DNA of 64,000 nucleotides from Nocardioides sp. GY 10113 (GTDB lineage Bacteria; Actinomycetota; Actinomycetes; Propionibacteriales; Nocardioidaceae): contig NZ_STGK01000004.1 of assembly GCF_004919105.1 (NCBI RefSeq), positions 186,001-250,000 on the forward strand, in the 5' to 3' direction. Under the pieces are notes generated by a model. It saw only the letters and a list, made by a program, of their open reading frames with translations. It ran no database searches and was not told the DNA's origin. The number at the start of each line of letters is the position of its first letter. The first letter of the stretch is position 1. Shown one piece after another: positions 1-64,000 of the stretch. The translations under genes and the position numbers were made by a program.

Positions 1-853
1 CGCCGGCGATCCGCAGCTCCTTGTCGGGGCAGACGAAGCGCGCCATCGCGAGGATCCGCACGCAGCGGGTGGGGGAGAGCTCCCAGGTGTGCTCCAGCGG
101 GGTGCCGTCGAAGGGCATCAGGAAGTTGACCGGGATCGAGTCCGACCCCAGGTCGCGGAGCGCGAAGAGCGCCTCGACCAGCTGCTCGTCGGTCTCGCCG
201 AGGCCGGCGATCAGGCCCGAGCAGGGGGAGAGGCCGGCGGCCTTCGCCTTCCCGATGGTGTCCACGCGGTCGTCGTAGGTGTGGCTGGTGACGATCTCGT
301 CGTGGTGGGACTCGGCGGTGTTGATGTTGTGGTTGTAGGCGTCCACGCCGGCCGCGCGCAGCCGCTCGGCCTGGCCGTCCTTGAGCAGGCCCAGGCAGGC
401 GCAGACCTCGACGTCGGGGTAGGTCTCCTTGAGCGCCTCGGTCATCTCCGCGACCTTCTCGATGTCGCGGTCCGAGGGTCCGCGGCCCGAGGAGACCATG
501 CAGACCCGGGAGGCGCCGCCGCGCAGCCCGGCGCCGGCCTGGGTCAGCGTCTCGTCCTTGCTCAGCCAGGAGTACTTGAGGATCGGCGCCTGCGAGCCCA
601 GCGCCTGGGAGCAGTACGAGCAGTTCTCCGGGCACAGGCCGGACTTGAGGTTGACCAGGTAGTTGACCTTCACCGTGTTGGCGAAGTGCGCGCGGCGGAG
701 CCGGGAGGCGGCGGCGACGACGGCCATCAGCTCCTCGTCGGTGCTGCGCAGGATCGCCAGCGCGTCGGCCTCGGTGGCGGCACCGCCGTCGAGGATCCGG
801 GTGGCGAGGGCGTCGAAGTCGGCGTACCGGGTGGGGGTGGCCTGCATGGTCAT
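1..853 (-). CDS. bioB: Biotin synthase (partial, 3' end beyond the window)
   Basis: Radical-SAM enzyme that inserts sulfur into dethiobiotin to make biotin in the cytoplasm. The reading frame from ATG at 853 contains the CxxxCxxC cluster motif in the context CPENCSYC, then [19 protein letters not shown] and GLIAGLGE blocks typical of BioB. About 284 codons are present; the C-terminus lies left of position 1. A GGGAG ribosome site sits five bases before the ATG; a second in-frame ATG is at 847. A BioQ-type operator lies at 906-918 in its promoter, so biotin-dependent repression is likely. The biotin uptake genes follow on the same strand upstream. Recognition is certain at family level. Confidence 0.96.
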
Positions 854-905
854 CGTGCTCCCGAGGCGTCGGTGGAGCGGCCGGGGCACCTTCGCCCCGC
901 CGAAC

Positions 906-918
906 TGAACGGTGTTCA
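906..918. promoter_or_regulatory. BioQ-type operator upstream of bioB
   Basis: The 13-mer TGAACGGTGTTCA is a perfect TGAAC-N3-GTTCA inverted repeat, the operator known for the TetR-family biotin repressor BioQ of actinobacteria. It lies 53 bases upstream of the bioB start codon. An identical half-site arrangement occurs at 2958-2970. Confidence 0.85.
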
Positions 919-971
919 GGTCATGCACGATAGCCCGGCCGCGCCCGCGCCGCCAGGGGTTGTTTCGAGGT

Positions 972-1583
972 TCAGTCGTCGCCGAGGCCGCGCGCGTGGA
1001 GGGCGTCGCCGGTCTCGATCGAGCGGGCGACCACCCGGATCACGAACGGCGACAGGTAGGCCCGCGGCCGGCGGCCCAGGCCACGCGCCCGCGCCGCATC
1101 GCGGGTCTCCCGCGCGATCGCGAGGGTCCCCGGGAGGGCGCCGATCGCGAGCGCCAGCGCGAGGCCGACGCGCTCGGCGTTCAGGCCGAGCCGGGCGAAC
1201 GGCCGCAGCCAGCGCGCCACCGCGTCGAGCATCGCGTTGATCGGCGTGGTCGCGGTCAACACCACTGCGGCGAGCGCCAGAGTGACCAGGTCGACCGTGG
1301 TCTCGACCGCCTTGGCCGGGCCGTACCACCACCACTGCAGGGCACTGGCGACCAGCGCGATCAGCAGCACGCCGCGGGTCGCCCGGGCCAGGGTGGCCAG
1401 GTGGATCCGGGCCGCCGCGGCGAGCGCGAGCGCGACCCCCAGGAAGGCGAACGCGGCGACGACGTCGCGGACCGCCACCACGGTAACGCTGAACGCGATC
1501 AGCGCCACGACCTTCGGCCCGACCGGTGCACGGTGCAGGAACGTGGTGCCGGGCTGGTGGGCGCCGACCAGGATCTGGCTCAC
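972..1583 (-). CDS. bioN: Biotin ECF transporter, transmembrane T component
   Basis: Energy-coupling (EcfT/CbiQ family) membrane subunit that links the BioM ATPase to the BioY substrate-binding protein for biotin import. The 203-residue protein has four to five hydrophobic helices and the two Ala-Arg-Gly coupling motifs, ARARGLG and ALHARGLGD, in the C-terminal half. It is the last gene of bioY-bioM-bioN, seven bases after bioM, so it is surely co-transcribed. Length and motifs match the family. Confidence 0.9.
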
Positions 1584-1590
1584 GGCCGCG

Positions 1591-2298
1591 TCACCGTGCG
1601 CCCTCGGTCACCGACGCGACGTAGTGCTCGACCGCGGAGCCGGGGTCGCCGTCGAAGACGACGCGCGCGTCGGCGACCACGAGCACCCGGTCGCAGCGCC
1701 GGGCCAGGTCGAGGTCGTGGGTGACCAGCACCAGCTGCTGCTCCAGCCCGAGCAGCCGGTCCGCGATCCGCCGGGTGTTGGCCAGGTCGAGCAGGGTGGT
1801 CGGCTCGTCGGCGACCACGATCGACGGCTCCACCGCGAGCACGCCGGCCAGCGCCAGCATCTGCTTCTGGCCCCCCGACAGCGAGTGCACCGAGTCGTGC
1901 GCGTGGTCGGCCAGGCCGATCCGCTCCAGCACCTCCAGTGCCCGCTCCCGGCGCCGGCGCGCCGAGCGCTCGTGCCGGCGCAGGGACAGCTCGACGTCCT
2001 CGACGCAGGTCGGCATCACCAGTTGCGCGGACGGGTCGGTGAAGCAGAACCCGACCTTGCGGCGCACGGCGGCGGCGTCGGTGCGTACGTCGAGCCCGTC
2101 CACGCGGACGCTGCCGCCGGTCGGCTCGACCAGCCCGTTGAGCAGCCGGGCCAGCGTCGACTTCCCCGAGCCGTTCGCCCCGATCACGCCGATCCGACGC
2201 TCGGTGAGCGTGAGGGTGGTCGGCGCCAGGATGGTGCGCGCCGCGCCGTCGCCCCCGCGGACGACGACCTCGGCGCCGTCCAGCTCAATCCGTGTCAT
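1591..2298 (-). CDS. bioM: Biotin ECF transporter, ATPase component
   Basis: ABC ATPase that powers biotin uptake with BioN and BioY. The 235-residue protein has Walker A GANGSGKST (residues 40-48), the signature LSGGQKQ, Walker B followed by DEPTTLLD, and the switch histidine in VTHDLD. It sits between bioY (10 bases upstream) and bioN (7 bases downstream) in one operon. The assignment as BioM rather than a cobalt or generic ECF ATPase rests on the neighbouring bioY and the BioQ operator. Confidence 0.9.
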   Translation of the reverse strand: MTRIELDGAEVVVRGGDGAARTILAPTTLTLTERRIGVIGANGSGKSTLARLLNGLVEPTGGSVRVDGLDVRTDAAAVRRKVGFCFTDPSAQLVMPTCVEDVELSLRRHERSARRRRERALEVLERIGLADHAHDSVHSLSGGQKQMLALAGVLAVEPSIVVADEPTTLLDLANTRRIADRLLGLEQQLVLVTHDLDLARRCDRVLVVADARVVFDGDPGSAVEHYVASVTEGAR

Positions 2299-2308
2299 CG
2301 TGGCCCGT

Positions 2309-2926
2309 TCAGTCGCGGGCGAGGAGCCGCGGGAAGGCGCGGTGCACCTCGGCCGCGATCAGCGCCACGAAGGTGGTCTTCACGACGTCGCCGAGCCAGT
2401 AGAGCATGTCGATCTTGAGGGCCTCGGCAAAGCTGATGTCGAAGTACAGCTTCAGGCCGACGATGCCCATCGGGTGCACGACCAGGATGCTCGCGGCCGC
2501 CGCGCAGGCGAACACGAAGATGGCCCGGGTGCGCCGGTCCCGGGCGACGTAGGCGACCAGGAAGCCGGCCAGGGCCGCGGCGAACGGGAACGAGATCAGG
2601 TAGCCGCCGCTCGGTCCGGTGAAGACGCCGAGGCCCGAGGAGTGCTCGGCGAAGACCGGGAGGCCGATCGCGCCGAGGGCGAGGTAGAGCGACACCGCCA
2701 GGAAGCCGCGGACCGGACCGAGCAGGCAGCCGGTCAGCGCGACGGCGAAGGTCTGCAGGGTGATCGGCACGCCGGCGCCGCCGACCGGGATCGCGCCGAG
2801 GTAGGCGCAGGCCGAGATCAGGGCCGCGAAGCTCGCGATGAGCGCCAGGTCGGTGGTGGCGCGGCGGTCGCGGCCGCCCGCGACGGAGCGGGGCTGGTCG
2901 TCGGTGGTCTGCGTGGTCACGCGCAT
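2309..2926 (-). CDS. bioY: Biotin ECF transporter, substrate-binding S component
   Basis: Integral membrane protein that binds biotin and, with BioM and BioN, imports it. The 205-residue sequence has about six hydrophobic helices and the BioY features GVPITLQTFAV and GPSGGYL. It is the first gene of the bioYMN operon; its promoter faces the divergent TetR gene and carries a BioQ-type operator at 2958-2970. Start chosen at ATG 2926, about 30 bases from that operator. Confidence 0.92.
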   Translation of the reverse strand: MRVTTQTTDDQPRSVAGGRDRRATTDLALIASFAALISACAYLGAIPVGGAGVPITLQTFAVALTGCLLGPVRGFLAVSLYLALGAIGLPVFAEHSSGLGVFTGPSGGYLISFPFAAALAGFLVAYVARDRRTRAIFVFACAAAASILVVHPMGIVGLKLYFDISFAEALKIDMLYWLGDVVKTTFVALIAAEVHRAFPRLLARD

Positions 2927-2957
2927 GGCCTTCCGGTCGAGGTGGGCCGCTCCAACC

Positions 2958-2970
2958 TGAACGGCGTTCA
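2958..2970. promoter_or_regulatory. BioQ-type operator between bioY and bioQ
   Basis: TGAACGGCGTTCA, a perfect TGAAC-N3-GTTCA inverted repeat in the 120-bp region between divergent bioY and the TetR gene. It is placed to control both the uptake operon and the regulator itself. Confidence 0.85.
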
Positions 2971-3047
2971 GGTCGGTAGCGTACGGGTATGCGGTCCAGA
3001 CGGGTGACGGGGGACGACCAGTGGTCGCCCACGGTCGGGGGAGCGGC

Positions 3048-3722
3048 GTGGTGAGGTACCGCCGTACCGACCTGGTCGACCGGGCGGTCGAGGTGCTGGA
3101 CGAGGTCGGCGTCGACGCGCTCTCGATGCGGCACCTGGCCGCCGAGGTGGGCGTGCAGCCGAGCGCGCTCTACCACCACTTCGCCAACAAGCAGGCGCTG
3201 CTGAACGCGGTCGCCGACCGGATCCTGGAGCTGGGCCGGCGGGGCACCGAGATCGTCACCTGGGAGTCCGAGCTCCGGCTGATCTGCGCCGAGCTGCGCG
3301 ACGCGATGACCACCCACCGCGACGGCGCGGTGCTGATCAGCCGCGTGCACGCGCTCGGCGGCGGCGCCCAGGAGCCGGAACGGCGGATGCGGGACGCGCT
3401 GCTGCGCGCCGGTGCCGACGGGGACCTGGCCCGGGTCGGCGCCCGCACCCTGGTGCTCTTCGTCTTCGGCCACGTCGGCCGCGAGCAGGCGCGCGCCAGC
3501 GCCGCCGGGGGAGACGGGCGAGACGGGGAGAAGGCCGGTGGGAAGCCCGGCGAGTCCGCCGGGGGGAGCCCTCAGGAAGCCGCGGAGCAGGCCGATTTCG
3601 CCGTGGGGCTCGGGCTGGTGCTCGACGGCCTCGCCGGGGCGGTCGAGCGGGGGGCCGCGCAACGTTCGCCCCTCGGTATTGTCGATGAAACATCCGAAAG
3701 GCACGGTGGAGACCATGGCTGA
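3048..3722 (+). CDS. bioQ: TetR-family biotin repressor, BioQ-like
   Basis: Likely transcriptional repressor of biotin synthesis and uptake. An N-terminal TetR helix-turn-helix is visible (DALSMRHLAAEVGVQPSALYHHF), followed by a ligand-binding domain of the TetR_C type. A GTG at 3048, preceded by a GGGGGA ribosome site, gives 224 residues; an upstream in-frame GTG at 3021 and a GTG at 3051 are alternatives. Divergence from bioY and two TGAAC-N3-GTTCA sites nearby support the BioQ assignment. The segment after the HTH domain contains a Gly/Lys/Ser-rich loop (around residues 145-175) unusual for the family. The 3' end overlaps the zwf start by 8 bases. Confidence 0.82.
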   Translation: MVRYRRTDLVDRAVEVLDEVGVDALSMRHLAAEVGVQPSALYHHFANKQALLNAVADRILELGRRGTEIVTWESELRLICAELRDAMTTHRDGAVLISRVHALGGGAQEPERRMRDALLRAGADGDLARVGARTLVLFVFGHVGREQARASAAGGDGRDGEKAGGKPGESAGGSPQEAAEQADFAVGLGLVLDGLAGAVERGAAQRSPLGIVDETSERHGGDHG

Positions 3723-5163
3723 GAAGACCGCGAAGCCGGTCACCGTCGTACTGTTCGGCGCGACGGGCGACCTGGCGCGCCGCAAGCTGCTGCCGGGGCT
3801 GCTGCACCTCTTCCAGTCCGGGTTGCTGCGCGAGCTCCAGGTGATCGGCACCTCGCTCGACGAGCACACCACCGAGTCGTTCGTGGAGTTCGCCGCGGAG
3901 TCGGTCCACGAGTTCTCCGGCGACGACGGGGACATCGACGGCTGGCCCGAGTTCTCCCAGCGCCTGCACTGGGCCCCGGGCGCCGAGGGCGCCGCCGGCC
4001 TCCGGGCGGCGGTGGAGAAGGCCGAGGACGGCTACGACGTCCCGTGCACCCGCCTGCACTACCTCAGCGTGCCGCCGAAGGCTGCGCTCGCGGTGGTCCA
4101 GACGCTGCAGGACGCCGACCTGGTCAAGGGCAGCCGGATCGTGATGGAGAAGCCGTTCGGTGTCGACCTCGCCACGGCCAAGGACCTGAACAGGCACCTG
4201 CACAGCGTCTTCGACGAGTCGCAGATCTTCCGGATCGACCACTTCCTGGGGAAGGAGGCGGCCCAGAACATCCTCGCGTTCCGGTTCGCCAACGGTCTGT
4301 TCGAGCCGATCTGGCACCGCAACAACATCGACCACATCCAGATCGACGTCCCCGAGGAGCTCGGCCTGGAGCAGCGGGCGGACTTCTACGAGTCCACCGG
4401 CGCCTACCGCGACATGGTGGTCACCCACCTGTTCCAGGTGCTGGCGTTCACCGCGATGGAGCCGCCCACCTCGCTGACGCCCGACGCGATCAACGAGGAG
4501 AAGAACAAGGTCTTCCGGTCGATGGTCCCGCTCGATCCGGCGAACGTGGTGCGGGGGCAGTACCAGGGCTACCGCGACATCCCCGGCGTCCGGCACGACT
4601 CCGACACCGAGACCTTCATCGCGATCAAGTGCTACATCGACAACTGGCGCTGGGCGGGCGTGCCGTTCTACCTGCGCACCGGCAAGCGGATGGCCGAGGG
4701 GGCGCGGATCATCTCGATCGCGTTCAAGGAGCCGCCGCGCTCGATGTTCCCCAAGCACTCCGGCGTCGGCGACCACGGGCCCGACCACCTCACCTTCGAC
4801 CTGGCCGACCAGGCGAAGATGTCGCTGTCGTTCTACGGCAAGCGTCCGGGGCCGGGCATGCGGCTGGACAAGCTGTCCATGCAGTTCGCGATGAAGGACA
4901 CGAGCTGGGCCGGCTCCGTGCTCGAGGCCTACGAGCGGCTGATCTACGACGCCGCCCGCGGCGACCGGACGCTGTTCACGTCCGCGGAGGGCATCGAGCG
5001 TCTGTGGGAGGTCTCCGCGCCGCTGCTGGAGAACCCGCCGATCATCCGCCCCTACCGGCAGGGCAGCTACGGCCCGAACCAGATCCACCAGCTGGTGGCG
5101 CCGTACGCCTGGCGGCTGCCGTTCGAGCGCGGTTGGCGCGACCCCGACGCCCTCAGCGGCTGA
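3715..5163 (+). CDS. zwf: Glucose-6-phosphate 1-dehydrogenase
   Basis: Oxidises glucose 6-phosphate to 6-phosphogluconolactone with NAD(P), the entry to the oxidative pentose phosphate pathway. The ATG at 3715, after a GGTGGAG ribosome site, gives 482 residues, the usual length. The nucleotide-binding motif GATGDLARR and the substrate/catalytic motif RIDHFLGKEA are intact. It overlaps the 3' end of the TetR gene by 8 bases. The usual opcA/tal/tkt neighbours are absent, so this may be a second, stand-alone copy; that is inference. Confidence 0.9.
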   Translation: MAEKTAKPVTVVLFGATGDLARRKLLPGLLHLFQSGLLRELQVIGTSLDEHTTESFVEFAAESVHEFSGDDGDIDGWPEFSQRLHWAPGAEGAAGLRAAVEKAEDGYDVPCTRLHYLSVPPKAALAVVQTLQDADLVKGSRIVMEKPFGVDLATAKDLNRHLHSVFDESQIFRIDHFLGKEAAQNILAFRFANGLFEPIWHRNNIDHIQIDVPEELGLEQRADFYESTGAYRDMVVTHLFQVLAFTAMEPPTSLTPDAINEEKNKVFRSMVPLDPANVVRGQYQGYRDIPGVRHDSDTETFIAIKCYIDNWRWAGVPFYLRTGKRMAEGARIISIAFKEPPRSMFPKHSGVGDHGPDHLTFDLADQAKMSLSFYGKRPGPGMRLDKLSMQFAMKDTSWAGSVLEAYERLIYDAARGDRTLFTSAEGIERLWEVSAPLLENPPIIRPYRQGSYGPNQIHQLVAPYAWRLPFERGWRDPDALSG

Positions 5164-5193
5164 CGGCACGCGCCGGCAGGGCAGACTGCCCGC

Positions 5194-6030
5194 ATGGAGG
5201 CTGAGGTCAGCGCAGTGGTCACGGCCCGGTGGCTGCACGAGCAGCTGGGCGCCGGCCGGGACGACCTGGTCGTGCTCGACGCCAGCATCGACCCGTACCG
5301 CCGTCACGCCGACGGCATCCCCGGGGCCCGGACGTTCGACATCGACGGGGAGTTCTCCCGGGCCGACGTGCCGGTGCCGCACACCATGATCGAGCCGGAC
5401 CTGTTCCAGGCTCGGGTGCGCAGGCTCGGGGTCGACGCCGACTCGCTCGTGGTGGTGTACGACGCCGCCGGGATCTACTCCAGCCCGCGGGCCTGGTGGA
5501 TGTTCCGCGCGATGGGGCACGACCGCGTCGCGGTGCTGGACGGCGGGCTGCCGGGCTGGATCTCGCGGGGGTTCCCCGTGGCTGCGCTGGGTGAGGTGCC
5601 CGGCGCCGAGGGCGACTTCGTCGCGCGCCCCGAGCCGAGCGCCTTCGTCGACCAGGAGCAGGTGCTCGCGCTGCTCGCCGACCCTGGTGTCGCGGTGCTC
5701 GACGCCCGCTCCCGGGATCGGTTCGAGGGTGCGGCGCCCGAGCCCCGGCCGGGGCTGCGCGGAGGTCACATGCCCGGTGCCCGGTCGCTGCCGCTGACCG
5801 ACCTGGTCGTCGATGGCCACCTGCGCGGTCCTGCCGAGCTGGCGGCCCTGGTCGCGCGGGCCCGGGCGGGGGCGGACCGCATCGTCACCACCTGCGGGTC
5901 GGGTGTCACCGCCTGCGGCATCGCCCTCGCCGCGCACCTCAGCGGCGTCTCCGACATCACTGTGTACGACGGCTCGTGGAGCGAGTGGGGTCGTCCCGAC
6001 GGCCCCGCGGTGGTCGGCCCCGCGTCCTGA
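5194..6030 (+). CDS. sseA: Thiosulfate/3-mercaptopyruvate sulfurtransferase, two rhodanese domains
   Basis: Transfers a sulfane sulfur from thiosulfate or 3-mercaptopyruvate to an acceptor. The 278-residue protein has an inactive N-terminal rhodanese domain (about 1-125, with GIPGARTFDID) and an active C-terminal one (about 145-275) with GGHMPGARSLPL and the catalytic loop CGSGVTAC. This loop is of the mercaptopyruvate sulfurtransferase kind. The ribosome site is weak. A strong hairpin follows at 6101-6131. It stands alone between zwf and the catabolic island. Confidence 0.88.
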   Translation: MEAEVSAVVTARWLHEQLGAGRDDLVVLDASIDPYRRHADGIPGARTFDIDGEFSRADVPVPHTMIEPDLFQARVRRLGVDADSLVVVYDAAGIYSSPRAWWMFRAMGHDRVAVLDGGLPGWISRGFPVAALGEVPGAEGDFVARPEPSAFVDQEQVLALLADPGVAVLDARSRDRFEGAAPEPRPGLRGGHMPGARSLPLTDLVVDGHLRGPAELAALVARARAGADRIVTTCGSGVTACGIALAAHLSGVSDITVYDGSWSEWGRPDGPAVVGPAS

Positions 6031-6100
6031 CCGCCGCGGTCGACTCCGGCGCGCCGCCGCTGCCGCGTCGCGGGGTCGGTGTGCGCGCCGCAGAGCACGA

Positions 6101-6131
6101 CCGCGGCCGCCGCGGAGAGCGGCGGCCGCGG
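6101..6131. terminator. Bidirectional hairpin between convergent genes
   Basis: A perfect 13-bp GC stem (6101-6113 with 6119-6131) and 5-base loop between the sulfurtransferase (ends 6030) and the convergent membrane-protein gene (ends 6148). No T-tract, as is common in actinobacteria. It marks the boundary between the housekeeping block and the catabolic island. Confidence 0.6.
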
Positions 6132-6147
6132 ACCATGCGCGCAGGCG

Positions 6148-6864
6148 TCAGAAGGCGGTGGACCCGGGCTTGATCACACCCAGCGCCGCCGCGACCAGGA
6201 CCAGCGTCCAGATCGAGTAGACCCACGGCTCGCACCGCCGGATGGAGCCGAGGATCGCCCGCTCCACCTCGGGGGTGGATCCGCTCGTGACCAGGTGCCC
6301 GAAGGCCGGTCCGAACGGCAGCAGCTGGCGTCGGATCATCACGCCGCTGAAGATGCACAGGCCGTAGGCGATCACCTTCGCGCCCAACCACTTCGGGTTG
6401 GTGTCCACCCCGAACGGCTCCGCCACCGCCAGCGTGTAGACCCCGGCGACGACCAGGCCCGCGCTGAGCGCGTAGCGGACCGCCAGGTCCGCCTTCTGGG
6501 AGAGGCGTGCCATCGGGGTGTCCCCGCCGCGGTAGTCGATCAGCGACACCGCCAGCCAGGCGAGCCCGGCGACCCAGACCAGCGCGAGCAGCCATCCGTG
6601 GACGAAGAACTCGTCCCCGAGCGGCCCCCACGCCATCAGGGTGATCCCGCTGGGCAGGAAGAGCACCAGCGAGACCCGCGGCGCGATGTCGACGCCGTGC
6701 ATGATCTTCGTCGAGACCGCCCGCGCCTCCGGTCCGAGGTCGGACCTCAGGATGTAGCGACTGGCGTAGTACACGCCGACGTCCCCGCCCAGCCAGTAGG
6801 CGAAGAGAACGACGTGCAGGAGCACCGCGACGCTGTGCCCGTTGAAACCGTGGACAGCCTCCAT
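6148..6864 (-). CDS. Integral membrane protein of unknown function
   Basis: A 238-residue protein with about five hydrophobic helices, starting with a segment rich in HSVAVLLHVVLFAYWLGG and ending near the C-terminus with WVYSIWTLVLVAAALGV. The His in the first helix and the general topology recall CopD/DUF2269-type membrane proteins, but I cannot name the family with confidence. The ATG at 6864 is used; an upstream GTG at 6879 would overlap the stop of the cupin gene by four bases. It is downstream of, and surely co-transcribed with, the His-rich cupin gene, so it may serve the same metal or substrate. Confidence 0.7.
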   Translation of the reverse strand: MEAVHGFNGHSVAVLLHVVLFAYWLGGDVGVYYASRYILRSDLGPEARAVSTKIMHGVDIAPRVSLVLFLPSGITLMAWGPLGDEFFVHGWLLALVWVAGLAWLAVSLIDYRGGDTPMARLSQKADLAVRYALSAGLVVAGVYTLAVAEPFGVDTNPKWLGAKVIAYGLCIFSGVMIRRQLLPFGPAFGHLVTSGSTPEVERAILGSIRRCEPWVYSIWTLVLVAAALGVIKPGSTAF

Positions 6865-6875
6865 GGGACCGCTCG

Positions 6876-8189
<1,314 letters not shown>

Positions 8190-8223
8190 CGTAGTCCTCC
8201 GGGGGTAGCAGTGGTGAGCCCTG

Positions 8224-8236
8224 AATATATGATATC
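8224..8236. promoter_or_regulatory. Regulon operator a (AATAT-ATG-ATATC), cupin promoter
   Basis: One of eleven copies of the GATAT-N3-ATATC inverted repeat; 9 of 10 half-site bases match. Read on the minus strand it ends in TATATT, a good -10 box, about 35 bases before the TTG start of the cupin gene. Confidence 0.7.
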
Positions 8237-8307
8237 CGGACCTAATGTGTACAGGGTGTACCGGTAATTCCCGCGGCCGCGGTTCCGGTCGCCCCGGGCG
8301 AGAAGGG

Positions 8308-9864
8308 TCAGGCCGGGGGCGCCAGGTCGCGCTTGACGACCTTGCCGCCGGCGTTGCGCGGCAGTGCGGCGGCGACGTACCAGCGGCGCGGGATCTTGTA
8401 GCCGGCCAGCACGCCTCGGCAGTGCGCCTCCAGGGCCGTGGCGTCCAGCGCCTGCCCGTCGCGGAGCACGACGTGGGCCACGACGGTCTCGCCCCACGCC
8501 TCGTCCGCCTCGCCGACCACGGCGCTCTCCAGCACCGACGGGTGGCCGGCGAGCGCCTCCTCGATCTCGCGCGGGTAGATGTTGGTGCCGCCCGAGATGA
8601 TCAGGTCCTTCTTGCGGTCCACGATCGAGATGAAGCCGTCCGCGTCGCGCACCGCGATGTCGCCGCAGGTGACGAAGCCGTCCTCGGTGGTGCAGGCCGC
8701 GGTCGCGTCGGGGTCGTCGAGGTAGCCGTTCATCAGGTACGGCGAGCGGCTGAACAGCTCGCCCGGCTCGCCCGGCGGCACCGGCTCGCCGGCCTCGTCG
8801 ACGATCCTGACCTCGGTGTGGAACCACGGGTGGCCGACCGAGCCGGGCCGGCTGCGCATGTGGCTCGGGCGCAGGTTGGTGATGATCCCGGACTCGGTGG
8901 AGCCGTACAGCTCGTGCACGTCGCGGCCGGGGAAGGCCTCCATCACCCACTGCTTCAGTGCCCAGGGGAGTGCGGCGGCGTTGAAGTAGAGCGTGTCCAG
9001 GCTGGACAGGTCCCGGGCGGCCAGCGCCTCGGGGCCCAGTGCGCGCAGCCCGTGGGCGTGGGTCGGCACCAGGAACGCCGACTGCACGCCGTCGCGCTCG
9101 ACCAGGTCCAGGAAGTCCGCCGGGTCCCACTTGCGGAGCATCGTGACGGTGCCGCCGGTGTAGACGGGCGCGTAGCCGAACGCGAACCCGGCCCCGTGGT
9201 ACATCGGCGCCACCGCCGCCGAGACCCGCCCGGTGCCCAGGCGCCACTCCAGCGCGCTCATGGTGAAGGTCAGGGCCCGGCTGCGGTGGGAGATCAGCAC
9301 GCCCTTGGGGCGCCCGGTCGTGCCGGAGGTGTAGGTGATGCAGAACGGGTCCCGCTCGTCGACGACCACGGCCGGGTCGCTCGCCCCCGCCGCGGCGAGC
9401 GCCGTCTCGTAGTCGACCGCACCGCGGAGGCCGGAGTCGCCGATCGCGGTCAGCCGGTCCGCCACCGCCGCGCCCGGTCCGCCGGGAGCGATCGCCTCGG
9501 TGACGACGGGGGCCAGGGCCGCGTCGAGCACCAGGGCGCGGGCGCCGCTGTGGCCGAGGATGAAGCCCGCCTCGGCCGGGGTGAGTCGCGGGTTGAGGGG
9601 CACCATCACCAGGCCGGCCTTGGCGATCCCGGCCGCGACCTCGGGGTACTCGGCGCGGTTGCCGAGCAGCACGGCGACGCGCTCGCCCGTGCGCAGCCCG
9701 GAGTCGAGCAGGTGCCGTCCCCAGCGGCTCGCGCGCTCGTCCACCTCGGCGAAGGTGAGGCGCCGCTCGCCGTCGAGGACCGCGAACGCGTCGGGGGTGG
9801 CGTGCGCGAACTCGCGCAGTCCGCTGACGATCGAGAGCGGTGCTCCGCCGGGGTGGATGGCCAT
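8308..9864 (-). CDS. Acyl-CoA synthetase (AMP-forming carboxylate-CoA ligase)
   Basis: Activates a carboxylic acid to its CoA thioester through an acyl-adenylate. The 518-residue protein carries the P-loop motif TYTSGTTGRPKG, the adenylate-binding YGSTESG, the hinge region GDIAVRDADGFISIVDRKKD and the C-terminal catalytic lysine in GGKVVKRDL. The length and motifs fit the fatty-acid/aryl-CoA ligase superfamily; the acid substrate cannot be told. It is 42 bases after the HMG-CoA-lyase-like gene and shares its promoter, which faces operator b. Confidence 0.88.
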   Translation of the reverse strand: MAIHPGGAPLSIVSGLREFAHATPDAFAVLDGERRLTFAEVDERASRWGRHLLDSGLRTGERVAVLLGNRAEYPEVAAGIAKAGLVMVPLNPRLTPAEAGFILGHSGARALVLDAALAPVVTEAIAPGGPGAAVADRLTAIGDSGLRGAVDYETALAAAGASDPAVVVDERDPFCITYTSGTTGRPKGVLISHRSRALTFTMSALEWRLGTGRVSAAVAPMYHGAGFAFGYAPVYTGGTVTMLRKWDPADFLDLVERDGVQSAFLVPTHAHGLRALGPEALAARDLSSLDTLYFNAAALPWALKQWVMEAFPGRDVHELYGSTESGIITNLRPSHMRSRPGSVGHPWFHTEVRIVDEAGEPVPPGEPGELFSRSPYLMNGYLDDPDATAACTTEDGFVTCGDIAVRDADGFISIVDRKKDLIISGGTNIYPREIEEALAGHPSVLESAVVGEADEAWGETVVAHVVLRDGQALDATALEAHCRGVLAGYKIPRRWYVAAALPRNAGGKVVKRDLAPPA

Positions 9865-9906
9865 GGCGTCTCCTCGGTGTCGTTCGGGGGTGGGGCGGGC
9901 GTCCGG

Positions 9907-10884
9907 TCAGGCAGGGGCGGACGCGGGGGTCGGGAAGCCGCCGGCGCGGCCGAGCATCGCCGGTGCCTGGGGGAGGCCGAGCTCGTCGGCGATCCAGGTG
10001 CCGGTGGCCGCGATCGCGGAGGCGTCCAGTGGTCCGCCCTCGGGGCGGTCGGAGCGCACCGCGACGCCGGAGCGGTCCAGCAGGTAGAGCAGGTCCTCGG
10101 TGGCGATGTTGCCGGTGGCGCCCGGCGCGAACGGGCAGCCGCCGATGCCGCCGGTCGAGGCGTCCAGCGCGCTCACCCCGGCGGCCACCGCGGCGACCGC
10201 ATTGGCGTAGCCGGTGTTGCGGGTGTTGTGGAAGTGCGCGCGGAGCGGCACGGTGGCGTCGAGCGCGCGCAGGCCGGCCACGATCTCGGTGACCTGGGCC
10301 GGTACGCCGACGCCGATCGTGTCGGCGATCGCCAGCTCGGCCGGGCCGCCGGCCAGGCAGCCCCGCGCGACCTCGAGCACCCGCGCGGCGGGCACCTCGC
10401 CGTCGAACGGGCAGCCGAAGGCGGCCGCGATCATCACCGTGGCGGGGATCCCGGCCTCGCGGGCTGCGGCGGCGATCTCGGTCCAGGCGGCGACCTGGGC
10501 GGCGGTGTCGGCCCCCTGGTTGCGCAGCGCCAGGCCGTCGGAGGCGACCACCACGACGGTCACCTCGTCGCAGCCGGCGGCCAGCGCGCGGTCCAGGCCG
10601 CGCCGGTTGAGCACGAGCCCGATCCGGCGCAGGCCCGGCTCGTCGCGCAGCTCGGCGAGCACGTCCTCGGCGTCGGCCATCTGCGGCACCCGGTCGGGGC
10701 GGGCGAACGCGGTCACCTCGACCCGCCGCAGCCCGGCGGCCACGCTCCGTCGTACCAGCTCGACCTTGGTCGCCGTGGGCAGCAGGCGGCGCTCGTTCTG
10801 GAGGCCGTCGCGGGGCGCGACCTCGACGATCTCGATGGCGCTGCCGGCTGCGTCGGGGGACTGGGTGCTCACGGGGCGTTCCAT
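9907..10884 (-). CDS. HMG-CoA lyase family protein
   Basis: DRE-TIM metalloenzyme expected to cleave a 3-hydroxy-3-methylglutaryl-CoA-like thioester into acetyl-CoA (or acyl-CoA) and a keto acid. All catalytic elements are present: APRDGLQN near the N-terminus, the metal HxH in HFHNTRNTG, and the Cys loop CPFAPGATGNIATED. The start is uncertain: ATG 10884 (used), GTG 10869 or GTG 10908. The first gene of a minus-strand pair with the acyl-CoA ligase, diverging from the CoA transferase across operator b. The specific acyl-CoA is unknown. Confidence 0.87.
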   Translation of the reverse strand: MERPVSTQSPDAAGSAIEIVEVAPRDGLQNERRLLPTATKVELVRRSVAAGLRRVEVTAFARPDRVPQMADAEDVLAELRDEPGLRRIGLVLNRRGLDRALAAGCDEVTVVVVASDGLALRNQGADTAAQVAAWTEIAAAAREAGIPATVMIAAAFGCPFDGEVPAARVLEVARGCLAGGPAELAIADTIGVGVPAQVTEIVAGLRALDATVPLRAHFHNTRNTGYANAVAAVAAGVSALDASTGGIGGCPFAPGATGNIATEDLLYLLDRSGVAVRSDRPEGGPLDASAIAATGTWIADELGLPQAPAMLGRAGGFPTPASAPA

Positions 10885-10917
10885 TTCTCCGGGGATCTTC
10901 TCGGACACATCGTATCG

Positions 10918-10930
10918 GATATATGATCAC
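10918..10930. promoter_or_regulatory. Regulon operator b (GATAT-ATG-ATCAC)
   Basis: A copy of the GATAT-N3-ATATC repeat with one strong half, between divergent genes. TATGAT at 10922-10927 is a consensus actinobacterial -10 box for the plus-strand CoA transferase, placed exactly six bases before its ATG, which implies a leaderless mRNA. Confidence 0.7.
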
Positions 10931-10933
10931 AGC

Positions 10934-12145
10934 ATGACTGCGATGCACGAGGGTGGGGCACTGGCGGGTCTGCGTGTGATCGAGGCGGGCCAGTTGCTGG
11001 CCGGTCCGTTCGCCGCGACGCTGATGGGCGACCAGGGAGCGGACGTGATCAAGGTCGAGCCGCCGAAGGTGGGCGACCCGATGCGTCAGTGGGGCCGGGA
11101 GAAGTCCGACGGCTCGTACCTGTGGTGGCCGGTGGTCGGCCGCAACAAGCGCTCGGTGACGCTCAACCTGCGCGAGGTCGAGGGCCAGGAGCTCTTCCTG
11201 GAGCTCGTCCGCGGCGCCGACATCGTGATCGAGAACTTCCGCCCCGGGACCATGGAGAAGTGGAACCTCTCCTACGAGCGGCTGCGTGTGGTCAACCCGC
11301 GGATCATCCTGGTCCGGGTCAGCGGCTACGGGCAGACGGGGCCCTACTCCTCCCGCGCGGGCTACGGCTCGATCGGTGAGGCGATGGGCGGCCTGCGCTA
11401 CATCACCGGCGAGCCGGACCGGCAGCCCTCCCGCACCGGCATCTCGATCGGCGACTCGCTGGCCGCGATGCACGCCTGCATCGGCGCGCTGGCGGCGGTG
11501 CGGCACCGCGACGTGACCGGCGAGGGCCAGGTCGTCGACAGCGCCATCTACGAGGCGGTGCTGGCGATGATGGAGAGCACCGTCACCGAGTGGGACGTGC
11601 AGGGCTACCAGCGCGAGCGCACCGGCGCCGTACTGCCCAACGTGGCGCCCAGCAACGTCTACCCGACCGCCGACGGCCAGCTGATCCTGATCGCGGCCAA
11701 CCAGGACTCCGTCTTCGCCCGGCTCGCCGAGCTGATGGGGGAGCCGGAGCTCGCCGCCGCAGGCTCCCGGTACGCCGGCCACGCCGGCCGCGGCGAGCAC
11801 CAGGCCGAGCTCGACGACTACATCGGCGTGTGGACCGCGAAGTACGACGCCGACGCCCTGCTCGCGCTGCTGCACGAGGGCGGCGTGCCCGCCGGCCGGA
11901 TCTACAAGGCCGCCGACATGCTCACCGACCCGCACTTCGAGGCCCGCGAGGCGATCGTCCGCGTGCCCGACCCGACCTTCGGGTCGCTGGCGATGCAGAA
12001 CGTGGTGCCCAAGATGTCGGGCACGCCCGGTTCGATCCGGTGGACCGGACCCGCCCTGGGTGAGCACAACGACGAGGTTTACGGCGACCTGCTCGGGGTC
12101 GACCCCGAGCGGCGCGCCGACCTGGTCGAGCGCGGCGTCATCTGA
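10934..12145 (+). CDS. Class III CoA transferase (CaiB/BaiF family)
   Basis: Transfers CoA between a donor thioester and an acid. The 403-residue protein begins MTAMHEGGALAGLRVIEAGQLLAGPFAATLMGD, a standard CaiB N-terminus, and has the catalytic Asp in SIGDSLAAM. There is no ribosome site; TATGAT lies six bases before the ATG, so the message is probably leaderless. Diverges from the HMG-CoA-lyase-like gene. Followed after six bases by an amidohydrolase gene, hinting that the acid freed by that hydrolase family is the one activated. Confidence 0.9.
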   Translation: MTAMHEGGALAGLRVIEAGQLLAGPFAATLMGDQGADVIKVEPPKVGDPMRQWGREKSDGSYLWWPVVGRNKRSVTLNLREVEGQELFLELVRGADIVIENFRPGTMEKWNLSYERLRVVNPRIILVRVSGYGQTGPYSSRAGYGSIGEAMGGLRYITGEPDRQPSRTGISIGDSLAAMHACIGALAAVRHRDVTGEGQVVDSAIYEAVLAMMESTVTEWDVQGYQRERTGAVLPNVAPSNVYPTADGQLILIAANQDSVFARLAELMGEPELAAAGSRYAGHAGRGEHQAELDDYIGVWTAKYDADALLALLHEGGVPAGRIYKAADMLTDPHFEAREAIVRVPDPTFGSLAMQNVVPKMSGTPGSIRWTGPALGEHNDEVYGDLLGVDPERRADLVERGVI

Positions 12146-12150
12146 GCCCG

Positions 12151-12813
12151 ATGAGCGACAGCGTGGGTGCGGCGGTCGAGCGGGCCGACGACTACAGCGG
12201 CGCCGGCTTCCTCGGGCGCGTCGGCGGCGGCGCCCACCCGGCCGTGGTGGTGGTGGACGTCTGCGAGGCCTACCTCGGCGACGGCCCCTTCGCCGACGGC
12301 GAGGGCCGGTTCGAGGCGGCCCGGGCCAGCGCCGAGCGGGTCGTCGAGGCCGCCCGCTCCGCCGGGCACCCGGTCGTCTTCACCCAGGTGGTGCTCGCGC
12401 CCGGCGCGGCCGACGCCGGCTGGTTCGCGGTCAAGGTGCCCGGACTGGTCGCGTTCGAGGCGGGCTCGCCGTACGGCGACTTCCCGGCCGCGCCCGCGCC
12501 GCTGCCCGGCGAGCTGGTGGTGACCAAGCAGTACGCCTCGGCGTTCTTCGGCACCTCGCTCGCCTCCTCGCTGCGCGCCCGCGGGGTGGACACCGCGGTG
12601 GTGCTCGGCTTCTCCACCAGCGGCTGCGTGCGCGCCACCGCGCTGGACGCCCTGCAGCACGGCTTCCGGCCGCTGGTGGTCCGCGAGGCCTGCGGCGACC
12701 GCGAGGCCGCCGCCCACGAGCAGAACCTCTTCGACCTCGACGCCAAGTACGCCGACGTGCTGGCCGAGTCCGAGATCCTCACCTACCTCAAGGAGCAGGG
12801 AGCAGCCCGATGA
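12151..12813 (+). CDS. Isochorismatase-family amidohydrolase (N-carbamoylsarcosine/maleamate amidase type)
   Basis: A 220-residue cysteine hydrolase with the Asp-Lys-Cys triad: D36 in VVVVDVCEA, K126 in VTKQYASAF and C159 in STSGCVRAT. The TSGCVRAT loop is that of N-carbamoylsarcosine amidohydrolase and maleamate amidase, so an amide of a small diacid or a carbamoyl compound is the likely substrate. It lies between a CoA transferase and a cupin-like gene in one operon. If the island degrades maleimide-type fragments, this enzyme would hydrolyse the monoamide; that is inference. Confidence 0.85.
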   Translation: MSDSVGAAVERADDYSGAGFLGRVGGGAHPAVVVVDVCEAYLGDGPFADGEGRFEAARASAERVVEAARSAGHPVVFTQVVLAPGAADAGWFAVKVPGLVAFEAGSPYGDFPAAPAPLPGELVVTKQYASAFFGTSLASSLRARGVDTAVVLGFSTSGCVRATALDALQHGFRPLVVREACGDREAAAHEQNLFDLDAKYADVLAESEILTYLKEQGAAR

Positions 12814-13412
12814 CCGAGACCATGAACGACGCCGTGCTCACCGTCGACCTGGACGCCACCGACCTGACCTGGGTCGAGCACCACATCGCCGGCGCCGACG
12901 AGCCGGCCCGGATCGCGCTGCTGCGCGCCGACGCCGATCGTGGCACCCGGACCGTGATGGTCCGCTTCCCCGACGGGTGGACGCGCGCCGCGGTGGGCAA
13001 CCAGCCGGCGGGCGAGGAGATGGTGGTCCTCGAGGGCGAGCTGCGGCTCAGCGGCCTCGTCGGTGACGCGACCCGGATGCTGGTCGTCGAGCCCAAGGCC
13101 ACCCGGTCGGCCACCTCCACCGCCGACGGCACCCGCGCGGTCGTCTGGTTCTCCGGCGCCGGCGGAGGGTGGGAGGACGGCGAGGCCGACGACGCCGGTG
13201 CGATCACCGGCCTGGAGCTCGCCGACGGTGCCACCCGCTCCGCGCGCCCCGGCCTGGTCGGCACCGTCGAGGTGCTCGCGGGGGCCGCCGGCCGCGTGTT
13301 CGAGGTCGACGTCGACGTGCTGTGGCCCGACGCCCGGCAGTGGGCCTTCGTCCCCGCCGGTACCGCGGCTCCCGCCGTCGAGGGTCTCGCGATCATCCAC
13401 ACCTGGGCCTGA
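12810..13412 (+). CDS. Small cupin-like protein of unknown function
   Basis: A 200-residue, beta-rich protein with the ChrR-type cupin pattern (PAGEEMVVLEGELRLSG, residues about 68-84), probably one complete and one degenerate cupin half. The start overlaps the stop of the amidohydrolase by four bases, so translation is coupled. No further family call is possible. It ends just before a long palindrome. Confidence 0.72.
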   Translation: MTETMNDAVLTVDLDATDLTWVEHHIAGADEPARIALLRADADRGTRTVMVRFPDGWTRAAVGNQPAGEEMVVLEGELRLSGLVGDATRMLVVEPKATRSATSTADGTRAVVWFSGAGGGWEDGEADDAGAITGLELADGATRSARPGLVGTVEVLAGAAGRVFEVDVDVLWPDARQWAFVPAGTAAPAVEGLAIIHTWA

Positions 13413-13420
13413 CCCCACGT

Positions 13421-13560
13421 CGCGAGTGGGTGGTTAGCCCCGCCCGAGTGGGTGGAAAGCGCCCCTCGAGTTGGTCGATACGGCCAACTCGAGGGGCGCT
13501 TTCCACCGTCTCGAGGGGTCTTTCCGACCGACTCGGGCGGTGCTTCCCACCCACTCGCGC
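13421..13560. terminator. Complex nested palindrome at a convergent junction
   Basis: Within the gap between convergent genes there is a perfect 24-bp stem (13451-13474 with 13484-13507, 9-base loop). Around it are outer arms that also pair: CGCGAGTGGGTGG near 13421 with its complement near 13547-13559, and CCGCCCGAGT with ACTCGGGCGG. The words CGCGAGTGGGT and CGAGTBGGT recur in the palindromes at 32761 and 58377. Probably a bidirectional terminator and a member of a dispersed palindromic repeat family. Confidence 0.65.
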
Positions 13561-14960
13561 TATCGGGTGGCGGCCAGGTCCGCGTCGTAGGCGGACCGCG
13601 CCCGGGCCAGCACGCCGATCGCCAGGAAGAGCGGCGGCAGCAGGCCGAGCATGGCCAGCGGCAGCGAGTCCAGCAGGTCCGAGAGGAAGCCGATCAGGAA
13701 CGGCCCGAAGGCGCCGCCGAGCGTGGTCAGGAACTGCAGCAGTGCGAAGCCCATGCCGCGGCTGGTCATCGGGACCACGTCGGCGGCCGCGGCGGTGAGG
13801 TTGGGGATCGCGCCGGCGAACCCGGCGCAGGCGATGGCGATCATGCCGACCCGCACCGGTACGCCGGGCAGCAGCACCGCACCGGTCAGGCCGACCGTGC
13901 CCGCGGTCAGGAACACGCCGGCGACGCGGATCCGCCAGCCGCCGACGGTCCGCCGGTCGCCGAGCCGGCTGCCGAGCAGGATGCCGACGACGATGCCGGT
14001 GCCGCCGACGCCGCCCGCGAGGCCGGACGCGGCGTCGTACCCGAGGTTCTCGGTGCGCTCCAGGAACGTGGGCAGCCAGTAGAAGATGCCGGCCACGCCC
14101 AGCGAGAGCAGCGCCTGTGCCGCGATCACCCCGCGCAGGGTCGGGATCCCGAGCAGCCGCCGGGCGTCGGAGATGATCGAGCCGCGCAGGTCGTGGGCGG
14201 GTGCGTGCGACAGGACGGCCTCCGCGTCGGCCGCGCCGCCCGCCGACGCGGCGCCCCGCAGCCGGTCGATCCGGTCGCCGAGCCCGCGTACGGGCTCCTT
14301 GACGGTGGCCATCAGCGCCGCGATCACCAGGCCGGGGGCCGCGGCGATGAAGAAGACCGCGCGCCAGTCGAGCGCCTCGGCCACCGCGCCGCCGATGATC
14401 ACGCCGGCCGGCAGGCCCATGTAGTAGCCGGCCCGCTCGAACCCGAATGCCTTGCCGCGGGCGCTGCTGGGGTAGTAGTCGGCGATCAGGCTGGAGGCGG
14501 GCGGGTTGTACAGCTGGCCGGCCCCGCCGATCGCGATCCGGACCAGGAAGAACATCACGAAGGTGGTGGCCAGGCCGCTGAGCACCGAGCACAGCGACCA
14601 GATCAGGACCACGACCACCACGGTGGCGACCCGGGGCGCGCGGTCGGCCAGCCGGCCGGCGGGGAGGAGCAGGGCCGCGCCCGCGATGGCGGCGGCGGTC
14701 GGGATCGCGCCCGCGACGGTGTCGCTGAACCCGAAGTGGTCCTGGATGGCCGGTAGCGCGCCGGCGATGAGGTTGATCTCGACCCGGTCGATGAAGGCGA
14801 CGAGGGCGATCGCGATCGCCGGCCACCAGCCGAACGGCGGGTCGCGGTCGAGGTCCACCGGGCGCTCGCCGCCGCGCGCGTGGACCGTCAGCACGGCGGT
14901 GCCCGACGTCGAGGCGACCGCGATGTCGACGGATTCGGGGTCGGGTTGCGTGTCCGTCAC
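13560..14960 (-). CDS. MFS transporter, anion:cation symporter-like
   Basis: Inner-membrane carrier, 466 residues, with about 12 predicted helices in two halves separated by a loop near residues 225-265. The motif GRLADRAPR after helix 2 is the MFS signature, and DRVEINLIAGALP in helix 1 is common in organic-acid symporters. A GTG at 14960 with AGGAG upstream is the start. Diverges from the nitrilase-type gene across operator c, so it likely imports the substrate or exports the product of that enzyme or of the regulon. Confidence 0.85.
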   Translation of the reverse strand: MTDTQPDPESVDIAVASTSGTAVLTVHARGGERPVDLDRDPPFGWWPAIAIALVAFIDRVEINLIAGALPAIQDHFGFSDTVAGAIPTAAAIAGAALLLPAGRLADRAPRVATVVVVVLIWSLCSVLSGLATTFVMFFLVRIAIGGAGQLYNPPASSLIADYYPSSARGKAFGFERAGYYMGLPAGVIIGGAVAEALDWRAVFFIAAAPGLVIAALMATVKEPVRGLGDRIDRLRGAASAGGAADAEAVLSHAPAHDLRGSIISDARRLLGIPTLRGVIAAQALLSLGVAGIFYWLPTFLERTENLGYDAASGLAGGVGGTGIVVGILLGSRLGDRRTVGGWRIRVAGVFLTAGTVGLTGAVLLPGVPVRVGMIAIACAGFAGAIPNLTAAAADVVPMTSRGMGFALLQFLTTLGGAFGPFLIGFLSDLLDSLPLAMLGLLPPLFLAIGVLARARSAYDADLAATR

Positions 14961-15012
14961 GGGAGACTCCTGTGCTGGGGGTCGTCGTCGGGTTAGGCTA
15001 CGGATCGTACAA

Positions 15013-15025
15013 GATATACGAAATT
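15013..15025. promoter_or_regulatory. Regulon operator c (GATAT-ACG-AAATT)
   Basis: A weaker copy of the repeat with one full half-site, between the divergent MFS and nitrilase-type genes. On the minus strand GTATATC provides a -10-like element for the transporter. Confidence 0.6.
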
Positions 15026-15036
15026 GGGAGGTCGCG

Positions 15037-16701
15037 TTGCTCCGGGTCGCAGCAGTGCAGTACGCCGTAGGTGAGGACGTCGCGGAGAATCTCGCGACGG
15101 CGCTGCGGATGGTCGGGCGGGCCGTCGAGGCCGGCGCCGAGGTCGTCGTGCTGCCGGAGTTCGGCAACCACGTCTCGTGGTACGCCGACCGCGAGCACGC
15201 CCGCCGGCACGCGCAGCGACTGGACGGTGAGTTCGTGCGCAGCCTCGCCGCCGCGGCGGCCGAGCACGGCATCTACCTGATGGTGAACTGCACCCTGCTC
15301 CGCGAGGACGGCCGGGTCGGCGGCAGCAACGTGCTGCTCGGCCCCGACGGATCGGTGCTCGCGGTCAGCGACAAGCAGGTGCTGATGGGCTCCGAGCGCG
15401 ACCACATCGACCCCGCCGTGGACCGGATCGCGCCGGTCGACACGCCGGTCGGTCGGCTGGGGCTCTACTCCTGCATGGACGGCGTCATCTACGAGACGCC
15501 GCGGATGCTGGCCGTCGAGGGCGCCCAGGTGCTGCTCAACAGCCTCAACTCCTTCGCCCTGGACGAGGCCTCGCTGCACGTCCCGGTCCGCGCGGTGGAG
15601 AACAAGGTCTGGGTGGTCGCCGCCAACAAGGTGGGGCCGCTGGTGCCCGCGCACAGCATCGAGGCGGTCGCCGAGCGCGTCGGGGTGCCGGTCGATCGGC
15701 TGCACGGCGCGGGGGAGAGCCAGATCGTGGCGCCCGACGGAACGGTGGTCGCGGTCGCTCCGCGCACCGGCGAGGCGGTCGTGGTCGCCGACATCGACGT
15801 CACCCTGGCCGACGACAAGTCACGCCCCGACGGCACCGACGTGATCGCGTCGCGTCGCCCCGACCTCTACGGTCCGATCGCCGAGGCGCCGCGCGGCCGC
15901 ACGGCCCCTGCCGGCGCCGACGAGATCCGCGCCGCGGTGCTCACCCCGAGCGTCGGGTCCGGCGACGCCGAGCTCCCCGCCCTGCTCGCCGAGGCCGTGG
16001 CTGCCGGCGCCGACCTGGTGGTGCTGCCCGAGCGCGCCGGGCTGGGGGCGGTCGACATCGCCCCCCTGCTGACCGGTACGACGACCCGCGTCGTCACCTC
16101 GGTGGTCGACGACGCGGGCGCCCACGTCGGCCTGGTCGTCTCGGCCGACGGCGTCGAGCACGTCCAGCCCCAGCTGCACGGCCGCGGCGCGGCCCAGGCG
16201 GCGTCCGGGGGAGAGGCCGGTGGAGAGGCCGGTGGCGCGGACGGGATCGGCGTGCTGACCACCCCGTGGGGTCGGCTGGCGGTGGTCGTCGGCGACGACG
16301 CGCTCTATCCGGAGACCTTCCGGCTCGTCGCGCTGGCCGACGCCGACGTGGTCGCGGTGCCGTTCTCGGTCGCCGAGCGCCACGATGTCGACCTGATGCT
16401 GCTCGAGCGGGCCGCGGAGAACCGGCTGAACCTGGCCGTGGCCTCCCGGCCGCACCCCGAGCACGGCGCGGGCGCGCTGATCCCGCTCTCGGCGGACTTC
16501 ACGCTGTGGGGCGAGTGGTCGGGCCCGTTCCAGGGCGTGATCAGCCGTCCCGACCCCGTGCCCGCGCGGGTCGGGGTGACCGTCGCGACCCTGCGGCCGG
16601 TGTGCGCGACGAACCGCTTCGTCAGCCGTGGCACCGACGTGGTCGACGGCCGTCCGTGGCACCTGGCCTCGGCGCTGACCGCGGTGCTCGTCCGGGACTG
16701 A
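15037..16701 (+). CDS. Tandem carbon-nitrogen hydrolase, second domain catalytically degenerate
   Basis: Nitrilase/amidase superfamily protein of 554 residues made of two CN-hydrolase domains. The N-terminal domain (1-290) has the triad E41 (VLPEFG), K113 (SDKQVLMG) and C146 (LYSCMDG). The C-terminal domain (about 300-550) keeps VVLPERAG but has Asp where the nucleophile should be (VVVGDDALYPE), so it is probably not catalytic. Start is a TTG at 15037 with GGGAGGT upstream. Likely cleaves a C-N bond in an amide or N-carbamoyl compound made in the island. Single gene under operator c. Confidence 0.85.
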   Translation: MLRVAAVQYAVGEDVAENLATALRMVGRAVEAGAEVVVLPEFGNHVSWYADREHARRHAQRLDGEFVRSLAAAAAEHGIYLMVNCTLLREDGRVGGSNVLLGPDGSVLAVSDKQVLMGSERDHIDPAVDRIAPVDTPVGRLGLYSCMDGVIYETPRMLAVEGAQVLLNSLNSFALDEASLHVPVRAVENKVWVVAANKVGPLVPAHSIEAVAERVGVPVDRLHGAGESQIVAPDGTVVAVAPRTGEAVVVADIDVTLADDKSRPDGTDVIASRRPDLYGPIAEAPRGRTAPAGADEIRAAVLTPSVGSGDAELPALLAEAVAAGADLVVLPERAGLGAVDIAPLLTGTTTRVVTSVVDDAGAHVGLVVSADGVEHVQPQLHGRGAAQAASGGEAGGEAGGADGIGVLTTPWGRLAVVVGDDALYPETFRLVALADADVVAVPFSVAERHDVDLMLLERAAENRLNLAVASRPHPEHGAGALIPLSADFTLWGEWSGPFQGVISRPDPVPARVGVTVATLRPVCATNRFVSRGTDVVDGRPWHLASALTAVLVRD

Positions 16702-16717
16702 GGCCGGCGGAACAGCA

Positions 16718-16751
16718 GCAGGGGCGGCACCCGGTCGGGTGCCGCCCCTGC
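16718..16751. terminator. Bidirectional hairpin between nitrilase-type gene and gntR
   Basis: A perfect 15-bp GC stem (16718-16732 with 16737-16751) with a 4-base loop in the 70-bp gap between convergent genes. Confidence 0.7.
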
Positions 16752-16771
16752 AGCGTGCTCGGTGCCCGTGC

Positions 16772-17485
16772 TCAGCCGGCGGTCGCCGACTCCTCGGCCT
16801 CGTGGGCGGCCAGCGCGGCGACGAGTGCGTTCTCGGTGCTCTCCAGGTGGGCCACCCAGGCGGCGGTGAGCTCCTCGACCTTGTGGTCCCGCGCCAGGTC
16901 GAGCAGGTGGCGGTGCTCGTCGATCCGGCCCTGCTGGGTCTCGGGGGCGTGGTCGAGCTCGCCCATCAGCAGGTGCAGGTAGCGGTCCGAGGCCTTCCAG
17001 AGCACGCGCAGCACGTTGGCGTCGGCCGGCCCGATCTCGTCGAGCAGCATCGCCTCGTGGAACGCGTGGTGCTTCGCGGCCAGGGCGGCCGGCTCGCGCT
17101 CGATGCCGACGTACTCGGCGAGCGCCTCCTCGGCGTCGGCGAGCCGCTCCTCGGTGATGGTCGCGCCGGCGCGGCGGCAGAGGTCGGACTCGATCAGCTT
17201 GCGCAGGTGGTAGATGTTGCGCAGCTCCTCGGTGGTCACCGTGGCGACCAGCGCCGAGCGCCCGGGCCGGAGCTCGATGACGCCTTCGCTCTCGAGGCGG
17301 CGCAGCGCCTCGCGGACGGGGATGTGGCTGATGTCGAATCGCTCGCACAGATCGACGATGGAGACGGTCGAGCCCGGTGCGAGGTCGCCGTTGAGGATCG
17401 CCCGGTGCAGCTCGTCGGTGACCCGGTCGACCAGCGAGTGGTGAGCGATGGGTCGTACGCCGGCGGTGGCGCTTCGTGGGCTCAT
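16772..17485 (-). CDS. GntR-family regulator, FadR subfamily
   Basis: A 237-residue DNA-binding regulator. Winged helix-turn-helix at residues about 20-75 (FDISHIPVREALRRLESEGVIELRPGR matches the GntR signature), then an FCD ligand-binding domain with the metal-binding histidines in KHHAFHEAML and HRHLLDL. Such proteins sense carboxylic acids or related metabolites. Two copies of the GATAT-N3-ATATC repeat lie in the promoter region shared with the divergent flavin-reductase operon, so it is the best candidate for the regulator of the entire island and of itself. Confidence 0.9.
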   Translation of the reverse strand: MSPRSATAGVRPIAHHSLVDRVTDELHRAILNGDLAPGSTVSIVDLCERFDISHIPVREALRRLESEGVIELRPGRSALVATVTTEELRNIYHLRKLIESDLCRRAGATITEERLADAEEALAEYVGIEREPAALAAKHHAFHEAMLLDEIGPADANVLRVLWKASDRYLHLLMGELDHAPETQQGRIDEHRHLLDLARDHKVEELTAAWVAHLESTENALVAALAAHEAEESATAG

Positions 17486-17592
17486 TCGGATTCCCCTCTG
17501 GTGGCGTTCGGCGGGCTGGCGGCGGTGCCGCCGACCCGTGCATCCGGTCCCGCCGGTGGCGGGAGTCCCAGGCGGATGCTCCGTAGAACACC

Positions 17593-17605
17593 CCGATCAT
17601 ATATT
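17593..17605. promoter_or_regulatory. Regulon operator d (CCGAT-CAT-ATATT)
   Basis: Copy of the repeat on the gntR side of the divergent promoter region. The minus strand reads AATATATGAT, giving a TATGAT -10 box for gntR, about 110 bases before its ATG. Confidence 0.65.
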
Positions 17606-17659
17606 CCCGCCGAGTTTTTTCGGCGACTCGTCCCGCCGAACCCCTCCCCAAGCAGAGTA

Positions 17660-17672
17660 GATATCGTATATT
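17660..17672. promoter_or_regulatory. Regulon operator e (GATAT-CGT-ATATT)
   Basis: Near-perfect copy of the repeat on the flavin-reductase side. TATATT (17667-17672) is a plausible -10 box, followed by AGGAGG and the ATG at 17694. Confidence 0.75.
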
Positions 17673-17693
17673 CTTTGCAACAAGGAGGTGCTG

Positions 17694-18992
17694 ATGATCG
17701 ATCCGACGACGTTCCGGGACGTCATGGCCCAGTGGCCGAGCGGGGTCACCGTGGTGACGACGCTCGGCCCCGACGGTGTCCGGCACGGGATGACGGCCAG
17801 CTCCTTCGCCAGCGTCAGCCTGGACCCGCCGCTGGTCTCGATCTGCCTGACCAAGACGCTCTACAGCCACGAGCTCGTCTCCCGCAGCGGGATCTTCGGG
17901 ATCAGCGTGCTGGCCAAGGACCAGGCTGAGATCGGTCGCCGGTTCGCGGGCATGAGCGGGGACCTCGAGGACCGGTTCGCCGGCGAGAGCTGGACGACCG
18001 CCGAGACCGGCGTGCCGCTGCTCGACTCCGCGCTCGGCTGGTTCGACTGCCGCGTGGTGCACGCCTATCCGGGCGGGGACCACACGATCTTCGTCGGCGA
18101 GGTCGTCGCCGGACGCTCCGCGGGCCGCACCGCGCCGCTGCTCTTCCACTCCCGCAACTGGGGGCAGGTGGCCGACGTGCTGCCGGACGCCGCCACGCTC
18201 GCCGACGGCGGCGTGGTCGCCGGGCTGGCGGCACGTGGGGCGGCCGACCAGGCCGCGCTCGTCGCCGCCGGTGTCGGCGACGCCGGCATCCGGGTCCGGG
18301 TGGCCGACCTGACCTCCGCCACCGACGACGTCGCCGTCCTGGCGCCCGGCGGTCCGCAGCCGCTCTCCAGCGCCCTGGTCGGCGACCGGGCCCAGGCCGA
18401 CCTCGCCCTCGGGGCGGGGCTGGGCACCGTCGAGCTCGAGGTGGACCCCGGTGACCCCGAGGACCTCGCGCGGGTCCTCGAGGCGGTCGACGGCATCGCG
18501 GAGCGCTGCGCCGTGCTGCTCGCGGACCCGTTCGCCGACGAGCGGCTCGACAGCGTCCTCGCCGCCGTCTGCGCTCTCTCCCGTGCCGGCGTCGCGGAGA
18601 TCGCGCTGCCCGACATCGCCGGCCGCGCGACCCCGCTGCAGGTGCGATCGCTCCTGCAGGAGGTCGTGGCGCTGGCCCGACCGTCGCAGGTCCGCGTCGG
18701 CCTGCACGACCGCGACCGGCTCGGGCTGGTCAAGGCGATCACCGCCCTGAAGAGCGGTGTCCGGCACTTCGACGCCACCCTCGCCGGCCTCGACGCCTCC
18801 GTGGCCACCGAGGACCTGATCCGGCTCCTCACCGAGCTCGAGGTCGGCGTCGGGGTCGACGCCGCCGCCGTCGACGACCTTGCCCGCCAGGTGCGCACCG
18901 TGCCCCGGCGGGTCGGCGCAGCCGCCGAGCGCGCCGCTGTACCCGCTGCTGCATCGACCGATGCCGCCGAGATCCTAGGAGCCGCAGGATGA
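17694..18992 (+). CDS. Flavin reductase fused to a degenerate HMG-CoA-lyase-like barrel
   Basis: A 432-residue fusion. Residues 1-160 form a flavin reductase of the FMN-binding split-barrel type (WPSGVTVVTTLGPDG, GMTASSFASVSLDPPLVS), which supplies reduced flavin to a monooxygenase. Residues about 170-415 resemble the C-terminal part of an HMG-CoA lyase barrel (LPDIAGRATPLQVRSLL, GLHDRDRLGLVKAI, HFDATLAGL, VATEDLIRLL). The N-terminal RDGxQ motif is absent and the metal HxH has become GLH, so this half is probably not catalytic. ATG 17694 has AGGAGG six bases upstream. First gene of a six-gene operon; the next gene encodes the probable partner monooxygenase. Confidence 0.85.
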   Translation: MIDPTTFRDVMAQWPSGVTVVTTLGPDGVRHGMTASSFASVSLDPPLVSICLTKTLYSHELVSRSGIFGISVLAKDQAEIGRRFAGMSGDLEDRFAGESWTTAETGVPLLDSALGWFDCRVVHAYPGGDHTIFVGEVVAGRSAGRTAPLLFHSRNWGQVADVLPDAATLADGGVVAGLAARGAADQAALVAAGVGDAGIRVRVADLTSATDDVAVLAPGGPQPLSSALVGDRAQADLALGAGLGTVELEVDPGDPEDLARVLEAVDGIAERCAVLLADPFADERLDSVLAAVCALSRAGVAEIALPDIAGRATPLQVRSLLQEVVALARPSQVRVGLHDRDRLGLVKAITALKSGVRHFDATLAGLDASVATEDLIRLLTELEVGVGVDAAAVDDLARQVRTVPRRVGAAAERAAVPAAASTDAAEILGAAG

Positions 18993-20281
18993 CTGAGAAG
19001 CTGACCGCCGAGTACCTGCTGCCTGACCTCAGCGACGCCGAGCGCGAGCGCCAGGCGCGGGTGGAGTCGATCCTCCCGGCCGTGGCGGCCGCGGCCGAGG
19101 AGGCGGACGTCACCGCCGCCTTCCCCGAGGGCCACGCCAAGCTCTTCGCGGACGCGGGCCTGCTGGGCCTGGTCGTCCCCGAGGAGTACGGCGGCCTCGG
19201 CGGCGGGCTCCGCGACCTGGCCGCGACGACCTACGCGCTGGGCACCGTCTGCGGCTCGACGGCGCTCTCGTTCTTCTTCCACTGCTCGGCCTCCTCGCGA
19301 GGCCTGCTGCCGTTGGCCGCGATCGATGCCGGCCTCTACGCCGAGGGCGACGTCCCCGAGATCCGCGCCTTCGCCGAGAAGGTGCTGCACCGGATGGGCA
19401 CCGAGCAGAAGCTGATGGGCAACTTCGCGAGCGAGGCGGTCAAGGCCTCCAACGCGAACGTGCTGATCTCCACCACCGCGACCAAGGTCGAGGGCGGCTG
19501 GCTGCTCAACGGCGAGAAGTCCTTCGGCTGCCTGTCCGGGACCGCTGACTACTACCTGGTCACCGCCGCCCGCGACGACGTGGCGGGCATCGATGGCCTG
19601 GGCCTGTTCTTCGTCGCCCGCGACAGCGAGGGCTCCCGGCCCCGTGCGCCCTGGCGGGGGCTCGGCATGCGCGCCTCGGACAACTTCGGCCTGGTCCTGG
19701 AGAACTGCTTCGTGCCCGATGACGAGGCGCTCGCCGTCCCGGGCGGCTTCACCAGCGCCACCACGATGTCGCGTGGCTCCTGGGTCGGCAACCAGGTCGC
19801 GATCGCCGCCATCTACGCCGGCGTCGCGCGCGGGGTCTGGGACTACGCGATGGCACGCACGATGGCCGCGAAATTCGCCGACACCGGCAAGCCGATCGCG
19901 TCCAGCCCGATGCATCAGGTGATGATCGGCGATGGCGAGTCCGCTCTCGGCGAGGCCCACCTGTGGCTGCGCCGCCAGATCGACCTGGAGGCGAGCGACC
20001 CGCCGATCCTGCCGAAGGAGGACGTGGTGGCGAGCTGGAGACTGGCGAAGGGCGCCATCTGCGAGCACGCCTTCACCGTCGCCACCACCGCGATGAAGAT
20101 GTGCGGCACGTCGGGTGCCCTGATGGAGAACGAGATCGGCCGCGCCGTCCGCGACACTGCGATGGGCCTGGTCCAGGCGTTCCCCGCCGAGCGCGGCCGC
20201 CTCGACCTGGCCAAGACCATCGTCGAGCAGCAGGGCTGGGCCGGCCTCACCACCCGCGACTCGATGGGCGGGTCGCGATGA
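18989..20281 (+). CDS. Acyl-CoA-dehydrogenase-fold flavin monooxygenase
   Basis: A 430-residue protein with the acyl-CoA dehydrogenase fold (VVPEEYGGLGGG, NGEKSFGCLSG, CGTSGALMENEIGRAVRD). The gene starts inside the stop of the flavin reductase (ATGA overlap). An ACAD-fold protein next to a flavin reductase is the arrangement of two-component group D monooxygenases (HpaB/HsaA/DszC style), so hydroxylation or C-N/C-S oxygenation with reduced flavin is more likely than CoA-ester dehydrogenation. A true dehydrogenase cannot be excluded. Substrate unknown. Confidence 0.78.
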   Translation: MTEKLTAEYLLPDLSDAERERQARVESILPAVAAAAEEADVTAAFPEGHAKLFADAGLLGLVVPEEYGGLGGGLRDLAATTYALGTVCGSTALSFFFHCSASSRGLLPLAAIDAGLYAEGDVPEIRAFAEKVLHRMGTEQKLMGNFASEAVKASNANVLISTTATKVEGGWLLNGEKSFGCLSGTADYYLVTAARDDVAGIDGLGLFFVARDSEGSRPRAPWRGLGMRASDNFGLVLENCFVPDDEALAVPGGFTSATTMSRGSWVGNQVAIAAIYAGVARGVWDYAMARTMAAKFADTGKPIASSPMHQVMIGDGESALGEAHLWLRRQIDLEASDPPILPKEDVVASWRLAKGAICEHAFTVATTAMKMCGTSGALMENEIGRAVRDTAMGLVQAFPAERGRLDLAKTIVEQQGWAGLTTRDSMGGSR

Positions 20282-21795
20282 CCGAGGCGGTGACCGCTCC
20301 CGGTCTCGCGGCCGCGCGCGCCGGCCTCGCGCTACCGGCGCTCGAGCAGCTCGTCGACGGCGCCTGGTCGACCCCGGCCGACACGCTCGACCTGGTGCTG
20401 GAGGACCCCTACCTGGGTACCCAGGTGGGGACCGCCGTCGCCAGCGGCGCCGACGCGGTCGAGGCCGCGCTGGCGGCCGCCGACCGCGTGCACCGCGCCG
20501 GCTCCTGGAGCGGTACGACGCCGGAGCGACGCGCGGAGATCCTGGACGCCGTCGGGGTCCGCCTCGCCGAGGAGCTGCCCCGGCTGGCGGCGCTGGAGGC
20601 GTTCGCCACCGGCGTGCCGATCGCGCAGACTGGCATCGTCGCCGTGATCGTCCCGGGCGCCTTCCACCTGGCCGCGCAGATGCTGCGCGACGGGGTGCTG
20701 GCCAGCACCGTCACCGGCGAGCACGGCAACCCCGTGGAGGTGCACCGGCTCCCGCTCGGGCCCGCGTTGAGCCTGGTGCCGTGGAACGCGCCGGCGCCGA
20801 TGGCCGCGCACAAGATCGCCAGCTCGCTGGCCGCCGGGGCGCCGACGCTGCTCAAGCCCAGCGAGTACGCGCCGTGGGGCACCACCGCGCTGGCCCGCGT
20901 GGTCGACGAGGTGCTCACCGCCGAGGGTGTCGCGCCCGGCACCTTCCAGCTGCTGCACGGCGGCCCCGCGGTCGGGGGCGCGCTCGTCACCGCCCCGCGG
21001 ATCCGGGCCGTCTCCTTCACCGGCGGCCTGCGTGGCGGCCGGGAGATCGCCGGCGCCTGCGCCGCGAACTTCACCGCGCTCCAGCTCGAGCTCGGCGGCA
21101 ACAACCCGCTCGTGGTGCTGCCGGACGCCGACCCGGCCGCCGCCGCCCGGCACGCCGCCGACCTGCTGACCACGCTCAACGGCCAGTGGTGCCGCGCGCT
21201 CGGTCGGCTGGTGCTGCCGCGCGGGCTCGCGGACGAGGTGCTGGCCGGGATCGGCGAGCGCCTGGCGACGCTCACCGTGGGCGACCCGCTCGACCCGGCC
21301 ACCGAGCTCGGCCCGATCGTGCACTCCGGCCACCTGGCGCGGCTGCGCGCCGACATCGAGGAGCGGCGCGTCGCCGGCGGCACGGTGCACACCAGCACCC
21401 CGCTGCCCGGCGGCCCCGGCAACTTCCTGGCGCCGACGCTGCTCACCGAGGTCCCCGCCGAGGCCGCGGTGCACGAGGTCTTCGGCCCGGTCGCGACGGT
21501 GCACGTGTACGACGACGTCGAGGAGGCCGTGGCGCTGGCCAACGGCACGCCGTTCGGCCTCGAGGGCTACGTGGTCGGCACCGACACCGACGCCGCGCTC
21601 GCCGTGGCCCGCCGGATCCGCGCGGGCGAGGTCAAGGTCAACGGCTCGACCATCATGAGCCTGCACCTGATGACCCCGCGACCGGCCTGGGGCCTGTCCG
21701 GCATGGGCGAGGAGGGCACCGTGGAGACCATCCGGATCTTCACCGGCGCCCGGGTCGTGGGGGTCGAGGGCGGCTACTCGCTGCACGGTCGATGA
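20278..21795 (+). CDS. Aldehyde dehydrogenase family protein
   Basis: NAD(P)-dependent oxidation of an aldehyde to an acid. The 505-residue protein has the catalytic Glu region LELGGNNPLV and the catalytic Cys in NGQWCRALGR. WCRALGR replaces the more usual GQxCxAxxR, so the active site may be tuned to an unusual aldehyde. Translation is coupled to the upstream monooxygenase gene by an ATGA overlap, and to the downstream lyase gene by four bases. Confidence 0.87.
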   Translation: MTEAVTAPGLAAARAGLALPALEQLVDGAWSTPADTLDLVLEDPYLGTQVGTAVASGADAVEAALAAADRVHRAGSWSGTTPERRAEILDAVGVRLAEELPRLAALEAFATGVPIAQTGIVAVIVPGAFHLAAQMLRDGVLASTVTGEHGNPVEVHRLPLGPALSLVPWNAPAPMAAHKIASSLAAGAPTLLKPSEYAPWGTTALARVVDEVLTAEGVAPGTFQLLHGGPAVGGALVTAPRIRAVSFTGGLRGGREIAGACAANFTALQLELGGNNPLVVLPDADPAAAARHAADLLTTLNGQWCRALGRLVLPRGLADEVLAGIGERLATLTVGDPLDPATELGPIVHSGHLARLRADIEERRVAGGTVHTSTPLPGGPGNFLAPTLLTEVPAEAAVHEVFGPVATVHVYDDVEEAVALANGTPFGLEGYVVGTDTDAALAVARRIRAGEVKVNGSTIMSLHLMTPRPAWGLSGMGEEGTVETIRIFTGARVVGVEGGYSLHGR

Positions 21796-22751
21796 GCGCG
21801 GCTCCCCGCCCGGACGACCCGACCACGAGCGACCCGACCGTTCCGACGGGCACCGGTCCGCAGCGGCTCCGCGCGCTCCTGGGCGGCACCACGCCCGCGC
21901 GCCTGCCCGGCGTCTTCGACGCGGTCTCCGCGGCGATCGCGGCGGCCGCCGGGGCGCCAGCGGTCTGCCTCTCCGGGGCGACGGTCTCGGCGGTCGACCT
22001 CGGGCTCCCCGACCTCGGCTTCGTGCACGGCACCGACATCGCGCGGCGTGCCGCCTCCCTGCGCGGCCCGCTGGCCGGCGTACCGGTGCTGGCCGACGCC
22101 GACACCGGGTACGGCAACGCGCTGCAGGCCGCGCACACCGCGCGCGAGTACGCCGCCGCCGGGATCGCCGGGCTGCACCTGGAGGACCAGGTCGCGCCGA
22201 AGCGCTGCGGCCACCTCGGCGGCAAGGAGGTGGTCGGCCTCGACGAGGCGGCAGGCCGGGTCCGGGCCGCGGTGGAGGCCGACACCGGACTGGTGGTCGT
22301 GGCCCGCACCGACGCGCTGTCGGTGCTCGGCCGCGAGGCCGTGGTGCAGCGCTGCCGGGCGTTCGCCGAGGCGGGCGCGGACGCGGTCTTCGTGGAGGGC
22401 GCCGGTCTCGGTGACCTGGCCGCGGTGGCCGCGGCGCTGACCGCCGACGGCCGGCCGGTGCCGCAGGTCTACAACCGCTCCGAGGCCGGTGGACCGGTCG
22501 AGGCCGGTCCCGACGACGCGGCGCTGGCCGCGGTCGGCGTCCGGCTGGTGATCCACCCGGTCTCGGCCCTGCTGGCCGCCGCCGCGGCGGTGCGCCGGGC
22601 CGTGGTCGCCGTGCTCGAGGGCGGGCACGCGGCGCCGGTGGAGCGGATCGGGTGGGGCGAGCTGACCGGGCTGGTCGGGCTGCCCGAGCTCCTGGCCGCC
22701 GAGCAGACGTACGCCGCCGCGGGTGCAGGCGCGAGCCACCCGGGCCGATGA
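21792..22751 (+). CDS. Isocitrate lyase/PEP mutase superfamily lyase
   Basis: A 319-residue TIM-barrel enzyme with DADTGYGN (Mg2+ site) and the catalytic loop KRCGHLGGKEVV. The loop and length resemble 2-methylisocitrate lyase, 2,3-dimethylmalate lyase and oxaloacetate hydrolase, so it probably cleaves a C-C bond in a substituted malate to give pyruvate or glyoxylate plus a smaller acid. This suits breakdown of methyl-substituted maleate/malate intermediates. It overlaps the aldehyde dehydrogenase stop by four bases. Confidence 0.85.
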   Translation: MSAAPRPDDPTTSDPTVPTGTGPQRLRALLGGTTPARLPGVFDAVSAAIAAAAGAPAVCLSGATVSAVDLGLPDLGFVHGTDIARRAASLRGPLAGVPVLADADTGYGNALQAAHTAREYAAAGIAGLHLEDQVAPKRCGHLGGKEVVGLDEAAGRVRAAVEADTGLVVVARTDALSVLGREAVVQRCRAFAEAGADAVFVEGAGLGDLAAVAAALTADGRPVPQVYNRSEAGGPVEAGPDDAALAAVGVRLVIHPVSALLAAAAAVRRAVVAVLEGGHAAPVERIGWGELTGLVGLPELLAAEQTYAAAGAGASHPGR

Positions 22752-22779
22752 GGAACGACGAGAGAGACAGGTGCAGGCG

Positions 22780-24030
22780 ATGACGAAGGCAGCCGGCGGT
22801 GCGGTGATCGTGGTGGGCGCGGGCCCGGTGGGGCTGACCGCGGCCCTCGTCCTGGCCCGAGCCGGGGCGAGGGTGACGGTGCTGGAGGCCGGTCCCGGCC
22901 TGGCCGCGGAGTCGCGCGCCTCGACGTTCCACCCGCCGAGCCTGGAGATGCTGGACGAGCTCGGCGTGCTGCCGACGCTCATCGAGCGGGGGATCACCTC
23001 CACGACGTTCCAGTACCGCGACCGGGTGACCGGGCCGATCGCGGAGCTCGACCTGGGCGCCCTGGCCGGCGACACGCCGTACCCGTTCCGGGTGCAGTGC
23101 GAGCAGAGCAAGCTGACGCCGATCCTGCTCGAGGCGCTGCGCGGCCTCGACGGGTTCCGGATCGAGTTCGACCAGCCGGTGGTCGCCGTCGAGCAGGACC
23201 TCGACGCACCCGCCGGGGGAGCGAGCGTGACCACGGCGTCGGGGGAGACCTTCCACGCGGACTGGGTGATCGGTGCCGACGGCGCCAGCTCGGTGGTGCG
23301 CAAGCAGATCGGCGCCGAGTTCGAGGGGATGACCTACCCCGAGCGCTTCCTGGTGGTCTCCACCACCGAGGACCTGACCGCCGCGCTGCCCGGCATCGCC
23401 GCGGTCAACTACGTCTTCGACCCGACCGAGTGGCTGGTGCTGCTGCGCACGCCGGAGCACTGGCGGATCCTCTTCCCGACCGACCCGGACAGCCCGGACG
23501 AGGTCGAGGTCGACCCCGTCCGGGTCCAGCAGCGGCTGGCCGGCGTCGCCGACCTCGGCCGCGAGTGGGCCCTGCTGCACTCCTCGCTCTACCGCGTGCA
23601 CCAGCGGGTCGCGGACCGGTTCCGCGGCGGTCGGGTGCTGCTGGTCGGCGACGCCGCACACGTGAACAACCCGCTCGGCGGGATGGGCATGAACAGCGGC
23701 ATCCACGACGCGGTGCTCTCCGCCGGCGCCCTGGCCGAGCTGCTCGCGGTCGACCCGTCCGACGGACCGGCCGCCGAGGCGGCGCTCGCCCGGCTGGACG
23801 AGGTGCTGGCCGCCCGCCGCGACGTGGCCCGCTCCTACGTCAAGACCATCACCCACGACAACTGGAAGCAGCTGCGCGAGACCGACGAGACGGCGCGCGC
23901 CGCGCACCACGCCGAGCTCCGGGCGCTGGCCGCGGACCCGGACGCGCACCGCCGGCACCTGCTGCGGACCTCGATGATCGACTCGCTGCGGCCGGGCCGC
24001 GAGCCAGTGCTCGACGGGGCCGGGGCGTGA
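22780..24030 (+). CDS. FAD-dependent aromatic-ring-type monooxygenase
   Basis: A 416-residue group A flavoprotein monooxygenase (p-hydroxybenzoate hydroxylase fold). The three FAD motifs are present: GAGPVGLTAALVLARAG near the N-terminus, VIGADGASSVVRKQIG, and VLLVGDAAHVNNPLGGMGMN. It uses NAD(P)H and O2 to hydroxylate an electron-rich ring. ATG 22780 is chosen; a GTG at 22771 with a purine-rich site before it is possible. Flanked by a lyase and an aldehyde dehydrogenase in the same operon. Confidence 0.87.
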   Translation: MTKAAGGAVIVVGAGPVGLTAALVLARAGARVTVLEAGPGLAAESRASTFHPPSLEMLDELGVLPTLIERGITSTTFQYRDRVTGPIAELDLGALAGDTPYPFRVQCEQSKLTPILLEALRGLDGFRIEFDQPVVAVEQDLDAPAGGASVTTASGETFHADWVIGADGASSVVRKQIGAEFEGMTYPERFLVVSTTEDLTAALPGIAAVNYVFDPTEWLVLLRTPEHWRILFPTDPDSPDEVEVDPVRVQQRLAGVADLGREWALLHSSLYRVHQRVADRFRGGRVLLVGDAAHVNNPLGGMGMNSGIHDAVLSAGALAELLAVDPSDGPAAEAALARLDEVLAARRDVARSYVKTITHDNWKQLRETDETARAAHHAELRALAADPDAHRRHLLRTSMIDSLRPGREPVLDGAGA

Positions 24031-25544
24031 CCAGCGCCCCACCGACCAGCCCCGTGACCAGCCCACCGACCAGCCCCGTGACGAGCACCGTGACCGGCGC
24101 CGTGACCAGCGTTCGGGAGAACCCGGCCCGCACCGACGAGGTCGTCGGCGTGGTCCAGCACCACGACGAGGCCGCGGTCGACGCGACGGTGCGCGAGGCC
24201 GATGCCGCGCAGCGCGCGTGGGCCGCCCGGGCGCCGCAGGAGCGGGCGCACCTCGTGGCCGCGGCCGCGGACGCGCTCGAGCCGACCCTCGACGACCTGG
24301 CCCGGCTGGTCGCCCGGGAGACGGGGAAGCCGCTCGCCGACTCGCGCGGCGAGGTGGGTTTCGCGACCACCGTCCTGCGCTGGTACGCCGAACGCGGACC
24401 GTCGCTGCTGGCCGACCGCGTCGAGGACGACGAGCGGGGCCGCCTGGTCGTGCGGCGGCGTCCCTACGGCGTGGTCGGCGCGGTCACGCCCTGGAACGCG
24501 CCGGTGATCCTCGCCGCGCTGAAGGTCGCGCCGGCGCTGGTCGCGGGCAACGCCGTGGTGGTCAAGCCCTCGCCGCTGGCGCCGTTCGGCGTGGAGCGGA
24601 TGCTGGCCACGATGGCGACCGCCCTCCCGGAGCCGGTGCTGCGGGTGGTGCACGGAGACGCTCCGACCGCGACGGCGCTGGTCGGCCATCCCGACGTGCG
24701 TCGCGTCGCCTTCACCGGCGGCGAAGGCGCCGGACGCGCGATCGCCGGCCTGGCCGGCCGTTCGCTGACGCCGAGCGTGCTGGAGCTGGGCGGCAACGAC
24801 CCGGCCGTGCTGCTCGAGGACGCCGACCTGGACGACGCCGCCTACGAGCGGCTGCTGATGGCGGCGTTCGCGACCAGCGGCCAGGTCTGCATGGCGGTCA
24901 AGCGGCTCTACGTCCCGTCCGCCCGGCTGGGTGAGGTGGTCGAGGGGCTGCGGGCCGCGGCGGGCCGGGTGCTGCGCGTCGGGGACCCGCTGGCGCCGGG
25001 CGTCAGCATGGGGCCGGTGGTGACCGCCGCGTCCGCTCGCCGGGTCGAGGGCCTGGTCGCCGACGCGGTCGCGGCCGGCGCGACCAGCGTGCCGCTGGGC
25101 ACCGTCGACCCGGGCACCGACCTGTCCCGGGGCCACTTCGTGGCGCCGGTGCTGCTCACCGGCGTCGCCGAGGAGGCGCCGGTGGTCGCAGCCGAGCAGT
25201 TCGGGCCGGTGCTGCCGGTGCTCGGCTACGACGGCATCGAGGAGGCGATCGCCCGCGCCAACGCCGGCGAGCTCGGGCTGGGCGCCTCGGTGTGGTCGGC
25301 CGACGAGGAGCGCGCGTTCGCCGTCGCGGCCCGTCTGGAGGCCGGGTTCACCTTCGTCAACACCCACAACCGCACCGGGATGGCGCTGCGGGCGCCGTTC
25401 GGCGGCATCAAGCGCTCGGGGTGGGGCCGGGAGTACGGCGACGAGGGGCTGGCCGAGTACGTGCAGGACTGCGTGGTGCACGCGCCGGGCGCCTTCCGGG
25501 CCGGCGGCGCGGGGCTGGCCGCGGCGGCGTACCCGACGGGTTGA
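24027..25544 (+). CDS. Aldehyde dehydrogenase family protein, second copy
   Basis: A 505-residue aldehyde/semialdehyde dehydrogenase with ELGGNDPAVL and catalytic Cys in SGQVCMAVKRLYV; FTGGEGAGRAI holds the cofactor-binding region. The GTG start at 24027 overlaps the monooxygenase stop. The first 35 residues are a low-complexity Thr/Ser/Pro/Val segment encoded by imperfect 24-base repeats, so translation could instead begin further in, at the GTG near 24102. Last gene of the operon that starts at 17694. Confidence 0.85.
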   Translation: MTSAPPTSPVTSPPTSPVTSTVTGAVTSVRENPARTDEVVGVVQHHDEAAVDATVREADAAQRAWAARAPQERAHLVAAAADALEPTLDDLARLVARETGKPLADSRGEVGFATTVLRWYAERGPSLLADRVEDDERGRLVVRRRPYGVVGAVTPWNAPVILAALKVAPALVAGNAVVVKPSPLAPFGVERMLATMATALPEPVLRVVHGDAPTATALVGHPDVRRVAFTGGEGAGRAIAGLAGRSLTPSVLELGGNDPAVLLEDADLDDAAYERLLMAAFATSGQVCMAVKRLYVPSARLGEVVEGLRAAAGRVLRVGDPLAPGVSMGPVVTAASARRVEGLVADAVAAGATSVPLGTVDPGTDLSRGHFVAPVLLTGVAEEAPVVAAEQFGPVLPVLGYDGIEEAIARANAGELGLGASVWSADEERAFAVAARLEAGFTFVNTHNRTGMALRAPFGGIKRSGWGREYGDEGLAEYVQDCVVHAPGAFRAGGAGLAAAAYPTG

Positions 25545-25581
25545 GAAATCCGGCGCGAAGTGCTCGCCAAATCGCGCAGAG

Positions 25582-25594
25582 TAGATAGAATATA
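25582..25594. promoter_or_regulatory. Regulon operator f (TAGAT-AGA-ATATA)
   Basis: A divergent copy of the repeat in the promoter of the RCCR/Rieske operon. TATATT at 25591-25596 would serve as -10 box; AGGAGGAAG and the ATG at 25626 follow. Confidence 0.6.
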
Positions 25595-25625
25595 TTTTGT
25601 CCGTTGAGCCAGGAGGAAGAGTCGG

Positions 25626-26450
25626 ATGAGCCAGAACCTGAAGTCGGTCCAGGAGTACTTCGACGAAGCCGGCCCGACCGACGTCACGTCGCTGTTCGCG
25701 GACTGGAAGGCCCTCGTCGACCGGCTCGCCACGCGGGTCAAGGACCGCTTCGAGCTGCAGCGTGACCCCTCCACCGATGCGCTGGAGTCGTTCACCTCGG
25801 AGGCCGGCCCGTCCGGCAGCGTGCGTGCCTACACCGGCCCCGAGATCGACTGGATGATCCACTCGCACATGGAGAGCGCGGCCATGGGCTTCGTCAACGT
25901 GCACCTGACGATCTGGCTCGGTCCGCAGGTCCGCGTGCCGCACTTCGGGATGGCGCTCGGCGCCTTCCCGCAGGGCTGGATGTTCCTGGACTCCGTGCCG
26001 CGCTCGAACCTGATCACCGACACCGACTCGTTCGACCGCTACTACGGTCCGCTCAACGACGAGTGGGAGCAGATCCAGGCGGAGAACGACTTCATCCAGC
26101 CCTTCGTCAGCCGCAGCGCCTTCGTCCGCGCCAGCCTGTCGCCGACGGCGTACTGCTTCATGGCGCCCGGCGACGGCCGGACCACCGAGCTGGTCAGCGG
26201 CATCGCCGAGCGCCACCTCGACCGCTGGCTCCAGTGGGTCGACGAGGCCGAGCGGGTGCCGGCCGACGAGCAGGCCGCGCTCGCCGCGCAGGACGAGCTG
26301 AGCCGGCGCAACATCGCCGAGCGCGACCCCGCCAACGAGATGGGCGAGCGGTTCTTCGGGACCGAGATGACCCAGCAGCTGGTCCGTGCCCTGTGGGGCG
26401 GCGACCGCGTGCTGCCGCGTCCGCACCTGCTCGGGGACGCCTCGTCCTGA
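25626..26450 (+). CDS. Red chlorophyll catabolite reductase (RCCR)-like protein 1
   Basis: A 274-residue protein that I place in the RCCR/ferredoxin-dependent bilin reductase fold. It aligns with plant RCCR (ACD2) through most of its length: NVHLTIWLGPQVRVPHF, LDSVPRSNLITDTDSFDRYY (121-140; plant LDLPHRKDLVLNPDYLKEYY), SRSAFVRASLSPTA (162-175; plant SPSLFVRSAFSPTA), and the tail SRRNIAERDPANEMGERFFG (plant RRKSIEDDLDLQFPRMFG). The plant enzyme reduces a linear tetrapyrrole double bond using ferredoxin. First gene of the operon after AGGAGGAAG. Family membership is from memory, not a search; the substrate is inferred. Confidence 0.72.
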   Translation: MSQNLKSVQEYFDEAGPTDVTSLFADWKALVDRLATRVKDRFELQRDPSTDALESFTSEAGPSGSVRAYTGPEIDWMIHSHMESAAMGFVNVHLTIWLGPQVRVPHFGMALGAFPQGWMFLDSVPRSNLITDTDSFDRYYGPLNDEWEQIQAENDFIQPFVSRSAFVRASLSPTAYCFMAPGDGRTTELVSGIAERHLDRWLQWVDEAERVPADEQAALAAQDELSRRNIAERDPANEMGERFFGTEMTQQLVRALWGGDRVLPRPHLLGDASS

Positions 26451-27466
26451 TGTCCGGATCCACCCTGGTCGACGCCGCGCCGCTGGTCCGCACCCACCGG
26501 ATCGCGGTGCGGGTCCCGGGCGCCGAGGCGCCCTACGACACCGCCCACGTGACGGTGCGGTACCCGGCGCTGCCGGCCGAGACCGACGTCGAGCGGATGA
26601 GCGGGATGCTGCGCCCCGACGCCTCGGGCGCGCCGTACCCGGTCGTGGTCGTGCTGCCCGGCATCAACGTCGCCTCCACCGGCTACCTCGACCTCGCCGT
26701 GGCGCTCGCGCGCCGCGGGATCGTCGCGGTGACCTTCGACTGGGTGGGTCAGCTCTTCCCGGGCCAGGTCGGGCTGACGCCCGGCGTCGACCTGGCCGCG
26801 GTCGGGCCGGACAGCTACGGCTCCGCGCCGACCACGCCCGCGCTGCGCCCCCTGCTCGACGCGCTCGCCGACGCGCACCGCGGGGGACCGCTGGAGGGGC
26901 TCCTCGACCTGGACCGGGTCGGCCTCTTCGGGCACTCCGCGGGCGGCACCGTCGCGCTGCAGTCGGCCGGACCGGAGTGGTTCCCCGAGATCCGCGCGGT
27001 CGCCACCTACGGGGCGCACACCATGGCCTCCCAGCAGCTCGGCTTCCCGCCGGCCACCCTGCTCGCGGCGCCGGTCGTGGCGCCGGTGATGCTCGTCGCC
27101 GGCTCCGCCGACGGGGTGGTCGCGGCCAGCGCCATCCGGTACGGCGAGGAGGCCGGCGCGCCGGGCCACGACCCGGTCGAGCGGACCTGGTCCGAGGCGC
27201 TGCCCGCCGCGACCGAGGCCTGGTTGGTCAGGCTGTGTGACGCGGGTCATATGCTGCCCGCTGCCCCCGATGATCCGACCTCGGCACGCGGATTCCTCGA
27301 GGCGCCTCCCGGAGCGGATGCGGAGCATCTGCGCCGGGTGCTGATCGACCTCCTGGTCACCTTCTTCGCGGCGCGGCTCAGTGACGACGCCGCGGCCGAG
27401 GCCGACCTCTCTGCCCTCACCGACCCCGACCACCGACCCGAGATCGCCGACGCGCGGCGACGCTAG
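26450..27466 (+). CDS. Alpha/beta hydrolase, chlorophyllase/esterase-like
   Basis: A 338-residue hydrolase. PYPVVVVLPGIN is the oxyanion strand, the nucleophile is S163 in LFGHSAGG, and the probable Asp and His lie in AGSADGVV and CDAGHMLP. The overall layout (a chlorophyllase/dienelactone-hydrolase-like core with YPVVVVLPG and GHSxGG) is compatible with an esterase that removes phytol or a methyl group, which the operon context would suggest. Start ATG shares one base with the preceding stop. Any other ester or amide hydrolase role remains possible. Confidence 0.7.
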   Translation: MSGSTLVDAAPLVRTHRIAVRVPGAEAPYDTAHVTVRYPALPAETDVERMSGMLRPDASGAPYPVVVVLPGINVASTGYLDLAVALARRGIVAVTFDWVGQLFPGQVGLTPGVDLAAVGPDSYGSAPTTPALRPLLDALADAHRGGPLEGLLDLDRVGLFGHSAGGTVALQSAGPEWFPEIRAVATYGAHTMASQQLGFPPATLLAAPVVAPVMLVAGSADGVVAASAIRYGEEAGAPGHDPVERTWSEALPAATEAWLVRLCDAGHMLPAAPDDPTSARGFLEAPPGADAEHLRRVLIDLLVTFFAARLSDDAAAEADLSALTDPDHRPEIADARRR

Positions 27467-27474
27467 GAGCCCCC

Positions 27475-28755
27475 ATGTTCAAGAACTTCTGGTACGCCGT
27501 CGAGTTCAGCAAGGACCTCGAGGCCGGCAAGCCCAAGAAGGTCAAGGTCCTCGGCCAGCAGCTCGTGCTCTACCGCAAGGGCAGCGACGGCTCCGTGGTC
27601 GCGATGTCCGACCTGTGCGTCCACCGCGGCGCCGAGCTGTCGGCCGGCAAGGTCAAGGGCGACTGCATCGTCTGCCCGTACCACGGCTGGGAGTACACCC
27701 CCGACGGCGTGGTGCAGAAGATCCCTGCCCACCCGGACAAGGGGATCCCGCGCAAGGCGCGGATCGACTCCTACCCGGTGATGGAGAAGCACATGTTCAT
27801 CTGGGTGTACCTGGGTGACCTGCCGGAGGAGGAGCGGCCGCCGATCCCGGACTGGTCCGAGATCGACGACACCGAGAACTACCGCGCGGTGACCGGCGAG
27901 TTCCTGTGGCACTCGAACTACGAGCGGATCCTGGAGAACGGCGTCGACGTCGCGCACACGCCGTTCGTGCACGGCGGGGTCTTCGGCAACCCGGAGAAGC
28001 CCGAGGTCCCCGACTTCGAGATCGAGGAGTCCGACTGGCACTGCAAGGTGTCGATCGTGCTCAACCCGCCGAAGTCGAAGGGCTTGTGGGGCCTGCTCAC
28101 CCGCGGCGACAAGGCCGACCTGGCGAACCGCCCGCCGGTGCCCGTCTCGACCACCTGGTGGCTGCCGAACATGATCCTGCTCGACGTCGGCACCCCGATG
28201 GGCGCGATGAAGATCTTCGACGTCAACATCCCGATCGACGAGGAGACCACGCTGGTCAAGTTCGTCGCGCTGCGCTCGTTCTTCAAGGGCGCCTGGGCCG
28301 ACCGGGACGCCCTCCGCCGGGTCTACAAGGTGCTGCACCAGGACCGGGCGATCGTCGACGGCGTGCGCCCCGAGCTGCTGCCGTTCGACCTCTCCGCCGA
28401 GCTGCACGTGAAGAGCGACTACAACGCCGTGAAGTACCGCCGCCGGCGCCAGGAGCTGATCGAGGCCGGCTGGAGCGTCGCGGACAACACGATCGTCGGC
28501 GAGGGGCCCGCCCGGGTCGAGGCACGGGTGATCCCGTCCCCGACCCGCAAGGAGGTCCCCGAGCTGGCCAGCGCGTGGAACTTCAAGGAGGCCCGGAGCC
28601 GCGAGATCCTCGCCGGCCGCGGCGAGCTGCCGACGAGCGCGAAGAAGCAGCGCCGGCTGGTCATGGACGACCCCGCGCCCGCGGAGCAGGAGCCGAAGGT
28701 CGGCGAGAACGGCGCCGCGGCACCGTCCGCAGCCGGCGAGGAGGTGACCGCATGA
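27475..28755 (+). CDS. Rieske non-haem iron oxygenase, oxygenase subunit
   Basis: A 426-residue ring-oxygenase. The Rieske [2Fe-2S] ligands are C48, H50, C67 and H70 (CVHRG and CPYHGWEY); the mononuclear iron ligands fit N155-x2-D158-x2-H161-x4-H166 (ENGVDVAHTPFVH). It acts with a reductase and ferredoxin, neither of which is in the window. Plant pheophorbide a oxygenase, which opens the chlorin ring, is a Rieske enzyme; this protein lacks its C-terminal membrane anchor and CxxC, so it would be a soluble analogue. It lies between two RCCR-like genes, eight bases after the hydrolase. Substrate inferred. Confidence 0.85.
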   Translation: MFKNFWYAVEFSKDLEAGKPKKVKVLGQQLVLYRKGSDGSVVAMSDLCVHRGAELSAGKVKGDCIVCPYHGWEYTPDGVVQKIPAHPDKGIPRKARIDSYPVMEKHMFIWVYLGDLPEEERPPIPDWSEIDDTENYRAVTGEFLWHSNYERILENGVDVAHTPFVHGGVFGNPEKPEVPDFEIEESDWHCKVSIVLNPPKSKGLWGLLTRGDKADLANRPPVPVSTTWWLPNMILLDVGTPMGAMKIFDVNIPIDEETTLVKFVALRSFFKGAWADRDALRRVYKVLHQDRAIVDGVRPELLPFDLSAELHVKSDYNAVKYRRRRQELIEAGWSVADNTIVGEGPARVEARVIPSPTRKEVPELASAWNFKEARSREILAGRGELPTSAKKQRRLVMDDPAPAEQEPKVGENGAAAPSAAGEEVTA

Positions 28756-29504
28756 GCCTGCCCGGAGGTCTGTGCAACCGCACGCTGGACACGATCGTCG
28801 AGCGCGCCGGGCTGGCCGAGGTCACCAGTGACGACGGCGGACCGTTCCGCACCCTGGTCTCGGTGATGGGGCCCGACCCGGTCGGGGCGGTCCGCGTCTT
28901 CACCGGCGACCCGGACGCCAACCAGGTCGCCAAGGCCGTGTACGTCGGCATCACCGTGCCGCAGATCGGGCTCGACAGCCACATGGTCTTCGCGTTCGCC
29001 GACGAGTCGGCGCCGATCCCGCACTTCACGCTGGACTCGGTGAGCGCCCACGGTTACTTCGCGTTCCACCTGGACCTGATCCAGCGCGCCGACCTCGGCA
29101 CGCACCTGACCTACCTGGACTGGGCGCACACGCCGCTGACCGCGACCTTCGAGGAGGTCCAGCAGCGCGAGGGCCTGTCGAAGGCCGCCATCGGTCCCCG
29201 TCAGGCCTCGGTGATGTCGCCGTGGATGTGCGTGGCACGGGCCACCGAGGAGGCCTTCGCCGGCATCGAGGACGCCGTGGCGGCGTACCTGGGGCACTGG
29301 TTCTCGCTGGTCGAGGCGCCGGTCCCGGCCGAGGTGACCGCGGACCTCGCCGACACCGACCTGGCGGCGCGCGACGAGCGCAACCGCTCCATCCTGTTCA
29401 GCCCCGACGTGGACAAGGTCTGGGCCCAGATCAGCCAGCTGCTCGGCCCCGAGGTCACCGAGGGCATCCGTGCGCAGCTGCTCAGCAACGAGGTGAAGGC
29501 ATGA
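28752..29504 (+). CDS. RCCR-like protein 2 (divergent)
   Basis: A 250-residue paralogue of the RCCR-like proteins at 25626 and 43973, more divergent. Shared landmarks are PIPHFTLD (88-95), the LIQRADLGTHLTYLDW stretch (110-125) matching the VPRxDLxTDxxYLxRYY block, SPWMCVARATEEA (156-168), and the C-terminal ARDERNRSILFSPDVDKVWA and LLGPEV. It overlaps the Rieske stop by four bases, so the two are translated together. It could be a second bilin reductase acting on a later intermediate, or a partner subunit. Confidence 0.65.
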   Translation: MSLPGGLCNRTLDTIVERAGLAEVTSDDGGPFRTLVSVMGPDPVGAVRVFTGDPDANQVAKAVYVGITVPQIGLDSHMVFAFADESAPIPHFTLDSVSAHGYFAFHLDLIQRADLGTHLTYLDWAHTPLTATFEEVQQREGLSKAAIGPRQASVMSPWMCVARATEEAFAGIEDAVAAYLGHWFSLVEAPVPAEVTADLADTDLAARDERNRSILFSPDVDKVWAQISQLLGPEVTEGIRAQLLSNEVKA

Positions 29505-30484
29505 CCGCGACCCAGGAGACGGGCGCCGACCAGCAGGCCGCCGAGACCAGCGAGTGGCAGAAGAGGATCGCGGGGGAGTGGCACGGCCGTCCCGGCCTCT
29601 TCGACGCCCAGGGCAACCACGTCGGCTTCGAGCGCGTGGACCGGGCCAGCGTCGTCGAGGACGGCGTCGCCCGCTACTGGATGAACACCACCCTCGAGGG
29701 CGGCGGCCCGCTGCGGAACCGGCTCGAGCTCGGTGCGCACTTCGACTTCGGCATCGTCGACTCCGACCAGAACCGGGTCTACTGCGGCCCCGACTTCTAC
29801 GGCACCGGCCAGCCCTACGGGCTCTTCGTCGACGCCAACTACTACTCCCCGGGCTGGCAGGCCGACCTGCGCACCTGGAACCAGGTGCTGCCCGACGGCA
29901 ACACCCAGGTCTACTCCTCGGTGCTGTACGACGGCTGGTCGGTCTGCGCGGTCTTCAACGGCGTCTACCAGCGCACGTTCGACCACGCCACCAACCCGGC
30001 GACGCAGCAGTTCGTCGAGGACTGGATCGCGCTGGAGACCAGCCGCGGGGCGCGGCCGCAGGTGCTGCCCACCAAGGAGGCCGGCGCCTGGCGCGGCACC
30101 CTCTTCGTCAACCCCGTCGACCAGTCCGAGGGCGGCGAGGTCGAGGTGACCATCGAGCACCAGCCGCTCGACCTGCGTCGCGCCCGCCAGCAGGTCACCT
30201 GGAGCGGGGCGCTGGACCGCAGCTACGGCTTCCAGCGCTACCGCGACGGTGCGCGCACCCAGTACGAGGGCCCCGAGGTCTTCGGCAACGCCCAGTCCTT
30301 CGGCCGCGCCCTGTTCACCACCCAGCACCTGGTCGGCCCCGACGCCACCGGGGTGGAGAAGATCCGCGGCCGGGAGTTCCTGATCGACGCCGACAACCGT
30401 GACCTGGCGATCGTCTGGCAGCTGATGAGCGGCGACGCCACCACCCACTTCGTGCACGGCGCCCTCACCTGGGAGAGCGCGTGA
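29501..30484 (+). CDS. Protein of unknown function, lipocalin-like beta-rich
   Basis: A 327-residue soluble protein rich in aromatic residues and beta-strand patterns (EWHGRPGLFDAQGNHVGF, ARYWMNTTLEGG, NRVYCGPDFYGTGQPYGLF, YDGWSVCAVFNGVY). The repeating W-x-G strands suggest two calycin/lipocalin-like barrels (as in DUF3598 or CpcS-type chromophore-binding proteins), but I do not recognise the family. No signal peptide. Coupled by four-base overlaps to the RCCR-like gene before it and the NOL-like dehydrogenase after it, so it should act in the same step or bind the same chromophore. Confidence 0.72.
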   Translation: MTATQETGADQQAAETSEWQKRIAGEWHGRPGLFDAQGNHVGFERVDRASVVEDGVARYWMNTTLEGGGPLRNRLELGAHFDFGIVDSDQNRVYCGPDFYGTGQPYGLFVDANYYSPGWQADLRTWNQVLPDGNTQVYSSVLYDGWSVCAVFNGVYQRTFDHATNPATQQFVEDWIALETSRGARPQVLPTKEAGAWRGTLFVNPVDQSEGGEVEVTIEHQPLDLRRARQQVTWSGALDRSYGFQRYRDGARTQYEGPEVFGNAQSFGRALFTTQHLVGPDATGVEKIRGREFLIDADNRDLAIVWQLMSGDATTHFVHGALTWESA

Positions 30485-31305
30485 GCGCCAGCGCCCCGGG
30501 ATCCGGACGGGTCGTCGTCGTCACCGGCGGCACCCGCGGCATCGGGCTCGGCCTGGCGCGGGAGTTCCTCGCCCGCGGCTGCCGGGTGGCCCTCTGCGGC
30601 CGCTCCGCCGAGGCGGTGGAGAAGGCGCTCGCCGAGCTCGGTGCTGGCGACCGGTGCACCGGGCTGGCCACCGACGTCGGCGACCGGTCGGCCGTGCAGG
30701 CGCTGTGGGACCACGCCGTGGCGACCTTCGGCCGGGTCGACGTGTGGGTCAACAACGCGGGCCTCTCCGCGCCGCGCGGGGCGCTCGCCGAGCAGCCGGA
30801 GGAGACCGTCGAGGCGGTGCTGCGCACCAACGTCCTCGGCGCCTACAACGGCTCGGCCGTGGCGCAGGCGGGCATGGCCGCCCAGCCCGGCGGAGGCTGG
30901 ATCTGGAACATGGAGGGCTTCGGCTCGCGCGGTGAGCACCAGCCCGGCATGGCGACGTACGGCGCCTCCAAGCGGGCGGTCAACTACCTGACGGAGGCGC
31001 TGGTCCGCGACGTGAAGGGCACGCCGGTCAAGGTCGGCTTCCTCTCGCCCGGCATCGTCGCCACCGACCTGCTGGTCGGCGACTACGACGGGCGTCCCGA
31101 GGAGTTCGAGAAGGTCAGGAGGATCTTCAACATCCTCGGCGACCGGGTCGAGACGGTGACCCCGTGGCTGGCCGACGGCGTGCTCGCTGCCGGCAAGAAC
31201 GGGGCCCGCGTCGCCTGGCTGACCAAGCCCAAGGCGATGGGGCGGTTCATGACCGCCGGCTTCAGGAAGCGCGACATCTTCGCCGACGAGGAGGGATCCC
31301 GCTGA
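30481..31305 (+). CDS. Short-chain dehydrogenase resembling chlorophyll b reductase (NOL/NYC1)
   Basis: A 274-residue SDR with cofactor motif TGGTRGIG (15-22), NNAG (91-94) and the YxxxK pair Y160/K164. Features shared with plant NOL/NYC1, not with common SDRs, are WNMEGFGSRG (142-151; plant FNxDGAGSxG), SPGIVATDLLVG, RRIFNILGDRVETV (plant FNIICELPETV), and a C-terminal WLTKPKAMGRFMTAGFRKRDIF. The plant enzymes reduce the 7-formyl group of chlorophyll b. Overlap with the genes on both sides places it in the RCCR/Rieske operon. Its substrate here is inferred. Confidence 0.78.
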   Translation: MSASAPGSGRVVVVTGGTRGIGLGLAREFLARGCRVALCGRSAEAVEKALAELGAGDRCTGLATDVGDRSAVQALWDHAVATFGRVDVWVNNAGLSAPRGALAEQPEETVEAVLRTNVLGAYNGSAVAQAGMAAQPGGGWIWNMEGFGSRGEHQPGMATYGASKRAVNYLTEALVRDVKGTPVKVGFLSPGIVATDLLVGDYDGRPEEFEKVRRIFNILGDRVETVTPWLADGVLAAGKNGARVAWLTKPKAMGRFMTAGFRKRDIFADEEGSR

Positions 31306-31994
31306 TGGCCGTCGACCCGTGCACCGAGTACAACCTCCTGCTCGCCGCCGAGGACTTCGTCCCCGTGATGCTGGCGGGCGCCGGCACCGTGGTGCTGGGC
31401 CTGGCCGCGGGCCGGGCGCTGCCGAGCGTCCGCGTGCCTGCGCTGCTGGCCGGCGCGCTGGTCACCGTCGGCGGTCTGGCCAAGGCGATCTGGAAGCTGC
31501 TGGTCGCCGCCGAGCCGTGCCGGAACTACCCGTTCCTGGAGAACATGCTCTTCCCCTGCCTCGCCTTCGGCTTCGCCGGCATCGCCTGCGCGCTGGTCGG
31601 GGTCCGCAAGGGTCGCCCGGTGGCGTGGTGGCCGTTCCTGGTGCTGCCGGTGCTCGGCTCGGTCGCGGCCGTGTGGATCTGGGACACCGGGCCGCTGCTG
31701 GCCGTCTCCGCGATCAACGCGGTCCTGATCGGCATCCTCGCGATCGGCATCGCGCTGCGCGAGCAGCACCGCCTCGGCGCGGCGCTGTTCGTGGTCTACA
31801 TCGTCGGCACGCTCGTCCTGCCGCCGCTGGCCGCCCGTCCGAACCAGTCCCTCGAGCTCCAGTGGGCCGAGCAGGCGACCAACACGCTGGTCCAGCTCTG
31901 CTTCCTGCTCGGCGCGTTCGGCCTCCGACGGAGGGTCGGGACGGGCACCACCGAGTCCACCACCACCACTAGCAGGGTAGGAGTCCCCTCGTGA
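31305..31994 (+). CDS. Seven-helix integral membrane protein, unknown function
   Basis: A 229-residue protein with about seven hydrophobic segments, periplasmic-side Cys in PCTEYN (near residue 6) and PCRNYPFLEN (near residue 68), and a short Thr-rich hydrophilic tail. The gene starts within the stop of the NOL-like SDR and ends within the start of the next gene. It might anchor the pathway enzymes or supply a route for a hydrophobic substrate; no family is recognised. Confidence 0.75.
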   Translation: MAVDPCTEYNLLLAAEDFVPVMLAGAGTVVLGLAAGRALPSVRVPALLAGALVTVGGLAKAIWKLLVAAEPCRNYPFLENMLFPCLAFGFAGIACALVGVRKGRPVAWWPFLVLPVLGSVAAVWIWDTGPLLAVSAINAVLIGILAIGIALREQHRLGAALFVVYIVGTLVLPPLAARPNQSLELQWAEQATNTLVQLCFLLGAFGLRRRVGTGTTESTTTTSRVGVPS

Positions 31995-32737
31995 CCGACC
32001 GCCTCGGCTACCGCGCCAAGTTCGGCGTGATCGCCCCGAGCACCAACACCATCGTCCAGCCCGAGTTCGACATGATGCGGGTCCCGGGCGTCACGTCCCA
32101 CTACGGCCGGATCCTGATCCGCGACGGCCGGATCGCCGACGACGAGGGGATGCAGAACCTCCTGGTCCAGATCCGGGCGGCGATGGACGACTGCGTCGAG
32201 AGCGTCATGACCATGGAGCCCGACTACATGGTCATGGGCATGAGCGCCGAGACGTTCTGGGACGGGGTCGAGGGCAACCGCCAGTTCGTCCAGCAGATCA
32301 AGGACCTCTCCGGAGGTCTCGGCGTGGCCACGGGCGCGGAGGCCTGCGAGCGCGCGCTGCACCTGTTCGGCGCGAAGAAGATCGGCATCGTCACGCCGTA
32401 CACCCCGATCGGCGACGAGAACGTCCGCAAGTTCTTCACCGAGCTGGGCTTCGAGGTCGGCAAGATCAAGGGACTCTCGTGCGAGAGCGCGGTCGCCATC
32501 GCCCATGTCAGCGAGGAGACGCTGCGCCAGGCGATCCTCGAGGTCGACGGCCCGGACGTGGACGCCATCGTCCAGTGCGGCACGAACCTCTGCATGACCG
32601 AGCTGGCCGACGAGGCCGAGCGCTGGCTCGGCAAGCCCGTGATCGCGATCAACGCCGCCACCTGGTGGATGGCGCTGCGCGAGAACGGGATCGAGGACAG
32701 GATCCACGGCTACGGCAGCCTGCTGCGCGACCACTGA
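31991..32737 (+). CDS. Asp/Glu racemase superfamily protein, arylmalonate-decarboxylase-like
   Basis: A 248-residue protein starting GTG at 31991. FGVIAPSTNTIVQPEF is the maleate isomerase/arylmalonate decarboxylase N-terminus, and VQCGTNL holds Cys196 at the C-terminal catalytic position. The N-terminal catalytic Cys of the isomerases and racemases is replaced by the GMSAETFW segment, which matches the GTSLSFYRG dioxyanion loop of arylmalonate decarboxylase. A decarboxylase of a malonate or beta-keto-acid-type group, such as the C13-2 carboxyl of a demethylated chlorophyll catabolite, is therefore as likely as a maleate isomerase. Last gene of the operon. Confidence 0.78.
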   Translation: MTDRLGYRAKFGVIAPSTNTIVQPEFDMMRVPGVTSHYGRILIRDGRIADDEGMQNLLVQIRAAMDDCVESVMTMEPDYMVMGMSAETFWDGVEGNRQFVQQIKDLSGGLGVATGAEACERALHLFGAKKIGIVTPYTPIGDENVRKFFTELGFEVGKIKGLSCESAVAIAHVSEETLRQAILEVDGPDVDAIVQCGTNLCMTELADEAERWLGKPVIAINAATWWMALRENGIEDRIHGYGSLLRDH

Positions 32738-32760
32738 CCGCGCGAGCGGGGGCACCACGT

Positions 32761-32840
32761 CCCGCGAGTGGGTAGAAGACGACGTCCGAGTCGGTAGGTA
32801 CGCCTACCGACTCGGACGTCGTCTTCTACCCACTCGCGGG
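32761..32840. terminator. Perfect 38-bp stem palindrome at a convergent junction
   Basis: Bases 32761-32798 pair without a mismatch with 32803-32840, leaving a 4-base loop. The arm contains CGCGAGTGGGTAG and GACGTCCGAGTCGGTAGG, words shared with the palindromes at 13421-13560 and 58377-58412. It lies between the converging operon end (32737) and the small membrane protein gene (32848). It is far longer than an ordinary terminator. Confidence 0.8.
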
Positions 32841-32847
32841 ATGGGGG

Positions 32848-33003
32848 TCAGCCGACGACGACCTGGTCCAGCGGCAGGTGCGGCTCGACCCACGGGAAGA
32901 CGACGTACATCAGCAGCCAGAAGGCCAGCGCCGCGAGTGCCAGCGCCTGGAGCAGCTTGGCGGCGGTGCCGCCGGGCAGGATCCGCCACAGGAACGCGTA
33001 CAT
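32848..33003 (-). CDS. Small membrane protein of the sortase locus
   Basis: A 51-residue protein, MYAFLWRILPGG followed by one hydrophobic helix and the ending FPWVEPHLPLDQVVVG. Small proteins with this MYxxLWR...FPWVxPxLP pattern accompany class E sortase genes in many actinobacteria. The start ATG overlaps the sortase stop by four bases. Too short for ordinary ORF filters, but the pattern and coupling support it. Confidence 0.8.
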   Translation of the reverse strand: MYAFLWRILPGGTAAKLLQALALAALAFWLLMYVVFPWVEPHLPLDQVVVG

Positions 33004-33689
33004 CAGGACTCCTCTCCGGCCGCGAGGTCGAGTCCCTCGGGCGGTCCGGCGCCGGGGGCGCGGGTCTCGACGAGCTGGGCGCCCACCACCAGCCGCTCGG
33101 TGGAGCCCCAGCGCGGGTTGCAGGTGACCAGGGTGAGGGTGTGCTCGGTGGGCTCCTTGCCGGGGTGGCCGGCGACGGGCTCGAGCACCTCGACCGCGGT
33201 CGGCGCGACGATCCGGCTCCACGTCACCTCGTAGGTGAACCAGCCGTCGGTGGTCTCGACGTAGATCTCGTCGCCCTCGACCACCCGGTCGAGCTCGGCG
33301 AACGGCTCGCCGTGGGTGGCGCGGTGGCCGGCGACGGCGAAGTTCCCGATCTCGCCGGGCAGGGCGGTGCCGGGGAAGTGGCCGGGGCCGTCGTCGATGG
33401 TGTCCATGTCGACGCCCTCCAGCACCACCCAGCGCCAGTCGGCGCCGAGCCGGGGCGCGTAGAGCACGGCGAGGCCGTCGCCGACGTCGGCCTGCGGCGC
33501 GCGGCCGGCCCGCTGGGCCTTCTCGGTCCGGAACTCCTCGAACAGGTCCTGCTGCGCCGCCTCTGTCTGTACGTTCGTCCAGACCAGCAGGTAGAAGACC
33601 AGCAGCGCGAGGACCGCCGCGCCGGTCAGCAGGAGCTCGGAGACGCCGCGCAGCAGTGCGCGAAACGAGAGATTCGACCCGACCGGCAT
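33003..33689 (-). CDS. Class E sortase
   Basis: A 228-residue membrane-anchored transpeptidase that links LPxTG/LAxTG proteins to the cell wall. One N-terminal helix (about 13-37), then the sortase barrel with catalytic H122 (AGHRATHG), C190 (TLVTCNP) and R199 (GSTERL). The start ATG is preceded only seven bases upstream by operator g; with TATATC six bases before the ATG, the mRNA is probably leaderless. Its placement in the regulon, and two LPxTG substrates at 41095 and 41751 in the same regulon, suggest a dedicated sortase. The downstream gene is a small membrane protein. Confidence 0.9.
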   Translation of the reverse strand: MPVGSNLSFRALLRGVSELLLTGAAVLALLVFYLLVWTNVQTEAAQQDLFEEFRTEKAQRAGRAPQADVGDGLAVLYAPRLGADWRWVVLEGVDMDTIDDGPGHFPGTALPGEIGNFAVAGHRATHGEPFAELDRVVEGDEIYVETTDGWFTYEVTWSRIVAPTAVEVLEPVAGHPGKEPTEHTLTLVTCNPRWGSTERLVVGAQLVETRAPGAGPPEGLDLAAGEES

Positions 33690-33695
33690 GTCTTA

Positions 33696-33708
33696 GATAT
33701 ATCATCTA
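33696..33708. promoter_or_regulatory. Regulon operator g (GATAT-ATC-ATCTA)
   Basis: A copy of the repeat between divergent sortase and large surface-protein genes. On the minus strand TATATC (33701-33696) is six bases before the sortase ATG at 33689. Confidence 0.68.
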
Positions 33709-33787
33709 GGAAATGTCTGGTGACTGACTGCTCGCCGTGGGGCAGGCCGGTCGAGTGCGCCGCCCGGGGCGACGCGGAGGTGGTCGG

Positions 33788-36043
33788 ATGGTGAGGTCGC
33801 GCGCTCGCCTCGGAGCCGCTGTCGCGGTGCTGTCGGCAACCCTTCCCGGACTGGTGGCGCCGCCGTCGTACGCGTCCGCCGGCGTGCTCGCCGTGCTCGG
33901 CGTCTCGCTGCGGGCGCCGGCCCCGGCGGTGGCGGTGGACCCGGGCGGCGGCTGTTGGCGCTACGTGCCCGCCCCCGGTGCGGACGTCGGCGAGCCCGCC
34001 GACCCCGCCGCGATCACCGACGTCAGCGCCGCCCTCGAGCCCTGGTCCGCCGCGACGCCCGCGGTGAGCCTGAGCACCGCCGGCGGCACCGCCGTCGGCC
34101 GCGCGCGCAGCTTCGTCCTCGCGATCCCCGGCGGCCCCGTGCTGGTCCCGTCCCTGGCCGCGGACCTCCCGGCCACCACGGCCACGGTCACCGCGCTCCT
34201 CGCGTACGACGGGACGCCGCTGGAGCCGGTCGAGGTCGAGGTCGAGCTCCCGGCCGCCGCTGCGGGCGACGCCGTGGCGCTGGGCGCCGTCGAGCTGACC
34301 GGCAGCCTCCCGATCGCCGCCGCCGGCGCTTCCAGCCTGGTGCTGCGCTCCCTCCACGTCGACCTGCCCGACCTGGCGCTCCGGATCGACTGCAACGGAC
34401 AGGTCGAGGGCACCCCGGCCGGGGTGAACCCGGCGACCGCTCCGGTCGAGACGGCGGTCGTGGCCACCTTCGACGCCGCCGCGTCCAGCGCGGTGGCGGT
34501 CACCGCGGTGGCCGGCCAACCCTCGACCGCGGCCGCTCGGGCGGGTGACACGGTCCGGCTCGCCGGCACCGGCTTCGACGGACTCGGCGAGGCCGAGGTG
34601 ATGCTGTGCCCGATCGGTGCCGGCGAGGACGACGTGGCCGGGGACTGTGTCGCCGCCGGCTCGGTGACCGCCGACGAGGCCGGTGCCTGGAGCACCGGCG
34701 TGACGCTGCCGGAGGCCGCCGACCTCGCGGACGTCGTCGGCGACCGGGCGACCGAGGGCGGTGGCGGACCGATCGCGCTGCGGATCGCCCCCGCCGCGGT
34801 CGAGGACCCGGCCGCGCCGGAGCCGCTCGCGCCGATCATCGTCCGCGTCCGGTTCCTCGGCGAGCCCACGCTCGCGGTCACCGACGAGGAGAAGGGGCGG
34901 CGACCGATCCGGGTCGCGGCCACCGACCTCGACCCCGGACGCTCCGTGCGGCTGCGCGCGCTGGACGCGGGCGGCGAGCCCGTGGGTCGCGCCGTGCGTG
35001 CCACGCCGGGAGCGCGCGGCGGCGTGCGGATCCGGATGCCGCGGCCGGAGGGCGCGACCGAGGTCCGGGCCACCCAGTGGCGGCGCGGTGGACCGCTCGT
35101 GGTGGCGGCCGACCTGCCGACCGCCGAGGTCGCGGACGAGCCGGCCCCGACGCTCCCGCCGGTGCCGGGCGCGCCCGCCGTGGCGCCGCCCGCGGTCGCG
35201 GAGCCGGCGGCCACCGCGGTCGCGCCCCCGGCCGACATCCCCGAGCCCGAGCCGATGCCGATCGACGAGGTCGCGGCGCCCGTGGACCCCGAGTCCGTGC
35301 CGGTCGAGGAGGGGGCGGTGGTGGTCACCGCCGCGGAGCTGGTCGGCTCGGCGACGCTGGCCGACCTGTTCGGCGCCTCGCCGCGCCGGATCCTGCGGCT
35401 CACCGTGGAGAACGTCGGTGACGGCGTGGTCACCGCTCCCGGTCTGGAGATCGCCGTGGGTCGCACCGGCGACGTGGAGCCGATCTACTCCGCCGCCGGG
35501 CTGGGCTCGATCGCTCCGGGGGAGACGCAGCAGGTCGAGGTCCCGATCGCGCTCGGTGTCGGTGCCATCGGCACCTACCAGATCGACGGGCGCCTCGGCG
35601 CCGGCGACGCCGGCTCCTTCAGCCTCACCTGGCAGACCTACCCGTGGGGGCTGATCGGGCTGAACCTGGCGGGCGTCGTCCTGCTGGTGTGGGCCGTCAA
35701 CCGCCGCCTGTCGCGCCGGTCGAGCCCGGTGCTGGCCTCCGCGCTGGCCGCCCCGGCGGCCACAGCCGCCGGGGGAGTCGGGGCGGCCAGCGGTGTGCCG
35801 ACGCGGACGGACGACGCCGTGGTGGACCTGGAGACCCTGGAGCGCTGGTGGGCCCTGCAGGCGGTGCCGGGCGGCCTGGCCGCGGCGGTGGCCGCCGGCG
35901 GCACGTCGGTTGCTCCGGTCCCGGCCCCGCAGGAACCGGGCGGCGCGGTGGTCGACGTCGAGGCCGTCGAACGGTGGCTGGCCGGCCTCCCCGCGCGCCC
36001 GTCGGGCGGTGATCGCGGTGCGGAGCAAGACCCTCGTCTGTGA
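33788..36043 (+). CDS. Large secreted membrane-anchored protein with a C-terminal transmembrane helix
   Basis: A 751-residue protein with a signal peptide (1-33), an extracellular region of Ala/Val-rich beta domains (about 40-470), a Pro/Ala/Glu-rich linker (about 450-510), an Ig-like domain with a family resemblance to NEW3/CARDB (about 530-610), then a TM helix (LIGLNLAGVVLLVWAVN) and a cytoplasmic tail of about 120 residues that ends with two copies of a VDLETLERWW/VDVEAVERWL motif. The tail is odd for a surface protein and may bind an intracellular partner. No LPxTG. ATG at 33788 used; GTG 33791 possible. Diverges from the sortase across operator g. Confidence 0.7.
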   Translation: MVRSRARLGAAVAVLSATLPGLVAPPSYASAGVLAVLGVSLRAPAPAVAVDPGGGCWRYVPAPGADVGEPADPAAITDVSAALEPWSAATPAVSLSTAGGTAVGRARSFVLAIPGGPVLVPSLAADLPATTATVTALLAYDGTPLEPVEVEVELPAAAAGDAVALGAVELTGSLPIAAAGASSLVLRSLHVDLPDLALRIDCNGQVEGTPAGVNPATAPVETAVVATFDAAASSAVAVTAVAGQPSTAAARAGDTVRLAGTGFDGLGEAEVMLCPIGAGEDDVAGDCVAAGSVTADEAGAWSTGVTLPEAADLADVVGDRATEGGGGPIALRIAPAAVEDPAAPEPLAPIIVRVRFLGEPTLAVTDEEKGRRPIRVAATDLDPGRSVRLRALDAGGEPVGRAVRATPGARGGVRIRMPRPEGATEVRATQWRRGGPLVVAADLPTAEVADEPAPTLPPVPGAPAVAPPAVAEPAATAVAPPADIPEPEPMPIDEVAAPVDPESVPVEEGAVVVTAAELVGSATLADLFGASPRRILRLTVENVGDGVVTAPGLEIAVGRTGDVEPIYSAAGLGSIAPGETQQVEVPIALGVGAIGTYQIDGRLGAGDAGSFSLTWQTYPWGLIGLNLAGVVLLVWAVNRRLSRRSSPVLASALAAPAATAAGGVGAASGVPTRTDDAVVDLETLERWWALQAVPGGLAAAVAAGGTSVAPVPAPQEPGGAVVDVEAVERWLAGLPARPSGGDRGAEQDPRL

Positions 36044-36047
36044 AGTA

Positions 36048-36060
36048 GATATCGTATATC
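36048..36060. promoter_or_regulatory. Regulon operator h, perfect GATAT-CGT-ATATC
   Basis: Perfect ten-base match in both half-sites, 31 bases before the ABC transporter binding-protein gene. TATATC overlaps the right half and may be the -10 element; GAGGAGAGGAGG follows. Confidence 0.8.
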
Positions 36061-36090
36061 GTTTGCCGCCGAGGAGAGGAGGCGCCCGGC

Positions 36091-37452
36091 ATGCCGACGC
36101 TTCGTAGGACCGTGCCCGACCGGTCCGTGGTGGTGCGCTCGATCGCGGTGCTCGGTGCCCTGAGCCTCGCGCTCGCGGGCTGCGGTGCCCTGATGCCCGG
36201 CGGCGGTGGCGGCACCGCCGCGGTCGATCGCGCGGCTCTCGGCCCCGGCGTCTCCGAGGAGGCCGTCAAGGTGGTCTTCGTCGGCGTCGACCTCGACGCG
36301 GTCAAGAAGACGACGGGCTTCAAGAACGCCTCCGTCGGCGACCCCGAGGCCCAGGTCCAGGCGCTCGAGGACTGGGTCAACGCCAACGGCGGCCTCGGCG
36401 GACGCGAGCTCGACGCCGTCTTCACGCTCTACGACGCCTCGACCGACTCGCCGGCGGCCGAGGAGCAGCTGTGCAACCGGGTCACCCAGGACGAGCGGGC
36501 GTTCGCGGTCGTGCTGACCGGTCAGTTCCAGTCCAACGCCCGGCCCTGCTACGCCGGCCGCAAGACGCTCATGCTCGACGAGACGCTGGTCGCCAACAAC
36601 ACCGAGCTGTTCGAGGAGCTCGCCCCGTACCTGTGGGCGCCGAGCTTCCCCGAGTACAACTCCTTCGTCTCCTCCTTCGTCGACGCGCTCGACGGCGCCG
36701 GCTTCTTCGAGGGCCGCGACCAGGTGGCGATCGTGGCCGCGGACACGCCCGGCAACCGCGCCACGATCGAAGGCAGGGCGATCCCGCGGCTGGACGCCCT
36801 CGGCATCACCGCGGAGGTCGGCTGGGTCGACCCCACCGACATCGGCACCATCTACGCCGGCGAGGAGCAGGCCGCGATCACCTTCGCGACCAAGGGCATC
36901 GACCGGGTGATGTTCCTCGGCGGCTCGCGGCTCGCCTCGATCTTCGCGACCATCGCCGGGTCCAAGGGCTTCGAGGCGACGTACGCGATCTCCAGCTTCG
37001 ACAACCCGTCGTTCTTCGTGAACAACCCCGAGACCGTGCCCGCGAACACGATGAAGGGCATGGTCGGGGTCGGGTTCCACCCGCCGCAGGACGTCTTCGA
37101 CGACCAGTACCCGTTCCCGGCGGCCGGCGTGGAGCAGGAGTGCATCGACATCTACGCCGACGCCGGCATCGAGTTCGCCAGCCGCGAGGCGGCCCGCGTC
37201 GCGCTGCCCTACTGCGACGCCGCGCGGATCCTCAAGCTGGGCGCCGACAACGTCGACGGCGAGCTGAACGCGGCGACCTGGAGCGACGCGGTGGACGACC
37301 ACGGTGACGAGTACCAGACCGCCTCCGGCTTCGGGAACGCCCTCGGCGGCGGCCGGTACGCGGCCGCCGGCGCCTACCGGGTGATGCGCTTCGACGACGC
37401 CTGCGCCTGCTTCGTCTACGAGGGCGACGACGTGCCCTTCGCGGAGGAGTGA
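36091..37452 (+). CDS. ABC transporter substrate-binding lipoprotein, branched-chain amino acid family
   Basis: A 453-residue type I periplasmic binding protein of the LivJ/LivK class, anchored as a lipoprotein: lipobox LALAGC with C31. A Ca/ligand-type acidic patch and the regular beta-alpha pattern are clear. This family also binds aromatic acids, amides and small organic acids. Its own operator h, and the transport genes that follow, make it the uptake system for the island substrate. Confidence 0.88.
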   Translation: MPTLRRTVPDRSVVVRSIAVLGALSLALAGCGALMPGGGGGTAAVDRAALGPGVSEEAVKVVFVGVDLDAVKKTTGFKNASVGDPEAQVQALEDWVNANGGLGGRELDAVFTLYDASTDSPAAEEQLCNRVTQDERAFAVVLTGQFQSNARPCYAGRKTLMLDETLVANNTELFEELAPYLWAPSFPEYNSFVSSFVDALDGAGFFEGRDQVAIVAADTPGNRATIEGRAIPRLDALGITAEVGWVDPTDIGTIYAGEEQAAITFATKGIDRVMFLGGSRLASIFATIAGSKGFEATYAISSFDNPSFFVNNPETVPANTMKGMVGVGFHPPQDVFDDQYPFPAAGVEQECIDIYADAGIEFASREAARVALPYCDAARILKLGADNVDGELNAATWSDAVDDHGDEYQTASGFGNALGGGRYAAAGAYRVMRFDDACACFVYEGDDVPFAEE

Positions 37453-37456
37453 GCCG

Positions 37457-38197
37457 ATGAGCGATCGGTCGGCCGCCCTGCAGGTCAGCGGTGTCTGCGC
37501 CTCCTACGGCCCGGTCCAGGTGCTGTTCGGCGTCGACCTGTGCGTGGAGGAGGGCGAGATGGTCGCCCTGCTCGGCCCCAACGGCGTCGGGAAGAGCACC
37601 ACGCTGCGGGTGATCGGCGGCCTGCTCAGCGCGGACCGGGGCAGCGTGCACCTCGGCGGCGCCGACGCCACGTCCTGGACGCCGCGCAAGCGGGTCGAGG
37701 CCGGCCTCAGCCAGGTGGTCGGCCAGTCCGCGTTCGGGTCCCTGACCGTGGTGGAGAACCTGACCATGCACGGGTACGCCGCCGCGGACCGCCGGTGGGT
37801 CCGCGAGGCCGTCGAGGCGGCGCTGATGATCTTCCCGCGCCTCAACGCGCGGCGGAACCAGCCCGCGGCGACGCTGTCGGGCGGCGAGCGGCAGATGCTG
37901 GCGCTGGCCAAGGCGATCGTCAACGACCCCCGGCTGCTGGTCATCGACGAGTTCTCGCTCGGTCTCGCCCCGGTCGTGGTCGGCGGCCTGATGGAGCTGG
38001 TGCGCCGGCTCAACGAGCGCGGCACCTCGGTGCTGCTGGTGGAGCAGTCGGTCAACGTGGCGCTCTCCCTGGTGCACCGCGCCTACGTGATGGAGAAGGG
38101 CGAGATCATCGCCGAGGAGTCGGCCGCGGTGCTCGCCGCCGACCCGGACCGGGTGCGCGGCCTGATGCTCGGCGGACACGTGGCGGAGGCCGGATGA
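37457..38197 (+). CDS. livF: ABC transporter ATPase, LivF type
   Basis: A 246-residue ATPase with Walker A GPNGVGKST (40-48), signature LSGGERQM and Walker B LLVIDEFSLGL. The length and VVENLTM/YAAADR features place it with LivF-like branched-chain transport ATPases. Starts five bases after the binding protein and overlaps the permease fusion by four bases. It is the partner of the ATPase domain in that fusion. Confidence 0.88.
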   Translation: MSDRSAALQVSGVCASYGPVQVLFGVDLCVEEGEMVALLGPNGVGKSTTLRVIGGLLSADRGSVHLGGADATSWTPRKRVEAGLSQVVGQSAFGSLTVVENLTMHGYAAADRRWVREAVEAALMIFPRLNARRNQPAATLSGGERQMLALAKAIVNDPRLLVIDEFSLGLAPVVVGGLMELVRRLNERGTSVLLVEQSVNVALSLVHRAYVMEKGEIIAEESAAVLAADPDRVRGLMLGGHVAEAG

Positions 38198-41085
38198 GCG
38201 CCACCGTGATCCCTCCGCACCTCACCGCCCAGCTGGCGGTGGCCGGCTTCGACGTCGGCGTGGACCGGCTGCTGCTCGGCCTCTTCGCGGGCCTGACCTA
38301 CGGCCTGCTCGCCGTCGGCCTGGTCCTCGTCTACCGCTCCAGCCGCTTCGTGAACTTCGCGCACGGCTCCATCGGCGCCTTCGGCGCGTCGGTGCTCGGC
38401 CTGCTGGCCGCCGACTGGGGTCTGCCGTACTGGCCCTCGTTCGTGGCGGCCCTTCTCGTGGCCGCCGGCCTCTCCGCGGCCATCGAGCTGGTCGTCGTAC
38501 GGCGCCTGGCCGGTCGCCCGACGATGATCGGGATGATCGCGACGCTCGGGCTGTCGCAGTTCATCCTGATCTTCGCGCTGATCATCAACGCCGACGGCGT
38601 CAGCGGCTTCACCTTCCCGCGCCCGCCGGGTCTGCCCGAGTTCCAGGTCGGTGGCACCGAGGTCAGCACGCCCTACGTGGCGATGGTGCTCCTCGGCCCG
38701 CTGGTGCTCGTCGGGCTCTCCTGGTTCCTGCGCCACCACCGGGTGGGGATCGCGATCCGGGCCGCCGCCGACGACAAGGACGGCGCGTTGCTCGCCGGCA
38801 TCCCGGCCCGCCGGATGGCGACCCTGGCCTGGGCGATCGCCGGCGGGGTCGCGGCGCTGTCGGCGGTGCTGGTCACGCCGACGACCGCCGGCCAGTCGTT
38901 GGACACCCTGGGCCCGGACCTGCTGCTCAAGGGTCTGGCCGGCGCGGTGATCGCCCGGATGACCTCGATCCCGGTCGCGGTGGCCGCGTCGCTGGGCGTG
39001 GGCCTGCTCGAGCAGGTGCTGCTCTCCAACCCCGACACCCGCAACGCGGTGCCGCTCGCGCTGGGCGTGATCATCGTGGTGGCGCTGCTGCGCCAGCCCG
39101 TGCTGGGCAGGGCGGCCCGGGAGCAGGTCGGCTGGTCGCGGATCGTGATGGAGCCGCTGCCCCAGGAGTACGGCCGCCTGTGGGCGGTGCGCTGGTTCCC
39201 GCGGATCATGAGCGTGACCCTGATCGCCGCTGCGGTGGGCATCGCCTACGTGGTCGACAACGGCACCGCCTCGGTGCTCACCGGGGTCGCCGGCTTCGCG
39301 CTGGTGGGCCTGAGCGTCGGTCTGCTCACCGGCGTCTCCGGCCAGCTCTCGCTCGGCCAGTTCGCGTACGCCGGGATCGGCGCCGCGGTCTCGGTGCACG
39401 CGGTCGCCGCCACCGGCAACTTCGTGGTCGGGGTCGCCGTCGGCGTCATCGTCGCCGCGATCTCCTCCGCGATCGTCGGCATCCCCGCGATGCGGCTGCG
39501 CGGGCTCGCGCTGGCCGTCTCCACCCTGGCCCTGGCGCTGGCCACCACCAACTGGCTGCTGCGCCTGGACGGGATGCTCGGCTTCGGCGTGCAGCCGGCC
39601 AAGCCGACCTGGTGGGGCTACCCGCTGGAGCTCGCCGTCGACTACTACCTGTTCGCTGTGCTGATGCTGATCGCGGCGATGTGGGTGGTCGGCAACCTGC
39701 GCCACAGCGGCCTCGGCCGGGCCTGGCAGGCGCTGCGCGACAACGAGCAGGCCGCGCGGGCCTTCACCGTGCGCAGCCGGCTGCGCACGATGCAGGTCTT
39801 CGCCCTGTCCGGCGCGATCGCCGGGCTGGGCGGCGCCGTGATCGGCCACGGGCAGACGCAGCTGACGGTGAACTCGTTCCCGGCCGACGCCAGCATCGAC
39901 GTGGTCGCGATCGCGGTCATCGGCGGCCTGGTGCTGACCGGCGGCCCGGTGCTCGGCGCGCTGGTGATCGTGGGCATCCCCGCGCTGTGGTCGCTCAACC
40001 TCGTCGGCGAGGCGGCCCTGGCGATCGGCTGGCTGGCGGTCGTCGTGCTGCTGCCCGACGGCCTCGGCGGCGTGATCACCCGGATCCGCGACTGGTGGGC
40101 CGACGGCGTCGCCCGCCGTGCCGGTATCGACCCGGTGCTGGCCCGCCTCGGGACCGACGCTCCGGCGGTGTCCCCGCTGGCCGGCGGGATCCGTCTGGAG
40201 GGCCTGCGAGAGGCCCGCGGGTCCGACCCCGCCGGTCCCACCCGGCCGGCCGGCCCGATCCTGTCGGTCCGCGGCGTGGGCCGCCGCTTCGGCGGCGTGG
40301 TCGCCGTCGACGGCGTCGACCTGACCGCGGACGCCGGTGAGATCGTCGGCATCATCGGACCCAACGGCGCGGGCAAGACCACGCTGTTCGAGATCATCGC
40401 CGGATTCACCGCGCCCGACCGCGGTCAGGTCTGGTACGCCGGTGGCGACGTCACGCGGGCCACGCCCGAGCGCCGCGCCTCGATCGGGCTGGTGCGCTCC
40501 TTCCAGGACGCCGCCCTGTTCCCGACCCTGACCGTCACCGAGACGCTGATGCTCGCCCAGGAGCGCGTCGCCCCCTCGGGCGTGTGGACCGCGATGATCG
40601 GGGCCCGGGCCGCGGAGCGCCGCAAGCTGGAGCTGGCCGAGGAGCTGATCGAGCGGATGGCCCTGGCGCCGTTCGCCCGGCGCACCGTCGCCGAGCTCTC
40701 CACCGGCACCCGCCGGGTGGTGGAGCTGGCCAGCCTGCTCGCGTTGGAGCCGCAGGTGCTGCTCCTCGACGAGCCGTCCGCCGGCATCGCCCAGAGCGAG
40801 AGCGAGCCGCTGGGCGAGCTGCTGCTCGGGATCCGGCGCGAGCTCGGCACCGCGATGGTCGTGATCGAGCACGACCTGCCGCTGCTGTCCCACCTGTGCG
40901 ACCGGATGGTCGCGATGAACCTCGGCCGCGTCGTGGCGACCGGGGCTCCCGACGAGGTCCGCGACCACCCCGAGGTGATCCGGTCCTACCTGGGCTCCGA
41001 CGAGGCCGCCATCGGGCGGTCCGGTGCCCGACCGGCACTCAGCGCCGTGGCGCTGTCCGACCCCGGGCTGCGGCCCGGCTCCTGA
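38194..41085 (+). CDS. Fused LivH-LivM-LivG: two permeases and an ATPase in one protein
   Basis: A 963-residue fusion. Residues 1-310 are a LivH permease (FVNFAHGSIGAFGAS), about 330-630 a LivM permease (GLLTGVSGQLSLGQFAYAGIG, LRGLALAVSTLALALAT), and about 690-963 a LivG ATPase with Walker A GPNGAGKTT near residue 722, a modified signature ELSTGTRR near 833 (Gly-Gly replaced by Thr-Gly) and LLLDEPSAGI. In most transporters these are separate genes. With the separate LivF and the lipoprotein, this gives a complete importer. The frame is open through all three domains, so a frameshift fusion artefact is unlikely. Confidence 0.9.
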   Translation: MSATVIPPHLTAQLAVAGFDVGVDRLLLGLFAGLTYGLLAVGLVLVYRSSRFVNFAHGSIGAFGASVLGLLAADWGLPYWPSFVAALLVAAGLSAAIELVVVRRLAGRPTMIGMIATLGLSQFILIFALIINADGVSGFTFPRPPGLPEFQVGGTEVSTPYVAMVLLGPLVLVGLSWFLRHHRVGIAIRAAADDKDGALLAGIPARRMATLAWAIAGGVAALSAVLVTPTTAGQSLDTLGPDLLLKGLAGAVIARMTSIPVAVAASLGVGLLEQVLLSNPDTRNAVPLALGVIIVVALLRQPVLGRAAREQVGWSRIVMEPLPQEYGRLWAVRWFPRIMSVTLIAAAVGIAYVVDNGTASVLTGVAGFALVGLSVGLLTGVSGQLSLGQFAYAGIGAAVSVHAVAATGNFVVGVAVGVIVAAISSAIVGIPAMRLRGLALAVSTLALALATTNWLLRLDGMLGFGVQPAKPTWWGYPLELAVDYYLFAVLMLIAAMWVVGNLRHSGLGRAWQALRDNEQAARAFTVRSRLRTMQVFALSGAIAGLGGAVIGHGQTQLTVNSFPADASIDVVAIAVIGGLVLTGGPVLGALVIVGIPALWSLNLVGEAALAIGWLAVVVLLPDGLGGVITRIRDWWADGVARRAGIDPVLARLGTDAPAVSPLAGGIRLEGLREARGSDPAGPTRPAGPILSVRGVGRRFGGVVAVDGVDLTADAGEIVGIIGPNGAGKTTLFEIIAGFTAPDRGQVWYAGGDVTRATPERRASIGLVRSFQDAALFPTLTVTETLMLAQERVAPSGVWTAMIGARAAERRKLELAEELIERMALAPFARRTVAELSTGTRRVVELASLLALEPQVLLLDEPSAGIAQSESEPLGELLLGIRRELGTAMVVIEHDLPLLSHLCDRMVAMNLGRVVATGAPDEVRDHPEVIRSYLGSDEAAIGRSGARPALSAVALSDPGLRPGS

Positions 41086-41094
41086 GGAGACAAC

Positions 41095-41754
41095 GTGAGA
41101 AACGCATCGACCCCGGGCACGCGGGTGTGGGCCAAGGCCGCGCTGGGCGCCGCCGCACTGACGGTGGTCGCGGCGGTCGCCGCGCCTCCGAGCTTCGCCG
41201 CCCCCTCGCTCAACGTCAGCGCGAGCAGCGGCCTCTCCGACGGTCAGACGGTCACGATCAGCGGCGGCGGGTTCACCGCGAACATGGGCCAGATCGCCGT
41301 CGGTCAGTGCATCGCGGGCTACACCGGCCCGTCGGACTGCAACCTGCAGGGCGGCGCGACGTTCCGCAACGCCGACGCCGGCGGCTCGATCGGGTCGTTC
41401 TCGATCACGGTGAAGCAGAAGTTCGGCTCCACCGACTGCATGGTCCAGAAGTGCGTGATCGCCGCGGCGCCGCTGCCGACGGCCGAGGAGCCCGCCATGA
41501 TCGCGGCCAACCGGGTGATCATCCCGATCACCTTCGGCGCGCCCGAGCCCGAGCCCGCGCCCGCGGCCACGCAGACGCCGGCGACCACCACCGTGGCGGA
41601 CACCGCTGAGACCACGACCGCCACCGACGACGACGAGCTGCCCCAGACCGGCGCGGCCGACGGCCTGCCGATGCTGGCCGCGGGCGCCCTGGGCCTGCTG
41701 GTGGTCGGGGGCGCGCTGCGGTTCGGCAGCCGTCGTACCGAGGGCGCGCGATGA
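41095..41754 (+). CDS. Secreted neocarzinostatin-like protein with LPQTG sorting signal
   Basis: A 219-residue secreted protein. Signal peptide (about 1-35), an Ig-like domain of the neocarzinostatin/macromomycin family (about 36-150; SSGLSDGQTVTISGGGF, ADAGGSIGSFSITV, CMVQKCVIAA), a Thr/Ala/Pro linker, then LPQTG (182-186), a hydrophobic helix and an Arg tail: a classical sortase substrate. Neocarzinostatin binds a hydrophobic chromophore in a cleft, so this surface protein could hold a hydrophobic pigment or catabolite. GTG start with GAGGAGA upstream. Sits just after the ABC fusion. Confidence 0.85.
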   Translation: MRNASTPGTRVWAKAALGAAALTVVAAVAAPPSFAAPSLNVSASSGLSDGQTVTISGGGFTANMGQIAVGQCIAGYTGPSDCNLQGGATFRNADAGGSIGSFSITVKQKFGSTDCMVQKCVIAAAPLPTAEEPAMIAANRVIIPITFGAPEPEPAPAATQTPATTTVADTAETTTATDDDELPQTGAADGLPMLAAGALGLLVVGGALRFGSRRTEGAR

Positions 41755-43043
41755 GCGCCGCGGCCAGGCCGGCCTGGCGCCGGCCGCTCTCGGCGGTGCT
41801 GGGGGTCGGCGCGGCCGTGCTCGCCGTGGCGCCGGTGCCGATGCTGGCGGGCTCCGCGTCGGCGGCGACCACCGTCACGGTCTCGCTGGCGTGCGACATC
41901 CCCGTCTTCAGCAGCGCGGCCTTCACCTGGGACGCGACGGTGACCGCGACCGCCGTCGGCGACGGCACCGACGTGGCGCTGACCGTGGCGTTCAGCGACA
42001 TGCCGGGAGTGTCTCCGGCGGCGCTCAGCTCGTCGAGCATGACCGGTGAGGTCGACGTCACGATCGACGGCGCCCCGGTCACGCTGACCGGCGGCGCCGC
42101 GGTGACGGCCGCCGCCAACGCGCCCGTGCCCGTGCCCCCCGTGACCGGGACGGTCGCATCGACGGCGACCTCGCTCGACGTGGCGCTCACGCACGTCGAG
42201 TACACCGTGCTCGGCAGCATCCCGATCGTGTGCGACCCGACCGCGAGCGGCGCCCTCGGCGCCGTCGCCGTCGACTCCGGTGCGGTGCCGACCGCGACAC
42301 CGACGACCAGCCCGACCGCGAGCACCTCGGCCACGGCCACCGCCACCCCGTCCCCGACGGCGACCGCGTCGACCACGGCGGCCGACGACGCGAAGAGGGC
42401 CGTCCCGGCCAAGGGCGTCGTGAGCTTCGCCTGCGTGCTCAACCCGCTCGGCAGCGACTTCGACTACGAGCCGACGATCGCGGTCTACGGATCGCGGGAG
42501 AGCGCGGACGACGACGAGGTCGCGCTGTGGGCGGAGATGTCCGACATGCCGGGCCTGGCCCCCGTGCCGATCGAGAACAACGCGATGGAGGTGACGCTGA
42601 ACGCGGTGGTCGGCGGCACGAAGGTCGCGCTCACCGCGTCCTCGATGGTCAACGCCGCGATCAAGGCGAAGGTCGCGGTGCCGACCCTGAAGGCCTCGAT
42701 GACCTCCGACGCCGAGGAGATGGACGTCGAGATCACCGGCTACAGCTTCGACTTCGAGCCGATGTCCGGCCTCGACATCGACGCCCCGTGCGAGGTGGCC
42801 GACGGCGCGGCACTCGGCACCCTCACCGTCGGCATCGGTGCGGTGGCCGACGACGACACCGACGACACCGACGGCACCGGCACCACCACCCCGACCACCA
42901 CCCCGGCGCCGCCGGCCGCGGCCGCCTCGCTGCCGGGCACCGGCGCCGGGACGCCGCTGGCCGCGATCGGCCTCTGGGCGGGTGCGCTGGGGCTGCTCGG
43001 TGCTGCCGTCTTCCTGCTGCTGCCCCCGCGCCGACCGGCCTGA
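41751..43043 (+). CDS. Secreted protein with two MPxxxP domains and LPGTG sorting signal
   Basis: A 430-residue secreted protein: signal peptide (1-39), two copies of a Cys-bounded beta domain (about 45-165 and 215-345) with FSDMPGVSPAA and MSDMPGLAPVP, a Thr/Ser linker between them, and LPGTG at 394-398 followed by a TM helix and PPRRPA. The same domain occurs in the proteins at 55881 and 57556. It resembles an actinobacterial family of unknown function (DUF6801-like), from memory. Overlaps the previous gene by four bases. Sortase substrate; role unknown. Confidence 0.78.
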   Translation: MSAAARPAWRRPLSAVLGVGAAVLAVAPVPMLAGSASAATTVTVSLACDIPVFSSAAFTWDATVTATAVGDGTDVALTVAFSDMPGVSPAALSSSSMTGEVDVTIDGAPVTLTGGAAVTAAANAPVPVPPVTGTVASTATSLDVALTHVEYTVLGSIPIVCDPTASGALGAVAVDSGAVPTATPTTSPTASTSATATATPSPTATASTTAADDAKRAVPAKGVVSFACVLNPLGSDFDYEPTIAVYGSRESADDDEVALWAEMSDMPGLAPVPIENNAMEVTLNAVVGGTKVALTASSMVNAAIKAKVAVPTLKASMTSDAEEMDVEITGYSFDFEPMSGLDIDAPCEVADGAALGTLTVGIGAVADDDTDDTDGTGTTTPTTTPAPPAAAASLPGTGAGTPLAAIGLWAGALGLLGAAVFLLLPPRRPA

Positions 43044-43066
43044 CGACCGGGCGGCCGCAGCCGCAC

Positions 43067-43121
43067 GTCAGACGGCCGCTGGCCCCGAGATCGCCGATCC
43101 CGGGGCCAGCGGCCTACTGAC
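43067..43121. terminator. Bidirectional hairpin between convergent genes
   Basis: A 14-bp GC stem (43074-43087 with 43101-43114) with flanking pairing of GTCAG (43067-43071) and CTGAC (43117-43121) between the surface-protein gene and the convergent epimerase gene. Confidence 0.65.
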
Positions 43122-43133
43122 GTCGCGCGCGGG

Positions 43134-43976
43134 TCAGGCCTCGAACGAGCGCTCCGCCCGGAAGCCGGTGGCGGCCAGGGCTGCGACCGAGATCGGCCGC
43201 GACGGCGCCACGATCTCGCCGCGGTAGGCCAGCGCCGGCAGGCCCTGCTGGGTGCTGATCGCGTCGAAGAGCTCGGCGTTGCGCGGGCCGACCTGCTCGT
43301 GGGTCAGGTTGAACAGGCCGGTCACGCCGTGCTCGAGCGCGTGCACGACCGCGTCGGCCGCGTCCTCGACGTGCAGGCGGTAGAGCAGCGCGTCGGCGGA
43401 GAACGGCACCGAGCCGCCGAGGTACTGGTGGGCCATGGCTACCTTCTGCTCGATCGGCGGGTCGTCGGCGCCGAAGATGTCCCCGCACCGGAACACCGTC
43501 GCCCGGTCGCCGGCGGCGGCGTACGTCTTCTCCATCAGCAGGAAGTTGGCCGGGCTCGGGTCGGTCGAGGAGGTGACCGGCGCCGACTCCTCGATCTCGT
43601 CGAGGTGGTCGGCGGCGTCGCCGTAGACCGAGAGCGAGGAGAGCGCGACCAGTCGCACCTCCGGGCCGGTGGCGGCGACCACGTTCTCGGCGGTCCGGAC
43701 CAGCACGTCGTGGTAGGTCGCGGCGCGGCCCTCCGGGGTCATCGACCCCTGGGCCGAGGGCCCGGCGGTGACCACCACCGCGTCGACACCGTCGACCGCG
43801 GCGCGCACCGTGTCGAGGTCCGACCCGCGCAGCACGGCGGCGTCGCCGAACCGCTCGCGCAGGGTGGCCACCTTCTCCTCGCTGGTCGCGGTCACCCGGA
43901 CCGGGTGGCCGAGGCCGATCAGCCGCTCGGCGACCGCGGTGCCGACCAGGCCGGCGCCGATCACCAGGACCTTCAT
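43134..43976 (-). CDS. NAD-dependent epimerase/dehydratase family protein (atypical SDR)
   Basis: A 280-residue protein with the Rossmann motif GAGLVGTAVAERL at the N-terminus and a SDR-like core (VVVTAGPSAQGS, LSSLSVYGDAADHLDEI, FGADDPPIEQKVAMAHQYL). The catalytic YxxxK is present as YAAAGDR only in altered form (LLMEKTYAAAG), so it may be an atypical extended SDR that binds NADP without standard catalysis. It is coupled by four bases to the upstream RCCR-like gene and may reduce or isomerise a bilin-derived carbonyl. Confidence 0.72.
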   Translation of the reverse strand: MKVLVIGAGLVGTAVAERLIGLGHPVRVTATSEEKVATLRERFGDAAVLRGSDLDTVRAAVDGVDAVVVTAGPSAQGSMTPEGRAATYHDVLVRTAENVVAATGPEVRLVALSSLSVYGDAADHLDEIEESAPVTSSTDPSPANFLLMEKTYAAAGDRATVFRCGDIFGADDPPIEQKVAMAHQYLGGSVPFSADALLYRLHVEDAADAVVHALEHGVTGLFNLTHEQVGPRNAELFDAISTQQGLPALAYRGEIVAPSRPISVAALAATGFRAERSFEA

Positions 43977-44818
43977 GCGGTCCCGCCCGAGCGCATGGCG
44001 GCGATCTGGCCGAGCCCCGCGCGCGTGGCGACCAGCTCGTCGACGCGCTCGGCGCCGAGGAACTTCTTCGACAGCTCGTTCATCGGGTCCTTGGTGTAGC
44101 CGTAGGTGCGGACCAGGTGGTCGCGCTCGCGCAGCGCGGCGCGCTCCTCGACCGGCACCGGCGTGGCCTCGCGGACCCACCCGAGCCAGGTGTCGACCCG
44201 GCTGAGCACCGAGGCCCGGAGCGTCTCGACGATGTCCTCGGAGCGCTCGGCGGCCATGTAGGAGTTGGCGACGGGGGAGTTGAAGGCGCGCATGTAGGTG
44301 CCGTGGCTGACCGACCAGGTGAACCGGTCGTCGCCGCGCAGCGCCAGCCACTCCTCGTTGATCGACTCGTAGTAGCGCTCGAGGTAGTCGATGTCGGTCA
44401 TCGGGTCACGGCGGGGGACCAGGTCGGAGAAGTGGAAGATCTGCGGCACGGTGCCGAACACCAGGACCAGGTGCGGCACGTCGATGTGGGGGCCGAGCCA
44501 GACCTGGAGGTTCATGTCGAGGATCGAGGCCTTGCGGTTGCCGATCCAGGAGTGGACGAGCCACTCGACGCCCTCGTCGGCGTCGCCGACGTAGGGGTTG
44601 AGGGAGCCCTCGTAGCTGCCGTCGTCGGTCTTCCAGTACTCGAGCCCGGCTCCGGAGGCGTGCGGAGTGACGGCCAGCTCGGCGGTGATCCGGTCCTTGG
44701 CCTCGCTCAGGATCCCCCAGAGCGCCGACCACAGCTCGGAGTTGTCGACGTCGGGCGCCTCGGCCAAGAACTCGTGAATGGTCTTGATCTGTGTGCTGCT
44801 GCTCATATGCCGGAGCAT
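43973..44818 (-). CDS. RCCR-like protein 3
   Basis: A 281-residue protein (or 277 from the ATG at 44806) of the red chlorophyll catabolite reductase fold. It has WLVHSWIGNRKASILDMNLQ, VWLGPHIDVPHLVLVFG, VPRRDPMTDIDYLERYY (134-150; plant HRKDLVLNPDYLKEYY), GTYMRAFNSPVA and the C-terminal RERDHLVRTYGYTKDPMNEL...KFLG (plant ERRDKSFRRKSIED...RMFG). Starts next to operator i. Clearly related to the protein at 25626. Its gene pair is expressed divergently from the ABM/esterase operon, so the three RCCR-like genes lie in two units of the same regulon. Confidence 0.72.
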   Translation of the reverse strand: MLRHMSSSTQIKTIHEFLAEAPDVDNSELWSALWGILSEAKDRITAELAVTPHASGAGLEYWKTDDGSYEGSLNPYVGDADEGVEWLVHSWIGNRKASILDMNLQVWLGPHIDVPHLVLVFGTVPQIFHFSDLVPRRDPMTDIDYLERYYESINEEWLALRGDDRFTWSVSHGTYMRAFNSPVANSYMAAERSEDIVETLRASVLSRVDTWLGWVREATPVPVEERAALRERDHLVRTYGYTKDPMNELSKKFLGAERVDELVATRAGLGQIAAMRSGGTA

Positions 44819-44821
44819 ATG

Positions 44822-44834
44822 GATATATGATCTA
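44822..44834. promoter_or_regulatory. Regulon operator i (GATAT-ATG-ATCTA)
   Basis: Between the divergent RCCR-like 3 and ABM-domain genes. TATGAT (44826-44831) is a good -10 box for the plus-strand operon, followed by AGGAGG and ATG at 44856. Confidence 0.72.
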
Positions 44835-44855
44835 TTTCGCTAGGAGGTGAGGCGA

Positions 44856-45206
44856 ATGATCGTCGTGGTCAGCCAGGCATGGACCAAGCCCGCGGAGGAG
44901 CACGCCCAGGCCTACATCGCCCTGAACGGCGAGTTCGGGCGGTTCTTCCGGGCGCACCCGGGCTACCGGGGCCGGCGCCTGGTCCGCGGGGTGGAGAACC
45001 CGTGGCACTTCACGCACCTGCGCTACTTCGACACGGTCGAGGCGTACGAGGAGTGCACCCGGGCCGAGGGCTACGTCGAGCACACCGTCGCCATGTACGA
45101 GCACCTGGAGCCCTACGACTCGTACCCGCGCGAGTACCTCGAGGTCGTCATCGACGAGCCCGACCCGCGCGCGGCGTCGGACCTGGCCGGTGAGCCCGCC
45201 CCGTGA
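44856..45206 (+). CDS. ABM-type dimeric alpha/beta barrel protein
   Basis: A 116-residue protein of the antibiotic biosynthesis monooxygenase (ABM)/ferredoxin-like fold: FGRFFRAHPGYRGRRLVRGVENPWHFTHLRYFDTVEAYEE. Such small dimers include haem-degrading IsdG/HmoA-type and quinone-forming monooxygenases as well as isomerases. No iron-binding site can be claimed from the sequence. The ATG at 44856 has AGGAGG eight bases before; the GTG at 44847 is less likely. It starts a 13-gene operon, and overlaps the methylesterase-like gene by four bases. Confidence 0.75.
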   Translation: MIVVVSQAWTKPAEEHAQAYIALNGEFGRFFRAHPGYRGRRLVRGVENPWHFTHLRYFDTVEAYEECTRAEGYVEHTVAMYEHLEPYDSYPREYLEVVIDEPDPRAASDLAGEPAP

Positions 45207-45916
45207 CCTCCTTCGTCCTCGTCCACGGCGCGTTCCGCGGCGGCTGGGCCTGGCGCCGCGTGCGCCCGCACCTGATCGCCGCCGGCCACGACGTGCACGC
45301 ACCCAGCCTGCTCGGCGCCGGCGAGCACGCCGGCCTGATCGACGCGGTGACCGGCCTGGAGGTCTGGGTCGACCAGGTCGCGCGGCTGATCGAGCTCGAG
45401 GACCTGTACGACGTGGCGCTGGTCGGCCACAGCCAGGGCGGCCTGGTCACCACCGCGGTCGCGGCCCGGATCCCCGAGCGGATCGGCCACCTGGTCCACC
45501 TCGACGCGGCCGTCCCGGCGCCGGGCGAGCGCGCTGTCGACCTCCATCCCGGGGGAGCGCCCGACCCGCTGCCGCCGCGCGCCGCCGTGGTCCCCGCTCC
45601 CGCTCCCGCGTCCGACCTCGACGCGTCCGCCGCGGCCTGGCTGGCCGAGCGGACCACCGCCACGCCGGTCGCGGTCGCGCTCGACCCGGTCCCCGCGGCA
45701 CCGGACGGCGTACCGGAGCACTTCGTCTTCTGCGACGCGACCCCGCCGGGCTATCCGGCCACGGCGGTCCGCGCGCGGCTCGACGCCGAGCGGCGCGACT
45801 ACCGCCTCCTCGAGAGCGGCCACGACGCGCCGCTGACCGCACCCGCGCAGGTCGCGCGGCTGCTGATCGACGTGACGACGGCCGTGCCGTCGTCCAGGGA
45901 AAGGAGTCCACGATGA
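45203..45916 (+). CDS. Alpha/beta hydrolase resembling plant methylesterases (MES family)
   Basis: A 237-residue serine esterase with nucleophile S77 in VGHSQGG, probable Asp in VFCDATPP and His in LESGHDAP. The start FVLVHGAFRGGWAWRRVRPHLIAAGHDVHAPSLLG matches the HFVLVHGACHGAWCWY start of plant methylesterases and bacterial EstC. In plants, MES16 removes a methyl ester from fluorescent chlorophyll catabolites; the context here (next to RCCR-like 3) makes a similar demethylation attractive but not shown. GTG start, coupled to the ABM gene. Confidence 0.8.
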   Translation: MTSFVLVHGAFRGGWAWRRVRPHLIAAGHDVHAPSLLGAGEHAGLIDAVTGLEVWVDQVARLIELEDLYDVALVGHSQGGLVTTAVAARIPERIGHLVHLDAAVPAPGERAVDLHPGGAPDPLPPRAAVVPAPAPASDLDASAAAWLAERTTATPVAVALDPVPAAPDGVPEHFVFCDATPPGYPATAVRARLDAERRDYRLLESGHDAPLTAPAQVARLLIDVTTAVPSSRERSPR

Positions 45917-46464
45917 CGGTTCAGAAGGGCTGGGAGGGCCGGTTCTTCGAGGACTTCGCGGTGGGTGACGTCTACCAGCACCCCCTCGGCCGCACGGTCA
46001 CCGAGAACGACAACATCACGTTCTCGCTGATGACGATGAACACCAACCAGATGCACTTCAACAGCGAGTACGCCGCCCGCTCGGAGTTCGGGAAGCCGCT
46101 GGTCGTCTCCACGCTCACCGTCGCGATCGCCGTCGGTCAGAGCGTCACCGACCTGACCCAGAACGCGTTCGCCAACCTGGGCTGGGACGAGATCCGGATG
46201 ACCCACCCGGTCTTCGCCGGCGACACGCTCTACAGCGAGTCGCTGGTGCTGGAGAAGCGGGAGTCCGACAGCCGCCCGCACGCCGGCATCGTCACGGTGA
46301 AGACCCGCACGCTCAACCAGCACGGCGACGAGGTGTGCTCGTTCAAGCGGACGTTCTACGTCTACAAGGCCGGCGCCGAGCAGCTGGAGGGGATCTTCCC
46401 CGTGGGCAAGCGGTCGCTCGAGGCCGGCACGCCCCTCGCCGACTCCGCCGAGCGCCGGGCCTGA
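45913..46464 (+). CDS. MaoC-like hot-dog hydratase (mesaconyl/itaconyl-CoA hydratase type)
   Basis: A 183-residue hot-dog protein with FFEDFAVGDVYQHPLGRTVTENDN and MTMNTNQMHFNSEYA, the hydratase-2 core with Asn/His catalytic residues. The N-terminus is close to itaconyl-CoA/mesaconyl-C4-CoA hydratases. It would add water to an unsaturated diacid-CoA. A CitE-type lyase at 54885 could cleave the product. Coupled to the esterase gene by four bases. Confidence 0.83.
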   Translation: MTVQKGWEGRFFEDFAVGDVYQHPLGRTVTENDNITFSLMTMNTNQMHFNSEYAARSEFGKPLVVSTLTVAIAVGQSVTDLTQNAFANLGWDEIRMTHPVFAGDTLYSESLVLEKRESDSRPHAGIVTVKTRTLNQHGDEVCSFKRTFYVYKAGAEQLEGIFPVGKRSLEAGTPLADSAERRA

Positions 46465-46467
46465 CCC

Positions 46468-47499
46468 GTGCGGATCACGTTCGCCCCGTGGGGGGAGACC
46501 CTCGCCGAGATGGCCGACGCCGCGGCCCGCGCCGAGCGGGCCGGGGCGGCGGTGGTCTGGGCGCCGGAGCTGCACCGCAGTGCCACCGTCAGCGCCGCCG
46601 CGCTCGCCCAGGCGACCAGCACCGCCCAGGTCGGCACCGCGATCGCGCTCGCGTTCACCCGCAGCCCGATGGTGACCGCGCTGGAGGCCCTCGACCTCGA
46701 CGAGATCTCCGGCGGCCGGTTCCTGCTCGGGCTCGGCACCGGCGTGCAGCGGCTCAACGAGGACTGGCACCACGCCCGGTGGGGCAAGCCGGTGACCCAC
46801 CTGACCGAGACCGTGCGCAACGTCCGCGCCTTCTGGGCCGACGCGTGCGCGGGTCGCGAGATCGACCTGGACGGCGAGCACGAGCCGATGCGGATCCGCG
46901 GCTACGAGCGGCCCTACCCGATGGTCCGCGACAGCATCCCGGTCTACCTGGCGGCGATGGGCCCCGCGATGACGAGACTGGCCGGGCGGATCGCCGACGG
47001 CTGGATCAGCCACGAGCTCTGCTCCCCGGCCTACCTGAAGTCCCGGATCCTGCCGGAGGTCGAGACCGGCCTGGAGGCCGCCGGCCGCGACCGCGACGAG
47101 ATCGAGCTCGTGGTCTCCGCCTGCTGCTCCGTCGACGCCGACCCGGCCGCCGCGGTCGACCGGGTCCGCGGGCACGTCGGGTTCTACGCCAGCGTCCGCA
47201 CCTACGCCGACTTCTTCGACTTCCACGGCCTCGGCGAGGCCCAGCAGCGGGTGGTCGAGGCGTTCCGCGCCGGGGCCGGCGCCGAGCACCTGGCCGAGGT
47301 GGTCACCCCCGGCATGGTCGACGCGATCACCCTGAACGGCGACCGGGACCGCGTCGCCGAGCAGCTGTCGGCGTACGAGGGGATCGCGGACGCGGTCAAG
47401 CTCTCCGCCCCCACCCACGGGCTCACCCCGGCGCAGGTCCGCGCCGGCCAGGACGAGGTCATCGCCCTGATCCACACGCTGACAGGAGGACGGCAGTGA
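46468..47499 (+). CDS. LLM-class flavin-dependent oxidoreductase, probably F420-type
   Basis: A 343-residue TIM-barrel oxidoreductase of the luciferase-like monooxygenase superfamily: MRITFAPWGETLAEMADAAARAERAG, RFLLGLGTGVQ, IPVYLAAMGPAMTRLAGRIADGWI. In actinobacteria this subgroup commonly uses coenzyme F420. It would oxidise or reduce an intermediate of the side-chain or ring fragment. GTG start two bases after the previous stop region. Confidence 0.83.
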   Translation: MRITFAPWGETLAEMADAAARAERAGAAVVWAPELHRSATVSAAALAQATSTAQVGTAIALAFTRSPMVTALEALDLDEISGGRFLLGLGTGVQRLNEDWHHARWGKPVTHLTETVRNVRAFWADACAGREIDLDGEHEPMRIRGYERPYPMVRDSIPVYLAAMGPAMTRLAGRIADGWISHELCSPAYLKSRILPEVETGLEAAGRDRDEIELVVSACCSVDADPAAAVDRVRGHVGFYASVRTYADFFDFHGLGEAQQRVVEAFRAGAGAEHLAEVVTPGMVDAITLNGDRDRVAEQLSAYEGIADAVKLSAPTHGLTPAQVRAGQDEVIALIHTLTGGRQ

Positions 47500-48713
47500 A
47501 GCCGCTCGAGGACGTCCGGATCATCTCGCTGGAGCAGTACGGCGCCGGCCCGTTCGGCAGCGTGCACCTGGCCGACCTCGGCGCCGAGGTGATCAAGATC
47601 GAGGACCCGCGGGTCGGCGGCGACGTCGGCCGGTACGTGCCGCCGTACTTCTCCGGGGAGGACTCCCTCTTCTTCGAGACCTTCAACCGCAACAAGCGCT
47701 CGCTCTCCCTCGACCTCTCCACGCCCGCCGGGCGGGAGGTCTTCGAGGAGCTGGTCAAGGTCTCCGACGTCGTCTACTCCAACCTACGCGGGGACGTGCC
47801 GGCGAAGATCGGCATCACCTACGACCAGCTCAAGCACCTCAACCCGGCCATCGTCTGCTGCTCGCTGACCGGCTTCGGGATGACCGGGCCGCGGCAGAAG
47901 GAGCCCGGCTACGACTACGTGCTCCAGGGGCTGGCCGGCTGGATGGACCTGACCGGCGAGCCCGACGGCCCGCCCACCAAGTCCGGCCTGTCGCTGGTCG
48001 ACTTCTCCGGCGGCTACGTGGCCGCGCTCTCGCTGCTCGCCGGGCTGCACGCGGCCCGCCGTGACGGGGTCGGGATGGACTGCGACGTCAGCCTCTACGA
48101 CACCGCGATGGGGATGCTCACCTACCCCGCGACCTGGCACCTCAACGCCGGCTACACGCCGACCCGGACCCGGCACTCGGCGCACCCGTCGCTGGTGCCG
48201 TTCCAGGCGTTCGAGGCGAAGGACGGCTGGTTCGTGGTGGGCTGCGCGAAGGAGAAGTTCTGGGCGCGGCTGGCCGACGTGGTCGGCCACCCCGAGTGGG
48301 CCGAGGCCGGCTCGCCGTACGGCGACTTCTCCGGCCGCCAGCAGCGGCAGGCCGAGCTCGTGGCCCAGCTGGAGGAGATCTTCAAGCAGCGCACGGTCGA
48401 CGAGTGGCTGGGCGAGCTCTACCCGGCGTCGGTGCCGTGCGGGCCGATCAACGACGTGCCGGCCGCGCTGCGCGAGGAGCACACCATCGCCCGGAACCTG
48501 GTGGTGGAGACCGAGCACCCGCACTACGGCACCGTGAAGCAGGTCGCCTCGCCGGTCCGCGTCGGCACCGAGCCGCCGACGTACCGCCGCGCGCCGCAGC
48601 GCAACGAGGACTTCGGCTGGGTGATGGACGACGTGCTCGGCCTGGACGCCGAGCGGGTCGCGCGGCTGACCGAGGACGGCGCCTTCGGGGACCAGCCCGG
48701 GAGCGGCGCTTGA
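47496..48713 (+). CDS. Class III CoA transferase (CaiB/BaiF), second copy
   Basis: A 405-residue CoA transferase starting GTG at 47496, with MKPLEDVRIISLEQYGAGPFGSVHLADLGAEVIKIEDP and the catalytic Asp in LSLVDFSGGY. Closest in pattern to mesaconate/itaconate CoA transferases, which pair with MaoC hydratases and CitE lyases. The upstream and downstream genes overlap it by four bases. Confidence 0.9.
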   Translation: MKPLEDVRIISLEQYGAGPFGSVHLADLGAEVIKIEDPRVGGDVGRYVPPYFSGEDSLFFETFNRNKRSLSLDLSTPAGREVFEELVKVSDVVYSNLRGDVPAKIGITYDQLKHLNPAIVCCSLTGFGMTGPRQKEPGYDYVLQGLAGWMDLTGEPDGPPTKSGLSLVDFSGGYVAALSLLAGLHAARRDGVGMDCDVSLYDTAMGMLTYPATWHLNAGYTPTRTRHSAHPSLVPFQAFEAKDGWFVVGCAKEKFWARLADVVGHPEWAEAGSPYGDFSGRQQRQAELVAQLEEIFKQRTVDEWLGELYPASVPCGPINDVPAALREEHTIARNLVVETEHPHYGTVKQVASPVRVGTEPPTYRRAPQRNEDFGWVMDDVLGLDAERVARLTEDGAFGDQPGSGA

Positions 48714-50098
48714 TCGCCCCCGACCTGGCCCGCTGGGCGGTCGGCGACGTGGTGGTGCCGGTCGCCGTCCGCGAGGCCGCCCTGCGCCACCTCCTCGACG
48801 GCCTCGGTACGGCGGTCGCCGCCGCCCGAGCCGACGCCGCCGGCCCCGCGGTCGAGGTCGCGCGCGGCCTCGGCGGTCCCGCGGAGGCGACGATCCTCGG
48901 CGGCCGCGACCGGGTCGGCGCGCCCGCCGCCGCGCTGGCCAACGGCACGCTGGTGCACGCGCTGGACTTCGACGACACCCACGCCGGCGGGCTGGTGCAC
49001 GCGACCTCGGTCGTGCTCCCCGCGGCCCTCGCGGTGGGGGAGCAGGTCGGGGCGACCGGCGCCGAGGTGCTCGTCGCCGCGGTCGTCGGCTACGAGGTCG
49101 CCTGCCGTGTCGCCGCGGCCGCGCCGCACGGGTTCCACGCCCGCGGCCTGCACGCCACGATGGCCGCCGGGGTCTTCTCCTCGGCGGCGATCGCCGCCCG
49201 CCTGATGGGGCTCGACGGCGCCACCGCGACCCACGCGCTCGGCATCGCCGGCAGCCAGGCCGGCGGGCTGCTGGCCTTCCTCGCCACCGGCGCCAGCACC
49301 AAGCAGCTCCACCCCGGCTTCGCCTCCCAGGCGGGGATCACCGCGGCCCGACTGGCCGCCGCCGGCGCCACCGGCCCCGAGACCGTCCTGGACGGGCCGC
49401 ACGGGCTCTACGACGCCCTGACCACCGGGGTCGTCGAGCGGACGGCGATCCTGGCGGGCCTCGGCGGCGCCGACCCGACGGACTGGGAGACCACCCGGAT
49501 CGGCATCAAGCCCTGGCCGACCTGTCAGCTCGCCCACGCCAGCATGGCGGCGGCCGGCGCGGCCCTGAGCACCGCCGGTGCGACGGCCGGCGACGTCGTC
49601 GCCGTGCATGCGCTGGTCCACCCCGACTCGGCGTCCGTGGTCTGCCCGACGGATCGCGATCCCGCCCGCCCCGCGAGCCCCTACGCGGCGAAGTTCAGCC
49701 TGCCCTGGAGCGTCGCCGCACTGCTGCACGACGGCACCGTCGGCGTCGACACCTACCGCGACGACCAGCTCGCGCGTCCCGAGGTCATCGCGCTGGCCGC
49801 GGCCACCACCTGGGAGCCCACGACCGGCCCCGCGGCCGGGATGGCCGCGGCCGATGCCGCCGGCGAGGTGACGCTCACCCTGGCCGACGGCCGCCTGGTC
49901 ACCGGCCGCGTCGACCGCAGTCCCGGCGGCGGGGCGGCGCCGTTGAGCGACGCCGACCTGCTGGCCAAGTTCGCCGGCAACGCCGGACCCGGCTCCGTGC
50001 CGCTGGTGACCGCGCTCCGCGGCCTGCCGGACGCCCCCGACCTGACCGACCTGATCACCTGTGCGGCCGACGCGGCCGCCGTACCGATGGAGGCCTGA
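48710..50098 (+). CDS. MmgE/PrpD family protein, copy 1 (TTG start)
   Basis: A 462-residue member of the MmgE/PrpD (2-methylcitrate/aconitate-type dehydratase or isomerase) family. Signature ANGTLVHALDFDDTHAGGLVHATSVVLPAALA and GFASQAGITAARLA are present. The start is TTG at 48710, overlapping the transferase stop by four bases, preceded by GGGAGCGG. Members dehydrate, hydrate or isomerise tricarboxylates and substituted dicarboxylates. A second copy is at 60726. Confidence 0.85.
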   Translation: MIAPDLARWAVGDVVVPVAVREAALRHLLDGLGTAVAAARADAAGPAVEVARGLGGPAEATILGGRDRVGAPAAALANGTLVHALDFDDTHAGGLVHATSVVLPAALAVGEQVGATGAEVLVAAVVGYEVACRVAAAAPHGFHARGLHATMAAGVFSSAAIAARLMGLDGATATHALGIAGSQAGGLLAFLATGASTKQLHPGFASQAGITAARLAAAGATGPETVLDGPHGLYDALTTGVVERTAILAGLGGADPTDWETTRIGIKPWPTCQLAHASMAAAGAALSTAGATAGDVVAVHALVHPDSASVVCPTDRDPARPASPYAAKFSLPWSVAALLHDGTVGVDTYRDDQLARPEVIALAAATTWEPTTGPAAGMAAADAAGEVTLTLADGRLVTGRVDRSPGGGAAPLSDADLLAKFAGNAGPGSVPLVTALRGLPDAPDLTDLITCAADAAAVPMEA

Positions 50099-51127
50099 AT
50101 GACCGGCAGCGGATCGATGCAGCACGGCTCGATGGAGCAGCAGGCGCGCACCGCCTACGCGGCCGCACTGGCGCGGCTCGAGGCGTCCGGCCTCGGCCCC
50201 GAGCACGTCACCCGGGTGACCGAGAACGTCACCGTCGCAGGACTGGCCGAGTACCCCGACGCCGCCGGCGTCCGCGCCGACGTCCTCGGACCGGACGCCG
50301 GTGTCAGCACGGTCGTCGTCGAGGGGCTGATCGACTCCGACGCCCCGCTGGCCGTCGAGCTGCACACCGACGGTCCGGGCGACGACGGCGTGCTCCACCT
50401 GCCCACCGTGGTCCCGGTCGACGAGCACGGCGACCTGGTCGCGCCCGGCGACTTCGTGGCGCAGTACCGCTACTGCCTGGAACGGGCCGGCGACCTGCTG
50501 GAGAGGGCCGGCCTGACGTTGGGGCACGCGGTCACCACCTACGACTACTCCACGCCCGACACCCGCGCGGTCTACCGCAAGACCCACCACGTCCGGAAGG
50601 AGCTGCTCGGCCACAACGACGGCACCGTCTACCCGGGCGCGGGCGGCATCCTGATGTCGCGCCTGCACGTGCCGGGCCAGCTGGTCGCCATCGACGTGAC
50701 CGCCTCGCGGCACCCGCTGGAGCTGGTCAACCCGGGCTGGTCGCGCTACGACACCCTCACCTACGCGCCGGGCGTGAAGGCCGGCCGGACGCTGTTCATG
50801 TCCGGCTTCGCCGCGCTGGACATGGAGACGCAGGCGGCGCTGCACGAGGGCGACCTCGGGGCGCAGGCGGAGGCGACGTACGGCGCGATCCTGCACCTGC
50901 TCGCGCACGCCGGGCTCGGCCCCGAGCACCTGGTGCACACCGTCGAGTACTGCGTCGCCTCGGCGGCGGCGGACTTCAAGGAGGTGCTCGAGGTCCGGGA
51001 GCGCCTGCTCGGCCCCGGTGCGCCGGCGCCGAGCGCCGCGCTGTGCGACTGCCTGCTGCGGCCCGAGTTCCTGCTCGAGGTCTTCCCGACCGCGCTGTAC
51101 CCGGCCGACCACGAGGGGCAGGGGTGA
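50099..51127 (+). CDS. Tandem RidA/YjgF-family protein
   Basis: A 342-residue protein with a divergent N-terminal RidA-like segment (about 30-200) and a clear C-terminal RidA/YjgF domain (about 220-340; TYAPGVKAGRTLFMSGFAALD, AQAEATYGAILHLLAHAGLG, DFKEVLEVRERLLG). RidA proteins hydrolyse reactive enamines/imines; catabolic relatives act in nitrogen-ring and peroxycarbamate degradation (RutC type). A role in hydrolysing N-containing fragments is plausible. Starts one base after the MmgE stop. Confidence 0.78.
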   Translation: MTGSGSMQHGSMEQQARTAYAAALARLEASGLGPEHVTRVTENVTVAGLAEYPDAAGVRADVLGPDAGVSTVVVEGLIDSDAPLAVELHTDGPGDDGVLHLPTVVPVDEHGDLVAPGDFVAQYRYCLERAGDLLERAGLTLGHAVTTYDYSTPDTRAVYRKTHHVRKELLGHNDGTVYPGAGGILMSRLHVPGQLVAIDVTASRHPLELVNPGWSRYDTLTYAPGVKAGRTLFMSGFAALDMETQAALHEGDLGAQAEATYGAILHLLAHAGLGPEHLVHTVEYCVASAAADFKEVLEVRERLLGPGAPAPSAALCDCLLRPEFLLEVFPTALYPADHEGQG

Positions 51128-51129
51128 CG

Positions 51130-51627
51130 ATGAGCCTGCTCACCGACGAGGTCAGGGCGCTGGTCGGCCGGACCAAGGTCTACACCGCGCCCGAGCCGTT
51201 CGGCGCCGCCGCCGGGCGCTACTTCGGGCTCGCGATCGGCGACGACAACCCGCTCTACTCCGACCCCGACCACGCGCGGGCGCACGGGCTGGCGGGGGTG
51301 ACCGCGCCGCTCACGCTGGTCTGCGAGACCAACCAGTACGCGGCGCTGCCGATGGACCACGAGGGCTACGCCGGCCACACCTGGGACCTCGACATCCCCG
51401 GCACCCGGCAGGTCCGGGGCGGGAACAGGTACACCTTCCACCGCCGGATCCGGCCCGAGGACGTGGTCACCGCGACCTGGCGGATCACCGGCGTCAGCGA
51501 GAAGGTCACCGGCTCCGGCAACGCGATGCTCATCGTCTCCTCGACCGCCACCTACACCGACCAGCACGGCGAGCCCCTCGCCGAGAACGCCGAGACGATC
51601 ATCTTCGTCGGACTGGAGAAGGCATGA
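51130..51627 (+). CDS. MaoC N-terminal-type hot-dog dehydratase subunit
   Basis: A 165-residue hot-dog protein of the FAS1-like dehydratase (MaoC_dehydrat_N) type: TKVYTAPEPFGAAAGRYFGLAIGDDNPLYSD, lacking an obvious catalytic His. ATG 51130 follows a GGGGCAGGGG site; GTG 51124 overlaps the RidA stop. It should pair with the following MaoC protein, as in steroid-side-chain hydratases (ChsH1/ChsH2). Confidence 0.8.
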   Translation: MSLLTDEVRALVGRTKVYTAPEPFGAAAGRYFGLAIGDDNPLYSDPDHARAHGLAGVTAPLTLVCETNQYAALPMDHEGYAGHTWDLDIPGTRQVRGGNRYTFHRRIRPEDVVTATWRITGVSEKVTGSGNAMLIVSSTATYTDQHGEPLAENAETIIFVGLEKA

Positions 51628-52109
51628 GCGCCCCCACCGAGGCGGCTCCCGCGGAGTACGCGGACCAGTCGAGGATCGCGGTCGGCGACGCCGTCGCGCC
51701 GCTCGAGCGCACCATCACGCTGACCGACATGGTCGCGTACGCCGGCGCCACCTGGGACTGGCACCAGCTGCACTACGACACGGCCTACGTCGCGCAGAAG
51801 AAGCTGCCGGCCCCGATCGTGGACGGCCAGGTGTTCGGTGCGCTGCTGGTCGAGCAGCTCCAGGACTGGCTGGGCCCGCTCAGCTTCGTCCGTGAGCTGG
51901 AGTTCACCTTCCGCAACCTGGTCTTCGCGGGCGAGACGGTGCGCTGCACCGGGACCGTGACCGCGGTCTCGGAGGGGCGGCTCGAGGTCGACCTCGCGGT
52001 GCACGTGGTCGCCGACGACGGGTCGCCGGGGCGGGCCGCGGCGGCGCCGGCGCGGGCCGTCGTCCTGCTGGGCCGCGCGGACGGGCCAGGGGCCGGGGGC
52101 GGCGCGTGA
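51624..52109 (+). CDS. MaoC-like hydratase subunit
   Basis: A 161-residue hot-dog protein with the MaoC core GATWDWHQLHYDTAYV (catalytic Asp/His motif) and LEFTFRNLVFAGETV. With the partner at 51130 it likely forms an enoyl-CoA hydratase. It is overlapped by four bases at both ends. Confidence 0.82.
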   Translation: MSAPTEAAPAEYADQSRIAVGDAVAPLERTITLTDMVAYAGATWDWHQLHYDTAYVAQKKLPAPIVDGQVFGALLVEQLQDWLGPLSFVRELEFTFRNLVFAGETVRCTGTVTAVSEGRLEVDLAVHVVADDGSPGRAAAAPARAVVLLGRADGPGAGGGA

Positions 52110-53263
52110 GCCGCGGTGGCGGCGGCGTCGCGATCGTCGGCGCCGCCGAGTGCGACCTCGGGGTGACCGGGAAGTCGATCCTGCACCTGCAGACCCAGGC
52201 GGTCACCCGGGCGCTGGCCGACGCCGGGCTGACCCTGGCCGACGTCGACGGCATCGCCACCACCGGCGTCTCCCGATTCTCCGCCACGCAGCTGGCCGAC
52301 TACCTGGGGATCGAGCCGACCTGGACCGACTCCACCTTCGCGGGCGGCAGCGCCTTCGAGATGTTCGTCGCCCGTGCCGCGCAGGCGATCGAGGCCCGAC
52401 AGGCCTCGGTGGTGGTCATCTCGTTCGCCTCCAACCAGCGCTCGGCGGCCTCCCGCAAGCTCGGCGGCGTGTTCGATCCGTGGGTGCCCGAGGCCCAGTT
52501 CGAGGAGCCCTACGACCCGCTCTACCCGCTGTCCTACTACGCGATGGCCGCCCAGTCCTACCTGCACCGCTACGGCCGCACGCACGCCGAGCTGGCGGAG
52601 GTGGCGGTCGCGGCGCGGGAGTGGGCGCTGCTCAACCCGGCCGCCTTCCGCTACGGCAAGGGCTCCCTGAGCGTCGACGACGTGGTCGGCGCGACGCCGA
52701 TCTCGACCCCGCTGACCGCCGCCGACTGCTGCCTGGTCACCGACGGCGGCGGCGCGATCGTGCTGACCTCGCTGGAGCGGGCCCGGGACCTGCCGACGAC
52801 CCCGGTCAGCGTGCTCGGCTACGGCGAGCGGACCACCAACATCTCCTTCACGACCGTCGACGACCTCACCGTCACCGGCGCCGTCGGGTCCGCCTCGGAC
52901 GCGTTCGAGCGGGCCGGGATCACCGTCGCCGACGTCGACGTCGCCCAGGTCTACGACTCGTTCACGATCACCGTCGCGCTCACCCTCGAGGCGCTCGGCT
53001 TCTGCCAGCCGGGCGAGGCGCTCGACCTGGTCGCCGGCGGCGCCATCCGCCCCGGCGGGTCCTTGCCGCTCAACACCTCCGGCGGCGGTCTCTCCTACTG
53101 CCACCCCGGCCAGTACGGCGTGCTGCTGCTGGTCGAGGCCGTGCGCCAGCTGCGCGGCGAGGCGGGGGACCGGCAGGTGCCCGGCGCCGAGGTCGCCGTC
53201 GCGCACGGCACCGGCGGCATCCTCTCCACCCACGCCACCGTCGTCCTCGGGAGGACCCGATGA
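52106..53263 (+). CDS. Thiolase-like protein, Ltp2/SCP-x type
   Basis: A 385-residue thiolase-fold protein beginning GTG at 52106. It has VAIVGAAECDLG, ADVDGIATTGVSRFSA and NTSGGGLSYCHPGQYG, but the usual nucleophile Cys near residue 90 is replaced in FAGGSAFEM, as in Ltp2-type retro-aldolases of steroid side-chain degradation. With the DUF35 protein that follows, it likely cleaves a beta-hydroxyacyl-CoA by retro-aldol reaction, removing a side chain. Confidence 0.83.
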   Translation: MSRGGGGVAIVGAAECDLGVTGKSILHLQTQAVTRALADAGLTLADVDGIATTGVSRFSATQLADYLGIEPTWTDSTFAGGSAFEMFVARAAQAIEARQASVVVISFASNQRSAASRKLGGVFDPWVPEAQFEEPYDPLYPLSYYAMAAQSYLHRYGRTHAELAEVAVAAREWALLNPAAFRYGKGSLSVDDVVGATPISTPLTAADCCLVTDGGGAIVLTSLERARDLPTTPVSVLGYGERTTNISFTTVDDLTVTGAVGSASDAFERAGITVADVDVAQVYDSFTITVALTLEALGFCQPGEALDLVAGGAIRPGGSLPLNTSGGGLSYCHPGQYGVLLLVEAVRQLRGEAGDRQVPGAEVAVAHGTGGILSTHATVVLGRTR

Positions 53264-53733
53264 GCGCCCCGACCAGCGGGCGCGCGCCCGAGGCGACGTT
53301 CGGCGCGGTGCCGCCCGCCGACGAGGTCACCGCCGGCTGGTGGCGGGCCACCGGCGAGCACCGGCTCACCGTGCAGACCTGCGGCTGCGGCCACACCCAG
53401 CACCCGCCCCGCGCGCTGTGCACCGGCTGCGGCGCCACCGACCTGCTCACCCTCGCCCCGACCGAGGGGACGGGCGTGGTGGACAGCTTCACCGTGGTCC
53501 ACCGGGCGCCCCGGCCGGACCTGCCCACGCCGTACGTCGTCGCGCGGGTGCGGCTGGCCGAGGGGCCGATCCTGCTCACCCGGCTCGAGGGGGCGGGCGT
53601 CGGCAAGGAGCCCGACTCGTGGCGGATCGGAGACCCGGTCTCCGTCGCCTGGCACGACCTCGACGACGGTCGCGCCCTGCCCTACTTCGTCCCCGCCGTC
53701 ACCGGCACCGACCAGCACCACCGAGAGGCCTGA
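53260..53733 (+). CDS. Zn-ribbon/OB-fold DUF35 protein, partner of the thiolase-like protein
   Basis: A 157-residue DUF35 protein: rubredoxin-like Zn ribbon with CGCG and CTGCG cysteines (QTCGCGHTQHPPRALCTGCG), then an OB-fold (GTGVVDSFTVVHR). DUF35 domains bind thiolase-like aldolases (Ltp2/ChsH2) and supply the acyl-CoA channel. Overlaps the thiolase stop by four bases, so stoichiometric production is likely. Confidence 0.85.
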   Translation: MSAPTSGRAPEATFGAVPPADEVTAGWWRATGEHRLTVQTCGCGHTQHPPRALCTGCGATDLLTLAPTEGTGVVDSFTVVHRAPRPDLPTPYVVARVRLAEGPILLTRLEGAGVGKEPDSWRIGDPVSVAWHDLDDGRALPYFVPAVTGTDQHHREA

Positions 53734-53734
53734 G

Positions 53735-54895
53735 ATGGACTTCCAGCTCACCGAGGAGCAGCGCGAGTTCAAGGCGCTGCTGCGCACCTTCGTCGACAAG
53801 GAGATCGTGCCGGTCGCCCGCGAGTGGGAGCAGACAGGCCGCTACCCGACCGAGATCGTCGCCGGCATGGCCGACATGGGCCTGTTCGGGATCACCGTTC
53901 CCGAGGAGTACGGCGGCCTCGACCTGGACCCGGTGGCGTTCGCGCTGGTCTTCGAGGAGATCGCCCGCGGCTGGATGGGCATCGCCGGCATCCTCGGCAG
54001 CCACTCGCTGGCCTGCCGGCTGATCGCGATGCACGGCACGCCCGACCAGAAGCAGCGCTATCTGCCGGGGCTGGCCACCGGCGAACGGCGTACCGGCATC
54101 GGCCTCACCGAGCCCGACGCCGGCACCGACCTGCAGGGGATCCGCACCACGGCCCGCCTCGACGGCGACCACTACGTGGTCAACGGCTCGAAGATGTGGA
54201 TCACCAACGCCCGGTACGCCGACCCGCTGCCGGTGCTGGTCAAGACCGACCCGTCCGCGTCCCCGGCGCACCGGGGGATGAGCGTCCTGCTGATCGAGGC
54301 GGACACACCGGGCTACCAGGTCACCAAGGACATCCCGAAGCTCGGCTACAAGGGCACCGAGTCCTGCGAGATCCACCTGGACGACGTGCGCGTGCACAAG
54401 GACCAGCTGGTCGGCGGGGTCGAGGGCATCGGCATGCAGCAGGTGCTCTCGGCACTGGAGTGGGGCCGGGTCAACATCGCGGCCCGCTCGGTCGGCATCG
54501 CGCAACGCGCCCACGACGAGGCGCTCGCCTACGCCCAGGAGCGGCACGCGTTCGGCAAGCCGATCGCCGACTTCCAGGCGATCCAGCTCAAGCTCGGCGA
54601 GCTCGGCACGCAGGTCCAGGCGGCGCGGCTGATGGCCTACTGGGCCGCCGACGCGGTCCGGGCCGGTCGGGCCGACGGCGCCACCGGGATGGCGAAGATC
54701 TTCTGCTCCGAGGTCGCGCTGCAGGCCGCCATCGACTCGATGAAGGTCCACGGCGGCTACGGCTACTCCACCGAGTTCGAGGTGGAGCGGCTCTACCGCG
54801 ACGCGATCCTGATGAGCATCGGCGAGGGAACCAACGACATCCTGCGCACCGTCGTGGCGAAGTCGCTGATCAAGGGGGAGACCCGTGTCGGCTGA
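53735..54895 (+). CDS. Acyl-CoA dehydrogenase
   Basis: A 386-residue FAD acyl-CoA dehydrogenase. TVPEEYGGLDLD, IGLTEPDAGTDLQG and the C-terminal GGYGYSTEFEVERLYRDA with the catalytic Glu position of the family. It would introduce the double bond that the MaoC hydratases hydrate. Two bases after the DUF35 gene. Confidence 0.9.
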   Translation: MDFQLTEEQREFKALLRTFVDKEIVPVAREWEQTGRYPTEIVAGMADMGLFGITVPEEYGGLDLDPVAFALVFEEIARGWMGIAGILGSHSLACRLIAMHGTPDQKQRYLPGLATGERRTGIGLTEPDAGTDLQGIRTTARLDGDHYVVNGSKMWITNARYADPLPVLVKTDPSASPAHRGMSVLLIEADTPGYQVTKDIPKLGYKGTESCEIHLDDVRVHKDQLVGGVEGIGMQQVLSALEWGRVNIAARSVGIAQRAHDEALAYAQERHAFGKPIADFQAIQLKLGELGTQVQAARLMAYWAADAVRAGRADGATGMAKIFCSEVALQAAIDSMKVHGGYGYSTEFEVERLYRDAILMSIGEGTNDILRTVVAKSLIKGETRVG

Positions 54896-55772
54896 GCCTG
54901 CGTCCGCGCCGGACACGGACGCGCCCGGCCCCCGGCTGGCGCGCTCGGCGCTCTACGTCCCCGGCGACGCGCCGGAGAAGCTCGAGAAGGCGCTGGACCG
55001 GGGCGCCGACGAGGTGATCGTCGACCTCGAGGACGCCGTCGCGCCCGCCCGCAAGGAGTACGCCCGCTCGACGGTGGCCGACTGGCTGAGCTCGGTCGAC
55101 CGCACCGACGTCGCGGTGACCGTCCGGGTGAACGCCGGCGAGCTCGGCCTGGTCGACGTGGCCGCGATCGCGGGCGCACCGGCCCTGGCCGGCGTGGTGC
55201 TCGCCAAGGCGGAGCGTGCCGCCGACGTGCTCGCCGTGGACCGGGTGCTGGCCGCCGCCGGATCGGCGGCGGGCGTCGTACCGCTGCTGGAGAGCGCTGC
55301 CTCGATCCTGCGGGCGGGCGAGATCGCGGCCGCGCCGCGGGTCCACCGGCTGCAGGTGGGGGAGGCGGACCTGCGCGCGGACCTCGGCGTCACGCTCGGA
55401 CCGGACGAGCGGGAGCTGCTGTACGTGCGCTCGCAGGTGGTGCTGGTCTCGGCCGCGGCCCGGATCGCGCCGCCGATCGCCCCGGTCTCCACCGACTTCC
55501 GCGACCTCGACGCGCTGCGCCGATCCAGCGAGGCACTGGCGCGGATGGGCTTCGTCGGCCGCGCGTGCATCCATCCGGCCCAGGTGGCGGTGGTCAACGA
55601 CGTGTTCACCCCGAGCGAGGCGGCGCTGGCCGAGGCGGCCGACGTGCTGGCCGCGCTGGCCGCCGCGGGCTCCGGGGTCGCGGTGGACGGCCGCGGCCGG
55701 ATGATCGACGAGGCCGTGGCGAGGCAGGCGCGGGCCGTGCTGGCGCGGGCCCCGCGCGGGGACCGCCCCTGA
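54885..55772 (+). CDS. CitE-like HpcH/HpaI family lyase
   Basis: A 295-residue TIM-barrel lyase of the citryl/malyl/citramalyl-CoA lyase family: RSALYVPGDAPEKLEKAL, VIVDLEDAVAPARK, GRACIHPAQVAVVNDVF. It would split a beta-hydroxydicarboxyl-CoA into acetyl-CoA plus a keto acid. GTG start overlaps the dehydrogenase by 11 bases, with AAGGGGGAG upstream. Last gene of the 13-gene operon. Confidence 0.88.
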   Translation: MSAEPASAPDTDAPGPRLARSALYVPGDAPEKLEKALDRGADEVIVDLEDAVAPARKEYARSTVADWLSSVDRTDVAVTVRVNAGELGLVDVAAIAGAPALAGVVLAKAERAADVLAVDRVLAAAGSAAGVVPLLESAASILRAGEIAAAPRVHRLQVGEADLRADLGVTLGPDERELLYVRSQVVLVSAAARIAPPIAPVSTDFRDLDALRRSSEALARMGFVGRACIHPAQVAVVNDVFTPSEAALAEAADVLAALAAAGSGVAVDGRGRMIDEAVARQARAVLARAPRGDRP

Positions 55773-55813
55773 TTTAACGTCGGCGTCACCCAAATCGGCG
55801 ATATAAGAGATGA

Positions 55814-55826
55814 GATATTGTATATC
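55814..55826. promoter_or_regulatory. Regulon operator j, perfect GATAT-TGT-ATATC
   Basis: Perfect match in both half-sites, 55 bases before the secreted-protein gene at 55881. AGGAGG lies close to that start. Confidence 0.8.
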
Positions 55827-55880
55827 TTCCGAGTGAGACCCAGGCCACACCTAGGGGTCCGGGCCGACCGAGGAGGAAAC

Positions 55881-57260
55881 ATGCAGTTCCATTCGATCAG
55901 GGGCCGCCGTGGGCTGGCGTCCCTCGCCAGCGGTGCCGTCGTCGCGAGCGCGCTCGCCGTTCCCGTCCTGATGGCTGGCCCGGCGCAGGCGACCGCCGTC
56001 GAGGGGATGGACCTCGACTGCCTGTTCGGTGAGTCGCCGTTCTCTCCGACGGTCGATGTCGAGGTCACGGCGGAGTGGGACCGCGCGACCGGCCGCGCCG
56101 CGCTGTCCGTCGACTTCGGCCCGATCGCCAACCCGGCCCCGGGGTTCGTGTTCATCGAGGACGCCGCTCACAGCGCGACCGTCTCGGTCACGGTGGACGG
56201 TGGGGCGAGCCCCGTTGAGCTTGCCGGCTCCATGGTCGCCGACTTCGGGGGCGGCCAGCCGGTCGACCTTCCGGCGCTGACCGGTGTGATCGGTGCGAAG
56301 GGCGAGTCGCTGAGCGTCGTCCTCGGTGAGCTGGATGTCACCATCGACAACTACGGTTTCACCTGCAGCCCGAGCGAGACGCCGGCGGCTGCGACGGTCC
56401 CGATCATGTTCCCCGAGGACGCGGGCGACCTGAGCTACCTCTGCACGTTCGGCAACAACAAGTTCGCCTACATGACCGACGTCGAGATGTCCGCGAAGCG
56501 CGACCTCGCCGGCGACGTCACGCTGAGCGCCACGTTCGATGACATGCCCAACACCGCCCCGGTGTTCATCGCGCTGACCGACCAGGAGATCACCGCCACC
56601 CTCGAGGCGTACGTCGACGACGCGGAGCTGCCGCTGACGGGCTCCTACCAGGGCGACTTCCGCGGCGGCGTCGCGGTGGCGATGCCGGCGATGTCGGCGT
56701 CGCCGGAGACGGAGGGCTCCACCCTCCAGGTGGTGGCCGCCGGGATCACCACGGCGGTCGGCGCCAGCACCTCGATCCCGTGCACCCTCGAGCAGTCGGC
56801 CTCCGAGGGCGCCCTCTTCGAGATCGAGGTGGTCGACCCGACCGAGGAGTGCGTCGCCGCGGACGCGGCGGAGACCGAGGCCGAGGGTGAGGTCGCGACC
56901 GCGACCGCCGCCGTCGCCGCTGCGAAGAAGGCGGTCGACGCCGCCGCGGCCAAGATCAAGAACGCCACCGCCCAGCTGAAGGCCTCGCAGGCCAAGGCCC
57001 AGAAGGCCAAGGCCAAGGCGACCAAGGCGACCAAGGCGTTCAAGAAGAAGAAGAACGCCACGACGAAGAAGGCGATGGCCAAGGCCAAGCAGGCGCTGAA
57101 GAAGGCCAACTCGACGGTGGCCGCCAAGAAGAAGGCGCTGGACAACGTGAAGCCGTCGCTCGGCTCGGCGAAGTCGACGCTGGCGAGCGCCACGGTCGCG
57201 CTCGAGTCCGCTGAGGACGCCCTCGCGGCCGCGACCGCGCTCGTCCTGGAGGAGTGCTGA
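55881..57260 (+). CDS. Secreted protein with two MPxxxP domains and a Lys/Ala coiled-coil tail
   Basis: A 459-residue secreted protein: signal peptide (1-37), two Cys-bounded beta domains (about 42-165 and 185-310, with FDDMPNTAPVFIALTD in the second), then an Ala/Lys-rich helical coiled-coil region (about 325-455; runs such as AAKKAVDAAAAKIKNA and KKANSTVAAKKKALDNV). The tail is strongly basic and histone-H1-like in composition, and ends EEC. It may bind acidic polymers or the cell wall. No LPxTG. RBS AGGAGG; promoter with perfect operator j. Function unknown. Confidence 0.82.
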   Translation: MQFHSIRGRRGLASLASGAVVASALAVPVLMAGPAQATAVEGMDLDCLFGESPFSPTVDVEVTAEWDRATGRAALSVDFGPIANPAPGFVFIEDAAHSATVSVTVDGGASPVELAGSMVADFGGGQPVDLPALTGVIGAKGESLSVVLGELDVTIDNYGFTCSPSETPAAATVPIMFPEDAGDLSYLCTFGNNKFAYMTDVEMSAKRDLAGDVTLSATFDDMPNTAPVFIALTDQEITATLEAYVDDAELPLTGSYQGDFRGGVAVAMPAMSASPETEGSTLQVVAAGITTAVGASTSIPCTLEQSASEGALFEIEVVDPTEECVAADAAETEAEGEVATATAAVAAAKKAVDAAAAKIKNATAQLKASQAKAQKAKAKATKATKAFKKKKNATTKKAMAKAKQALKKANSTVAAKKKALDNVKPSLGSAKSTLASATVALESAEDALAAATALVLEEC

Positions 57261-57270
57261 TCCACTGAGT

Positions 57271-57306
57271 CCGCGTCCCGGCGCTCGTCCGAGCGCCGGG
57301 ACGCGG
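57271..57306. terminator. Hairpin after the coiled-coil protein gene
   Basis: A perfect 16-bp stem (57271-57286 with 57291-57306) and 4-base loop just after the stop codon at 57260. No T-tract. Confidence 0.6.
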
Positions 57307-57368
57307 GCCGCTTGAGGCCACGGCCTCCGTCCCGCGCCGTGGGGGAGCGGGCGGAGGCTGTGATGGGA

Positions 57369-57412
57369 CCGAGGTCCCGGGGCGCGGCGCGCTCCGGGAC
57401 CTCGGGTTTTTT
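57369..57412 (+). terminator. Rho-independent terminator
   Basis: A 12-bp stem (57369-57380 with 57394-57405), 13-base loop and a run of six T (57407-57412). A clear intrinsic terminator in the 295-base gap that also carries operator k. Confidence 0.75.
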
Positions 57413-57492
57413 CCGCGAGCTGCGCGCGGCCGCGGCCGCGCGCCCGCGGCGGATTTTGCGATCTCGTAACGCACGGGACTTTCGTCCTGCCC

Positions 57493-57505
57493 AATATTCT
57501 ATATC
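57493..57505. promoter_or_regulatory. Regulon operator k (AATAT-TCT-ATATC)
   Basis: Copy of the repeat, 9 of 10 half-site bases, 51 bases before the start of the secreted-protein gene at 57556. Confidence 0.7.
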
Positions 57506-57555
57506 GTAGACGTATTCCGAATTGATTGCGGGGGGCCGTTAACCGAGGAGGAGAC

Positions 57556-58359
57556 GTGAAGTTCCCTACGATCAAGGCTCGCTCGTCCCGCGCCCTGCCG
57601 ATCGGCGCCGTCGCCGTGGGGCTCGCCGTGGCGACGCTCGCCGCCGTCGGTCCCGCGCGTGCCGCCACGTCGGCCGAGGTCCCGTTCGGGTGTGCGTTCG
57701 GCGCCAGTGAGTTCGTCTACGCGACCGCGGCCAGCTTCAGCGCGAGCTTCACCGGCGCGAGCACGGCGAAGGTGTCGGTCAAGCTCGACGAGATGCCGAA
57801 CACCGCGCCGGCGATCCTCAGCTTCGAGGACCGGGAGTTCGTGGGCGAGATGGAGACGACGGTCGGCGGCAGTCCGGTCACGCTGACCGGCAGCCGCAGG
57901 GGTGACTTCCACGGCGGTGTCAACGTCCCGATGCCGCCGATGAGCGGCACCGTCACCGGGGCCGCGAAGAGGCTCGCCGTCGAGGTCGACAGCCTGAAGC
58001 TCACCGTCGTCGACCTCGCCGAGATCCCGTGCACGCTGGAGGTCCCGGTCTCCGTCGACGTCCCGGTGGTCGCCACGACCACCAGCAAGGCGACGGCGAC
58101 GTACAAGAAGCGGAAGGCCAAGCTGGTGACCACGGTCAAGGCCGTCGCCGGCACGCCGACCGGCAAGGTCACCTACCTGGTCAAGAGGGGCACGAAGAAG
58201 GTGGCCTCGGAGAAGGTGCCGCTCGCGAAGGGCAAGGCGACGCTGGTGCTGACCAAGGCGAAGGTGAGGAAGAAGGGCAAGTACACGGTGAAGGTCACCT
58301 ACCCGGCCAGCACCTACTTCACGAAGTCCACGGCGAAGACCTCGTTCAAGGTCACCTGA
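57556..58359 (+). CDS. Secreted protein with one MPxxxP domain and an Ig-like domain
   Basis: A 267-residue secreted protein: signal peptide (1-36), one Cys-bounded domain (about 40-170, LDEMPNTAPAILSFED and a closing PCTLEV), and a Lys-rich bacterial Ig-like domain (about 175-267; TYKKRKAKLVTTVKAVAGTPTGKVTYLV) typical of Big_3/Big_5 folds. The first domain is a paralogue of those at 41751 and 55881. GTG start after GAGGAGGAGA. Monocistronic, ends before a palindrome. Confidence 0.82.
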   Translation: MKFPTIKARSSRALPIGAVAVGLAVATLAAVGPARAATSAEVPFGCAFGASEFVYATAASFSASFTGASTAKVSVKLDEMPNTAPAILSFEDREFVGEMETTVGGSPVTLTGSRRGDFHGGVNVPMPPMSGTVTGAAKRLAVEVDSLKLTVVDLAEIPCTLEVPVSVDVPVVATTTSKATATYKKRKAKLVTTVKAVAGTPTGKVTYLVKRGTKKVASEKVPLAKGKATLVLTKAKVRKKGKYTVKVTYPASTYFTKSTAKTSFKVT

Positions 58360-58376
58360 GCCCGCGGGTCGACCCG

Positions 58377-58412
58377 CCGCGAGTCGGCAGGAACCTTCCT
58401 GCCGACTCGCGG
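58377..58412. terminator. Perfect palindrome at the last convergent junction
   Basis: A 17-bp perfect stem (58377-58393 with 58396-58412) with a 2-base centre, containing CGCGAGTCGGCAGG. It shares the CGCGAGT word with the palindromes at 13421-13560 and 32761-32840. Confidence 0.7.
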
Positions 58413-58419
58413 GGCGGGA

Positions 58420-59229
58420 CTACAGGCCGTAGCGCTCCAGCACGTCGTGCCGGTCGGCGTACCCCGGGGTGAGGAACCGCCGGGTGATCCGCGCGGTGGT
58501 GAGCCAGGCGATCGCGTCGCCGTTCTTGGTGCTCGCCAGGATCCGCTCGACCAGCACCGGGGCCACGTCGTCGACGTGGTCGGTGAGGATGTTCAGGATC
58601 CGCCGCTGGCCGCTGACCTGCTCCGGGGCCGAGGCGGCCTCGCGCAGCCAGCCCTCGGTGATCAGGATCCCGGGGCGGACCTGGCCGACGGTGACGTCGG
58701 TGCCGGCGAGCTCCTTGGCCAACGCGCGGGTGAAGTGGTCGAGACCGCGCTTGGTGGCGCCGTACACGCCCATGTTGGGCCGGATCTTCCCGTCGCTGCC
58801 GCCGCCGAGCATGTTGAAGATCCGGCCGTGGCCCTGCTCCCGCATGCCCCGGACGGCCGACTGGCAGCCGTGGATGGTGCCCATCATGTTCGTGGTCACC
58901 ATGGCTCGGACCGCGCCGGGAGGCGTGTCCGCGATGGACGTCGTCGTGTGCGCCACCCCGGCGTTGTTGATCCAGATGTCGATCGACCCGAGCTCGGTGA
59001 CCGCCTTCTGCCACAGCTCGTCGACCGCGTCGGCGTCGGTGACGTCGACGGCGTAGCCGCGCACCTCGCCGCCGGGCTGCTCGGCCAGCGAGGCGAGAGC
59101 GGCCTCGATCCTGCCGGCGTCGCGGCCGGTGACCACGACGTTGTGCCCACGTGCGTGGAGCTCGCGCGCGAGGGCGAAGCCGATGCCCTGCGTGCTACCG
59201 GTGATGACGACGTTCTGCGGTGTGCTCAT
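58420..59229 (-). CDS. Short-chain dehydrogenase resembling chlorophyll b reductase, second copy
   Basis: A 269-residue SDR with TGSTQGIG (10-17), INNAG and Y156/K160. It is even closer to plant NOL than the copy at 30481: NVVITGSTQGIGFALARE (plant NVLITGSTKGIGYALARE), DIWINNAG, FNMLGGGSDG (138-147; plant FNIDGAGSDG), YGATKRGL (plant YGATKRSV). Reaction presumed NADPH reduction of a chlorin formyl or carbonyl group. Downstream end of a minus-strand operon that runs off the right edge. Confidence 0.8.
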   Translation of the reverse strand: MSTPQNVVITGSTQGIGFALARELHARGHNVVVTGRDAGRIEAALASLAEQPGGEVRGYAVDVTDADAVDELWQKAVTELGSIDIWINNAGVAHTTTSIADTPPGAVRAMVTTNMMGTIHGCQSAVRGMREQGHGRIFNMLGGGSDGKIRPNMGVYGATKRGLDHFTRALAKELAGTDVTVGQVRPGILITEGWLREAASAPEQVSGQRRILNILTDHVDDVAPVLVERILASTKNGDAIAWLTTARITRRFLTPGYADRHDVLERYGL

Positions 59230-59248
59230 CGTTTCCTCGCTTCCGTGG

Positions 59249-60715
59249 TCACTGGGGGCGGCGCAGGTAGCGGCCGGTGGGCGCAGCGGTGGTGACCACG
59301 CCGTCGGTCATGATCCGGTTGCCCCGCAAGAACGTGTCGGTGACCTTCGCGGTCAGCTTCGCGCCCTCGAAGGGGGTGTACTCCTGGGTCGACTCCGACT
59401 CCTCGGCGCGCACCGTCCAGACGTGGTCGACGTCGACCAGCGCGACGTCGGCGTCCAGGCCGACCCGGATCGCGCCCTTGCTGCCGCCCAGGCCGTACCG
59501 TGCGGCCGGGTTCGTCGCCGTCAGCTGGGCGACCCGGCCGAACGAGAGCCCGCGCCTCGAGCCCTCGCTGACCATCCCGGCGAGCAGGTACTCCGCGCCG
59601 CCGAAGCCGGACTTGGCCACGAAGACGTCCTCGCGGTCCTCGCCGAACTTCATCTCGTCCTTGCAGCAGGCGTGGTCGCTGACCACCCAGTCGATCTTCC
59701 CGTCCAGCAGGTAGGACCACAGTGCCTCGACGTCCTCGCGCGGGCGCAGCGGCGGGTTCACCTTGCCGCCGACGCCGTGCGCGGTGTCGCAGTCGGCGAG
59801 CAGGTGGCCGACGGTGACCTCCCGGCGGAAGTCGATGTGCGGGAACGCCGCGGCCATCGTCAGCGCCGCCTCCACCGCCTTGCGGGAGGTGAGGTGGAGC
59901 AGGTTGATCGTCGGCAGCTGCGTCTCGTGCGCCAGGTAGGAGGCGATGGTCACCGCCAGGCCCTCCGAGTGCGGCGGCCGCGAGGCGGAGTACGCCGGCA
60001 GGCCGGTCAGCGTGCCGTCCTCCTCGACCATCTTCGTGTAGGCCGCCATGATCTCGGCGGTCTCGCAGTGCAGCGAGAGCGAGATCCGGTCGGCCAGCTC
60101 CGGGTTCTCCTCCCGGGCCTTCTGGATGCCGCGCATGACGAACTCGAAGTGCGCGTAGTCGTAGCGCTCGCCCTCGGGGGTCATCAGGAACGAGGACTGG
60201 TCGCTGGAGCGCCCGTGCAGGCCGTGGCTGCCGTAGAACATGAAGACCTTGAACGAGGTCACCCCGTGCTCGGTGACCAGCGCCGGGATCTCGTCGATGT
60301 GCTGCTTGCTCATCGGTGCCAGGTGGTAGGCGTAGTCGACCAGCGCCCGACCCTCGGTCTGCTCCAGCACCTCGGGGAAGAAGTCGGCGTACGGGCCGCC
60401 CTTGTTCAGGTAGTACTGGCCGGTGCGCATGTAGGTCAGCGCGGTCGTCACGCCGCCCTGCGCGCAGGCGCGGCTCTCGCTGGCCGCGTCCTCGGGCAGC
60501 GGGTTGTAGATGCCCCAGTGCTGGTGCCCGTCGACGACGCCGGGGAAGGCGACCTTGCCGCCGGCGTCGACGACCTCGACGGCAGAGTCCGGGTCGAGGC
60601 CCGCCTCGAGCGCCACGAACCGGCCGTCCTTGATGCCGATGTCGACCGGCTGCGGTTCGTCGTGGCCGTCGAGGACCACCGAGACGTTGGTGATGATCAG
60701 GTCGAGGTCGGGCAC
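59249..60715 (-). CDS. Hydantoinase/dihydropyrimidinase-type cyclic amidohydrolase
   Basis: A 488-residue amidohydrolase with a complete binuclear metal site: H64-x-H66 (GHQHWG), carbamylated K156 (SFKVFM), H216 (LHCE), H274 (LLHLTS) and D347 (SDHA). The family opens hydantoins, dihydropyrimidines and cyclic imides, so succinimide/maleimide-type rings released from bilin cleavage are a plausible substrate. Diacid monoamide products would feed an amidase. GTG start. Upstream of the second NOL-like SDR, downstream of an MmgE/PrpD gene. Confidence 0.87.
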   Translation of the reverse strand: MPDLDLIITNVSVVLDGHDEPQPVDIGIKDGRFVALEAGLDPDSAVEVVDAGGKVAFPGVVDGHQHWGIYNPLPEDAASESRACAQGGVTTALTYMRTGQYYLNKGGPYADFFPEVLEQTEGRALVDYAYHLAPMSKQHIDEIPALVTEHGVTSFKVFMFYGSHGLHGRSSDQSSFLMTPEGERYDYAHFEFVMRGIQKAREENPELADRISLSLHCETAEIMAAYTKMVEEDGTLTGLPAYSASRPPHSEGLAVTIASYLAHETQLPTINLLHLTSRKAVEAALTMAAAFPHIDFRREVTVGHLLADCDTAHGVGGKVNPPLRPREDVEALWSYLLDGKIDWVVSDHACCKDEMKFGEDREDVFVAKSGFGGAEYLLAGMVSEGSRRGLSFGRVAQLTATNPAARYGLGGSKGAIRVGLDADVALVDVDHVWTVRAEESESTQEYTPFEGAKLTAKVTDTFLRGNRIMTDGVVTTAAPTGRYLRRPQ

Positions 60716-60725
60716 GGGGGTCTCC

Positions 60726-62192
60726 TCAGTTCTCGTTCTGGACGTCGGTGAAGCTGGCGAGCAGGGGCATCAGGTCGTCGATCGGGTCGGCGCCGGCGAG
60801 CCCCAGCACGCGGTCACGCACGGCGGCGGTGGTGGTGTCGGAGAGGCGGCCGGCGACGTTGTCGCGGAACTTGCGGCCGAGCTCGTCGGCGCTCAGCGGC
60901 CGCGCGGGGCCGCCCCGGTTGGTGAGCACCTCCTCGACGAGGGTCTCCCCGTCCGTGGTCACCACGGTGACCACGGCCGGGAACTGGTGCGGGTAGATCG
61001 CGTCGCAGCGCCGGTCGCCGACGACGGTCACCTTCGCCATCAGGTCCCGGCGTACCGGGTCGGTGGCCAGGGCGTCGGTGTAGTCGTCCAGGCCCACCGC
61101 GAGTCCGCCGCCGCCGATCAGGCCGGCCGCGAACGCGTACGGTCCGCTGAACTGCGCCTGGTAGCCGGTCTCCGGGGCCTGCTTGACCGCGAGCGGCTCC
61201 CCGATCGTGCGGACGGTGGAGGAGGCGACCCCGACGGTGACGGACGCGACCCGGTCGGGGGTGAGGCCGCGGGCGGCCAGCGCCCGACCGGCGTCGACGG
61301 TGGTGTGGGTGAAGTGGTTCGCGGGGTACGGCTTGAAGAAGATCCCCGGCACCGCCCAGTCCGTACCCAGGCCATCGGTGATCTCGGCCGGGAAGAACCG
61401 GCCGTGCAGCCAGGCCTCGAAGAAGCCGAACCGGCCCTCCAGCACGCTCGGCGGGCCGGTGAACCCGCGCCGCACCAGCTGCGCCGCGGTCACCGCGGAC
61501 TGGGCGGCGATGCCGCAGTGCAGCCGCTTGACGGTGCCGCCGGTGCGGTTGGCCTCGATGATCCCCGACGCCATCGACGCGGTCAGGCCGAGCGCGTGCA
61601 GCACGTCCGCGGCCGCGTCGGTGGAGTCCGCGCCGTACAGCAGCGAGGTGGCCACCGCGCCGCCCATCGCGCCCGTGATCGAGGTGGCGTGCTGGCCGTG
61701 CTCGAAGAAGACCGAGTTGCCCAGCTCCGCGTCGTAGCCGGCCATCCCCAGCCGGACCGCGACCTCGAGCCCGACCGCGATCGCGCGGACCAGCTGCTCC
61801 CCGTCGGCGCCCACGTGCTCGGCGGCCGCCAGCGCCGCCGGCACCACCGACGCAGAGGGGTGCAGCACCGAGGGCAGGTGGGTGTCGTCGTAGTCGAGCG
61901 AGTGCGCCAGCACGCCGTTGGCCAGTGCTGCCTGGGCCGCGGTCACCCGCGTCGGGACGCCGACGATCGTGGCCTGCGCGTGGCCGCCCTGGTCGAGCAC
62001 GTGGTCGACGATCATCGCGCTGGTCTCCAGGCGGTGCGCCGCGACGCAGAGGCCGAGCACGTCCAGGACCCGCTCCCGGACGCTGGCGGCGACCTGGTCC
62101 GGTACGCCGTCGCGATAGGCGGCGACGGCGAAGTCGGCCAGCGCGGCGCCGAGCGTCGGCGCGGCGGTTCCGAGCGGGGCTGCCACGGTCAT
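60726..62192 (-). CDS. MmgE/PrpD family protein, copy 2
   Basis: A 488-residue MmgE/PrpD protein with NGVLAHSLDYDDTHLPSVLHPSASVVPAALAAAEHVGADG. It is expected to hydrate, dehydrate or isomerise a substituted dicarboxylate or citrate-like acid. Ten bases before the hydantoinase-type gene and overlapping the cyclase-family gene by four bases, it fits removal of an unsaturated acid formed by imide opening. Confidence 0.85.
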   Translation of the reverse strand: MTVAAPLGTAAPTLGAALADFAVAAYRDGVPDQVAASVRERVLDVLGLCVAAHRLETSAMIVDHVLDQGGHAQATIVGVPTRVTAAQAALANGVLAHSLDYDDTHLPSVLHPSASVVPAALAAAEHVGADGEQLVRAIAVGLEVAVRLGMAGYDAELGNSVFFEHGQHATSITGAMGGAVATSLLYGADSTDAAADVLHALGLTASMASGIIEANRTGGTVKRLHCGIAAQSAVTAAQLVRRGFTGPPSVLEGRFGFFEAWLHGRFFPAEITDGLGTDWAVPGIFFKPYPANHFTHTTVDAGRALAARGLTPDRVASVTVGVASSTVRTIGEPLAVKQAPETGYQAQFSGPYAFAAGLIGGGGLAVGLDDYTDALATDPVRRDLMAKVTVVGDRRCDAIYPHQFPAVVTVVTTDGETLVEEVLTNRGGPARPLSADELGRKFRDNVAGRLSDTTTAAVRDRVLGLAGADPIDDLMPLLASFTDVQNEN

Positions 62193-63064
62193 CGGCCGAC
62201 CACCGCCAGCGGGCGCACCGGCGAGCCGGTGGCGCCGTAGAACTTCAGCGGCGAGAGCACCAGCAGGAACTCGTGGACGCCCGCTGCGGCCAGCGCCTCG
62301 AGGTCCATCGCCTCGACGATGTAGATGCCGCGCTCGACCAGCAGCACCCGGTGCGCCGGCAGCAGCCCGTGGCCGGCGCCGGGGGCCAGCCGCTCGTAGG
62401 CGATCGTGTCCGCGCCGGTGGCGTGGATGCCGTGGTCCGCCAGCCAGGTGGCGCCGGCCTCGCCCACGCCGGGCACGCCGGTGCTCAGGCCGCGGTAGGT
62501 GTCGCCGTCGCCCGCGTCGAAGTGCTGGCCCCAGCCGGATCGGACCAGCACCACGTCGCCCGGGCGGATCGCGCTGCCCTGGCGCTCGGCGGTGGCGGTC
62601 AGGTCCGCGACGGTGATCTCCTGGCCGGCCTCCAGCCGGCCGACGCCCAGCGTCGTGGGCACGTCCAGGAGGACGCCGCGGCGGACCATCGGCTCGATCG
62701 TGTGGGCGCCGAGCTCGGCGTACCGGCCGCCCTGGAGCGCGGCGTCGGCGTCCAGGCCGCCGTACAGCTTGCCGTCCTGGGAGACGTGGGACAGCGCATC
62801 GATGTGGGTGCCGACGTGCGTGCCCATGCTGATCATGTCGTTGGCCGCCGAGCCGCCGTCGGCGCGCACCATGTCGCCGTGGCGGCGCGGCAGGGCGTGC
62901 CAGTACGCCGGGTGGTTCGGCGACTGCGGCATCCCGACGGTCAGGGTGCGGCCGAGGTCGAAGACCGTCAGCCCCTGCGCGACGGCGTCGAGCAGCAGCG
63001 CCGTCGTGTCAGTGGCGGCATCGGTGGCGGCATCGGGTGTGGGGGAGTGGGCGAGGTCGGTCAC
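62189..63064 (-). CDS. Cyclase family (kynurenine-formamidase-like) metal hydrolase
   Basis: A 291-residue cyclase-family hydrolase. The HxGTHxD metal motif is intact as H83-V-G-T-H87-I-D89. Members hydrolyse formamides, cyclic imides and isatin-like amides with Mn or Zn. GTG start at 63064 with AAGGAAG upstream. It probably works with the hydantoinase-type protein on ring amides. First complete gene of the right-hand operon in the window. Confidence 0.83.
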   Translation of the reverse strand: MTDLAHSPTPDAATDAATDTTALLLDAVAQGLTVFDLGRTLTVGMPQSPNHPAYWHALPRRHGDMVRADGGSAANDMISMGTHVGTHIDALSHVSQDGKLYGGLDADAALQGGRYAELGAHTIEPMVRRGVLLDVPTTLGVGRLEAGQEITVADLTATAERQGSAIRPGDVVLVRSGWGQHFDAGDGDTYRGLSTGVPGVGEAGATWLADHGIHATGADTIAYERLAPGAGHGLLPAHRVLLVERGIYIVEAMDLEALAAAGVHEFLLVLSPLKFYGATGSPVRPLAVVGR

Positions 63065-63087
63065 GGGCTTCCTTCTCGGTTTCCTGC

Positions 63088-64000
63088 TCAGGCGATCGCG
63101 CCGTCGGCGCGGAGCTGGGCGATGTCGTCGGGGGCGATGCCGAGCGCGGCGAGCACGTCGTCGGTGTCGGCGCCACAGTCGCGACCGGAGAACCGGATCG
63201 CGCCGGGCGTCTCGGACATCCGCCACATCACGTTGTGCTGCAGGACGGCGCCGAGGTCCTCGTCGGGCACCTCGACCAGCAGCCCGGCCTCCCGGACGTG
63301 CGGGTCCTCGACGATGTCGCGGGCGTCGTAGATCGGGGCGATCGCGGCGCCGGCCTCGGTGAAGGCGTCGACCACCTTCTCCCGGGTGCGCGCCCCGATC
63401 CAGCCGCCGACCATCGCGTCGAGCTCGTCGGCGTGCTCGGCGCGGCTGTGCCCGGCGGCGAACCAGGGCTCGTCGATCACCTCGGGGTGGCCGACCAGGC
63501 GCATCACCCGCTCGGCGATCGCCTGGGCGCTGGTGGAGATCGCCACCCAGTAGCCGTCGGCGGTGCGGTAGGTGTTGCGCGGCGCGTTGTTGGTGGACCG
63601 GTTGCCGTGCCGGGTGCCGATCGCTCCGGTCTGCTGGTAGACGCTGGGCCCGGGGCCGACCGCGGTCATGATCGGGCTGAGCAGGTCGAGGTCGATGACC
63701 TGGCCGCGTCCGTTCTGCTCGCGGGCGTAGAGCGCCATCGAGACCGCCGAGGAGGCGGCGATGCCGGCGATGGAGTCGGCCAGCCCGAAGGCCGGCAGCG
63801 TCGGCGGTCCGTCGGGCTGGCCGGTCAGGTGGGCGAAGCCGCTCATCGACTCCGCGAGGGTGCCGAACCCGGCGCGCGAGGCGTAGGGGCCGGTCTGGCC
63901 GAAGCCCGTGACCCGGACCAGGATCAGGCGCGGGTTGAGCTCGTGCAGGACGTCCGGGCCCAGTCCCCAACGCTCCAGCGTCCCCGGCCGGAAGTTCTCG
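63088..64000 (-). CDS. Class III CoA transferase (CaiB/BaiF), third copy, partial
   Basis: The reading frame enters from the right edge and ends at 63088. It has ENFRPGTLERWGL, RLILVRVTGFGQTGPYASRAGFGT and the catalytic Asp in FGLADSIAGI, standard for CaiB-type transferases. About 300 C-terminal residues are present; the N-terminus is beyond 64000. Same operon as the cyclase and hydantoinase genes. Confidence 0.9.
   Translation of the reverse strand, partial: ENFRPGTLERWGLGPDVLHELNPRLILVRVTGFGQTGPYASRAGFGTLAESMSGFAHLTGQPDGPPTLPAFGLADSIAGIAASSAVSMALYAREQNGRGQVIDLDLLSPIMTAVGPGPSVYQQTGAIGTRHGNRSTNNAPRNTYRTADGYWVAISTSAQAIAERVMRLVGHPEVIDEPWFAAGHSRAEHADELDAMVGGWIGARTREKVVDAFTEAGAAIAPIYDARDIVEDPHVREAGLLVEVPDEDLGAVLQHNVMWRMSETPGAIRFSGRDCGADTDDVLAALGIAPDDIAQLRADGAIA

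Follow-up and report, generated by a model that had tools for sequence, protein, structure and literature searches.

A gene cluster shared by actinobacteria of many genera contains relatives of the plant chlorophyll-breakdown reductase RCCR

INTRODUCTION

Every year, chlorophyll enters soils and sediments in very large quantities. The plant route of chlorophyll breakdown is the PaO/phyllobilin pathway. Listings from our literature searches yielded no bacterial gene set for breakdown of the tetrapyrrole ring. Bacterial systems that bear on the lower steps are the itaconate/mesaconate degradation of the RipC type and the lower pathway of nicotinate and nicotine, which leads to maleate. Ferredoxin-dependent bilin reductases are found in heterotrophic bacteria as well, where pre-PcyA clusters carry heme oxygenase, V4R, Fe-S, and globin genes, as has been reported (PMC10151467).

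We analyzed a 64,000-nucleotide window of Nocardioides sp. GY 10113 (contig NZ_STGK01000004.1); all coordinates are positions in this window. Like the plant pathway, the gene island described here has RCCR-family proteins, a Rieske oxygenase, and alpha/beta hydrolases. Unlike it, the island has a Rieske enzyme of the VanA type without a PaO domain, contains no recognized chlorophyllase or Mg-dechelatase, and adds an importer and a lower pathway within a bacterial operon. The island resembles the ferredoxin-dependent bilin reductases and pre-PcyA clusters in superfamily, fold, and non-photosynthetic bacterial hosts, but its annotated genes include none of the heme oxygenase, V4R, Fe-S, and globin genes of those clusters (PMC10151467). 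As in the nicotinate/nicotine lower pathway, an FAD monooxygenase, an alpha/beta hydrolase, an isochorismatase-type amidase, and a maleate-isomerase-like protein occur together, whereas RCCR-fold proteins and a Rieske oxygenase are additions, and a general family scan of the proteins revealed no NicX-type dioxygenase. With itaconate/mesaconate degradation the island shares a CoA-transferase, a mesaconyl-CoA-hydratase-like enzyme, and a RipC-like lyase, but the lyase scores under the RipC cutoff (186 bits against 375) and the block lies near the island in only 10 to 12 of 15 relatives. The riboflavin/lumichrome catabolism of Nocardioides simplex was also considered and set aside; its gene set differs from that of the island (PMC12746152).

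RESULTS

The initial annotation had described eight overlapping plus-strand genes, A to H, as a candidate chlorophyll-catabolite operon. Their positions and strand were borne out. At six of the seven junctions, neighboring genes share 1 or 4 bases; B and C are separated by an 8-base gap. The recurrence of the gene set exceeds chance: all 15 related genomes fetched show it in the same order, as do most of the 80 named loci surveyed. Within 10 kb, C and D were each present in 79 of these loci, E in 78, and the nitrilase gene g12 in 77; counts from 10-kb flanks miss distant genes. H and the two-copy arrangement of A plus a second RCC_reductase protein, P, were not universal among the loci surveyed. 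The cluster, with its RCCR relatives, is common to actinobacteria of many genera.

A (25626..26450) matched the Pfam RCC_reductase model (PF06405) at 61.1 bits (cutoff, 24.9), in keeping with its annotation as RCCR-like, and also passed the Fe_bilin_red cutoff (31.3 bits against 31). Its match to the PDB entry of RCCR had an E value of 6e-8 by single sequence and of 1.8e-12 by profile, and both the Pfam scores and the PDB profile search place A closer to RCCR than to bilin reductases. The third RCCR-like protein that had been claimed is P, on the minus strand at 43973..44818 (PF06405, 58.0 bits; cutoff, 24.9). D (28752..29504) is more divergent and had no Pfam match; it nevertheless aligned with A in hhalign (E value, 6.6e-9; probability, 95.8), its probability against P being only 27.7. 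No RCCR relative came up when a profile of D was run against PDB sequences, but one did in a fold comparison: the structure model (pLDDT, 90.9) had RCCR as its top match and shared the RCCR/bilin-reductase fold over most of the protein, with a tie between RCCR and bilin reductases. The searches did not place the three proteins outside the bilin-reductase fold, which would have refuted the initial annotation: sequence assigns A and P to the RCCR family, and the structure model gives D the RCCR/bilin-reductase fold. The solved superfamily members in the match lists bind or act on tetrapyrroles, except for an FtsHi-motor subunit. Outside the Nocardioidaceae, PF06405 gave a single match in 25 of 26 genomes; in the 26th, the second match scores 21.4 bits, under the cutoff, and its distance from A (2.4 kb) is that expected for D. 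Apparent P matches outside this family in the 80-locus survey were cross-hits to A and were rejected.

In RCCR, Glu154 has a catalytic role and Asp291 a functional one. The Glu154 position is occupied by Ala110 in A, as in 120 of 120 homologues listed, and by Val120 in P. The Asp291 position holds Asp234 in A (119 of 120 homologues listed) and Asp244 in P (invariant in 14 P sequences). D keeps an acidic residue at the Glu154 position.

Pfam Rieske and VanA_C domains confirm C (27475..28755) as a Rieske oxygenase. Its identification as a pheophorbide a oxygenase (PaO) orthologue was rejected, as the PaO domain (PF08417) was not listed for it at E values up to 1; no PF08417 domain was found in the genome, and among 14 controls 2 matched, 1 of them above the cutoff. 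B (26450..27466), annotated as an esterase-type hydrolase, is an alpha/beta hydrolase nearest to polyester hydrolases and lipases; its GHSAGG motif is invariant in 16 sequences, but every Pfam match is under cutoff. Chlorophyllase was rejected for B (PF07224, 13.6 bits; E value, 0.029; cutoff, 26). This model is unspecific, matching in 11 of 14 controls, and one protein elsewhere in the genome scores just above its cutoff (27.4 bits). R (45203..45916, plus strand) is by sequence matches an alpha/beta hydrolase of the hydroxynitrile lyase/methylesterase group; a specific assignment as pheophorbidase was not supported, "Probable pheophorbidase" 5hk8 being only 24th among the 30 matches listed. 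The Staygreen (PF12638) Mg-dechelatase model gave no match and was equally silent in controls.

F (30481..31305) is a short-chain dehydrogenase that matched only generic SDR models, and its label as a NOL/NYC1 chlorophyll b reductase found no support. E (29501..30484), described as a beta-barrel protein, had no Pfam match; its model is all-beta apart from two helices and best matches two-barrel calycin proteins, but it is poor (pLDDT, 49.6), and E is tentatively read as two calycin barrels. G (31305..31994), also without a Pfam match, is probably a membrane protein, judging from its hydrophobic sequence. H (31991..32737) belongs to the Asp/Glu racemase superfamily and resembles maleate isomerase and arylmalonate decarboxylase; the latter likeness is borne out by PF17645 (64.2 bits; cutoff, 25.9) but not at the level of the NCBIfam equivalog (57.4 bits; cutoff, 225). 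The EutA NCBIfam model gave 76.8 bits (cutoff, 318).

The conserved island is much larger than an eight-gene operon, and all 15 relatives fetched preserve its gene order; these counts leave out three unreliable queries, the first permease piece (37540-39200, read with eight stops), g01, and W1 (50099-50760). Upstream of A, the plus strand encodes a class III CoA-transferase, g09 (start approximate), and an isochorismatase-family amidase, g10 (10961..12813), followed by the nitrilase-superfamily amidase g12 (15037..16701). The GntR/FCD regulator g13 lies on the minus strand (16772..17485). Next come g14 to g19 (17688..25544, plus strand), in order a flavin reductase with an HMGL-like part, an acyl-CoA-dehydrogenase-like flavoprotein, an aldehyde dehydrogenase, a PEP-mutase/methylisocitrate-lyase-like protein, an FAD monooxygenase, and another aldehyde dehydrogenase. 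Downstream, a surface and import block (33003..43043) comprises a sortase (33003-33689, minus strand), secreted protein J, K, a branched-chain-type ABC importer, the neocarzinostatin-like anchored protein M, and secreted protein N. K, without a Pfam match, is a putative solute-binding protein by position and sequence. The NAD-dependent epimerase-like O (43134..43960, minus strand) adjoins P and recurs in 15 of 15 relatives, and the small protein Q (44847..45206, plus strand) has a subthreshold ABM match (PF03992, 21.9 bits; cutoff, 23.1).

A CoA-pathway block (45913..55772, plus strand) encodes a mesaconyl-CoA-hydratase-like MaoC protein, a luciferase-like protein, a CoA-transferase, MmgE/PrpD, a RidA-like protein, a second MaoC protein, a thiolase, an acyl-CoA dehydrogenase, and a RipC/CitE-like lyase. 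Of the 15 relatives, 10 have the genes from MaoC to the acyl-CoA dehydrogenase close to the island and 12 have the lyase there. The last block (59249..64000, minus strand) contains a hydantoinase/allantoinase-like amidohydrolase, MmgE/PrpD, and a class III CoA-transferase cut by the window end; in 8 Acidimicrobiia/Sva0996 loci such a block flanks the core. The core is more constant than the genes of the lower pathway (within 10 kb in the 80 loci, PEP-mutase-like in 24 and RipC-like in 21). The protein scans turned up no ferredoxin, Rfam gave nothing at gathering scores, and ARAGORN found no tRNA.

One palindrome occurs between g13 and g14 (17660..17672, 1 mismatch; 15 of 15 relatives), before A (25584..25596, 2 mismatches; a site here in only 8 of 15), before K (36048..36060, perfect; 12 of 15), and between P and Q (44822..44834, 2 mismatches; 14 of 15). 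It also lies upstream of importer and CoA-transferase genes, and five of its eight genome-wide sites are inside the window; window matches at 55800 and 55807 overlap that at 55814. Matches before G (13 of 15 relatives) fall where the coding sequence of F is itself conserved and were not counted as operators. Since the palindrome is upstream of g13 in all 15 relatives, g13 is likely the regulator of the island and the palindrome its candidate operator. Its presence at several promoters of relatives and its concentration in the window suggest that the island is probably one regulon.

DISCUSSION

We propose, with a probability of about one half, that the eight-gene operon lies at the core of a larger conserved island that takes up a tetrapyrrole pigment, most likely chlorophyll derived, and degrades it as food. 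In favor of this proposal are three proteins of the RCCR/bilin-reductase superfamily, with A nearer to RCCR; the conserved gene order and the near-constant core; the importer, sortase, and anchored proteins; the amide-cleaving and CoA-ester enzymes, which also lie beside the core in another class; and the shared palindrome. The conserved surroundings and shared palindrome support catabolism. The one-to-one mapping onto plant enzymes that had been suggested is not supported: C lacks the PaO domain, B is under the chlorophyllase cutoff, F matches SDR models of the generic kind only, and neither A nor P has an equivalent of Glu154. Against the proposal itself count the first and last of these points, the broad families of B, F, and R, the absence of a Staygreen match (with controls silent too) and of a ferredoxin among scanned proteins, the inconstant palindrome before A, the lower constancy of the lower-pathway genes, and the limited spread of H and of the two-copy arrangement.

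In the proposed sequence, sortase-anchored surface proteins and the ABC importer would capture the pigment. The hydrolases B and R would cleave off ester groups, and the Rieske enzyme C would use O2 to oxygenate the pigment or open it. Electrons from ferredoxin would allow D to reduce the linear tetrapyrrole; A and P, with the aligned Asp in place but the Glu154 equivalent missing, may catalyze another kind of reduction or serve to hold pigment, and E may bind it. Pyrrole fragments would next be oxidized by flavin monooxygenases and aldehyde dehydrogenases, with cleavage of amide and imide bonds falling to enzymes of the nitrilase, isochorismatase, and hydantoinase types. Alkyl-maleate skeletons could reach central metabolites through H, CoA-transferases, MmgE/PrpD, the mesaconyl-CoA-hydratase-like enzyme, and the RipC/CitE-like lyase.

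It is unlikely that the island instead degrades bilins of heme or algal origin (biliverdin, bilirubin, urobilins, or phycobilins), already linear and only modified by C. The fold tie of D and the Fe_bilin_red match of A would suit such substrates, as would C, which is nearest to hydroxylases and demethylases rather than PaO, and E, whose tentative matches from a low-confidence model include a bilin lyase; however, A is nearer to RCCR, and the genome's single heme oxygenase sits on another contig. Reuse of the RCCR fold for a non-tetrapyrrole, such as a heteroaromatic degraded through maleamate- and mesaconate-like steps, is improbable. The missing Glu154 equivalent in A and P fits this idea, g18 (the FAD monooxygenase) is nearest to PnpA and HspB, and g10 and H show likeness to families of amidases and maleate isomerases from pathways of this kind, but a superfamily linked to tetrapyrroles is represented by three distinct proteins, two of which belong to the core in nearly all 80 loci. 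That the core only modifies or detoxifies pigment, while neighboring catabolic genes serve other substrates, is very improbable: the core is indeed the more constant within 10 kb, but such flanks miss distant genes, importer and CoA-transferase genes have the palindrome in front of them as well, and lower-pathway genes accompany the core in another class.

Returning to uptake and degradation of a chlorophyll-derived pigment, we regard its fullest form as less likely than not: a complete actinobacterial regulon that would mineralize chlorophyll-derived tetrapyrroles by surface capture, ring opening by a non-PaO Rieske enzyme, action of three RCCR-fold proteins, and channeling of imide and maleate fragments into central metabolism. 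The island supplies candidate genes, together with a regulator and an operator that are likewise candidates, and it has cultured carriers, such as Nocardioides alcanivorans NGK65, Nocardioides soli DSM 105498, and Mumia quercus NEAU-365. If the proposal is true, RCCR-type chemistry would occur outside phototrophs, which would bear on the origin of plant RCCR and of bilin reductases.

Operon organization and the RCC_reductase proteins

The core operon spans 25626-32737 and consists of eight genes (A to H), all on the plus strand. The initial annotation described the eight genes as overlapping, which is correct for six of the seven junctions (1- or 4-base overlaps); the other is an 8-base gap. 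Directly 3' of H lies an inverted repeat (32755-32846) of two 44-base arms, 95% complementary, with a 4-base spacer; it is probably a terminator.

In Pfam, protein A scored 61.1 bits against PF06405 (cut-off, 24.9) and 31.3 bits against Fe_bilin_red (cut-off, 31). A PDB search with the A profile recovered Arabidopsis red chlorophyll catabolite reductase (RCCR; E 1.8e-12) as well as a plastid bilin reductase (E 3.2e-7). The genome contains only two PF06405 matches, A and protein P (43973-44818, minus strand; 58.0 bits), and the two proteins align over almost their full length. Adjoining P is a small ABM-like protein, Q (44847-45206), which is 68 to 84% identical in relatives and has an ABM match below the Pfam cut-off. 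The ABM fold takes in IsdG-type heme oxygenases.

RCCR Glu154 and Asp291 are presumably catalytic; a literature search on this role yielded a single paper, on an unrelated subject. The F218V entry fixed the offset of the RCCR chain numbering at 43, and the glutamate of the PNFVVEL stretch is therefore residue 154. At this position, A carries Ala110 (profile alignment), and P carries Val120 (hhalign). Of 427 homologues of A, the 120 with the best scores were listed, and every one of these has alanine here. D, a divergent protein of the RCCR/bilin-reductase fold, carries Asp94 (hhalign), kept in 120/120 listed homologues (the best 120 of 1,175). Asp291 corresponds to Asp234 of A, kept in 119 of the same 120 homologues of A; its C-terminal equivalent in D is ambiguous. 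Two aspartates of D, Asp207 and Asp220, are each conserved in 120/120 of the listed D homologues.

Other proteins of the operon

Oxygenase C has Rieske and VanA_C domains (Pfam), and its closest solved relatives are SxtDIOX, SxtT, and NdmA. A genome-wide profile search found no PaO domain (PF08417), using a model that matches 2 of 14 controls. At E 1.7e-7, hydrolase B comes closest to polyester hydrolases and lipases. Relaxing the Pfam search to E 2 still gave no hit for protein E; its predicted model resembles BFA1 and a DUF3598 protein and, to a lesser degree, CpeS bilin lyase. Since this model is poor (pLDDT, 49.6), a calycin fold for E is a lead only. Protein H, a member of the Asp/Glu racemase superfamily, is closest to maleate isomerase 2xed and ranks among the best-conserved proteins of the island (73 to 94% identity in relatives). 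A second short-chain dehydrogenase (58420-59229) is 43% identical to F.

Conservation of the island in Nocardioidaceae

PF06405 was present in 25 of the 341 family genomes searched, our own included. Without exception, these 25 genomes carry two convergent matches whose starts are 17.7 to 26.6 kb apart. We compared 80-kb stretches from 15 of the other 24. Best matches to the queried genes, from the CoA-transferase g09 (10961) to hydrolase R (45916), had the same order and strand in all 15 relatives, except for the PEP-mutase-like and FAD-monooxygenase genes (12/15); this count omits one query, the first permease piece (37540-39200), which was read in the wrong frame. Genes at 45.9-54.9 kb were nearby in up to 10 of the 15, and a RipC-like lyase (186 bits; cut-off, 375) was nearby in 12.

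Within the island, a flavin reductase is in frame with a C-terminal HMGL-like stretch (17688-18992; 36.1 bits; cut-off, 29). Overlapping long inverted repeats (13401-13579; 36 to 85 bases, 73 to 83% complementary) separate cupin-like and MFS genes. A domain that matches no Pfam family is common to the secreted proteins N (41751-43043), AB (55818-57260), and AC (57526-58359).

A shared palindrome and a likely regulator

We listed every 25-base stretch of the window with an A+T content of 64% or more, the 2-kb background being 70 to 79% G+C. Ten of the 11 such stretches contain the palindrome GATATNNNATATC at up to two mismatches. The window has 13 matches versus 1.02 expected, a circular count reached in none of 100 shuffles, and 3 of the 13 are to be dropped (1 in coding sequence, 2 overlapping a perfect site). 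At up to one mismatch, GATATNNNATATC occurs at eight places genome-wide, five of them in the window, which is 1.4% of the genome (binomial P, 3e-8; partly circular, the window being the motif source).

The 15 relatives took no part in defining the motif. Within 200 bases upstream, the palindrome precedes the g13/g14 pair in 15/15, P/Q in 14, the putative solute-binding protein gene K in 12, and g09 in 11; it is rarer before A (8), the sortase gene (3), and J, encoding a secreted protein (1). The relatives' 1.2 Mb hold 134 sites, 101 of them in the upstream windows tested, including at least 13 in coding sequence upstream of G. Next to the most constant site is g13, a GntR/FCD gene that likely encodes the regulator and whose product would bind the palindrome. 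In the window, AB and AC each have the palindrome upstream.

Distribution outside the family

RCCR-like sequences in bacteria are already known and are not new as such: some actinobacterial proteins are named red chlorophyll catabolite reductase in their source records, and "Candidatus Schekmanbacteria" sequences group with the RCCR outgroup in PMC10151467. Among the matches listed in the open-access literature, no paper described a bacterial RCCR-Rieske cluster.

Gene A is rare in the phylum (3/396 genomes, our own included; E 1e-10). In a wider scan with one genome per species, the best 80 of 128 loci were analyzed, and 10 of these 80 are from Nocardioides or Mumia. Carriers include Streptomyces, Nocardia, Actinomadura, Micromonospora, Actinoplanes, Catellatospora, and Acidimicrobiia MAGs. 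Within 10 kb of A, the 80 loci encode C (79), D (79), E (78), a nitrilase (77), B (77), and F (77); a single locus, L153, lacks C and D. Less constant are H (68), the FAD monooxygenase (59), G (49), the flavoprotein g15 (48), and the PEP-mutase-like protein (24), and two aldehyde dehydrogenases are found at 64 loci each, some matches being weak. The neocarzinostatin-like protein M (22 loci) and the RipC-like lyase (21) also occur near the core (at least 38% identity over at least half coverage). The amidohydrolase-MmgE/PrpD-CoA-transferase block (59-64 kb) also adjoins the core in eight Acidimicrobiia/Sva0996 loci, where no H was found. Near the core of two Acidimicrobiia loci is a second E-like protein, 27 to 28% identical to E (L163:14279-15181 and L144:14318-15220).

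Outside the family, 25 of the 26 genomes examined carry one PF06405 match, so P looks like a paralogue particular to the family.

Proposed substrate and pathway

Bilins of other origin are a possible substrate. The missing PaO domain and the lack of a Glu154 equivalent in A and P count against a chlorophyll origin. We nevertheless tentatively prefer a substrate of chlorophyll origin, because A is nearer to RCCR than to bilin reductases, a Rieske oxygenase lies alongside, and the genome's single heme oxygenase is on another contig than the island.

Pigment rings oxidize to maleimides. The island combines uptake genes and RCCR-fold proteins with oxygenases, amide-cleaving enzymes, and mesaconate/itaconate-type CoA-ester enzymes. 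We infer which enzyme would serve each step; together, this gene content fits a pathway that would fully break down a pigment whose rings yield alkyl-maleimides.
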